Assembly (NCBI GenBank): GCA_017474235.1
Contig: JAFVIB010000036.1
Location: forward strand, 1 to 33,737
Direction of reading: 5' to 3'
DNA length: 33,737 bases
Origin: Alistipes sp.
GTDB lineage: Bacteria > Bacteroidota > Bacteroidia > Bacteroidales > Rikenellaceae
Shown piece by piece: positions 1 through 33,737 of the stretch. Every line of letters starts with the position of its first letter. The first letter of the stretch is position 1. The position numbers and the translations under genes were made by a program. Below the pieces are notes generated by a model. The model was not told where the DNA came from. It searched no databases and saw only the letters and a program-made list of their open reading frames with translations.

Positions 1-1
1 A

Positions 2-229
2 GTGTCATTCGGCAACAAGACCATCTATCTCGACCCGAAGGACGGCAAAAGTGCAATGAGCCGAACACTCGATGGAGTGCTCCCTGTCCTCAAAGAACGC
101 AAGGACATCGAGAACCACGAGGAGGTGATAGCCGACTTCATTAAGCAGGCTCAGGAGTTGATACGCCGATTCGAGCAGGACGGCTACATCTACACCGGCA
201 AGCGTTACATAGGAGGTGGTCACAAATGA
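2..229 (+). CDS. Unrecognised small protein, possibly 5'-truncated
   Basis: The open frame gives 75 residues from a GTG at position 2, but it may continue to the left of the window, so the true N-terminus is unknown. The protein is hydrophilic and charged, with a probable helix around residues 30-60 (KERKDIENHEEVIADF), and it ends in YIGGGHK. No signal peptide, membrane segment or catalytic motif is visible and I do not recognise the family. Its stop overlaps the start of the RNase H-like gene by four bases (ATGA), so the two are translationally coupled and probably act in the same process. The last codons also hold the strong ribosome binding site of the next gene. The pair looks like accessory (phage or integrative element) cargo rather than core chromosome. 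Confidence 0.5.
   Translation: MSFGNKTIYLDPKDGKSAMSRTLDGVLPVLKERKDIENHEEVIADFIKQAQELIRRFEQDGYIYTGKRYIGGGHK
211..220 (+). promoter_or_regulatory. Strong Shine-Dalgarno for the RNase H-like gene
   Basis: AGGAGGTGGT ends five bases before the ATG at 226. A near-consensus Shine-Dalgarno is unusual here, since most other genes in the window lack one, as is common in Bacteroidota. It fixes the start of the downstream gene. Confidence 0.6.
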
Positions 230-621
230 TGCGCCCAACAGTAGGAATAGCCACTGACGGCGCACATTCCACGAAGGAGAGGTTGACACGCTACAGAGCG
301 GTTGACCTCTCTTCTGGTTTGGAACTCTTCAACCATTCCATAGGCAACAAGACGAATAACATCGGAGAGTTTCTCGCCATCGTAGAGGCTGTCAAATATA
401 TCCTCAGACATCCCGAAGCACCTCGCATTATCTACTCAGATAGCATCACCGCAATCACTTGGTATCGTAATAAGCAAACCGCGTCATCCCGACGCTGTGA
501 GCAGCTACAATTAGCCGAAATATTCCTCAAAGTTATGGCAGCTAAAATAGAGGATATTCAGGTACTCCATTGGGATAATCGCGAGTGGGGCGAGACGCCC
601 GCAGACTTCGGAAACAAGTAA
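226..621 (+). CDS. RNase H-like protein
   Basis: The protein is 131 residues, close to a single RNase H domain. The four expected acidic positions of the RNase HI fold are visible: Asp in GIATDGA near residue 11, Glu in NNIGEFLAIVEA near residue 48, Asp in IIYSDS near residue 72, and Asp in the C-terminal ETPADFGNK. The fold should cleave RNA in RNA-DNA hybrids. The N-terminus lacks the usual viroplasmin/dsRNA-binding module of many Bacteroidota RNase H proteins. The start is set by the ATGA overlap with the upstream gene and by the strong ribosome binding site at 211-220. The coupled, unrecognised upstream gene suggests it serves a mobile element. The fold assignment is firm; the biological role is inferred. 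Confidence 0.8.
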   Translation: MMRPTVGIATDGAHSTKERLTRYRAVDLSSGLELFNHSIGNKTNNIGEFLAIVEAVKYILRHPEAPRIIYSDSITAITWYRNKQTASSRRCEQLQLAEIFLKVMAAKIEDIQVLHWDNREWGETPADFGNK

Positions 622-654
622 GCAAAAACGACAAAAACTATACTAAAATACACA

Positions 655-686
655 TTTGGAAAAGTCATGAATAATTACTATCTTTA
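655..686 (+). promoter_or_regulatory. Possible promoter in the 622-898 gap
   Basis: TTTG at 655-658, a 20-base spacer and TATCTTTA at 679-686 resemble the Bacteroidota promoter with one change in the last base. No convincing reading frame follows until 899. The transcript, if made, would carry a leader of about 200 bases containing the 9-bp inverted repeat CTGATAATC (731-739) / GATTATCAG (781-789). Confidence 0.3.
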
Positions 687-898
687 CGACAGAAACGTGC
701 AAATTAGAGGACCAGATTGTATCACCAGTACTGATAATCTATCAACCTGATTTACTCATTGTTTATCATCGTTTATTATTGATTATCAGAATTTTGGGCC
801 GTATTTGAGCCACTAATTTGTAACTCACTGATACTCAGATATGTTTAACTTTCTGCATTGGGAAATAATAGAAGAAACCCAAACTTATAAATTTATTT

Positions 899-2047
899 AT
901 GTCCAAAACTAACCCAAATGAAATTGTTGTTAAAGAGGTAAAGAGTAAATGTGAATTACGGAAATTTGTGCAGTTTGGAATAGACCTTTACAAGGATAAT
1001 CCATACTACTGCCCTCCTATCTTCTTTGACGAGATAAACAGTTTTAACCCAAAAACCAATCCTGCTCTTGAAGTGTGCGATTTTGTGATATATATGGCAT
1101 ATCGCAACAACCAAATAGTCGGTCGCATTGTAGGAATAATAAACAATCGTGCCAACGAGGCGTGGAGTGTCAAAAAGTGCCGCTTTGGTTGGTTTGACTT
1201 TATTGATGACTACGAGGTCTTTAAGTCGCTATTAGATGCTGTTGCACTGTGGGGTAAGAGCCGAGGAATGTCGTCACTCAACGGACCGGTAGGCTTTACC
1301 GATTTTGACAAGGAGGGTCTGTTAATCGAGGGTTTCGACTACAATGCCCCTATGGCAAGTCTCTACACCCATCCGTACTACATTGCCCACTATGAGCGAT
1401 ATGGATTGGTAAAGGAGGCTGACTGGATTGAGTTTCAGATTACCCCGCCCGCTGAGGCTCCGGAGCGAATGAGGCGCATGGCAAAGATTGTCGAGCAGCG
1501 CAATAATCTCCGTACTGTGAAGGTCAAAAATTCGAGGGAGCTGAAGAAGAGATACGGCTACACATATTTCGATGTTCTTGATCAAGCCTATCAGAAGTTG
1601 TACAACTATCAGCCTATGACAGAGCGACAGAAAAGGTACTACTGTCAGATGTACTTCCCTTTGGTAAACTTCGACTTTGTGACGATGGTTGCCAATGAGC
1701 AGGATGAGATTGTGGCAGTAGGCTTGGGTATGCCATCACTATCGGATGCGTTGCGAAAGTGCGGTGGTCACCTCTTCCCGTTTGGGTGGTATCATCTTAT
1801 AAAGGCTCTGAAGGCGAAGAAGATGACCGACTTCGACCTGCTTCTTATTGCTGTGCGTCCGGACTATCAGGATAAGGGTCTTACGGCGATGATATTCAAC
1901 GAGATGACTCCATATTTCGTTCAATATGGTATTAAGAGAGTCGAGACAACATCTATCCTTGAGACCAACAATAAAAGCCTTGCCAACTTCGCGGATTTCG
2001 ACTCTATACAGCATAAACGCCGCAGAGCATATACAAAGGAGCTGTAA
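899..2047 (+). CDS. GNAT-like acyltransferase family protein
   Basis: The protein is 382 residues with no signal peptide or membrane segment, so it is cytoplasmic. The middle third (VGFTDFDKEGLLIEGFDY, then MASLYTHPYYIAHYERYGL) and the C-terminal third (LLLIAVRPDYQDKGLTAMIF) resemble conserved Bacteroidota proteins annotated as GNAT-type N-acetyltransferases. The RPDYQDKGLTAMI stretch fits the acetyl-CoA-binding Q/RxxGxG/A loop in degenerate form. Substrate is unknown. It ends about 100 bases before the next gene, which has its own -7 box, so it is probably a separate unit. Start is the ATG at 899; the upstream region is AT-rich and has no Shine-Dalgarno. Confidence 0.6.
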   Translation: MSKTNPNEIVVKEVKSKCELRKFVQFGIDLYKDNPYYCPPIFFDEINSFNPKTNPALEVCDFVIYMAYRNNQIVGRIVGIINNRANEAWSVKKCRFGWFDFIDDYEVFKSLLDAVALWGKSRGMSSLNGPVGFTDFDKEGLLIEGFDYNAPMASLYTHPYYIAHYERYGLVKEADWIEFQITPPAEAPERMRRMAKIVEQRNNLRTVKVKNSRELKKRYGYTYFDVLDQAYQKLYNYQPMTERQKRYYCQMYFPLVNFDFVTMVANEQDEIVAVGLGMPSLSDALRKCGGHLFPFGWYHLIKALKAKKMTDFDLLLIAVRPDYQDKGLTAMIFNEMTPYFVQYGIKRVETTSILETNNKSLANFADFDSIQHKRRRAYTKEL

Positions 2048-2094
2048 AGCATATAAACATTTGGTAAATAGATGTTTATATAGATAAATTTGTA

Positions 2095-2102
2095 TATCTT
2101 TG
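2095..2102 (+). promoter_or_regulatory. -7 box of the beta-eliminating lyase gene
   Basis: TATCTTTG is a perfect TAnnTTTG. The -33 region is weak (GTTTA around 2074-2078). It lies 48 bases before the ATG at 2150, which argues that translation starts there and not at an in-frame codon at 2090 that would sit inside the promoter. Confidence 0.55.
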
Positions 2103-2149
2103 CGACCAAATTGACAATTAGGTTGATTAAGTTAAAAAACAGTATAATT

Positions 2150-3598
2150 ATGAGCAATGTAAAGTATTACAAAGGTGGAGAACAACCACTTGAGTTGCAC
2201 AAGGTGCGCGTTGTGCAAAAACTGCATTTAGTGCCTATCGAGCGTCGTATGGAGGCGTTGAAGGAGGGTGGTTTCAACACCTTTAGACTCAGCACTCTCG
2301 ATGTATTTCTCGATATGCTTACCGATAGTGGTGTAAATGCGATGAGCGACAATCAGGTAGCTGCTATGATGCACGCAGACGATGCTTATGCCGGTTCGCA
2401 GTCATTTCTTCGTCTTCAGAAGGCTGTCGAGGATGTTTTGGGTAAGAAGTATCTGCTCCCTGCGCATCAGGGTCGTGCTTGCGAGAATATACTCGCAAAG
2501 GCATTTATTAAGAAGGGAAATGTAGTTCCGATGAACTACCACTTTACAACCACTTTGGCGCATATTCAGGAGATGGGCGCACGCGTAGCAGAGCTCTATT
2601 ACGACCGCGCAATGGAGCTGAAGAGCGACTATCCGTTCAAGGGCAATATGAACATCGAGAAGCTCGAGGAGCTGATTCTCGCTGAGGGTAAGGAGAATAT
2701 CCCTTATATCCGTATGGAGGCATCGACAAACCTTATCGGTGGTCAGCCATTCTCTATGGCAAACCTTATGGATGTTCGTCGCATAGCGGACAAGTATGGC
2801 ATTATGCTGGTACTTGACGCCTCTCTGTTGGGTGAGAACGCCTACCTTATCAAGCAGCGCGAGGATAAGTGGAAGGAGAACTCTTTGGGTGAGATACTCA
2901 AGATGATGACAGGCTTGGCAGATATTGTATATTTCTCTGCCCGCAAGCTGACCTCTTCACGCGGTGGCGGTATCTGCACAAACCAGCGCGAGCTATACAA
3001 CCATATGGAGGCACTTATTCCTCTCTATGAGGGATTTTTGACCTACGGAGGTATCTCTGTACGCGAAATTGAGGCTATGACAGTAGGTATGTATGAGACT
3101 CTTGATGAGACTGCTATCAGTCAGAGCCCTGAGTTTATCAAGTATCTTGTAACAGAGCTTGAGAAGCGCGGTGTGCCTATGGTAACACCTCCGGGAGTAC
3201 TTGGAGCGCATGTAAATGCGATGGAGTTCTGTAGCCACATTCCTCAGGATCAGTACCCTGCCGGAGCGTTGGCAGCAGCATTCTACCTTATCTCAGGTGT
3301 CCGCGGTATGGAGCGAGGTACAGTGTCAAGCACCCGCGATGAGAATGGCAAGGAGATTCCTGCCGATGTAGAGTTGCTCCGTTTGGCTGTGCCACGCCGT
3401 GTCTTTACGCTGTCACAGATTAACTATGTTATCGACCGTATGCATTGGCTCTATGACAATCGTCATCTGATTGGCGGTCTTAGATTTGTATATGAGCCAA
3501 AGGTGCTTCGCTTCTTTATGGGAGGTCTTGAGCCGACAAGCAACTGGCCTAACCGTCTGATGGAGAAGTTCCGAGAGGACTTTGGAGATAGCTTGTAA
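2150..3598 (+). CDS. Divergent tryptophanase / tyrosine phenol-lyase family PLP enzyme
   Basis: From the ATG at 2150 the protein has 482 residues. Family members cleave L-Trp to indole or L-Tyr to phenol, plus pyruvate and ammonia. Visible family motifs are LTDSG near 58-61, DDAYAGS near 78-83, AHQGRACEN near 105-113 (phosphate loop), HFTTT near 131-135, STNLIGGQP near 192-200, LDASLLGENAY near 222-232, SARKL at 263-267 with K266 as the predicted Schiff-base lysine, GVRGMERG and LAVPRRVFT. The MERG arginine resembles tyrosine phenol-lyase, where tryptophanase has VEIG. However the usual SxKKD becomes SARKL, and an arginine usual after the PLP-contacting Asp is a Leu (L226). Substrate is therefore uncertain: tryptophanase is the likely automatic annotation, but a different beta-elimination substrate is possible. 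Confidence 0.85.
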   Translation: MSNVKYYKGGEQPLELHKVRVVQKLHLVPIERRMEALKEGGFNTFRLSTLDVFLDMLTDSGVNAMSDNQVAAMMHADDAYAGSQSFLRLQKAVEDVLGKKYLLPAHQGRACENILAKAFIKKGNVVPMNYHFTTTLAHIQEMGARVAELYYDRAMELKSDYPFKGNMNIEKLEELILAEGKENIPYIRMEASTNLIGGQPFSMANLMDVRRIADKYGIMLVLDASLLGENAYLIKQREDKWKENSLGEILKMMTGLADIVYFSARKLTSSRGGGICTNQRELYNHMEALIPLYEGFLTYGGISVREIEAMTVGMYETLDETAISQSPEFIKYLVTELEKRGVPMVTPPGVLGAHVNAMEFCSHIPQDQYPAGALAAAFYLISGVRGMERGTVSSTRDENGKEIPADVELLRLAVPRRVFTLSQINYVIDRMHWLYDNRHLIGGLRFVYEPKVLRFFMGGLEPTSNWPNRLMEKFREDFGDSL

Positions 3599-3608
3599 TA
3601 ATAGTAGT

Positions 3609-3631
3609 AGAGGCTGGATTTTCCAGCCTCT
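3609..3631. terminator. Bidirectional terminator hairpin
   Basis: AGAGGCTGG (3609-3617) and CCAGCCTCT (3623-3631) form a perfect 9-bp stem with a five-base loop, followed by a T-rich tract. It lies between the converging lyase and HAD genes and can serve both. Confidence 0.8.
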
Positions 3632-3637
3632 ATTTTC

Positions 3638-4414
3638 TTAAAATAAGCCTAACGCCTCACAGGCATTATATATCCCATCCTTATCCACATCGGTAGTGAC
3701 ATAATCGGCGCGGGCTTTAAGCTCAGGGATAGCATTTCCCATAGCCACCTTAGTCCAGCCATCGACAAACATAGACAGGTCGTTTGCAGCATCGCCAAAG
3801 ACCACAACATCGCTGTAATCTGCCCCGAAGTGGTCCACAATACGGCGGATACCATACGCCTTATCTGACGGCTCGACAAAGAGATACTCCTTATGAAATC
3901 TACCCCACGGCACGCTCTTCAGGCTCTCAAGGCTCTCTTCTGTCGGCACATAGCAGGCAATATAAGCCTTATAAATCTTATCGCACTTGCGCGGGTCTAA
4001 CCCCTCTACAACGCGCGTAGCCATATATGTATCGTGCGTAAAATCATCAAAACGGCTGTCCGGTGCCGAGCGCACAACGGTATTATCAATCTGCAAAGCC
4101 CACGCAATACCCCTCTGATTACACTCGTCAATAACCATTACAACCTGCTCTTTGGGTAGTGGCGTAATATCTACAAGCTCTGAATTTATCGTCACTCCAT
4201 AACCGCCGTCACTCACCATATTCTCAAAGCCCAACTGACGCATATACTCCACCGCCATAGCCTGCGAGCGACCCGTAGCAATAGCAAGAAAATGCCCCGC
4301 CTTACGCAGTAGCTCCAAAGCCTTTATGGTCGAGTCGGGGATATATGTATTGCCATAACCCCCTGCCGCCAGCGTGCCGTCAATATCAAAAAACAGATAC
4401 CTCTTTCTGCCCAT
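3638..4414 (-). CDS. HAD-superfamily phosphatase, Cof type
   Basis: The protein has 258 residues, typical of Cof-type (IIB cap) HAD hydrolases that dephosphorylate sugar phosphates or similar small metabolites. Motif I is FFDIDGTLA near residues 8-16, with the nucleophile and acid/base Asp pair. Motif II is the Thr in IATGRS. Motif III corresponds to a Lys near SDKAYG. Motif IV is VVFGDAANDLSMF. No signal peptide is present, so it is cytoplasmic. It follows the DUF819 membrane protein gene by 15 bases on the same strand and is probably co-transcribed from the promoter upstream of 5587. Substrate cannot be read from the sequence. Confidence 0.85.
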   Translation of the reverse strand: MGRKRYLFFDIDGTLAAGGYGNTYIPDSTIKALELLRKAGHFLAIATGRSQAMAVEYMRQLGFENMVSDGGYGVTINSELVDITPLPKEQVVMVIDECNQRGIAWALQIDNTVVRSAPDSRFDDFTHDTYMATRVVEGLDPRKCDKIYKAYIACYVPTEESLESLKSVPWGRFHKEYLFVEPSDKAYGIRRIVDHFGADYSDVVVFGDAANDLSMFVDGWTKVAMGNAIPELKARADYVTTDVDKDGIYNACEALGLF

Positions 4415-4429
4415 ATCAGAAGTTGTTTG

Positions 4430-5587
4430 TTAGAGCAACGACAATATTCGCTCCATAATCACACCAAAATAGTTACCCAACGCATATCCTGCCACTCCTG
4501 CAGCAAGACCGGTAACAAGCGCACCCTTATTCTTCATCGCCGCAACAGCCATAGGTACAAATGGCGGCGAGTTGATAAATGCCACAGACGAGATGACCAT
4601 CGAATCGGCATCTACCTTCATCAGACGACACATTATAGCGTGCAAAGTGAGCGATACAAAGACCGCAAAGGTCAGAAATGCCAACAGATTTGCACCACCC
4701 ACAAGGTCGAGCGACGAGAAGTCCGCCATCGTAGCAATAACAAGGCTGAAGATATATATCAGATACATTCCTATATCGTAACTACGCTCTAAACGGCGCA
4801 CAGCACCGATAAACGAGCAACATATACCCAGCGTTGTAAGCAGCAGAATAAATACCACCATAAACCAACCCTCCGGCATCAGCAACGCAACACCTGCCGA
4901 AACAGCAACTACGGCAATGGTGACTAAAAGGATGTAACCTAACTGCTTAAGACCCTCTTTGGTCATCAGACCGCTATATGGATTGAGCTTGGTGTTCTCT
5001 ATCTGATGCTCAACCTCTGCCCTATCCGCATCCGAAAAGCTCTTCTGACGCTCCCCATATAGGCGTCTGAACATCCTTATACCGACACTGAACAGAAATA
5101 CAAAGTATAGGAACGAGATAATAATATCGTATGAGTTTATCAGCACAAAGGTCTGACTCTCAACGCCAAATATAGTCTGCAAAGCTGCTGCATTGAGTGT
5201 ACCTCCGGTGTACATACCCGAGATTATACCACCCACAGCCGTTCCCTCTGCCAGATGATGACCAAAGAGCAGATAACCACCCGCCACAGCCAATGCCACC
5301 GACAGAAAACCGCTTACCAAAATCTTTACCTGCAACTTAGCCTCACTACGCGAAAAAGTGCAGCCAAAGAGCATCATCGGAATTGCCAACGGCACCATAA
5401 TATTGGGAATCATATCTTGCAGAGTCGCCATCTCCTGCGGCATAAACGGCAGATTGCCTATCACCATACCGATAGCGTACAAAATCATTATCGGACCAAT
5501 ATTATCAAGCACCGGAAACCTGCGACAGAGCCATATCACCCCCGCCGGTATAAGACAAAACAACACAGAAAGTAGAATGTAAATCAT
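4430..5587 (-). CDS. DUF819 family integral membrane protein
   Basis: The 385-residue protein is very hydrophobic, with about ten predicted transmembrane segments starting at residue 1 and ending at the C-terminus. The signature ISGMYTGGTLNAAALQTIFG near residues 120-139, and the repeated GG/asparagine motif, match DUF819 (YjcL-like) proteins, which resemble transporters of the glutamate/sodium symporter and BASS type. A hydrophilic cytoplasmic loop (residues about 175-205, RLYGERQKSFSDADRAEVE) splits the two halves. Transport function is inferred from family topology; the substrate is unknown. It is the first gene of a two-gene unit with the HAD phosphatase. Confidence 0.8.
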   Translation of the reverse strand: MIYILLSVLFCLIPAGVIWLCRRFPVLDNIGPIMILYAIGMVIGNLPFMPQEMATLQDMIPNIMVPLAIPMMLFGCTFSRSEAKLQVKILVSGFLSVALAVAGGYLLFGHHLAEGTAVGGIISGMYTGGTLNAAALQTIFGVESQTFVLINSYDIIISFLYFVFLFSVGIRMFRRLYGERQKSFSDADRAEVEHQIENTKLNPYSGLMTKEGLKQLGYILLVTIAVVAVSAGVALLMPEGWFMVVFILLLTTLGICCSFIGAVRRLERSYDIGMYLIYIFSLVIATMADFSSLDLVGGANLLAFLTFAVFVSLTLHAIMCRLMKVDADSMVISSVAFINSPPFVPMAVAAMKNKGALVTGLAAGVAGYALGNYFGVIMERILSLL

Positions 5588-5611
5588 ATCTTATCAGTCT
5601 AAGAATCTCTA

Positions 5612-5644
5612 CAAAGGTAACAAAAATTAATAAACTGTTTCAAT
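5612..5644 (-). promoter_or_regulatory. Promoter of the DUF819-HAD unit
   Basis: Read on the minus strand, the -7 box is TACCTTTG (5612-5619) with an ATTG -33-like element at 5641-5644, separated by 21 bases. It lies 25 bases upstream of the ATG at 5587. Confidence 0.6.
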
Positions 5645-5673
5645 TTGTTTGTAAAATTCTACTATGCTCACAC

Positions 5674-5783
5674 TTTGCACCCATTTTACCGTCAGAGTTT
5701 ACACTCCGTCACCGCCTTGCACCCATTTTATCATCAGAGTTTGCACTCCGCTCATAGTTTGCACCATTTTATCGTCAGAGTGG
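5674..5783. repeat. 42-bp tandem repeat, about 2.6 copies
   Basis: Three units start at 5674, 5716 and 5758. Each begins TTTGCACCCATTTTA or a close variant and continues with YGTCAGAGT. The third unit runs straight into the left arm of the palindromic element at 5766. The same motif (TGCACCATTTTATCGTC) precedes the element at 14275, so the tandem units look like duplicated left termini of that element. They do not encode a plausible protein. Confidence 0.75.
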
Positions 5784-5892
5784 GGCATTTACAAGGCTCG
5801 GCTAAAAAGACGACGAAGGGCTGTACTGAGTGTACTGCCCTTTGTTGGATTTTTAGTTAGCCGATGGAAATGCGCCACTATCACGATAAAAA
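5766..5892. repeat. Palindromic repeat element, copy 1 (~127 bp)
   Basis: The outer arms are ATTTTATCGTC (5766-5776) and CACGATAAAA (5882-5891). Inside, AGTGGGGCATTT (5779-5790) pairs with AAATGCGCCACT (5868-5879) at 11 of 12 positions, and GCTCGGCTAAAAA with TTTTTAGTTAGCCG. The core is ACGAAGGGC / GCCCTTTGT around TGTACTGAGTGTAC. The gap between the DUF819 and ppa genes is filled by this copy, the next copy and the tandem repeats. There is no protein family I recognise in it. Confidence 0.8.
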
Positions 5893-6001
5893 ATCCCAGC
5901 GATGGATAGTACAAGTATTACAGCCATTGCTGGGACTTTTTTATTAGCGGAAGCAGATGCGCCCTTATAAGCGCAAATACTGCCTTTTCACAACAAAATT
6001 A
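5893..6001. repeat. Palindromic repeat element, copy 2 (overlapping copy 1)
   Basis: The core arms are CCCAGCGATGG (5895-5905) and CCATTGCTGGG (5924-5934), with TAGTAC...TTACAG in the loop. The right flank TTAGCGGAAGCAGATGC is shared with the other copies. The left arm appears to be the right arm of copy 1, so the two copies overlap head to tail. The right end reaches the TTA at 5999-6001, which is the stop codon of ppa on the minus strand. Confidence 0.7.
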
Positions 6002-6676
6002 CACATGGCGAAGTATCTCATCCAACCCATCAAAATGACACTTATAGTCCTCAAGTGAGCGATTGATGATTTGTTGAGCCTCCTCACGACCATATATATC
6101 AACAATCTCGACCTTCTTAGCCTTCTCGCTATCAGGCATATCCTTATAGGTGAGGAAGTAGTGCTTGAGGCGGTTTACAACACCCTTTGGCAGCTCGGCG
6201 ATGTCGTTATAGCTGCTATATGTAACATCGTGTGTAAGCACTGCGATAATCTTATCGTCAGCCTCGTTTCCGTCTATCATACGGAAACCACCGATAGGCT
6301 TAACCTCGCAGATAATATCTCCGTGGACAATATCGCGCTCGGTAAGAACACAAATATCGAGAGGGTCGCCGTCACCAACGATGTCGGTGCGACTGCTCTG
6401 CTGCATACAGTACTCTGCAACCTTGTCACCACAGAAGCTCTGCGGCACAAAACCGTAGAGAGCAGGCACTACATTAGAGTATTTCTGCGGGCGGTCAATC
6501 TTCAGATAGCCACTCACCTTATCAAGCTCATACTTAACAGTATCGGTAGGTACCATCTCGATAAAGGCAGTAATTACATCAGGTGCAGCCTCGCCTACCT
6601 CAATACCGTGCCACGGATGCGACTTATAACGCAAGCCCATCAGTCGTGCAATAGGATCATTGATTTTATTTCCCAT
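5999..6676 (-). CDS. ppa: Inorganic pyrophosphatase, family I
   Basis: The 225-residue cytoplasmic enzyme hydrolyses pyrophosphate to two phosphates and so drives biosynthetic reactions forward. The family I signature DGDPLDICVL, with three metal-binding aspartates, lies near residues 101-110. The substrate-binding stretch KYELDK...DRPQKYSNVVPALYGFVP is also visible near residues 48-77. The length exceeds the roughly 175 residues of the E. coli enzyme, with extra N-terminal (HPWHGIEVGE) and C-terminal segments common in Bacteroidota. It has its own promoter and is flanked on both sides by palindromic repeat elements. Confidence 0.95.
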   Translation of the reverse strand: MGNKINDPIARLMGLRYKSHPWHGIEVGEAAPDVITAFIEMVPTDTVKYELDKVSGYLKIDRPQKYSNVVPALYGFVPQSFCGDKVAEYCMQQSSRTDIVGDGDPLDICVLTERDIVHGDIICEVKPIGGFRMIDGNEADDKIIAVLTHDVTYSSYNDIAELPKGVVNRLKHYFLTYKDMPDSEKAKKVEIVDIYGREEAQQIINRSLEDYKCHFDGLDEILRHV

Positions 6677-6696
6677 AATCAGAATTGTTTATTACA

Positions 6697-6727
6697 CAAA
6701 GGTAATATTTTTTTGTGATAAAACAAA
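6697..6727 (-). promoter_or_regulatory. ppa promoter
   Basis: Read on the minus strand this is TTTG (6724-6727), a 19-base spacer and TACCTTTG (6697-6704). It is a full match to the Bacteroidota promoter, 20 bases upstream of the ATG. Confidence 0.75.
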
Positions 6728-6777
6728 ATTATGCAGGCAGAACTCGGCAAAGTTCAATTAAAGCACCGCCCAAAAAA

Positions 6778-6903
6778 AATTGATTTTAACGCGATAGATA
6801 CAACACTCGACAAAAATCCCAGCGATGGATAGTACTAAGGCGTACAGCCATTGCTGGGATGTTTGTTAGCGGAGGTAGGTATCCGCATTATCACGATAAA
6901 TTA
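6778..6903. repeat. Palindromic repeat element, copy 3
   Basis: The core is CCCAGCGATGG (6818-6828) / CCATTGCTGGG (6848-6858) with TAGTAC...GTACAG in the loop, nearly identical to copy 2. The left flank CACTCGACAAAAAT and right flank TTTGTTAGCGGAGG correspond to those of the 14275 copy. The outer arms (TTGATTTTAAC left, CACGATAAATTA right) pair less well than in other copies. The right end coincides with the TTA at 6901-6903, the stop codon of the TPR gene. Confidence 0.75.
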
Positions 6904-8247
6904 CTCGAGACCCTTAAGCTTCTTATAAACAGCATTATACTGATTATACTTATCCATCACGCCCGGCTCATCGCGGAGAAGGAAGCATACGCTCTTAAGG
7001 AGCTGTGCGCAATCTACATTCTCAGGGTTGAGAGAGTGAGCCTTCTCGAGGTAAGGGATAGCTTCCATATATACTGAACGAACACGCTTACGCTCTACCA
7101 AATACTCATCCTGGCTTGTGAAGCTATCGAGCTTCTTATTGAACTCGCTATTCTCATAGTCGCCCTTCTCGATGTAGAAGTGACCGATGTAGTAGTTGGT
7201 ATCGAAGTCATTTGGCTTAAGCTCGTCAATCTTCTTGAATGATACGATACACTCATCAAAGTTCTTAAGTTTGTAGAATACGCGACCACGACCAAACCAC
7301 AAGTCAGGGTTATTAGGAGTCTCTGCAAGGAACTTATCAATCATATCGACAAGCTCTGCAGGGTCACCAACGCCCTCCTCAGCAGTGTAGAGAGACATCA
7401 GACCATCGAGGATACGCTCGCTCTTTGGGAACTTCTCGATACCCTCAAGCAGAGTCTCCTTTGCCTTGATAAGGTTCTGCTTATCGTCCTCGCGCTGACC
7501 ATAGTAGCAGTAGAAGAGGTAGTAGTAGAGGTTACCTGTCTCGTCCTGATAGCCAAGCTCAAGAGCCTTCTTGAGGTAGGTTACACCGTCTGCATAGTAC
7601 TTCTTGTTATCAGCACCGAGGATTGCAGAGAGCTGACCGGCATTGATGTACAAGTCAGGATTTGCCTTCTCATAGAGAGGAGTGTTCTGAAGCTCAATAG
7701 CCTTTACGAATGCATCGATAGCCACCTCATAGGCAGGGATAGAGGCACTAACCTCACCAAGCTGGATGTAGTGGTTCAGAGCGATATCAACGATAGGCTT
7801 AACCTTAGATACGCTCTTTGGATCGAGCTCCAAAGCCTTTGTTGCAGCCTCTACGATAACATCAAACATACCCTCCTTAATCTCACGAGTCTGAGACCAA
7901 GCGGCAATCTTATTATCCTTAACATAGACCTTTACCCAAGGATATACCAAAACTGTACGCTGCTGCTCGTCTGTAACAGTCTCAGTTGGTGTATCATTCA
8001 TAATCTGATTTAAGAATGTTACATCAAAATCTACATTGAGTGCCTTTGTTGGCTCAATGAGTGCATCGGTATATACCTTAGCACGGTTTACCCAAACTGA
8101 AGCCTTTGCAGACTTCTTTGCATCTACAACCTCAGCATCGCTCTTTGAGAGCTTTGCAAGAGTTGACTGCTCGTTGATTTTCTGTGCAGTAGCAGTTGGC
8201 ACTACCATTGCCATTACGGCTGCTACCATCAAGATAACTTTTTTCAT
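6901..8247 (-). CDS. Secreted tetratricopeptide-repeat protein
   Basis: The 448-residue protein starts with a clear signal peptide (MKKVILMVAAVMAMVVP, cleavage after ATAQ near residue 22) and has no lipobox, so it is likely periplasmic. Most of the rest is helical repeat. TPR-like units are visible around residues 180-240 (PDLYINAGQL, YLKKALELG), 250-280 (AKETLLEGIEKFP) and 300-350 (PDLWFGRGRVFYKLKNFDE, DTNYYIGHFYIEKGDY), ending with IPYLEKAHSLNPEN. TPR domains mediate protein-protein binding; the partner is unknown. The gene starts 20 bases after gyrA and is probably in the same transcript. Its stop codon is embedded in a palindromic repeat element. Confidence 0.85.
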   Translation of the reverse strand: MKKVILMVAAVMAMVVPTATAQKINEQSTLAKLSKSDAEVVDAKKSAKASVWVNRAKVYTDALIEPTKALNVDFDVTFLNQIMNDTPTETVTDEQQRTVLVYPWVKVYVKDNKIAAWSQTREIKEGMFDVIVEAATKALELDPKSVSKVKPIVDIALNHYIQLGEVSASIPAYEVAIDAFVKAIELQNTPLYEKANPDLYINAGQLSAILGADNKKYYADGVTYLKKALELGYQDETGNLYYYLFYCYYGQREDDKQNLIKAKETLLEGIEKFPKSERILDGLMSLYTAEEGVGDPAELVDMIDKFLAETPNNPDLWFGRGRVFYKLKNFDECIVSFKKIDELKPNDFDTNYYIGHFYIEKGDYENSEFNKKLDSFTSQDEYLVERKRVRSVYMEAIPYLEKAHSLNPENVDCAQLLKSVCFLLRDEPGVMDKYNQYNAVYKKLKGLE

Positions 8248-8267
8248 AGTATTAAAAAATTAGTTTG

Positions 8268-10829
8268 TTATTTATTCTCATTCTCTACATTGGCAACGCT
8301 CTCAACAGCCTCAACACCCTCAGTATTGACTACTGCATCAGCAGCTACCTCCTCAGCATCCTCGCTCTTTGGCACTGCCATAACAGATGCGATACTATCA
8401 CCCTCACGCAGGTTGATAATCTTCACACCCTGTGTTGCACGACCAGCAAGGCGAATCTGATCTACCGAGGTGCGGATTGTAAGACCCGAGCGGTTGATAA
8501 TCATCAAGTCGTTTTGGTCGGTTACAGCCTGAATAGATATAAGCTTACCGGTCTTATCGGTGATATTGATGGTCTTAACACCCTTACCACCACGGTTTGT
8601 AACACGGTACTCATCCAAATCTGTTCGCTTACCAAAGCCGTTCTCCGAGAGTACGAGTACATCCTGCTGTGAATCAGGCTCGATGCAAATCATACCGATA
8701 GCCTCATTGCCATCCTCAAGAGCGATGCCACGAACACCCATACTTGTACGACCTACAGGGCGGACAATCTCCTCATTGAAGCGAATAGCCTTACCCTCGC
8801 GTGAAGCAATCATCACCTCAGCCTTACCGCTGGTAAGTTTTGCCTCGATGAGCTGGTCGCCCTCACGGATAACGATTGCATTGACACCATTTGCACGAGG
8901 ACGGGAGTATGCCTCCAACTTGGTCTTCTTGACCGTACCATCCTTGGTACACATAATGATATAGTTGTTATTCACATACTCTGCATCGTTAAGACGCTTG
9001 CAGTTGATATATGCACGAACCTTATCATCCGGCTCAATCTGAATAACATTCTGTATTGCGCGACCCTTTGAAGCACGAGTACCCTCCGGAATCTCATATA
9101 CCTTGAGCCAATAGCAACGACCCTTCTCCGTAAAGAACATCATCGTATTGTGCATAGAGGCAACATAGATATGCTCGATAAAGTCCTCATCGCGTGTTGC
9201 ACTACCCTTAGCACCTACACCACCACGGTTTTGTGTACGATACTCAGAGAGTGATGTACGCTTAATATATCCGAGGTGAGAGATAGTGATAACCATATCC
9301 TCATCGGCATAGAAGTCCTCCGGATTGAACTCCTCTGAAGAGTAAACAATCTCTGAACGACGCTCATCGGCATAGTTCTCACGCACCTCAATCAGCTCGT
9401 CCTTAACAATCTTGAGCTGCAACTCCTCGCTGCCCAAAATAGCTGTAAACTCGGCAATGCTTGCCTCAAGAGCATCACGCTCTGCTGTGAGCTTACCGTG
9501 CTCAAGACCTGTCAGAGCACCCAAACGCATAGCTACGATAGCCGCAGCCTGAAGCTCGCTCAGTGAGAAACGCTCCATCAGAGCCTGACGAGCATCCTCC
9601 GGAGTTCGCTGTGCGCGAATAGTGTGTACAACATCGTCGATATTGTCCTGCGCAATGAGCAGACCCTGAACGATATGCAGACGGTCTTGCGCCACCTTCA
9701 AGTCGTGCTGTGTACGGCGAACAACCACCTGATGACGGTGATCTACGAAGTGGGCAATAAGCTGCTTGAGGTTGAGAAGCTCCGGACGACCATTTACAAG
9801 TGCAATATTGTTCACTGCAAATGACGACTGGAGTGTAGTATGCTTGAAGAGCATATTTACAACCACATTAGCAACTGCATCCTGCTTGAGCAGAACAACA
9901 AGACGGATACCGTCGCGATCTGATGACTCGTCGTTTACATCGGCAATGCCGTCAATCTTACCCTCCTTAATCAGCTTACCGATGCTGTCGCAAAGCTCAT
10001 CCTTGCGAACCATATACGGCATCTCGGTAAATACAATCTGCTGACGATTGTTCTTTGTAGTCTCAATCTCGTACTTAGCACGGATAACCACGCGACCACG
10101 ACCTGTCAGAAGTGCCTCCTTGATACCTGCATAGCCGTAGAGAATACCGCCGGTAGGGAAATCGGGACCCTTGACAAAGTGGAGCAGATCCTCGCACTCG
10201 CACTCAGGATTGTCGATATATGCACAGCAGGCATCTACAACCTCTCCCAAATTGTGCGGAGCCATATTTGTAGCCATACCTACCGCAATACCGCTTGCAC
10301 CATTTACCAGCAGCAACGGAATCCTTGTAGGCAAGACTGTCGGCTCAAGCTCCTCGCCATCGAAGTTCGGAGTCCAATCGATAGTCTGCTTATCAATATC
10401 TGCCATAACCTCGGCAGAAATCTTCTGCAATCGAGCCTCTGTATAACGCATCGCAGCCGGAGAGTCACCATCCATCGAACCGAAGTTACCCTGACCATCT
10501 ACAAGCGGATAACGCATAGCCCACGGCTGAGCCATACGACACATTGCATCATAGACAGATGAGTCACCGTGTGGGTGGAACTTACCGAGCACATCTCCGA
10601 CAATACGAGCCGACTTTCGCGTCTCCTTGTCGTAGTAAAGATGCAGATGCTCGCTCATATCAAACAAGATACGACGGTGCACCGGCTTGAGTCCGTCACG
10701 AACATCCGGCAAAGCACGCGAAACAATTACCGACATCGAATAGTTGATGTAGGCGGTCTTCATCTGCTCCTCGATATTCACTCTATCGATTCTGCCGACA
10801 AGACCCTTATTCATCTCTTCCAATTCCAT
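8268..10829 (-). CDS. gyrA: DNA gyrase subunit A
   Basis: At 853 residues this is a full-length GyrA, the breakage-reunion subunit of the A2B2 gyrase that introduces negative supercoils. The N-terminal domain is typical: [17 protein letters not shown] near 37-53, the quinolone-determining region [12 protein letters not shown] near 85-96, and the catalytic tyrosine Y129 in [10 protein letters not shown]. Positions equivalent to E. coli Ser83 and Asp87 are Ser90 and Asp94, the susceptible residues. The C-terminal beta-pinwheel repeats are present, with a GyrA box of QNRGGVG in place of QRRGGKG. The last 35 residues are acidic and low in complexity. I assign gyrase rather than ParC from the length and box. 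A TPR gene follows after 20 bases. Confidence 0.95.
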
Positions 10830-10875
10830 AATATAATTTTTAATACGCTATTTCTGTATCCTTATAATACACGCG

Positions 10876-10906
10876 CAAAAATAGCGAAAATTTTCGATTT
10901 TGGCAA
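10876..10906 (-). promoter_or_regulatory. Likely gyrA promoter
   Basis: On the minus strand, TATTTTTG (10876-10883) lies 20 bases downstream of a TTG (10904-10906). It is about 46 bases upstream of the gyrA ATG. The -7 box fits TAnnTTTG; the -33 box is partial. Confidence 0.5.
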
Positions 10907-10995
10907 CTTTGCCGCAATCTTTTCGGCTCTTTTTATAAAATAACGGAGAAATTTTGCGATTATTGCCCGTTTTTGGGCGTTTTTAGGACATCTGT

Positions 10996-12906
10996 CTATT
11001 TTTCCGACCCCCTGTCGGCTACAAGAGCGACATCTCCCGCGTCGGAGATAGTAATAGCACCACTCTCTGCCATTTTAGAGAGCGCAGCACTAATTTTCTG
11101 CGGTGGCAGCTGTATGGCGTGGGCTATATCGCGCAAGGTGGAGTTACCCTTGACAAGTATCTTTTCGACCTCTCTTTCTATATCGGCACTCTCAACGCCC
11201 CTTTTTTTGGCAAGGCATATATCACAGCAACCGCACGGCTCTGCCGATGTATCGCCAAAGTATCGCTGAATGACCACACTACGGCACTGGCTGTTATTGT
11301 CTGCATACTCTATCATCGTATCAAAGCGCGCCATCATCTGAGCCTTACGCTCCGAGTAGGTCTTTGGCGCAATATAGAGGTCGGCAGGTGGCAGTCGCTC
11401 CTCGTTCATACAAATCATAGGCGAGCTATTTGCCGGCACATAACGGATTATCTGCCTAATCCACAGCTCTTTAAGCGACTCGCGCACCTCTACCGGATGG
11501 AGCTTGGCTGCCGAGGCTATCTCCATCTCATCAATGGCTCTAAACTCGGTAAATACACCGCTATAAAATCGAAGTATTGTAAGCATCACAAGCTCCGTGC
11601 GCTTACTTACATCGATGTTATAGAGGTCATCTCGCCCGACCCTGAATATAACTCTTGCAGGGTTCTCTGCAACCTCAACATAGGTCAAATACTCATTTCT
11701 CTCAAGCAGGTCTATCGCCCCAAGAACAACCGTCGGGAAGTAGTGGTACTTGGCACAGAAGTCGTGGATATTGAATATATATTTGTGCCCCTTGCCATCC
11801 CCTATCGCTATCATAAGGAACGAGCAGAGCTCATTATATATCTGCTTGACAACATCTATTGGCGGAAAACTGCTATCAAGTCTGCGACCCACAGCCCTAT
11901 AATCCTCTGCCGAGACAAGCAGTGTCGCATAGCTACGCTTGCCATCACGACCCGCGCGACCCGCCTCCTGATAGTAGCTCTCCATATTGTCACACAGTGT
12001 GTAGTGGACCACAAAGCGGACATCGCTCTTGTCTATACCCATACCGAAGGCATTTGTGGCAACCATAACTCGCACCTTGCCCTCTACCCACTCATCCTGA
12101 CGGATAGAACGCTCCTCGGCAGGTAACCCGCCGTGGTAGTAAGATGCGCTAATACCCTGCTGCTGAAGAAATTCGGCAAGTTGCTCGGCTGTATTTCGCT
12201 TACGCACATAGACAATACCCGAGCCGGCAACACCACCGATAATACGCAGCAGCTGCTCCTCCTTGTCATCAACCTTTCTTACAACATACGACAGATTTGG
12301 GCGGGCAAAAGAGCTGCGCAAGACCCTCTTTCGGTCAAACTTAAGCTGCGCCATTATATCATCCGCAACCCTATCTGTTGCCGAGGCTGTAAGTGCCAAC
12401 ACAGTCACATCGGGCTGAAGCTCTCGCAACCGCGCAATATGCAGATAGGCAGGGCGGAAGTCGTAGCCCCACTGCGATATACAGTGCGCCTCATCGACCG
12501 CTATCAGAGAGAGATTCATTCGCCTTACACGCAACTGAAATATATCAGAATTCAGACGCTCAGGCGAGACATAGAGAAACTTTATATCGCCATAGACACA
12601 GTTATCAAGCAATCTATCAATCTTCTTGCGCGACAGACCCGAGTGTATCGCCACCGCCTGTATGCCCCTTGCGCGCAGACCATCTACTTGGTCCTTCATC
12701 AGCGCAATAAGAGGGGTAATGACAATACATAGCCCCTCACTGACAAGAGTGGGCAGCTGATATGTTATCGACTTACCGCCACCTGTCGGCATAAGGGCAA
12801 GGGTATCCTTCCCCGAAAGGACAGACGATATTATCTCGTACTGCATCTCTCGGAAGCCCTCGTAACCCCAATATTGCCGTAGCGCGGCAAGTAATTTCTC
12901 TCTCAT
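10996..12906 (-). CDS. recQ: RecQ-family ATP-dependent DNA helicase
   Basis: The protein has 636 residues. RecQ unwinds DNA 3' to 5' and acts in recombination and fork repair. Motif 0 is FREMQYEII near residue 18, Walker A is PTGGGKS (K45), Walker B is VDEAHCISQWGYDFR at about 137-151, and motif VI is YYQEAGRAGRDGK. The zinc-binding cysteines appear as NSQCRS and CGCCDIC. After the zinc and winged-helix regions, the last 65 residues (REVEKILVKGNSTLRDIAHAI...) look like a further small winged-helix fold, and I see no HRDC domain. The promoter is not obvious; the gene is divergent from the acetyltransferase. Confidence 0.92.
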   Translation of the reverse strand: MREKLLAALRQYWGYEGFREMQYEIISSVLSGKDTLALMPTGGGKSITYQLPTLVSEGLCIVITPLIALMKDQVDGLRARGIQAVAIHSGLSRKKIDRLLDNCVYGDIKFLYVSPERLNSDIFQLRVRRMNLSLIAVDEAHCISQWGYDFRPAYLHIARLRELQPDVTVLALTASATDRVADDIMAQLKFDRKRVLRSSFARPNLSYVVRKVDDKEEQLLRIIGGVAGSGIVYVRKRNTAEQLAEFLQQQGISASYYHGGLPAEERSIRQDEWVEGKVRVMVATNAFGMGIDKSDVRFVVHYTLCDNMESYYQEAGRAGRDGKRSYATLLVSAEDYRAVGRRLDSSFPPIDVVKQIYNELCSFLMIAIGDGKGHKYIFNIHDFCAKYHYFPTVVLGAIDLLERNEYLTYVEVAENPARVIFRVGRDDLYNIDVSKRTELVMLTILRFYSGVFTEFRAIDEMEIASAAKLHPVEVRESLKELWIRQIIRYVPANSSPMICMNEERLPPADLYIAPKTYSERKAQMMARFDTMIEYADNNSQCRSVVIQRYFGDTSAEPCGCCDICLAKKRGVESADIEREVEKILVKGNSTLRDIAHAIQLPPQKISAALSKMAESGAITISDAGDVALVADRGSEK

Positions 12907-12961
12907 CGGTCGCTAAATTACACTTTTTTTTGCAGACTGACGATTTTTTCAACGAAAATTG

Positions 12962-12969
12962 TATCTTTG
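12962..12969 (+). promoter_or_regulatory. -7 box of the maa-ruvA unit
   Basis: TATCTTTG lies 19 bases before the ATG at 12989. No good -33 box is visible at the usual spacing. It decides the start at 12989 over an in-frame TTG at 12959 upstream of the box. Confidence 0.55.
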
Positions 12970-12988
12970 TAGGCAAAAGAGCAAAACT

Positions 12989-13543
12989 ATGAAGAGTGAA
13001 TTTGAGAAGATGATGGCTGGAGAGTTGTACAACTTCCACGACCCCGAGGTCAATGCCGCCTTCGCCCGCAGCAAGGAGATACTTGTCAAGCTCAACAATA
13101 TGACCCGTCGCGACCCCGACTTCCCGAAGGTGCTGCGCGAGCTTATTCCCAATATGCCCGAGAGTTCGACCATCTCTGTACCTTTCTACTGCGATGTAGG
13201 TTTCCGCATCAAGGTCGGAGAGCACTCCTTTATCAATAAGAACTGCACCTTCCTCGACTCCGGAGGTATCACTATCGGCAACTACACCAAGATTGGTCCA
13301 AACTGCGGTTTCTACACCCCGCAACACCCTACAAACTACCTCGAGCGTCGCAAGCCTATCGAGACCGGTATGCCTATCAAAATTGGCGACGACTGCTGGA
13401 TTGGCGGCAGTGTTACTATATGCCCGGGAGTGACCATTGGCAACCGCTGCATCATCGCTGCCGGAAGTGTTGTTATCAAAGATATTCCCGATGACTCATT
13501 AGCTGCGGGAAATCCGGCTGTTGTAAAGAAAAAGTTACTATAA
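12989..13543 (+). CDS. Maltose O-acetyltransferase-type enzyme (LbH family)
   Basis: The 184-residue cytoplasmic protein belongs to the left-handed beta-helix acetyltransferases of the NodL/LacA/Maa group, which move acetyl from acetyl-CoA to a sugar hydroxyl. The N-terminal Mac domain (MKSEFEKMMAGELYNFHDPE) is followed by hexapeptide repeats (GGITIGNYTKIGPNC, MPIKIGDDCWIGGSVTI, CPGVTIGNRCIIAAGSVV). The catalytic His lies in YTPQHPTN near residue 112. It ends LAAGNPAVVKK, the usual acetyl-CoA-binding tail of the family. The sugar acceptor is unknown. ruvA follows after 11 bases. Confidence 0.88.
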   Translation: MKSEFEKMMAGELYNFHDPEVNAAFARSKEILVKLNNMTRRDPDFPKVLRELIPNMPESSTISVPFYCDVGFRIKVGEHSFINKNCTFLDSGGITIGNYTKIGPNCGFYTPQHPTNYLERRKPIETGMPIKIGDDCWIGGSVTICPGVTIGNRCIIAAGSVVIKDIPDDSLAAGNPAVVKKKLL

Positions 13544-13554
13544 ATCAGACTATT

Positions 13555-14145
13555 ATGTACGAATATATCACAGGTCGTCTTGCAGAGGTTGCACCGACAT
13601 ACGCAGTTGTTGAAGCCGGTGGCATCGGTTACTTTATAAACATCTCGCTACAGACCTACTCAGAGATTGAGAATAGCGAAAATACAACCCTCTATCTCCA
13701 CTACATCGTCCGCGAAGATGCGCAGATTCTCTACGGCTTTGCCACAAAGGCAGAGCGCGAACTGTTCCGACTGCTGATAGGTGTCTCGGGCGTGGGTGGC
13801 AACACTGCTCGAATGATTCAATCGACCTACTCTCCATCGGAGTTGCGTAATATTATCGGCACGGGAAATGCCGTACTGCTGAAGAATGTCAAGGGCTTGG
13901 GTCTTAAGACTGCACAGAAGATTATCGTCGAGCTGAGTGGCAAGATGGTCGAGCTGAAGGGCGACGAGAAGGGCGCAGGCAAGGTTATTGCTATTGATAA
14001 CGAGAACTTTAGCGAGGCTCTCTCGGCTCTTGTTATGCTCGGTTTCCAAAAGAGCGCATCAGAAAAGGTACTCAAAAAGCTCTTCAAGGAGAGTCCCGAT
14101 ATGCGGGTCGAGGAGGCTGTCCGCCTTGCCCTCAAACAACTGTAG
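13555..14145 (+). CDS. ruvA: Holliday junction DNA helicase subunit RuvA
   Basis: The 196-residue protein has the family length. RuvA tetramers bind four-way junctions and recruit RuvB for branch migration. Domain I is the N-terminal OB fold (MYEYITGRLAEVAPTYAVVEAGGIGY). Two helix-hairpin-helix motifs follow: LLIGVSGVGGNTARMI near 78-93 and LKNVKGLGLKTAQKII near 108-123. The flexible linker is short, and the C-terminal domain III (ALSALVMLGFQKSASEKVL) should contact RuvB. Neither ruvB nor ruvC is adjacent. It is expressed with the acetyltransferase upstream; a palindromic repeat element lies 130 bases downstream. Confidence 0.95.
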   Translation: MYEYITGRLAEVAPTYAVVEAGGIGYFINISLQTYSEIENSENTTLYLHYIVREDAQILYGFATKAERELFRLLIGVSGVGGNTARMIQSTYSPSELRNIIGTGNAVLLKNVKGLGLKTAQKIIVELSGKMVELKGDEKGAGKVIAIDNENFSEALSALVMLGFQKSASEKVLKKLFKESPDMRVEEAVRLALKQL

Positions 14146-14274
14146 AGTTTAGACAAGCGCAGGTCAGACGCGCGACTTACCTACTTTCAAGGTGGTCCCC
14201 CGAAACAAAATAGTGCGCATCAGCGACGACGGTGTTAGGGGAATTTTCCTAAAGCTCCGTTCACTTTCTGCACC

Positions 14275-14404
14275 ATTTTATCGTCAAAATGCGGTAGATG
14301 CCACGCTCGGCAAAAATACCCGCGAAGGGACATACTATGCGTATTTCCCTTTGCGGGTACTTTTTGTTAGCGGCAGCAGGTACCGTATTTTCACGATAAA
14401 ATTT
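14275..14404. repeat. Palindromic repeat element, copy 4 (~130 bp)
   Basis: This is one of the cleanest copies. The outer arms ATTTTATCGTCAAAATGCGG (14275-14294) and CCGTATTTTCACGATAAAAT (14383-14402) match as inverted repeats at 18 of 20 positions. The core is CCCGCGAAGGGA (14319-14330) / TCCCTTTGCGGG (14346-14357). The intermediate arms GCTCGGCAAAAAT and TTTTTGTTAGCGGC also correspond. It sits between ruvA and the FKBP lipoprotein operon, and its right end overlaps the -33 box at 14403-14406. Confidence 0.85.
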
Positions 14405-14434
14405 TGTATTATTGGGTAATATTTAATATCTTTG
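14403..14434 (+). promoter_or_regulatory. Promoter of the FKBP-protease operon
   Basis: TTTG (14403-14406), a 20-base spacer and TATCTTTG (14427-14434) form a full Bacteroidota promoter. The -7 box ends eight bases before the ATG at 14443, so the transcript has almost no leader. The -33 box is contributed by the end of the palindromic element. Confidence 0.7.
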
Positions 14435-14442
14435 CGCGTTAT

Positions 14443-15051
14443 ATGGCTGTGAAAGGATTGATATATATGGCGATGATTGCATCTGTGATGTTTTGCGGGT
14501 GTGAGAATGATGTGGATATGCTGACAACACAGAAGGATGAGATTGTCAAGTATCTGACCACATCACGCCGTATGGTTGCGCAGGAGGAGGTAGGAACGGT
14601 AATTGAGAACAATCCACCGTTCTATACAGCCTTTGGGCAGTCGGTATATCGTCATATAACCAACTTCTACGACGAGGGTCGTGAGGAGTGGAGCGAGGTT
14701 GGTGCTACGAGCACTGTGAATATCAACTTCAGTGCCTATGTATTTGGTGGCTCGGAGCCTACGGTGAGTGACATATATTGGTCGAACATTCCGGCGGTAA
14801 TCTCCGAGGTGGAGGCTATGGGTGGCAATAAGTACAGCGACCTTATATGGGAGGATAGACCGCTGACCATTCAGTTGGGTCGTGGCGAGGCTATCAGAGG
14901 GCTTGAGGAGGCTCTTATAGGTTGCAGAGACCAAGATTCGGTGCAGGTATATATGACCTCGGAGGCTGCTTATGGCAAGGCGATAATCGGCTCGGTGCCG
15001 AAGAACAGCCCTGTGGCGTGGTATATTAAGATTTTGAATGTAACAAAATAG
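14443..15051 (+). CDS. FKBP-type peptidyl-prolyl isomerase lipoprotein
   Basis: From the ATG at 14443 the protein has 202 residues. It has a short lipoprotein-type signal (LIYMAMIASVMFCGC, probable lipidated Cys near 20), so it should be anchored in the cell envelope. The C-terminal half is a recognisable FKBP domain: IQLGRGEAIRGLEEALIGC near 145-163, YMTSEAAYGKAIIGSVP, and the closing strand PVAWYIKILNV. These correspond to the GWDEGL, AYG and P-x-F/W-x-I/V elements. It is the first gene of a three-gene secreted operon, with four bases to the next start. The domain probably assists folding of exported proteins; isomerase activity is not certain because several active-site aromatics differ. 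Confidence 0.75.
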   Translation: MAVKGLIYMAMIASVMFCGCENDVDMLTTQKDEIVKYLTTSRRMVAQEEVGTVIENNPPFYTAFGQSVYRHITNFYDEGREEWSEVGATSTVNINFSAYVFGGSEPTVSDIYWSNIPAVISEVEAMGGNKYSDLIWEDRPLTIQLGRGEAIRGLEEALIGCRDQDSVQVYMTSEAAYGKAIIGSVPKNSPVAWYIKILNVTK

Positions 15052-15055
15052 AGAT

Positions 15056-16603
15056 ATGAGGACTATTATAACGCTTTTAATTACACTCTTTGCTCTCAGC
15101 TCTTGTGTTAAGGAGCCTGAGTACTCGGGTAAGGACTTCGAGGCACGCTCACTGAAGGCGTGGATGAAGAAGAATCGTCCTGACCTTATGGGTAACTATC
15201 AGAGCGAGGGGGGTTACTATGTAGATGTACTCGAGTGGGGTGATGAATCTACTCCTGCATCGGGTAATGACTTTGGCTCGCTGCCGATTATGGAGCAGGA
15301 TACCTGTTGGGTATATTACAACCTTACAGGTTATGACCTTGACGGAAACCTCTGCTCTACCCGCAACGAGGTACTTGCCCGTATGCAGGCAACTTATGCC
15401 GACCGTACCCACTATGCGCCATTCGGAAACTTCTGCGGAAAGAATGAGTACTATGCCATTGTCGAGGGTAGCTATCTTGCATCTCGCAATGAGATTACGC
15501 TTGCCGATGATTATGTGTCTGAGCACTCGGCTATCTGCAAATCTACAAAGTTAAAGTTGCGCAAGGGCACAAAGGTACGCCTATATCTCGCCTCTACAAT
15601 CGGTTATGGCTCTAATGGTTCATCTGCCGAGGGTGGCTATGAGGGTCAATATGCACTCGACCCGAGTGTGCCGATGATTCTCGACCTTGAGGTTGTCAGA
15701 GTTATCAAAAACCCTTCTGACAACGAGCTTGAGATGGTTGAACAGGTTGTAAAGAAGAGCAATGAGGGCAGCGACGAGGCTGTTTGGTTGCAGATTGAGA
15801 ACAAGGGTGACGAGGAGAGTGACGAGAATGGCGACACTGCTGAGGATTCGTCTGACACAGAGGATACTGAGGGGGATAGTACGGAGAGCAAGTACCACGA
15901 GGGTATCTACTACACCACAGCCTTCCGTCCTGATGACAACTTTGAGCATCTGAACTATGTTCGTCCCGATGTGGCAGGTATTGGCAACCCATATAAGGAC
16001 TCAAAGCGTTTTGCCGATATGGCAGAGTTTGACAAGAAGTTATGGGATATTCTCGACAAGAAGTTTGCCGACCAAATTAAGAGTACCTCTGAGGAGGATG
16101 CAAAGGAGGTTGGCGAGGAGAATGCCGCTATGATTTGGTATGTAGGTCGTTTCCTCGACGGCTTTATCTTTGACACTAACATTCAGGAGGTCAAAGAGTT
16201 GGCTTTCAATGAGGATGAGTCTGCCGAGGCTATCTCATACTCTGTCGAGTCAAATAAGGATGACTACATCAACGCGTGGGCACTCGGTGTTCCGAAGTTG
16301 CGCTATGGTCGTTGGGGTGCGATTATTACCACCTCGGGTTATGCATACGGCACAAGTGGCGTATCGGGCTCTACAACTACAAGCAGTTCAACAGCCTCTT
16401 ACAACGCCCTTGCAAACCTCTACAACTACTACAGTATGACCAGCTCGTCGTACTACAACCCTTATAGCTACTACAACTACTATAACTACTACGGTGGCTA
16501 TAACAATTACTACAACTATGAGGAGACAACCTCGACTATCGACACTGAGATTGCCCCTTATACGCCGTTAGTATTCTATATCTTCATTGAACCAATGGAG
16601 TAA
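15056..16603 (+). CDS. Lipoprotein with two FKBP-like domains and a Tyr/Asn-rich insertion
   Basis: The 515-residue protein begins MRTIITLLITLFALSSC, a good lipobox with Cys17. I see two degenerate FKBP-like domains. The first (about 100-225) has KLRKGTKVRLYLASTIGYG, then YALDPSVPMILDLEVVRVI. An acidic Asp/Glu/Ser linker (about 240-285) follows. The second (about 300-515) has GVPKLRYGRWGAIITTSGYAYG and ends APYTPLVFYIFIEP. Between the last two motifs, where FKBPs have the 80s loop, about 60 residues of Ser/Thr then Tyr/Asn repeats (YYNPYSYYNYYNYYGGY) are inserted. The upstream neighbour has one such domain. Role: probable surface or periplasmic folding factor; the domain assignment is inferred from motif order. 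Confidence 0.6.
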   Translation: MRTIITLLITLFALSSCVKEPEYSGKDFEARSLKAWMKKNRPDLMGNYQSEGGYYVDVLEWGDESTPASGNDFGSLPIMEQDTCWVYYNLTGYDLDGNLCSTRNEVLARMQATYADRTHYAPFGNFCGKNEYYAIVEGSYLASRNEITLADDYVSEHSAICKSTKLKLRKGTKVRLYLASTIGYGSNGSSAEGGYEGQYALDPSVPMILDLEVVRVIKNPSDNELEMVEQVVKKSNEGSDEAVWLQIENKGDEESDENGDTAEDSSDTEDTEGDSTESKYHEGIYYTTAFRPDDNFEHLNYVRPDVAGIGNPYKDSKRFADMAEFDKKLWDILDKKFADQIKSTSEEDAKEVGEENAAMIWYVGRFLDGFIFDTNIQEVKELAFNEDESAEAISYSVESNKDDYINAWALGVPKLRYGRWGAIITTSGYAYGTSGVSGSTTTSSSTASYNALANLYNYYSMTSSSYYNPYSYYNYYNYYGGYNNYYNYEETTSTIDTEIAPYTPLVFYIFIEPME

Positions 16604-16607
16604 GGCA

Positions 16608-17888
16608 ATGGTTAGACGACTATATAACAGGTGGCAGAGGGCTATTATGCTCTTTGCCACTTGTGTTACTATCAATACCCTTACAGCCCAAAGTGCTGCC
16701 GAGCGCGTGGCGGAGGCTATAAACCGCAGCGATATTGTGTGGCTTGAGAGCAACCATCAGCAGCTCAAAGACTCTCTACCTGCCCATCTGTCGCTTATGG
16801 CAGAGGCTCTCTACTGCTCACAACTCAACCGATACAATCAGAGCAATCGTGCCATTGAGAATCTGCTCAACAACCACGCACAGACTATCGGGGAGCAGGT
16901 TGCAGGTGGTTTTTATGCCCTGCTTATAGATAATCTCAACCGTGCGGGCAACTTCACTGAGGCGGCACGACTTGTGGCAGGAAGCAGTATGAACAGAGAG
17001 GCTCACAGATTTTTTACCGCTATGAGCCGCAAAAAGCCTATGCAGGTAAGGCGTCCGAAGAGAGATGTTACTGTGCCATTCAGCTTATCAAAGCTCTCAA
17101 ATGGCTCGCATATCCATATTCCCGTAGAGATTGACGGCAAAATGGCGTCGTTTATCTTCGACACGGGAGCGGCAAAATACAATGTGGTTACAGAGAGTTG
17201 TGCTGCACGACATAAATTTACTCCTCTCTATGACTCGTTGCCAACAATGGGTGTCGGAGGAGAGGGCTATAGTCGCGTGGTGACTATTCCGAAGATAAAG
17301 ATAGGCAAAATCACAATCAAACACCCTACATTTATCGTTGTGCCTGACGAATCTATACCGGCTGACTCTTTGGGCGGTTTCAAGCTCGAATATGTGTTAG
17401 GCACAGATTGTATGGAGGCTCTTGGCGAGGTGGTATTTGATATGGACAAAGATAGTATGACCGTACCGAGCATAACAACACCAAAGGGCGAAAACACCAC
17501 CCCGCTGACACATAGCAACAACTACTACATCTACCCTACTGTAAACGGCAGACAAATCTCTATGCAGTTTGACACAGGGGCTGTTGCAACGCACCTCTAC
17601 GGTCGATTTATGCGCGAATTTAGGGAGGTGCTGACCCTTATTGGCGAGCCGAATAGTACCCGCGCTCGTGGTTTTGGCGGAACGACCTACTATACGGTGC
17701 AGTGCGCCCAAAAGATAGATATTACAATGGGCAACAAGAGTATCACTCTCAACAATATTGATGTATCGACAGCCGACCACGACCTGCCTATCCAAAAAGA
17801 GGAGTATGGCTCTCTTGGCACAGATGCTCTCCTCAAATGCAAGAGGGTCAGAATCAACTTCAAGCAGATGTTTGTAGATGTTCAGTAA
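16608..17888 (+). CDS. Secreted aspartyl protease with two DTG motifs
   Basis: I choose the ATG at 16608 (426 residues) over an in-frame TTG at 16587 that overlaps the previous gene. An N-terminal signal peptide (RAIMLFATCVTINTLTAQS) directs export. Residues 30-150 are helical and TPR-like. Two retropepsin-type halves follow: FIFDTGAAKYNVV with D185, and MQFDTGAVATHLYG with D322. Each is followed by a hydrophobic-glycine element (YVLGTDCMEAL, YGSLGTDALLKC). One chain may thus supply both catalytic aspartates, or dimerise. It is the last gene of the FKBP operon, four bases after the preceding stop. Substrate unknown. Confidence 0.8.
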   Translation: MVRRLYNRWQRAIMLFATCVTINTLTAQSAAERVAEAINRSDIVWLESNHQQLKDSLPAHLSLMAEALYCSQLNRYNQSNRAIENLLNNHAQTIGEQVAGGFYALLIDNLNRAGNFTEAARLVAGSSMNREAHRFFTAMSRKKPMQVRRPKRDVTVPFSLSKLSNGSHIHIPVEIDGKMASFIFDTGAAKYNVVTESCAARHKFTPLYDSLPTMGVGGEGYSRVVTIPKIKIGKITIKHPTFIVVPDESIPADSLGGFKLEYVLGTDCMEALGEVVFDMDKDSMTVPSITTPKGENTTPLTHSNNYYIYPTVNGRQISMQFDTGAVATHLYGRFMREFREVLTLIGEPNSTRARGFGGTTYYTVQCAQKIDITMGNKSITLNNIDVSTADHDLPIQKEEYGSLGTDALLKCKRVRINFKQMFVDVQ

Positions 17889-17892
17889 AACA

Positions 17893-17928
17893 GAGAGGCT
17901 ACCCAACAATGTTGCTGGATAGCCCCTC
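17893..17928. terminator. Terminator hairpin between converging genes
   Basis: GAGAGGCTACCCAACAA and TTGCTGGATAGCCCCTC form an imperfect stem of about 15 pairs around a two-base loop. It lies between the aspartyl protease and malQ stop codons. It belongs to the same GAGGCT-type family of terminators as those at 3609 and 27605. Confidence 0.65.
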
Positions 17929-17951
17929 CCCACTCTTACTATCTGTCAGAT

Positions 17952-20399
17952 TTATCTGTAATTCGCGTGTACTAAATACTCAACCTGATTATTGAACTCC
18001 TCCGCTGCAAGCAACTGCTCAAGGGTGATATGCATACGATAACGCCAATAGTGAGTTGGATTTGCAGGGACATTGATACGCTCACCATCAGGGTCTGCAA
18101 AACGGATATTTCCGTCTATTGACATCCAATCCTGAAGAGGCAGAATTGTAAGCATTGCCGGAGATGCCAAATGGCGGTTGATAATCTCACGACAAATCTC
18201 AGGTGTAGCATCTGCCGGAGCCTCGCCCCACCACTGCATAACATTATTGTAGTAGTGCTGTGTTGTCTCGCGGTTCTCACGCCACCAAGCGCGTACAGGG
18301 TTCATATCGTGGGTCGATGTTGTGCAGACAGCGCGGTATGGATAGTGCATAACAGCACCGAACTCAACACCTGTATCCTTTGGCATACGCTCAATCTCGA
18401 GTGAGAGAATCTGCTGATTATTCATCACCTCCGGTACGCAGTCCGGAATCATACCCAAATCCTCGCCACAAGTGAGCATACGGGTAGTCTCTACAAGCAT
18501 AGAGAGTCTCTGCTCGGCAATTGCCTTCCAATAGTCATTATGGCGACGGTAGTAGAACTCGTTGTGAATCTCTGCAAAGGCGTGCTTCTGGTCATCAGAG
18601 AGGCGGGCAAAGCTCTGTGTATCAAACGGAGTGATACGAGGATAGTAGTGACCCTGCTTATGGCGATACTCAAGCCAAAGCACATCGTCAGAGCTATAAT
18701 CCTTCGCCACATCGCGCTGTGGGTCGAAGTTGAAACCACGCCAGCGAATATCGTCAGCAGTATAAGGCATTGATGGGTTAAACTCGCCCAAAAGTGCATT
18801 TACAGCGTCGAGTGGCACCTCCCAAATGCGGAAGAAACCGAGGATATGGTCGATACGGTAGGCATCAAAGTACTCAGCCATCTTACGGAAGCGAGTCTTC
18901 CACCAGCCGTAGCCGTCCTTTGCCATCTCCTCCCAATTGTAAATCGGGAAGCCCCAATTCTGACCTGTCACAGAGAAGTCATCAGGTGGAGCACCGGCAG
19001 ACGATTTCATAACAAACAGCTCCGGAGAGACCCACGCATCAACACTTATAGGGCTTACACCGATAGGAATATCGCCCTTCAGAGCTACGCCAACAGAGTG
19101 ACCATACTCAATAGCTGCGTGAAGCTGACGGTCGAGGTGGAACTGGATGAAACGGTAGAAATCTACCGCCTCAGCGTTCTTCTCTGCATACTTTGCACAC
19201 TCCTTTGCGCTGTATGTGGCATACTTACCCCACTTCTTAAAGTCGGCACTCTTGTACTTATCGCGCAGAGCCGAATATACAGTATACGGAGTCAGCCAAC
19301 CCTCATTTGCCGCAAGGAAAGCCTTATACTCCTTACTTGCAAGGGTCTTTGCACCACTCTCGGCAAAGAGGATACGCAGATAGTCAAACTTACCATTCAG
19401 CGCACGCTCGTAATCTACCTGTGGCAGAGCATTAAGCTCCGCTTGCAGTGCTGCAAAACGCTCACGGTCTGCCTTCTTCTTCAGCTTGCCGGCAGCCTCA
19501 AGATTGATGTAGAGCGGATGGAGCGCGATTGTCGAGTTGGCATTGTATGGATAAGAGTCCTTCCAAGTGCGAGTCATTGTGGTATCGTTGATAGGCAGAA
19601 TTTGGATAATGTTCTGACCTGTGCGTACGCACCAATCGGCAAGCAGCTTGAGGTCTGCAAAGTCACCCACGCCAAAGCTACGCTCACTGCGCAACGAGAA
19701 CATAGGTACTGCCACACCTGCACCACGCCAAGAGGCAGTATCACGCAGGCGCATACCTCTTATTATATATGCAGCCCCCTGAACACCGAAATATGGAAGT
19801 ACACGGTTATTACCCTCCTCCCAACGGATAACAGCACCCGAAGCGGCATCTACAACCACAAACTTATACTCTGCCGAGCTCTCAGCAGCATCAAGAGTTG
19901 CAGCCCATACACCACCTCCGGTATGCACCATAGCGCGCAGATTGCTGTCGCTCCACTCGCCCAACTGCGTTGTAGAGCCAGCCAAAGCCAACGCCTCGCC
20001 ACGACGAAGTGTCAGCGCCTCAACCTCAAGGCGAACAGCCCCCACAGAGAGTGTAGATACAGCCTCTGCCTTATGAGCAAAGATTGTATCGGTAAACATA
20101 GAGGTATAGAAGGCGCGATTTGCAGGACGCTCCGACCAACAATCCTCAATAACAAGGTACTTCGCATCGGTGGCAACAGCGTAGTTGTGCATCTCGCCCC
20201 ACTCTGTACGGACAGTATTACCCTCGCTATCAAGTACCTCAAAACGGTAGCTCAAACTCTTCGCGCTCTTCGGCAGACGAAACATAGCTACCCAATTATG
20301 ACCCGAGCAGGTCATATCTACCCTCTTACCATCAGCAAGAACAAGCACAAGTCGCTCTCCCCATACAGTACGGTAATCGATATTTACAGTAACATTCAT
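17952..20399 (-). CDS. malQ: 4-alpha-glucanotransferase (DPE2-like MalQ, GH77)
   Basis: The 815-residue cytoplasmic enzyme transfers alpha-1,4-glucan chains in glycogen and malto-oligosaccharide metabolism. Two N-terminal starch-binding CBM20-like domains are visible: residues 1-110 (TVWGERLVLVLADG, HNWVAMFRLP) and about 120-215 (GEALALAGSTTQLGEWS, VWAATLDAAESSAEYKFVV). The GH77 domain follows with RSERSFGVGDFADL, the nucleophile in YRIDHILG (D517), acid/base in CGEDLG (E646) and transition-state stabiliser in TSTHDMN (D698). This architecture is that of plant DPE2 and long bacterial MalQ. No other glycogen gene is adjacent. A -7 box TATATTTG lies at 20432-20439 on the minus strand. Confidence 0.93.
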   Translation of the reverse strand: MNVTVNIDYRTVWGERLVLVLADGKRVDMTCSGHNWVAMFRLPKSAKSLSYRFEVLDSEGNTVRTEWGEMHNYAVATDAKYLVIEDCWSERPANRAFYTSMFTDTIFAHKAEAVSTLSVGAVRLEVEALTLRRGEALALAGSTTQLGEWSDSNLRAMVHTGGGVWAATLDAAESSAEYKFVVVDAASGAVIRWEEGNNRVLPYFGVQGAAYIIRGMRLRDTASWRGAGVAVPMFSLRSERSFGVGDFADLKLLADWCVRTGQNIIQILPINDTTMTRTWKDSYPYNANSTIALHPLYINLEAAGKLKKKADRERFAALQAELNALPQVDYERALNGKFDYLRILFAESGAKTLASKEYKAFLAANEGWLTPYTVYSALRDKYKSADFKKWGKYATYSAKECAKYAEKNAEAVDFYRFIQFHLDRQLHAAIEYGHSVGVALKGDIPIGVSPISVDAWVSPELFVMKSSAGAPPDDFSVTGQNWGFPIYNWEEMAKDGYGWWKTRFRKMAEYFDAYRIDHILGFFRIWEVPLDAVNALLGEFNPSMPYTADDIRWRGFNFDPQRDVAKDYSSDDVLWLEYRHKQGHYYPRITPFDTQSFARLSDDQKHAFAEIHNEFYYRRHNDYWKAIAEQRLSMLVETTRMLTCGEDLGMIPDCVPEVMNNQQILSLEIERMPKDTGVEFGAVMHYPYRAVCTTSTHDMNPVRAWWRENRETTQHYYNNVMQWWGEAPADATPEICREIINRHLASPAMLTILPLQDWMSIDGNIRFADPDGERINVPANPTHYWRYRMHITLEQLLAAEEFNNQVEYLVHANYR

Positions 20400-20431
20400 T
20401 TTATATAGTTTTAAGATATTTTTCAGCTATA

Positions 20432-20439
20432 CAAATATA
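20432..20439 (-). promoter_or_regulatory. -7 box of malQ
   Basis: On the minus strand this reads TATATTTG, 32 bases upstream of the ATG. There is no clear -33 element at the usual distance. Confidence 0.45.
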
Positions 20440-20543
20440 CGAAGAAATGTGGAAATCTGCATACACACAACTACTTTTACCTACAGACTGTAAATATTTG
20501 GCTATGAGTTGTTAATTTCGGGAGATGAAATCTCATCACCATG

Positions 20544-20672
20544 TTAAATTGATTTTAAGGAGGCATATACAACTCTCAACTAAAATACCCGCGATGGGAT
20601 GTACTAGAGCGTACTTCCCATTGCGGGTACTTTTATGTTAGAAGCAGTAGATGCCCCTTAAAATCAATTTAA
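20544..20672. repeat. Palindromic repeat element, copy 5 (129 bp)
   Basis: The outer arms are a perfect 17-bp inverted repeat, TTAAATTGATTTTAAGG (20544-20560) and CCTTAAAATCAATTTAA (20656-20672). The next arms (AGGCATATAC / AGTAGATGCC) and TAAAATA / TACTTTTA continue the symmetry. The core is CCCGCGATGGGA / TCCCATTGCGGG around TGTACTAGAGCGTAC. The right end covers the stop codon of oadB (20669-20671 on the minus strand), so the element begins on the last codon of that gene. It separates the methylmalonyl operon from malQ. Confidence 0.85.
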
Positions 20673-21877
20673 CCCAGGAAGGCGAGCAAAATACCCGCCG
20701 CAACCGCCGAACCTACTACACCCGCTACATTCGGACCCATAGCGTGCATAAGGAGGAAGTTCGACTTATCATACTCCTGACCAACGGTCTGAGATACACG
20801 AGCAGCCATAGGCACTGCCGATACACCTGCAGAACCGATAAGTGGGTTAATCTTCTTACCCTCCTTAGCAAAGAGGTTCATAAGTTTTGCAAGAAGAACA
20901 CCGCCTGCAGTACCGCAGCTGAATGCAAGGATACCCAGAACGAGGATACCGAGGGTCTTAAAGTTGAGGAATGAGCCTGCGGTAGCAGTTGCACCTACAG
21001 AGATTCCGAGGAAGATAACCACGATATTCATCAGCTCGTTCTGAACAGTCTTTGAAAGGCGATCAACAACGCCGCACTCCTTCATAAGGTTACCGAGCAT
21101 CAAACAGCCTACAAGTGGAGCTGCAGATGGGAGAAGAAGTGAGATAACAACTGCGATGATGATTGGGAAGAGAATCTTCTCTGTCTTTGACACCTGACGC
21201 AGCTGTGACATCTTGATACGACGCTCCTTATCTGTTGTCAGCGCACGCATAATTGGTGGCTGGATAACAGGAACGAGTGCCATATAAGAGTATGCAGCGA
21301 TAGCGATAGGACCCAAAAGCTCCGGAGCAAGGCGTGCGGTAATAAAGATAGATGTAGGACCATCTGCACCACCGATAATACCGATAGAACCGCACTCGTT
21401 AGGAGCAAAGCCTAAAGCATATGCACCGAGGAATGTGGCAAAGATACCAAGCTGAGCCGCAGCACCAAGAAGGAAACTCTTAGGATTTGCAATCAGCGGA
21501 CCGAAGTCTGTCATAGCACCTACACCCACAAAGATAAGGCACGGATAGATACCGAGCTTAACGCCGAGGTAGAGGAAATCGAGCAGTCCACCTGTCTTAT
21601 AGAGGTCGTACCAATCAATCTGACCCTCATCAAAGAGAGTTGGGTGGAACATCTCCGCACCCGGAAGATTGGTAAGCAACATACCGAAAGCGATAGGGAG
21701 CAGTAGCAGTGGTTCAAACTGCTTCTTGATTGCCAAGTAGAGCAGGAAACAAGCAAGTGCAATCATCACTGCATACTTCCAGCCGCCCTCAGCAAAGAAG
21801 GCTCCAAAACCCGAAGTCTCAACGAATCTTAAGAGACTATCGAGGATAAAGTTACCTGATTCCAATAAAGCTGTCAT
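20669..21877 (-). CDS. oadB: Sodium-translocating decarboxylase beta subunit
   Basis: The 402-residue, strongly hydrophobic protein has about eleven membrane segments. It is the beta subunit of oxaloacetate/methylmalonyl-CoA decarboxylase: it removes CO2 from carboxybiotin and exports Na+. The conserved [20 protein letters not shown] lies near residue 170 and includes the essential Asp; a second conserved part is [22 protein letters not shown] use the ATG at 21877, four bases after the biotin-carrier stop, rather than a TTG at 21889 that would overlap it. In this operon the partner is methylmalonyl-CoA, because the alpha subunit is of the acyl-CoA type. It is the last gene; a palindromic element starts on its stop codon. 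Confidence 0.92.
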
Positions 21878-21881
21878 AAGC

Positions 21882-22337
21882 TTACTCAATTACGATTAGT
21901 ACATCACCCTCCATAACTGTTGCACCGGCTGCAACAAGAATCTGCTTAACAACACCACCGCGCTCTGCGTCGATATTGTTCTCCATTTTCATTGCCTCGA
22001 GCACAAGCAGTGTCTGACCAGCTGCTACGGTATCGCCCTCCTTAACATTAATAGCGATAACGGTACCCGGAAGTGGACAAGTAACCTTTGCGCCTGTTGC
22101 TGCAGGAACTGCTGCAGGCTTAGTTGCAATAGGGGTCTTAGGTGTTACTGAAAGACCTGTAGCCTCCGGAGCAGATACAATCTGCGGCTTCTTTACAGGA
22201 GCTGCCTTACCACCCTGAATCTCAACATCGTACTTTGTGCCGTTTACTGTTACATGAGCCAAAGTAGATGACTCATTAATATCATCAATCTTTACCTCGT
22301 ATTGATTGCCATTGATTTTCAATGAATATTTTTTCAT
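21882..22337 (-). CDS. Biotin carboxyl carrier subunit of the decarboxylase
   Basis: The 151-residue soluble protein has the biotinyl motif VLEAMKMEN with K117 as the predicted biotin site. A typical biotinyl domain fills residues 84-151 ([20 protein letters not shown]), and an Ala/Pro-rich flexible linker precedes it (residues 47-82). The N-terminal 45 residues ([19 protein letters not shown]) are the usual assembly region. It shuttles CO2 from the alpha subunit to OadB. Corresponds to MmdC. It sits 16 bases after the gamma-like gene. Confidence 0.93.
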
Positions 22338-22353
22338 CTCTGTTTGTCTTTAA

Positions 22354-22707
22354 TTATTTCTTCTCAGGTACCTGAGTGAGTCCGTGAATTTTAGAGTTCC
22401 AAGGCGAGTATGCACGAGTGATGCGGTTGATGGTAAGCATCTCCGATTCCTGATCGTGCAGCGCGCTCTTGTAGAGTTTGAGTGCGGTAATAATTGCCGC
22501 AGCAAGCTCTTGGTCGCTGATTGCGTGGTCGAGTGCAGGCTCAGATGCAACAACAGCAGCAGTCTTTGGCTTACGATCGCGTGTGAAGAACCAACCCATC
22601 AGGCGCATAACATAGATGAGCAGCACTAATACCGTAAAGACCAAAAGGAAGCCGATAAGTGCCATAAGCAGCATCTCGGACCAGCCTACATTTGCAAATT
22701 TATCCAT
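22354..22707 (-). CDS. OadG-family gamma/delta subunit
   Basis: The 117-residue protein has one N-terminal membrane span (residues 11-38, MLLMALIGFLLVFTVLVLLIY) and a soluble tail ending GLTQVPEKK. This is the shape of OadG/MmdD, which anchors and stabilises the decarboxylase complex. The central part (LDHAISDQELAAAIITALKLY) is typical of Bacteroidota members. It lies 14 bases after mmdA. Sequence conservation in the family is low, so the call rests mostly on topology and operon position. Confidence 0.85.
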   Translation of the reverse strand: MDKFANVGWSEMLLMALIGFLLVFTVLVLLIYVMRLMGWFFTRDRKPKTAAVVASEPALDHAISDQELAAAIITALKLYKSALHDQESEMLTINRITRAYSPWNSKIHGLTQVPEKK

Positions 22708-22721
22708 AATTCAAACGGTTT

Positions 22722-24284
22722 TTACAATGGAATGTTAGAGTGTTTCTTTGCAGGGTTCTGCAGACGCTTAGTTGCAAGTGACTGAAGAGCACGGATGATG
22801 CGGAAACGAGTGTTGCGTGGCTCGATTACATCGTCGATATAGCCGTAGCGAGCTGCATTGTATGGATTAGAGAACAGATCCTTGTACTCCTGCTCCTTCT
22901 CTGCAACAAACTTAGCCTTCTCCTCAGCATCGGTAAATGCTGCAAGCTGCTTTGCATAGAGAACCTCAACTGCACCACTTGCACCCATAACTGCAATCTC
23001 TGCCATAGGCCAAGCATAGTTGATATCACCGCGGATGTGCTTAGATGACATAACGATATATGCACCACCGTAAGCCTTACGAAGAGTAACAGTTACCTTT
23101 GGCACTGTAGCCTCGCAGTAAGCAAACAGAAGCTTTGCACCGTGGGTAATTACACCACCGTACTCCTGAGTAGTACCTGGGAGGAAGCCCGGAACATCAA
23201 CAAGGGTAACGATAGGAATATTGAACGCGTCGCAGAAGCGTACAAAGCGTGCAGCCTTACGAGATGCGTTGATATCGAGTACACCTGCCATAAACTTAGG
23301 CTGGTTTGCGATAATACCTACGCTCTGACCGTTGAAACGAGCAAAGCAAGTGATGATATTCTTTGCATAAGCTGCAGCAGACTCAAGGTACTCACCATTA
23401 TCGACAATTGCCTTGATAACATCATACATATCGTATGCCTGGTTAGGGTTATCAGGGATAATCTCGTTGAGTGAATCCTCAAGACGAGCGATAGAGTCGG
23501 TGCAAACAGCAAGTGGAGCATCCTCCATATTGTTCTGCGGCATATAAGAGATGAGCTTGCGGATAAGTGCAATACCCTCCTCCTCAGTATCAACTGCAAA
23601 CTGAGCAACGCCTGACTTTGTAGCGTGAACAGTTGCACCACCGAGCTGCTCCTGAGTTACATCCTCGCCTGTAACGGTCTTAACAACCTTAGGACCGGTA
23701 AGGAACATATTGGATGTATTCTTCTTCATGATGATAAAGTCGGTCAAAGCCGGAGAATATACAGCACCACCTGCGCAAGGACCGAAGATAGCTGAAATCT
23801 GCGGGATAACACCTGATGCCATAACATTGCGCTGGAAGATGTTTGCATAACCTGCAAGAGCATTTACACCCTCCTGAATACGAGCACCACCTGAGTCGTT
23901 AAGACCGATGCAAGGTGCGCCGTTACGCATAGCCATATCCATAACCTTGCAAATCTTGTCTGCAAGAGCAAGTGAAAGTGAGCCGGCAGTAACAGTAAAG
24001 TCCTGTGCAAATACATATACCAAACGACCGTCGATAGTACCGTAACCGGTAACTACGCCATCGCCAAAGGTGTGCTTCTTCTCCATACCGAAGTCATAGC
24101 AACGGTGAGTTACGAACATATCGAACTCCTCGAAGCTACCCTCGTCAAGCAACATCTGGATACGCTCACGAGCTGTGAACTTACCCTTCTCGTGCTGCTT
24201 CTCAATAGCCTTCTCGCCACCACCCAAACGAGCCGTTTCACGGTTCTCGATGAGTTTGTTGATTTTATTCTGAATTTCGCTCAT
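22722..24284 (-). CDS. mmdA: Methylmalonyl-CoA decarboxylase alpha / acyl-CoA carboxyltransferase subunit
   Basis: The 520-residue cytoplasmic enzyme is a two-lobed carboxyltransferase. It moves the carboxyl group of methylmalonyl-CoA to biotin, giving propionyl-CoA. The oxyanion-hole stretches are visible: [19 protein letters not shown] near residues 168-186 and [19 protein letters not shown] near 400-418. [19 protein letters not shown] near 123-141 is also conserved. Length agrees with family members near 510 residues. Operon partners (epimerase, OadG, biotin carrier, OadB) favour the sodium-pumping decarboxylase over a biosynthetic propionyl-CoA carboxylase, which would need a biotin carboxylase subunit that is absent here. 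Confidence 0.93.
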
Positions 24285-24305
24285 GATATTTATGAAATTA
24301 AAAAA

Positions 24306-24710
24306 TTACTTCTTTTCACACAACTCTGTAAGGATACCCTGTGTTGACTTTGGATGAAGGAATGCGATAGTCATATCGTCTGCACCCTTGCGTGGAGTAG
24401 CGTCGATAAGACGAAGACCCTTCTCTGATGCATCTGCAAGCTGCTCCTCGATATTCTCAACAGCAAGTGCCATGTGGTGAATACCGATACCCTTGTTCTC
24501 TACGAACTTTGCAATAGTAGAGTCCTCAGATGTAGCCTCCAAAAGCTCAATCTTAGTCTGACCGAGCATAAAGAATGCAGTACGAACCTTCTGATCTGCA
24601 ACCTCCTCGATTTTGTAACATTTCAGACCCAATACATTTTCCCAGTAAGGAATAGCTTCATCAAGGCTCTTCACTGCGATACCAAGATGCTCAATGTGAG
24701 ATACTTTCAT
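24306..24710 (-). CDS. mce: Methylmalonyl-CoA epimerase
   Basis: The 134-residue protein belongs to the glyoxalase fold and interconverts (R)- and (S)-methylmalonyl-CoA between the mutase and the decarboxylase. Metal-binding residues appear in SHIEHLGIAV (N-terminal His), GIHHMALAV (central His) and GILTELCEKK (C-terminal Glu), with the HPKSTQG signature. It is the first gene of the operon, 21 bases before mmdA. The mutase itself is not in the window. Confidence 0.93.
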   Translation of the reverse strand: MKVSHIEHLGIAVKSLDEAIPYWENVLGLKCYKIEEVADQKVRTAFFMLGQTKIELLEATSEDSTIAKFVENKGIGIHHMALAVENIEEQLADASEKGLRLIDATPRKGADDMTIAFLHPKSTQGILTELCEKK

Positions 24711-24765
24711 AGTGATTAGTGTTTAAGTGTTAAATATGTTAATTAAAGTTTGAATCTAAACCTTG

Positions 24766-24773
24766 CAAAGATA
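24766..24773 (-). promoter_or_regulatory. -7 box of the mce-mmd-oad operon
   Basis: Read on the minus strand, TATCTTTG lies 55 bases upstream of the mce ATG. No clear -33 box is seen. The divergent promoter for the MeaB unit lies about 90 bases away. Confidence 0.55.
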
Positions 24774-24842
24774 GCTCTTTTTTTGGGGTTAAAAAAATTA
24801 TTCCGTAGGAATTTTTACAAAAAACATCTATTTTACAATCTC

Positions 24843-24874
24843 CTTGCTTTTTTAACGAAATTTGTCTATCTTCG
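24843..24874 (+). promoter_or_regulatory. Promoter of the thioredoxin-like/MeaB unit
   Basis: CTTG (24843-24846), a 20-base spacer and TATCTTCG (24867-24874). One base departs from consensus in each box. The -7 box ends eight bases before the ATG at 24883. Confidence 0.45.
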
Positions 24875-24882
24875 TAGCCTAT

Positions 24883-25347
24883 ATGAGGACAAAATCAGCC
24901 ATACTTATCATTCTATGCGCCATCTGTGGTCAGTTATCTGCACAGAATGTGGCGATTGGAGAGCGTGCGCCCAGAGTGCGCTCGTTTAAGTATGAGATTG
25001 AGAGTGGCAAGTACCTCTACTTGGGCTTTGTCCACTCCCCTTCACGCCCCTGCGAAATATCAGCCCCCAAAGTGAGCGAGCTTATCGAGAGCCTTGAGCC
25101 TATCTCGGCAGTTCTCTTTACTCGCGAGCGTCAGGGCGAGTGTAAGCAGTGGCTGATTGATATGTTTATCAATGGCAGCAAGGTGCAGATGGGTGCAGAT
25201 GAGATTTTCCGCAAGTTCGGTGTCGAATATGCCCCCTTTGGCGTAATTTTAGACCACAAGCGGAGGGTTCTTTGGCAGGGAAATCCGCAGATGTTAGATA
25301 AGGTAAAAATCGAAAATATCATACAACAATGGACTTTACAAAAATAG
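24883..25347 (+). CDS. Secreted thioredoxin-like protein lacking CXXC
   Basis: From the ATG at 24883 the protein has 154 residues and a signal peptide (MRTKSAILIILCAICGQLSAQ). The pattern of a short N-terminal strand, YLYLGFVHSPSRPCEIS, and the later FGVEYAPFGVILDHKRRVLW (with the usual cis-proline position in YAPFG) fits a thioredoxin/TlpA fold. Where TlpA has WCxPC there is SPSRPC: the first Cys is missing and only one remains, with another Cys in QGECKQW. A classical redox role is thus doubtful. Its last 19 bases overlap the meaB start. The fold call is an inference from motif order. Confidence 0.6.
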   Translation: MRTKSAILIILCAICGQLSAQNVAIGERAPRVRSFKYEIESGKYLYLGFVHSPSRPCEISAPKVSELIESLEPISAVLFTRERQGECKQWLIDMFINGSKVQMGADEIFRKFGVEYAPFGVILDHKRRVLWQGNPQMLDKVKIENIIQQWTLQK

Positions 25348-26441
25348 AGCATTACGAGAACGAATATCTTGATACTCACCACGATAGCGCACTTGCCGTA
25401 ACTACAGGTGTTGAGGATCAGCCGACGGTCAATCCATACTTTGTCCGCAAGCGTAAGCGCAAGCTCACGACAGATGAGTATGTAGAGGGTATTCTGAATC
25501 GCAACATTACCATTCTCTCACAGGCTATTACCCTTATTGAGAGCAACAATCCTGACCACTACGCACAAGCACAGGAGATTATCGAGCGATGTCTGCCCTA
25601 TGCCGGCAACTCTGTCCGTATAGGTATTACAGGCGTTCCGGGTGCGGGTAAATCGACCTTTATCGAGGCTGTAGGTAATATGATTACCTCTATGCACCAC
25701 CGTCTTGCCGTTCTTGCCATTGACCCGAGTTCAGAGCGCAGTGGCGGCTCTATTTTGGGCGATAAGACCCGTATGGAGAGCATCTGCAACAACCCTGATG
25801 TCTTTGTGCGTCCTTCGCCTTCAGCCGGCTCGTTAGGTGGTGTTGCCCGCAAGACACGCGAGACCGTTGTGCTATGTGAGGCAGCCGGTTTTGATGTGAT
25901 TTTTATCGAGACAGTAGGTGTAGGTCAGTCCGAGACGGCTGTACACTCTATGGTCGATATGTTTATGATGCTTCAGATTTCGGGCGCGGGCGATGAACTG
26001 CAAGGTATCAAGCGCGGAATTATGGAGATGGCAGATATTATGGTCATCACAAAGGCTGATGGCGAGAATATCCACAAGGCAAATCTTGCTAAAGTGCAGT
26101 ATCAGAATGCGTTGCACCTCTTCCCTGTTCCGGAGTCGGGTTGGAGCGCAAAGGTATTTACCTGCTCATCTGTCGAGAAGACAGGTCTTGAAGAGGTTTG
26201 GAGTGGCGTGGAGGACTACTTGGAGCATATCAAGCGTAACGGTTACTTTGAGTCACACCGCAACGAGCAGAACAAATATTGGATGTACGAGAGCATCAAC
26301 GAGGCTCTCAAGAGCAGTTTCTACCTCAATCCGGAGATTGAGAGCCGCATAGCCAATGTTGAGCAGCGAGTACTCGATGCACGCCTCAGCTCATTTATCG
26401 CGGCAAAGGAGCTTCTCGACATATACTTTAACAACAAGTAG
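25329..26441 (+). CDS. meaB: Methylmalonyl-CoA mutase-associated GTPase MeaB
   Basis: The 370-residue cytoplasmic protein is a G3E-family GTPase that protects and reloads the B12-dependent methylmalonyl-CoA mutase. The P-loop GVPGAGKST is at 102-110, switch region AIDPSSERSGGSILGDKTRM near 135-154, Walker B FIETVGVGQSE near 195-205, and the base-specificity motif ITKADG near 240. About 45 residues precede the usual start of the family. It overlaps the preceding gene by 19 bases, so translation is probably coupled. Placement divergent from mce-mmdA joins it to propionate formation. The mutase genes are not in the window. Confidence 0.93.
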   Translation: MDFTKIEHYENEYLDTHHDSALAVTTGVEDQPTVNPYFVRKRKRKLTTDEYVEGILNRNITILSQAITLIESNNPDHYAQAQEIIERCLPYAGNSVRIGITGVPGAGKSTFIEAVGNMITSMHHRLAVLAIDPSSERSGGSILGDKTRMESICNNPDVFVRPSPSAGSLGGVARKTRETVVLCEAAGFDVIFIETVGVGQSETAVHSMVDMFMMLQISGAGDELQGIKRGIMEMADIMVITKADGENIHKANLAKVQYQNALHLFPVPESGWSAKVFTCSSVEKTGLEEVWSGVEDYLEHIKRNGYFESHRNEQNKYWMYESINEALKSSFYLNPEIESRIANVEQRVLDARLSSFIAAKELLDIYFNNK

Positions 26442-26443
26442 TT

Positions 26444-27142
26444 ATGAAGGTCGTAGTCTTTACCGGTGCGGGCGTGAGTGCAGATAGCGGTATTCCAACC
26501 TATCGCAGTAGCGATGGGCTGTGGGCAAATTACAAAATCGAGGATGTCTGCACACCCGAGGCTTTGGCACGCGACAGAGCAACGGTTATAAACTTCTACA
26601 ATATGCGTCGCCGAGAGATGGCGGGCAAACTGCCAAATGCAGGTCATAAAGCTATTGCCGAGTTGGAGCAATACTTTGATGTAGAGGTTATTACACAGAA
26701 TATAGACAATCTTCACGAAGCAGCAGGCTCGACAAAGATTATCCATCTTCACGGCGAGCTGACAAAGCTCCGAGAGGATAGTGGCGAGAGATATATCACC
26801 GATATAGGTCTGCGCGACCAGCGACTTGATGAGACCGCTCCTAACGGGGAGTTACTACGCCCTCATATCGTCTTTTTCGGAGAGGCTGTGCCAATGTTCG
26901 ACAAGGCACGGGAACTTGTCAAAGAGGCTGATATATTGGTTGTTGTGGGTACATCTTTGGCTGTATATCCTGCCGCATCGCTGGTCGGCTGGGTCAGGGA
27001 CAACAATGTACCTATCTATGTTGTAGATCCATCTGTACCAAAAATTCCATACCTGCGTAACCCTATCCACCACATCAAGGAGCGCGCAGCAGTGGGCGTG
27101 CCACAGTTAAAAGAGGAGTTAATTAAAAAGTATAAGGGATAA
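26444..27142 (+). CDS. cobB: NAD-dependent deacylase, Sir2 family
   Basis: The 232-residue protein removes acyl groups from lysine using NAD+. The NAD site GAGVSADSGIPTYRSSDGLW is at about 8-27, TQNIDNLHE at 84-92, with the catalytic His in HLHGE (H103). Y52 and R55 (FYNMRRRE) match the Tyr/Arg pair of class III sirtuins that accept succinyl and malonyl groups. The usual zinc-binding cysteines between HGE and LRPHIVFFGE are all absent. It starts two bases after the meaB stop. A role in deacylating proteins modified by succinyl- or methylmalonyl-CoA would fit the neighbours but is not shown. Confidence 0.92.
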   Translation: MKVVVFTGAGVSADSGIPTYRSSDGLWANYKIEDVCTPEALARDRATVINFYNMRRREMAGKLPNAGHKAIAELEQYFDVEVITQNIDNLHEAAGSTKIIHLHGELTKLREDSGERYITDIGLRDQRLDETAPNGELLRPHIVFFGEAVPMFDKARELVKEADILVVVGTSLAVYPAASLVGWVRDNNVPIYVVDPSVPKIPYLRNPIHHIKERAAVGVPQLKEELIKKYKG

Positions 27143-27157
27143 AATCAAGAATAAACT

Positions 27158-27595
27158 ATGAAATACGCATTAATTTCGACAGAGAAGGGCGATATGAAGG
27201 CGGAGCTCTATGAGAAGGAGACCCCTATTACTGTTGCCAACTTTATAAAACTCGCGCAGTCGCGCTTTTATGACGGTCTGACTTTCCACCGTGTAATTCC
27301 TGATTTTGTCATTCAGGGCGGTTGCCCTATCGGCAATGGCGCAGGCGGTCCGGGCTGGACAATCAAGTGCGAGACAGATGCTGAGCGTCAGTTCCACGAG
27401 CGCGGTGTCCTCTCTATGGCACATCGTGGTAAGGATACGGGCGGCTCACAGTTCTTTATCTGCCACAACCGCAGCAATACGATGCATCTTGACGGCGTAC
27501 ACACCTGCTTCGGCAAGGTTATCGAGGGTGTAGATGTGATTGACGACATTCGCCCGGGCGATTTGATACTATCTATCGAGATTGTCGAGGAGTAA
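27158..27595 (+). CDS. Cyclophilin-type peptidyl-prolyl cis-trans isomerase
   Basis: The 145-residue protein has no signal peptide and should be cytoplasmic. The cyclophilin core is intact: [13 protein letters not shown] near 46-58, [27 protein letters not shown] near 86-100, and [20 protein letters not shown]. The active-site Arg (FHRV), Gln (QFF) and Phe are present. The usual Trp of the drug-binding site is replaced by a His in the LDGVH stretch. It lies 15 bases after the sirtuin gene and is the last gene of the unit, followed by a terminator. Confidence 0.93.
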
Positions 27596-27604
27596 ACAAA
27601 GAAA

Positions 27605-27637
27605 GAGGCTGTCCAACAATTTTGTTGCGACAGCCTC
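27605..27637. terminator. Bidirectional terminator
   Basis: GAGGCTGTC (27605-27613) and GACAGCCTC (27629-27637) form a perfect 9-bp stem, extended by CAACAA / TTGTTG. It lies between the converging cyclophilin and gadB genes. Confidence 0.8.
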
Positions 27638-27657
27638 GTCTTTTAGATGTTGTATAT

Positions 27658-29037
27658 CTAATGCGTAAATACCTTACCAAATTGTTTCTCTCTCTTCTCA
27701 TAGGCAAGGCGAGAGGTAGTTGGATATTTAAGTTTATCAAACTCTTTGACAGCATTCTCTATATCTCCCAAGAGCATATCTGCCATATCGCGGGTCATAC
27801 CCTGACGCACAACAACTCGCATAACTACCATATCTTCGATAGCCTTCGGCATTGTATATGCCGGAACCATCCAGCCACTCTGTTGCAGAGCTGCCTGAAG
27901 GTCATAGAGTGTCCACTTTGCCGTCTTGTCGTACTCAGGATTCATATACCATATAAAGAGTGGATTATCGACCTGCTTTGAGTAGTTGGCAAAGCACTCC
28001 ATCTTACCAATCTTCTCGTGGCAGTATCGTGCAATCTCCATAGAGGCACTCTGCACCTCTTTATAGCCCTCAAATCCATAGCGGATAAAGTTGTAGTACT
28101 GACCCAAAATCTGCGCAGCAGGACGGGAGAAGTTGAGTCCCACCTGCGTAATATTCGCACCCAAATAATTTACGCTAAATGCCATCTGGTCAGGCAGATA
28201 CTTCTTATCTTTCCACACTACCCAGCCCAAGCCCGGATAGACCAATCCGTACTTATGACCCGAGGTCGATATAGACCATACCCACTTAAGGCGGAAATCC
28301 CACTTCTCCTCCGGCTTGATAAATGGCAGTATAAATCCACCCGATGCCGCATCGACATGTATCGGAATATCGTAGCCTGTCTTTGCATTGAACTTATCAA
28401 GCTCTCTATCCAACGCCTCAATATCGTCGTTCAGACCTGTCCAAGTGACACCCGCAATCGGCACGATACAAATTGTATTCTCATCGCACATCTTTATCGC
28501 CTCCTCGGGACATAGTGTCGGCTTATCGAGCGAAATAGGCACAACTCGCATCTCCACATCCCACAGCTGGCAGAACTTCTCCCATACTACCTGAAAAGCG
28601 GTACTCATAACAAGGTTAGGCTTATCGCAACTCTTGCCCTCCTTCTTACGCTTATCTTTCCATCTCAGCAGAGCAGCCACACCGCCGAGCATACACGCCT
28701 CCGAAGAGCCGATACCCACAGCACCCGCCTTCCACTCCGCCTTCTCCGGACTATTCCAAAGATTTGCGACAATATTTATACAGCGACCACACATCACCGC
28801 CACGCGAGGATACTCCGTCTGGTCGATATAGTTTACATTTACAGCCTCGTTCATCAACTTTGTGGCATAGTCATCCATATAGGTTGTCACAAATGTTGCA
28901 AGATTTAGTCGCGGCTGTGTCTGCGGATAGGTTTCATCCTTTACAGTCTGATAGGCAATCTCCGGTTCAGTACCCTTCTCGGGCAGTTTGTCCACCGGCG
29001 CACAATATAGTGCCGGATTTTTTGTTTTACTGTTCAT
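27658..29037 (-). CDS. gadB: Glutamate decarboxylase
   Basis: The 459-residue PLP enzyme converts glutamate to GABA and CO2, consuming a proton. Group II decarboxylase motifs are present: IGSSEACMLGG near 107-117 (substrate/PLP), PIHVDAASGGFILPF near 225-239, and STSGHKYGLVYPG near 255-267 with the Schiff-base lysine in HKYG. The C-terminus FGKVFTH keeps the His seen in pH-gated GadB tails. A GadC antiporter is not adjacent in the window. It is a single gene with its own terminator; no clean promoter is visible. Confidence 0.95.
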   Translation of the reverse strand: MNSKTKNPALYCAPVDKLPEKGTEPEIAYQTVKDETYPQTQPRLNLATFVTTYMDDYATKLMNEAVNVNYIDQTEYPRVAVMCGRCINIVANLWNSPEKAEWKAGAVGIGSSEACMLGGVAALLRWKDKRKKEGKSCDKPNLVMSTAFQVVWEKFCQLWDVEMRVVPISLDKPTLCPEEAIKMCDENTICIVPIAGVTWTGLNDDIEALDRELDKFNAKTGYDIPIHVDAASGGFILPFIKPEEKWDFRLKWVWSISTSGHKYGLVYPGLGWVVWKDKKYLPDQMAFSVNYLGANITQVGLNFSRPAAQILGQYYNFIRYGFEGYKEVQSASMEIARYCHEKIGKMECFANYSKQVDNPLFIWYMNPEYDKTAKWTLYDLQAALQQSGWMVPAYTMPKAIEDMVVMRVVVRQGMTRDMADMLLGDIENAVKEFDKLKYPTTSRLAYEKREKQFGKVFTH

Positions 29038-29090
29038 AGCTCATAATTTTATGGATTGTGCCAAAACAAGTTCATAAATCGCGCCATATT

Positions 29091-29122
29091 TTTGGTATTT
29101 CAGAAAAAATTATATAACTTTG
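29091..29122 (+). promoter_or_regulatory. Promoter of the gene at 29152
   Basis: TTTG (29091-29094), a 20-base spacer and TAACTTTG (29115-29122) match the Bacteroidota consensus completely, 29 bases before the ATG. Confidence 0.75.
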
Positions 29123-29151
29123 TGTTACAAACCAATTAAACCGTGAATATT

Positions 29152-29763
29152 ATGAAGAAGTTTTTAATACTGATTTTGGCTGTAACTCTCGGTATATCAG
29201 CTACTGATGCACAGCAACTCTCAAAGCGCGAGATTAAGGCTCAGAAGAAGGCTCTGCAGCAGGAGATTGCAGGTTATCAGGCTCAGGGTTGGACTGTAGC
29301 TCCAGGTAACCTCTCTATGGCTGAGCAGATTACACGCTCAAAGTCGTTCATTACTGCTATGGACGAGAATAACGAGGCTAAGTATGTCATCGCAGAGGCA
29401 ACCACAACTGCCGAGACTCACAAGGCTGCCATGCAGTCGGCGCAGAGTGCAGTAAAGTTGGCTGCAGCAAATACTATTCACGGCGAGATTATGTCGCTGA
29501 CCGAGACAAGCCTTGCAAATAGCGAGGAGGCTGCTCTCCAAGCAGTATCTGTGGATGAGTTTGTTACCGCAGCTAAGGAGTTGGTTGCTGCATCTCTCCC
29601 TCGTGGCATACTGCTTATATCTATGTATCGTGAGGTTGGCAACAATGTTCAGTTGCGCCTTATGTATGCTTACGATTATGCTAAGGTTCTCGACTCTGCA
29701 AAGGCAGCTACTCGTCAGACCTTGCAGGATAAGATTGATAAACTCCACAATAAGCTTAACTAA
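29152..29763 (+). CDS. Secreted helical protein of unknown function
   Basis: I use the ATG at 29152 (203 residues) because a GTG three codons earlier lacks support. The signal peptide is MKKFLILILAVTLGISATDA, followed by QQLSKREIKAQKKALQQEI, a charged helix. The rest is rich in Ala and helical, with a repeated-looking AEATTTAETHKAAMQSAQSA section and a conserved LISMYREVGNNVQLRLMYAY near residues 160-180, which resembles strands of small lipoproteins of the LPP20 type. No lipobox is present. It has its own promoter and terminator and so is a single-gene unit. I cannot name the family with confidence. Confidence 0.6.
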   Translation: MKKFLILILAVTLGISATDAQQLSKREIKAQKKALQQEIAGYQAQGWTVAPGNLSMAEQITRSKSFITAMDENNEAKYVIAEATTTAETHKAAMQSAQSAVKLAAANTIHGEIMSLTETSLANSEEAALQAVSVDEFVTAAKELVAASLPRGILLISMYREVGNNVQLRLMYAYDYAKVLDSAKAATRQTLQDKIDKLHNKLN

Positions 29764-29781
29764 TAAGACAACACCATATCT

Positions 29782-29820
29782 ACCGCTGGTTACACCACAA
29801 GGTGTGGTCAGCGGTTTTTT
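29782..29820 (+). terminator. Rho-independent terminator
   Basis: ACCGCTGGTTACACC (29782-29796) and GGTGTGGTCAGCGGT (29801-29815) form a 15-position stem with one mismatch, followed by a T tract. It closes the gene at 29152. Confidence 0.85.
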
Positions 29821-29844
29821 ATTAACCCTACTAATTTACGACCT

Positions 29845-31329
29845 ATGAAAAGAGCTATACTCTCTCTTGTGGCTATACTCATCGCTCTTCCGCTCTATGC
29901 ACAGAATAGCAAGGAGTCCTTCTTTGAGCGTGCACAGCGTGAATTTAACGAGTTTAAGAAGAAGAGTAACGAAGAGTTCGACTCCTTCCGCAAGAAGGCA
30001 AATGATGACTATGCAGAGTTTCTCAAGAATGCATGGCGTGAATTTGGTGTTGAGGAGCCTGTTGCTCCGCCAAAGATTGACCCACCCGTGCAGCCGGTAG
30101 CACCTCCTGCGCCTCCGCGTCAGGCAGATAAGCCTGTCAGCCCGCGTCCATTGGTGTTTAAGGATGTCAAGCCTATGGATGCCCCTAAGGTGACCCCTGT
30201 GCCGAAGCTCGAAATTCCGGAGGTAACGCCGGAGGAGGAGCCATTTATGCTCCCTATGCCTGTGAACTTCTTCGGTGCAACCTGTACAGTGCGTCTTAAG
30301 CCGGGAGCGGGAGAGGTTAAGCTGACAAGTGTCAGCAATGAGACAATTTCAAACGCTTGGAAAGAGCTCTCTGATGGTCGCTTCGACATTATGTTCGCTG
30401 ACTGTATTGCAGCCCGCGAGTCGCTTAAACTCTGCGATTGGGGCTATTTCCAGCTCGCAAAGCGTGTTGCCGAGGAGTTCTGCGAGGCTAAGAATAGCAA
30501 TAATTCAAAGATTCTTCAGGCTTTTCTGATGACTCAAGCCGGATATAAAATCCGTATGGCTCGAGAGGGCAACAAACTATATCTGCTCTTCCCATCACAG
30601 GCTCAAATCTCGGGTAAACCTTTCTTGCGTTTGGACAATACCAACTTCTACATCCTTGATGAAGATGGTTTTACAGCAAAGCGCATCTCTGTTTGCGATG
30701 CAGCATTCCCGGGTGAGCAGGGTTTCTCATTCGATATTCCTATGTTGCCGGAGTTGCCGTATGTACCGAGTGTAGAGCGATTCCATAAATCGACACGATA
30801 CCCTGATGCAAATATCGCCTTCGCTCCAAATAAAAACCTGATTAACTTCTTCAACACCTTCCCGCAGGTTTCTTGGGAGATTTTTGCTCACGGCTCACTG
30901 AGTCAGCACACCAAAGATACTATCTATCCGCGTCTGCGCAAGGCTATTGAGGGCAAGGGCGAGGCTTCTGCAGCAAACATATTGATAAACTTTATCCAAA
31001 CAGGATTTAAGTATAAGGTCGATCAGGAGCAGTTCGGCTATGAGCGTTCTCTGTTTGGCGACGAGACACTCTTCTACGAGTTCTGCGACTGCGAAGATAG
31101 AGCCATTCTCTACTCTATCCTTGTCCGCGACCTGCTTGGTCTGAAGGTTGCGCTTATACACTACCCGGGTCACTTGGCTACTGCCGTATGTTTTAAGGAT
31201 GTCTATGGCGACTACCTTGAGGTCGATGGCGAGAAGTACACCATCTGCGACCCTACCTTTATCAATGCCAGCATCGGTCTTACAATGACCGGTATGAAGA
31301 ACGAGGAGGCGCAAGTTATTCTGCTGTAA
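29845..31329 (+). CDS. Secreted transglutaminase-like cysteine protein
   Basis: The 494-residue protein has a signal peptide (MKRAILSLVAILIALPLYA). Residues 21-70 are a charged coiled coil (FNEFKKKSNEEFDSFRKK), then a proline-rich linker at about 70-130 (PPVQPVAPPAPP). A long central region without a recognised motif follows. The C-terminal part has a transglutaminase/papain-like triad: C416 in CDCEDRAILY, H443 in YPGHLATAV and D469 in TICDPTF. Such domains act as cysteine proteases or transglutaminases at the cell envelope. The combination suggests an envelope enzyme spaced from a membrane or wall partner. dinB starts 24 bases downstream. Confidence 0.7.
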   Translation: MKRAILSLVAILIALPLYAQNSKESFFERAQREFNEFKKKSNEEFDSFRKKANDDYAEFLKNAWREFGVEEPVAPPKIDPPVQPVAPPAPPRQADKPVSPRPLVFKDVKPMDAPKVTPVPKLEIPEVTPEEEPFMLPMPVNFFGATCTVRLKPGAGEVKLTSVSNETISNAWKELSDGRFDIMFADCIAARESLKLCDWGYFQLAKRVAEEFCEAKNSNNSKILQAFLMTQAGYKIRMAREGNKLYLLFPSQAQISGKPFLRLDNTNFYILDEDGFTAKRISVCDAAFPGEQGFSFDIPMLPELPYVPSVERFHKSTRYPDANIAFAPNKNLINFFNTFPQVSWEIFAHGSLSQHTKDTIYPRLRKAIEGKGEASAANILINFIQTGFKYKVDQEQFGYERSLFGDETLFYEFCDCEDRAILYSILVRDLLGLKVALIHYPGHLATAVCFKDVYGDYLEVDGEKYTICDPTFINASIGLTMTGMKNEEAQVILL

Positions 31330-31353
31330 GCAGGTGATATAGATATCGTTTCG

Positions 31354-32406
31354 ATGAGAAAGATAATCCATATAGATATGGATGCCTTTTTTGCAGCCGT
31401 GGAGCAACGAGATAATCCGGAGCTTCGCGGCTGCCCTATTGCTGTGGGTCATAGCGGTCGAAGAGGCGTTGTATCTACGGCAAGCTACGAGGCGCGACCT
31501 TATGGAGTTCGCTCGGCACTACCATCAGTCGTGGCTCAGAGGCTATGTCCGCAGCTGATATTTGTAGAGCCACGATTTGACGCCTACAAAGCCGTTTCGG
31601 AGCAGATTAGAGCTATTTTTCATCAATATACCGACCTTGTAGAGCCGCTGTCGCTCGATGAGGCTTTTCTCGATGTATCGCACCACCCCTCTGCCACTAT
31701 TGTTGCACAACAGATTAAACAGCAGATTTTTGAAACTACCTCACTCACTGCATCGGCAGGCGTGTCGGTAAATAAGATGCTGGCGAAGATTGCTTCAGAC
31801 TACCAAAAGCCCAACGGGCTGTTTGTAATCCCGCCGGAACAGATAGACTCTTTTGTTGCACAACTTCCGATAGAGAAGTTTTTCGGTATTGGCGAGGTTA
31901 CGGCAGCAAAGATGCACCGACTCGGCATAAGAACGGGCGCAGACTTGCGTGAGTGGAGTCGCATATCACTTGTTCGCGAGTTTGGTAAAGCTGGAAACCT
32001 ATACTACGGCTATGCCCGAGGTGAGGATTTACGCGAAGTGACACCACACCGCGAGCGTAAATCGCTGGGTGCGGAGCTGACATTCTATGATGATATTTCC
32101 GATATGGATAGGCTGCATCAAGAGCTTGATGCTCTGCAAAAAGAGGTATGGACGAGAGTTAAGCGACACGACTTCTTGGGAAAGAGTGCCGTAGTGAAGA
32201 TAAAGTTTAGCGACTTTCAGCAGATTACCCGTTCAAAAACAATGCCGACAGCCTTTCAGTCCCTCGATGAACTTCAAACTGTCAGCAACGAAATTCTTGA
32301 TAGTGTAGAACTTGACGGGCGGAAAGTGCGCCTTCTTGGTCTTACCGTCGGCAATAGCAGCCGCCACTGCTCCGAGTGCGTGCAACTATGCTTTGACTTC
32401 GACTAA
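31354..32406 (+). CDS. dinB: DNA polymerase IV (Y family)
   Basis: The 350-residue enzyme is a translesion polymerase of the normal family length. Catalytic carboxylates are D8 in HIDMDAFFAAVE and D102/E103 in SLDEAFLD. The steric gate is in DAFFAAV. SYEARPYGVRSAL near 44-56 and the helix-hairpin-helix near FFGIGEVTAAKMH are also conserved. The C-terminal VQLCFDFD looks like a beta-clamp-binding motif (QLxxxF). It is close behind the transglutaminase-like gene and may share its transcript. The gene converges on the cold-shock gene with only 10 bases between stops. Confidence 0.95.
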   Translation: MRKIIHIDMDAFFAAVEQRDNPELRGCPIAVGHSGRRGVVSTASYEARPYGVRSALPSVVAQRLCPQLIFVEPRFDAYKAVSEQIRAIFHQYTDLVEPLSLDEAFLDVSHHPSATIVAQQIKQQIFETTSLTASAGVSVNKMLAKIASDYQKPNGLFVIPPEQIDSFVAQLPIEKFFGIGEVTAAKMHRLGIRTGADLREWSRISLVREFGKAGNLYYGYARGEDLREVTPHRERKSLGAELTFYDDISDMDRLHQELDALQKEVWTRVKRHDFLGKSAVVKIKFSDFQQITRSKTMPTAFQSLDELQTVSNEILDSVELDGRKVRLLGLTVGNSSRHCSECVQLCFDFD

Positions 32407-32416
32407 AAAGCCCCTG

Positions 32417-32620
32417 CTACTCTACCACTGTAACATTGATAGCCTGCTCTCCACGATCAACAGTCTCAATCTCAAACCGCACCTGCTGACCCTCCTTGAG
32501 CGACTTAAAGCCCTCCTTTACAATTCCTGAGAAGTGAACAAATACCTCCTTGCCATCCTCCTCGCAAATAAGAAAGCCAAAACCTTTCTTGCTATCAAAC
32601 CACTTTACTTTACCCTCCAT
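32417..32620 (-). CDS. Cold-shock domain protein
   Basis: From the ATG at 32620 the protein has 67 residues, the normal length of a CspA-like RNA chaperone. An in-frame upstream start would add 11 residues but overlaps the promoter. The RNA-binding motifs [16 protein letters not shown] and EVFVHFSGI (RNP1 and RNP2) are visible; the second retains the His-Phe pair. It has its own promoter and converges with dinB. Confidence 0.93.
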
Positions 32621-32992
32621 TTTATAGTGTGTGTTAGTTTTTAACAAGCGCAAAGATACGAAAAATTTCCTACCGATGTCCTAAAAAAGATATAAATTTA
32701 TCCAAAAAAATTTATTTTCTTGATTAAAGATATTGTAAACATCGACAACCAACGCTCATAACCCACTGTATATCAATAAGTAACATCATTACAGCACAGC
32801 ATAATTCCTATATTCCCCAACCTTAAAAAGATAAAATAGGGCTATAAAGCTCAAAAATAATCTTGCAACTGCTTAATTTATAGACAGAAAGGGGTTGCAG
32901 AGAGGATTGATTGAAAAAAAATTTTAAAAAATTTTACACAAAAGTTTGCAAGAATAAAAATTTTGCCTACCTTTGCACTCGCAATACAACAA
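32621..32992. other. Gene-free AT-rich stretch
   Basis: This gap holds the -7 box of the cold-shock gene (TATCTTTG on the minus strand, 32651-32658) and the tRNA promoter at 32945-32975. Between them I see no reading frame, hairpin or repeat of note. Confidence 0.5.
32945..32975 (+). promoter_or_regulatory. Promoter of tRNA-Pro
   Basis: TTTG (32945-32948), a 19-base spacer and TACCTTTG (32968-32975) match the Bacteroidota consensus. It lies 17 bases upstream of the tRNA. Confidence 0.75.
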
Positions 32993-33067
32993 CGGGGTGT
33001 AGCGCAGTCCGGTTAGCGCATCTGGTTTGGGACCAGAGGGTCCCAGGTTCGAATCCTGGTACCCCGA
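32993..33067 (+). tRNA. tRNA-Pro(TGG)
   Basis: The acceptor stem pairs CGGGGTG with TACCCCG. The D arm is GCGCAGTCCGGTTAGCGC. The anticodon stem is TCTGG/CCAGA with loop TTTGGGA, giving anticodon TGG. The T arm is CCAGG-TTCGAAT-CCTGG. Discriminator is A and no CCA is encoded. A terminator follows. Its 3' end is the site of the duplication at 33311. Confidence 0.95.
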
Positions 33068-33132
33068 CAAAGAGGAAGAAAAATTCTTCCTCTTTTTTTT
33101 GTAAATTATAGCAACTATAGTTGCTAATTTTG
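33048..33132 (+). repeat. Direct repeat, left copy (attL-like): tRNA 3' end plus terminator
   Basis: This 85-bp segment starts in the T loop of the tRNA, contains the terminator at 33071-33100 and the palindrome TAGCAACTATAGTTGCTA (33109-33126). It recurs at 33311-33395 with one difference (G at 33051, A at 33314). Direct repeats of tRNA 3' ends are the usual footprint of tyrosine-recombinase integration. Confidence 0.85.
33071..33100 (+). terminator. tRNA-Pro terminator
   Basis: AGAGGAAGAA and TTCTTCCTCT form a perfect 10-bp stem with a three-base loop, followed by a T tract. A second copy is at 33334-33363 within the right repeat. Confidence 0.85.
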
Positions 33133-33310
33133 CGCATACTGTTGCGCCTGTAAGCAAGCTTACTCGAACTGTATGCACAAAATCGGAGCTGCGCTCTATA
33201 ATTTACTTCTTCGCGGTATCACGATTCGGTTAAGGCAGGTTATCTCGGGTGTGAATTTCCGCACCAAACTGCGTTTGACTACGGCACACCCTCGATGATG
33301 GCTAAAGCCA

Positions 33311-33395
33311 TTCAAATCCTGGTACCCCGACAAAGAGGAAGAAAAATTCTTCCTCTTTTTTTTGTAAATTATAGCAACTATAGTTGCTAATTTTG
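33311..33395 (+). repeat. Direct repeat, right copy (attR-like)
   Basis: Offset by 263 bp from the left copy, with 84 of 85 bases equal. It begins with TTCAAATCCTGGTACCCCGA, the 3' end of tRNA-Pro. The 178 bp between the copies (33133-33310) hold inverted repeats (GGGTGTG/CACACCC; ATGGCT/AGCCAT; GTAAGC/GCTTAC) but no gene that I can support. The enclosed segment looks like a decayed integrated element. Confidence 0.8.
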
Positions 33396-33405
33396 GCTTA
33401 TTCTG

Positions 33406-33422
33406 TACCCCCTCAGGGGGTA
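33406..33422. terminator. Hairpin downstream of the methyltransferase-like gene
   Basis: TACCCCC and GGGGGTA form a 7-bp stem with the loop TCA. It lies about 105 bases beyond the stop of the minus-strand gene at 33527 and could end that transcript. Confidence 0.4.
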
Positions 33423-33526
33423 TAATGTATTTGGTTTTATGCGTCTGTAACGCCTATTTCGCAACATTAGGTTCCGTATAGGTTCAACACTTTTGTCGCA
33501 TTTTGTCGCAATGGGCGGATAGGTAC

Positions 33527-33737
33527 TTACTCCTTGATAAGAACATGTAAATATTCCGTTGTAGTATCAGCCAAGTGGTTGCGATTTTCAGCTTTATCTG
33601 CTCTAAATCGAGAGTATTCTTTCTGATACACTTGATATCTACCGTATTTACTCATAATTTGTCGAATGGTGTCAATAGACATCAAGCCTTCATTATTATA
33701 TGATAATACGATATACTTAAATTTCGCATCAGCAATC
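33527..33737 (-). CDS. C-terminus of an adenine DNA methyltransferase-like protein (partial)
   Basis: On the minus strand an open frame enters from the right edge and ends at the TAA at 33527-33529, giving 69 residues with no start. It reads KFKYIVLSYNNEGLMSID near residues 5-22, SKYGRYQVYQKEYSRFRADK near 29-48, and ends TTTEYLHVLIKE. This pattern (LSYNNEG, then ADK..NR, then a closing TEYLHxL) matches the end of D12-class N6-adenine DNA methyltransferases, often of type II restriction-modification systems. The catalytic part lies outside the window, so the call rests on the C-terminal signature alone. A restriction partner may lie to the right. Confidence 0.65.
   Translation of the reverse strand, partial: IADAKFKYIVLSYNNEGLMSIDTIRQIMSKYGRYQVYQKEYSRFRADKAENRNHLADTTTEYLHVLIKE

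Follow-up and report, generated by a model that had tools for sequence, protein, structure and literature searches.

The intergenic palindromes found in a 33,737-nucleotide stretch of Alistipes DNA (the whole stretch analyzed, here called the window) belong to a family of noncoding elements of about 126 to 137 bp. The two arms of the hairpin change together from copy to copy, and this matched change is real, statistically strong, and genus-wide. Copies tend to face the same way, the base of their hairpin resting on the stop codon that closes the gene reading into them. The explanation that we prefer, to which we give a probability of roughly 45%, is that of a high-copy-number, non-autonomous mobile DNA palindrome of the REP/ERIC kind that is gained and lost and is kept at the 3' ends of genes.

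Copies in the window

The initial annotation described five palindromic copies. Copies A, D, and E are full palindromes as described, whereas the copy that it placed at 5893 is truncated (5889 to 5978) and the one at 6778 is a chimera (Table 1). The arm sequences that it quoted as examples proved correct: ATTTTATCGTC/CACGATAAAAT in copy D, which pair with one C-C mismatch; the internal pair AGTGGGGCATTT/AAATGCGCCACT in copy A; and TTAAATTGATTTTAAGG in copy E, which pairs over 17 bp with no mismatch. The outermost arm is common to copies A and D, and the differences between these two copies lie further in. Copy B abuts copy A, which accounts for its missing left arm. The last base of the arm remnant next to copy B is also part of the stop codon that ends the gene for inorganic pyrophosphatase (ppa, 5999 to 6676, minus strand; gene identified by Pfam), and the remnant resembles the arm of the copies in L011 and L012 of the host genome. 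Copy C joins a left arm of the AAATTGATTTTA kind to a right arm of the CACGATAAAT kind; the duplex formed by its own arms reaches only -8.2 kcal, and 16 of 49 foreign right arms are better partners for its left arm. The gene-side arm of copy E holds the stop codon (20669 to 20671) of the gene for the beta subunit of oxaloacetate decarboxylase (oadB, 20669 to 21889, minus strand; Pfam).

TABLE 1 Copies of the element and associated repeats in the window. The strand given for the copies is the sense strand, i.e., the one leading away from the upstream stop codon. R1 is a covariance model built from 44 nonredundant copies.
Feature	Position	Strand	Description
Short repeats	5675..5765	-	34 to 42 nt, distal to copy A; all start with the arm motif ATTTTA[CT]C[GA]TCA; direct repeat family D13
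Copy A	5766..5891	-	Full palindrome; R1 match 5762-5895 minus, 124.2 bits; arms ATTTTATCGTC/CACGATAAAA
Copy B	5889..5978	-	Truncated, core and gene-side arm only; nhmmer, model positions 38-127, 72.7 bits
Gene-side arm remnant of a third copy	5979..5999	-	..CTTTTCACAACAAAAT on the plus strand; read directly
Copy C	6775..6902	-	Chimeric arms; R1, 90.7 bits; on the stop codon of a TPR gene, 6901-8247 (minus; Pfam)
Copy D	14275..14402	-	Full palindrome; R1, 140.8 bits; upstream of an FKBP-type gene (Pfam), off any stop codon
Copy E	20544..20672	-	Full palindrome with 17-bp perfect outer arms; R1, 113.1 bits

The left flanks of many copies, like the stretch distal to copy A, hold arrays of 34- to 42-nt and approximately 75-nt units that begin with the distal arm and end with TTGCACC. 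Such units look like truncated units produced by slippage between short repeats. The window also contains an 85-nt repeat (33048 to 33132 and 33311 to 33395, 99% identical) that comprises a tRNA 3' end and a short A/T-rich hairpin; Rfam reports a single tRNA, at 32993 to 33067.

Family size and distribution

A DNA search of the host genome (1.97 Mb) gave 62 matches to copy D, at least 4 of which are the opposite strand of a place already counted, and an nhmmer search across 36 sources from the same genome gave 74 matches that overlapped one another by at most 20 nt, partial matches included. Among 41 genomes searched at the DNA level with copy D, matches were found in 8, every one of them from a single genus, and in 0 of 16 genomes from other families of the order. 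The search for further copies with a covariance model, which the initial annotation had proposed, found many in the host; among 61 Alistipes genomes searched with R1, 38, host included, carried the family, often with at least about 54 scored places per genome, and under stricter filters the remaining 23 gave no matches. Across the order, R1 matched 2 of 198 genomes, namely, the host and, weakly (E values of 2.4e-4 to 3.2e-4), one genome of another family (G202). The matches in the latter (L153, 25 to 305) are two tandem units 149 bp apart and near a contig end; judged by eye, they keep the GTGATAA, CTACTGCC, GTTGTATCTA, and TTCTGAC motifs and have other arms (GGATTGT/ACAATCC). They are possibly a distant relative, a transfer, or contamination. 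An exact core pattern matched at least 115 stretches in named GTDB genomes, and the titles listed are those of Alistipes, of Rikenellaceae, and of one "Bacteroidales bacterium" assembly. The same pattern had 0 exact matches in viral contigs, and a link to phages was dropped on that account.

Head-to-tail arrays with a period of about 130 bp are frequent, and most truncated one-arm units are found distal to the gene (by eye). In some species of the ruminant gut, represented among 16 copies collected by a text pattern (L178, L191, L209, L213, L253, and others), the element forms part of a larger repeat of about 300 nt, which has outer inverted repeats of its own (..GAGGCTGAATAAAAAGTGTATTTTGTCG / CTAAAACTACATCTTTTTATTCAACCTC..) as well as a further hairpin (GCCCTCAAAATGCTCATTTACG..GTAAACTCCGCTTTTTCGGGC) and whose outer arms also seem to covary. 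The longer flanks shared by these 16 copies raised the question of a tie to one gene family, but the adjoining frames examined differ, and the flanks look like the larger nested repeat. A different repeat (GCTGCGATTAAGCCGAG..) is fused directly onto an arm of the element at three places in the host genome (L003, 2541 to 2667; L012, 2233 to 2359; L019, 1677 to 1803). In a congener that gave no model matches (G002), the sequence after the oadB orthologue (L103) contains the inverted arms AATATCGGAA/TTCCGATATT and an GTTAGCGGC motif and is possibly a diverged relative of the element.

Covariation of the arms

Full copies can fold into a single long asymmetric hairpin in which the stems are variable yet mutually complementary and the mismatches and loop motifs are conserved. 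The initial annotation had claimed that the arms differ between copies while remaining complementary within each copy. For 50 full copies from the host, the mean duplex energy of the 27-nt arms was -23.5 kcal/mol when each arm was paired with its own partner and -13.0 kcal/mol across copies; the lowest of 10,000 permutation means was -15.9 kcal/mol, so that the value for own arms was never attained. The claim thus stands for the family, but it fails at copy C and does not extend to the shared outermost arm of copies A and D. RNAalifold applied to the alignment of 44 nonredundant copies gave 32 consensus pairs, 24 of which showed at least one double change. Set against shuffled sequences, a check that had also been put forward at the outset, pairing was far above chance: 93.9% of the cells in this alignment were paired versus 79.3% after shuffling, with 0 of 500 shuffles as high, and the covariation score was 0.398 versus 0.137, in shuffles that ignore the kinship shared by the copies. 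When the register was slid by 1 to 3 columns, paired cells fell to 25 to 46%, a comparison in which the own register is favored by a consensus structure derived from the same alignment.

Among 170 distinct copies, the 9th pair was Watson-Crick in 142 (shuffling expectation, 38%), the 10th in 113 (50%), and the 11th in 28 (17%), and from the 11th base outward pairing was at chance; because only copies that form 7 or more of the 10 arm pairs had been included, the figures for pairs 1 to 10 are raised by the selection itself. The same 170 copies carried 74 distinct 10-nt arms, which fell into recurrent types with mostly ATTT..AAAT ends. Six or fewer of the 10 arm pairs were formed in 16 of 190 copies tested in register. 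In copy C and in copies from three other host loci (L015, L022, and L026), the left and right halves fit different subfamilies, and the copies seem to recombine, with unmatched arms tolerated at least temporarily.

Placement at stop codons

The initial annotation made no mention of the position of the element relative to stop codons. Of the 42 clusters in the host genome, 33 present the same end of the element within -14 to +21 bp of the end of the gene reading into it; contig ends and copy D are among the other 9. The placement was measured on a set of 203 copies, made up of 40 from the host genome (36 and 4 window copies, with some second copies of arrays, such as those in L005, L010, L018, and others, excluded), 11 from two congeners (G003 and G006), and 152 from named contigs selected by pattern. 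Enough upstream sequence was available for 189 of the 203, and removal of 3 entered on the wrong strand left 186; for one copy (L010, 2117 to 2249), the strand entered was the reverse of that of its match. In 82 of the 186, the stop codon of a long open frame lay within -2 to +2 nt of the model start, and in another 22 it fell inside the first 25 nt. It lay further upstream, at 3 to 60 nt in 37 and at 61 to 250 nt in 36, and none was found in 9. The same search made from the distal side found a stop within -2 to +2 nt in 4 of 181 and inside the element in 10 of 181, with none found in 62. Inspection by eye showed that several copies lying 8 to 20 nt past a stop have an older arm remnant on the stop itself and that some of the copies not docked on a stop are second units of arrays.

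For five genes of the window, orthologues with and without an element at their end have identical or almost identical C-terminal residues, and hence the element sits at the natural stop. The flanking genes, which the initial annotation had wished to see listed, yielded 40 gene-side proteins, of which the 10 tested are ordinary cellular proteins from scattered core genes; examples are PGI, a GlnRS/GluRS-type synthetase, RF3, L20, GAPDH, GCV_T, and ATP synthase C.

Three accounts of this placement were considered and set aside. A fixed DNA target such as TAA is not indicated, in that copies away from stops have no TAA consensus beside them. Arms templated by the target were suggested by a HAD-type gene and the orthologue of the gene at 15056 in G003 and by oadB, where the distal arm looked like a copy of the gene's own end; this account was rejected because the pairing of the 170 distinct copies is at chance from the 11th base. 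Insertion into preexisting terminator hairpins was rejected by judgment, the arms being of recurrent types with mostly ATTT..AAAT ends. Of all the features of the element, its docking in one orientation within 1 to 2 nt of stop codons is the hardest to account for, and we know of no DNA-level insertion rule that explains it.

Gain and loss between species

Seven places were compared among two or three species (the host, G003, and G006), and one, the end of oadB, was filled in all three, with the element at the same gene end; its outer arms are identical in the host and G003, and its cores differ. The end of the TPR gene and the place upstream of the FKBP gene are filled in the host and G003 and empty in G006, and the ppa site is filled in the host and G006 and empty in G003. 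The gene at 15056 and a 4-alpha-glucanotransferase gene are followed by an element only in G003, and the HAD-type gene, compared in two species, has one in G003 and none in the host. No common target duplication was seen in the flanks, and the relatives compared are too distant to provide a clean empty site. The initial annotation had argued from the matched arms for selection on the fold or for copying of the arms over simple transposition. The matched change is indeed strong, but the elements behave as repeats that are gained and lost, which leaves room for dispersal, and arm copying through the whole hairpin and selection on an RNA fold both lose ground on the evidence given below.

Pairing in DNA or RNA

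One alternative places the element at the RNA level, as a 3'-untranslated-region (3'-UTR) structure of the upstream message that either terminates transcription or protects the message from 3' exonucleases; selection on the RNA fold would produce the covariation, and spread would be incidental. The preferred orientation and the docking on stop codons speak for it, as does the prediction that published palindromic candidates from Bacteroidetes are terminators (PMC8040213, in the part available to us). It was examined through the mispairs, on the premise that a fold selected as RNA tolerates G-U on the working strand and does not tolerate A-C. Among 158 nonredundant copies read on the sense strand, the raw counts were 105 G-T and 190 A-C cells. 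With one count per sequence context, G-T and A-C mispairs numbered 82 and 124 over every column (p 0.004), 69 and 93 without two columns of doubtful alignment (p 0.07), and 69 and 88 without a third column as well (p 0.15), the columns dropped (25, 26, and 65) having been picked after the counts were seen. The 21 tRNAs of the same loci, a small control, gave 23 G-T and 0 A-C. The 44-copy alignment, with its structure from an RNA program, leans the opposite way (39 G-U versus 28 A-C) and so favors the RNA alternative, but the larger set lacks a sense-strand preference for G-U.

The folds divide in a similar manner. In 40 copies sampled from 162, the mean fold z score was -7.5 on the sense strand and -9.0 on the antisense strand, in keeping with a structured RNA, but the more stable fold is the antisense one (mean, -61.4 kcal versus -53.4 kcal for sense). 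Part of the copies have the layout A-tract, stem, and T-tract, but T-tracts are in the minority (at least 4 T's follow the stem in 68 of 162 copies on the sense strand and in 55 on the antisense strand), and a terminator scan called no window copy. We read these data as evidence for pairing kept up at the DNA level, perhaps with an antisense lean, and against plain selection on the sense RNA. Selection on an RNA fold is weakened by the lack of a clear G-U preference among the mispairs, and a 3'-UTR element of this kind is in our estimate a possible but rather doubtful explanation.

The covariation could also arise without any selection on the fold if a polymerase switched templates within the palindrome during replication and copied one arm onto the other, giving matched change in one step. 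Template switching that homogenizes the arms of inverted repeats is an established process (PMC8604942 and PMC7202029, in the parts available to us), and it would agree with mispairs that have no RNA-type strand preference, with long perfect arms such as those of copy E, with block-like arm alleles (ATCG/CGAT and GTTG/CAAC), and with truncated units whose breakpoints lie in short repeats. Mismatches that copying of whole arms would be expected to remove nevertheless persist: A faces C at one position in 144 of 158 copies, and a second position holds G against G or A in 119 and a T-A pair in 22 of the 158. Copying through the whole hairpin is disfavored because a specific mismatch is conserved and because there are chimeric copies that retain unmatched arms. 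The inversions of the inner core that template switching would be expected to leave were not seen, apart from one possible case among 162 copies: 5 cores scored better reversed, 4 of which were whole copies entered antisense (later dropped), leaving L276. With 70-nt cores, 7 scored better reversed, namely, the same four, L276, and, by 2 to 3 points, L175 and L228. Homogenization of the arms by replication is accordingly judged unlikely.

Proposed explanation

The mobile DNA palindrome kept at gene ends draws its support from the copy number, the spread through the genus, the covariation, the docking, the ordinary core genes on the gene side, the presence and absence at orthologous places, the arrays, the chimeras, the lack of a clear wobble bias among the mispairs, the conserved A-C mismatch, and the chance-level arm pairing beyond the 10th base. 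Counted against it are the searches that found no transposase, the lack of a target duplication or clean empty site among the distant relatives compared, the docking at stop codons that no DNA-level rule known to us explains, the copies off stops with no TAA beside them, the lean toward A-C when every column is kept (82 versus 124), the G-U lean of the 44-copy alignment, the T-tracts confined to a minority of copies, and the terminator scan that called no copy of the window. Under this explanation, the element would have spread as non-autonomous mobile DNA, its folded strand being recognized by a putative recombinase for which the conserved mismatches and loops would be the landmarks. Mainly the copies docked at gene ends would persist, because in that place they would be useful, or at least harmless, to the 3' end of the message that precedes them. 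Their role would be that of an end hairpin, with part of the copies perhaps acting as a bidirectional terminator; a 3'-end role in the upstream message is plausible. The arm sequence would drift freely, and selection for the DNA hairpin would keep the arms paired.

A variant would add a mechanism that senses gene ends: a new kind of mobile hairpin, recognized as a folded DNA strand by its conserved mismatches and loops, would dock at the upstream stop codon in a fixed orientation, and its outer 10-bp arms would be an exchangeable pair of guide and partner, both halves of which change together. We regard this variant as decidedly improbable.

Tens of internally matched copies in each of many genomes, together with several gene ends that have an element in one species but lack it in another, make the family a natural experiment on selection on RNA, selection on a DNA hairpin, and copying of arms. 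The comparison of G-T with A-C mispairs, controlled by tRNAs of the same genome, is applicable to other palindromic repeats that are now catalogued as candidate structured RNAs.

Comparison with known hairpin repeats

The attC sites of integrons are structured palindromes that directly follow a stop codon and that combine a variable sequence with a conserved structure and conserved unpaired bases. The Alistipes element is likewise a palindrome of variable sequence, located at a stop codon and with conserved unpaired bases, but its copies are scattered beside core chromosomal genes, with no cassette array, no R-box seen, and no IntI over the cutoff. Recombinases that bind hairpins make use of conserved asymmetry, in the form of extrahelical bases in attC and of bulges in REP sequences, and the conserved asymmetry within the variable palindrome of Alistipes resembles such landmarks. 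The element could therefore be imagined as a member or a relic of a known hairpin-DNA system, either REP sequences with a RAYT or IS200-IS605 transposase or attC with IntI, on the strength of its anatomy (an imperfect palindrome, conserved mismatches, and a site at the stop codon). Searches for the enzymes point the other way. The Y1 transposase family (PF01797) was found in 0 of 25 genomes (the host and 24 congeners), with 5 of 14 control genomes positive, and no transposase is present among the 10 gene-side proteins tested. Integron integrase (TIGR02249) was over the cutoff in 0 of the 61 genomes of the genus; matches below the cutoff, present in every one of these 61 genomes and of 14 control genomes, were taken as other tyrosine recombinases. 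Membership in either system is very improbable.

ERIC, Correia/NEMIS, and RUP-type miniature inverted-repeat transposable elements (MITEs) are imperfect palindromes of 70 to 300 bp that adjoin coding regions and can fold as RNA or DNA. The Alistipes element is also an imperfect, foldable palindrome near coding regions. It differs from the ERIC and Correia MITEs in having no fixed terminal inverted repeat (its terminal arms vary, though they are mostly paired within a copy) and in its preferred orientation and stop-codon docking; no common target duplication was seen in its flanks. This class of MITEs is named in the background of PMC3733652, which, in the part available to us, describes REP, BIME, and REPIN sequences with RAYT as high-copy-number extragenic palindromes that lie mostly 3' of genes, conserve asymmetric features, and have termini able to supply the stop codon. 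The Alistipes element shares the high copy number, the extragenic position mostly 3' of genes, the conserved asymmetry, and ends that can provide a stop codon. It is about 3 to 6 times longer (126 to 137 bp, compared with 20 to 40 bp), its arms covary and are not conserved in sequence, and its ends vary, with no fixed GTAG/CGTC tag.

The initial annotation knew of no named family with this layout, and none has come to light since. Rfam 15 at the gathering threshold found only a tRNA in the window, and in the five copy-bearing loci, with E values up to 1, it gave one subthreshold match, away from the copies; a search of the literature on palindromic or miniature inverted-repeat elements of Alistipes and on REP and MITE families of Bacteroidales gave no description or name for the element family. 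The closest published candidates are described in PMC8040213, where two palindromic candidate RNAs from human-microbiome Bacteroidetes, HMP2_4205 (132 bp, near TPR genes) and HMP2_1065 (80 bp, near RuvA), occur on both strands and are predicted to be terminators. Compared by description only, the element resembles them in its occurrence in Bacteroidetes, in the length of HMP2_4205, and in its neighbors: copy C adjoins a TPR gene and copy D adjoins a RuvA gene (Pfam), so that these candidates may already include some members of the family. The part of PMC8040213 available to us reports neither stop-codon docking nor a covariation test of DNA against RNA. Taken together, the element looks like a new relative of the REP/ERIC hairpin repeats, with an unusual placement and hints that its pairing is kept in DNA, and it would add a genus-wide family of stop-codon-docked palindromes to a group in which both function and mobility are matters of long-standing debate.
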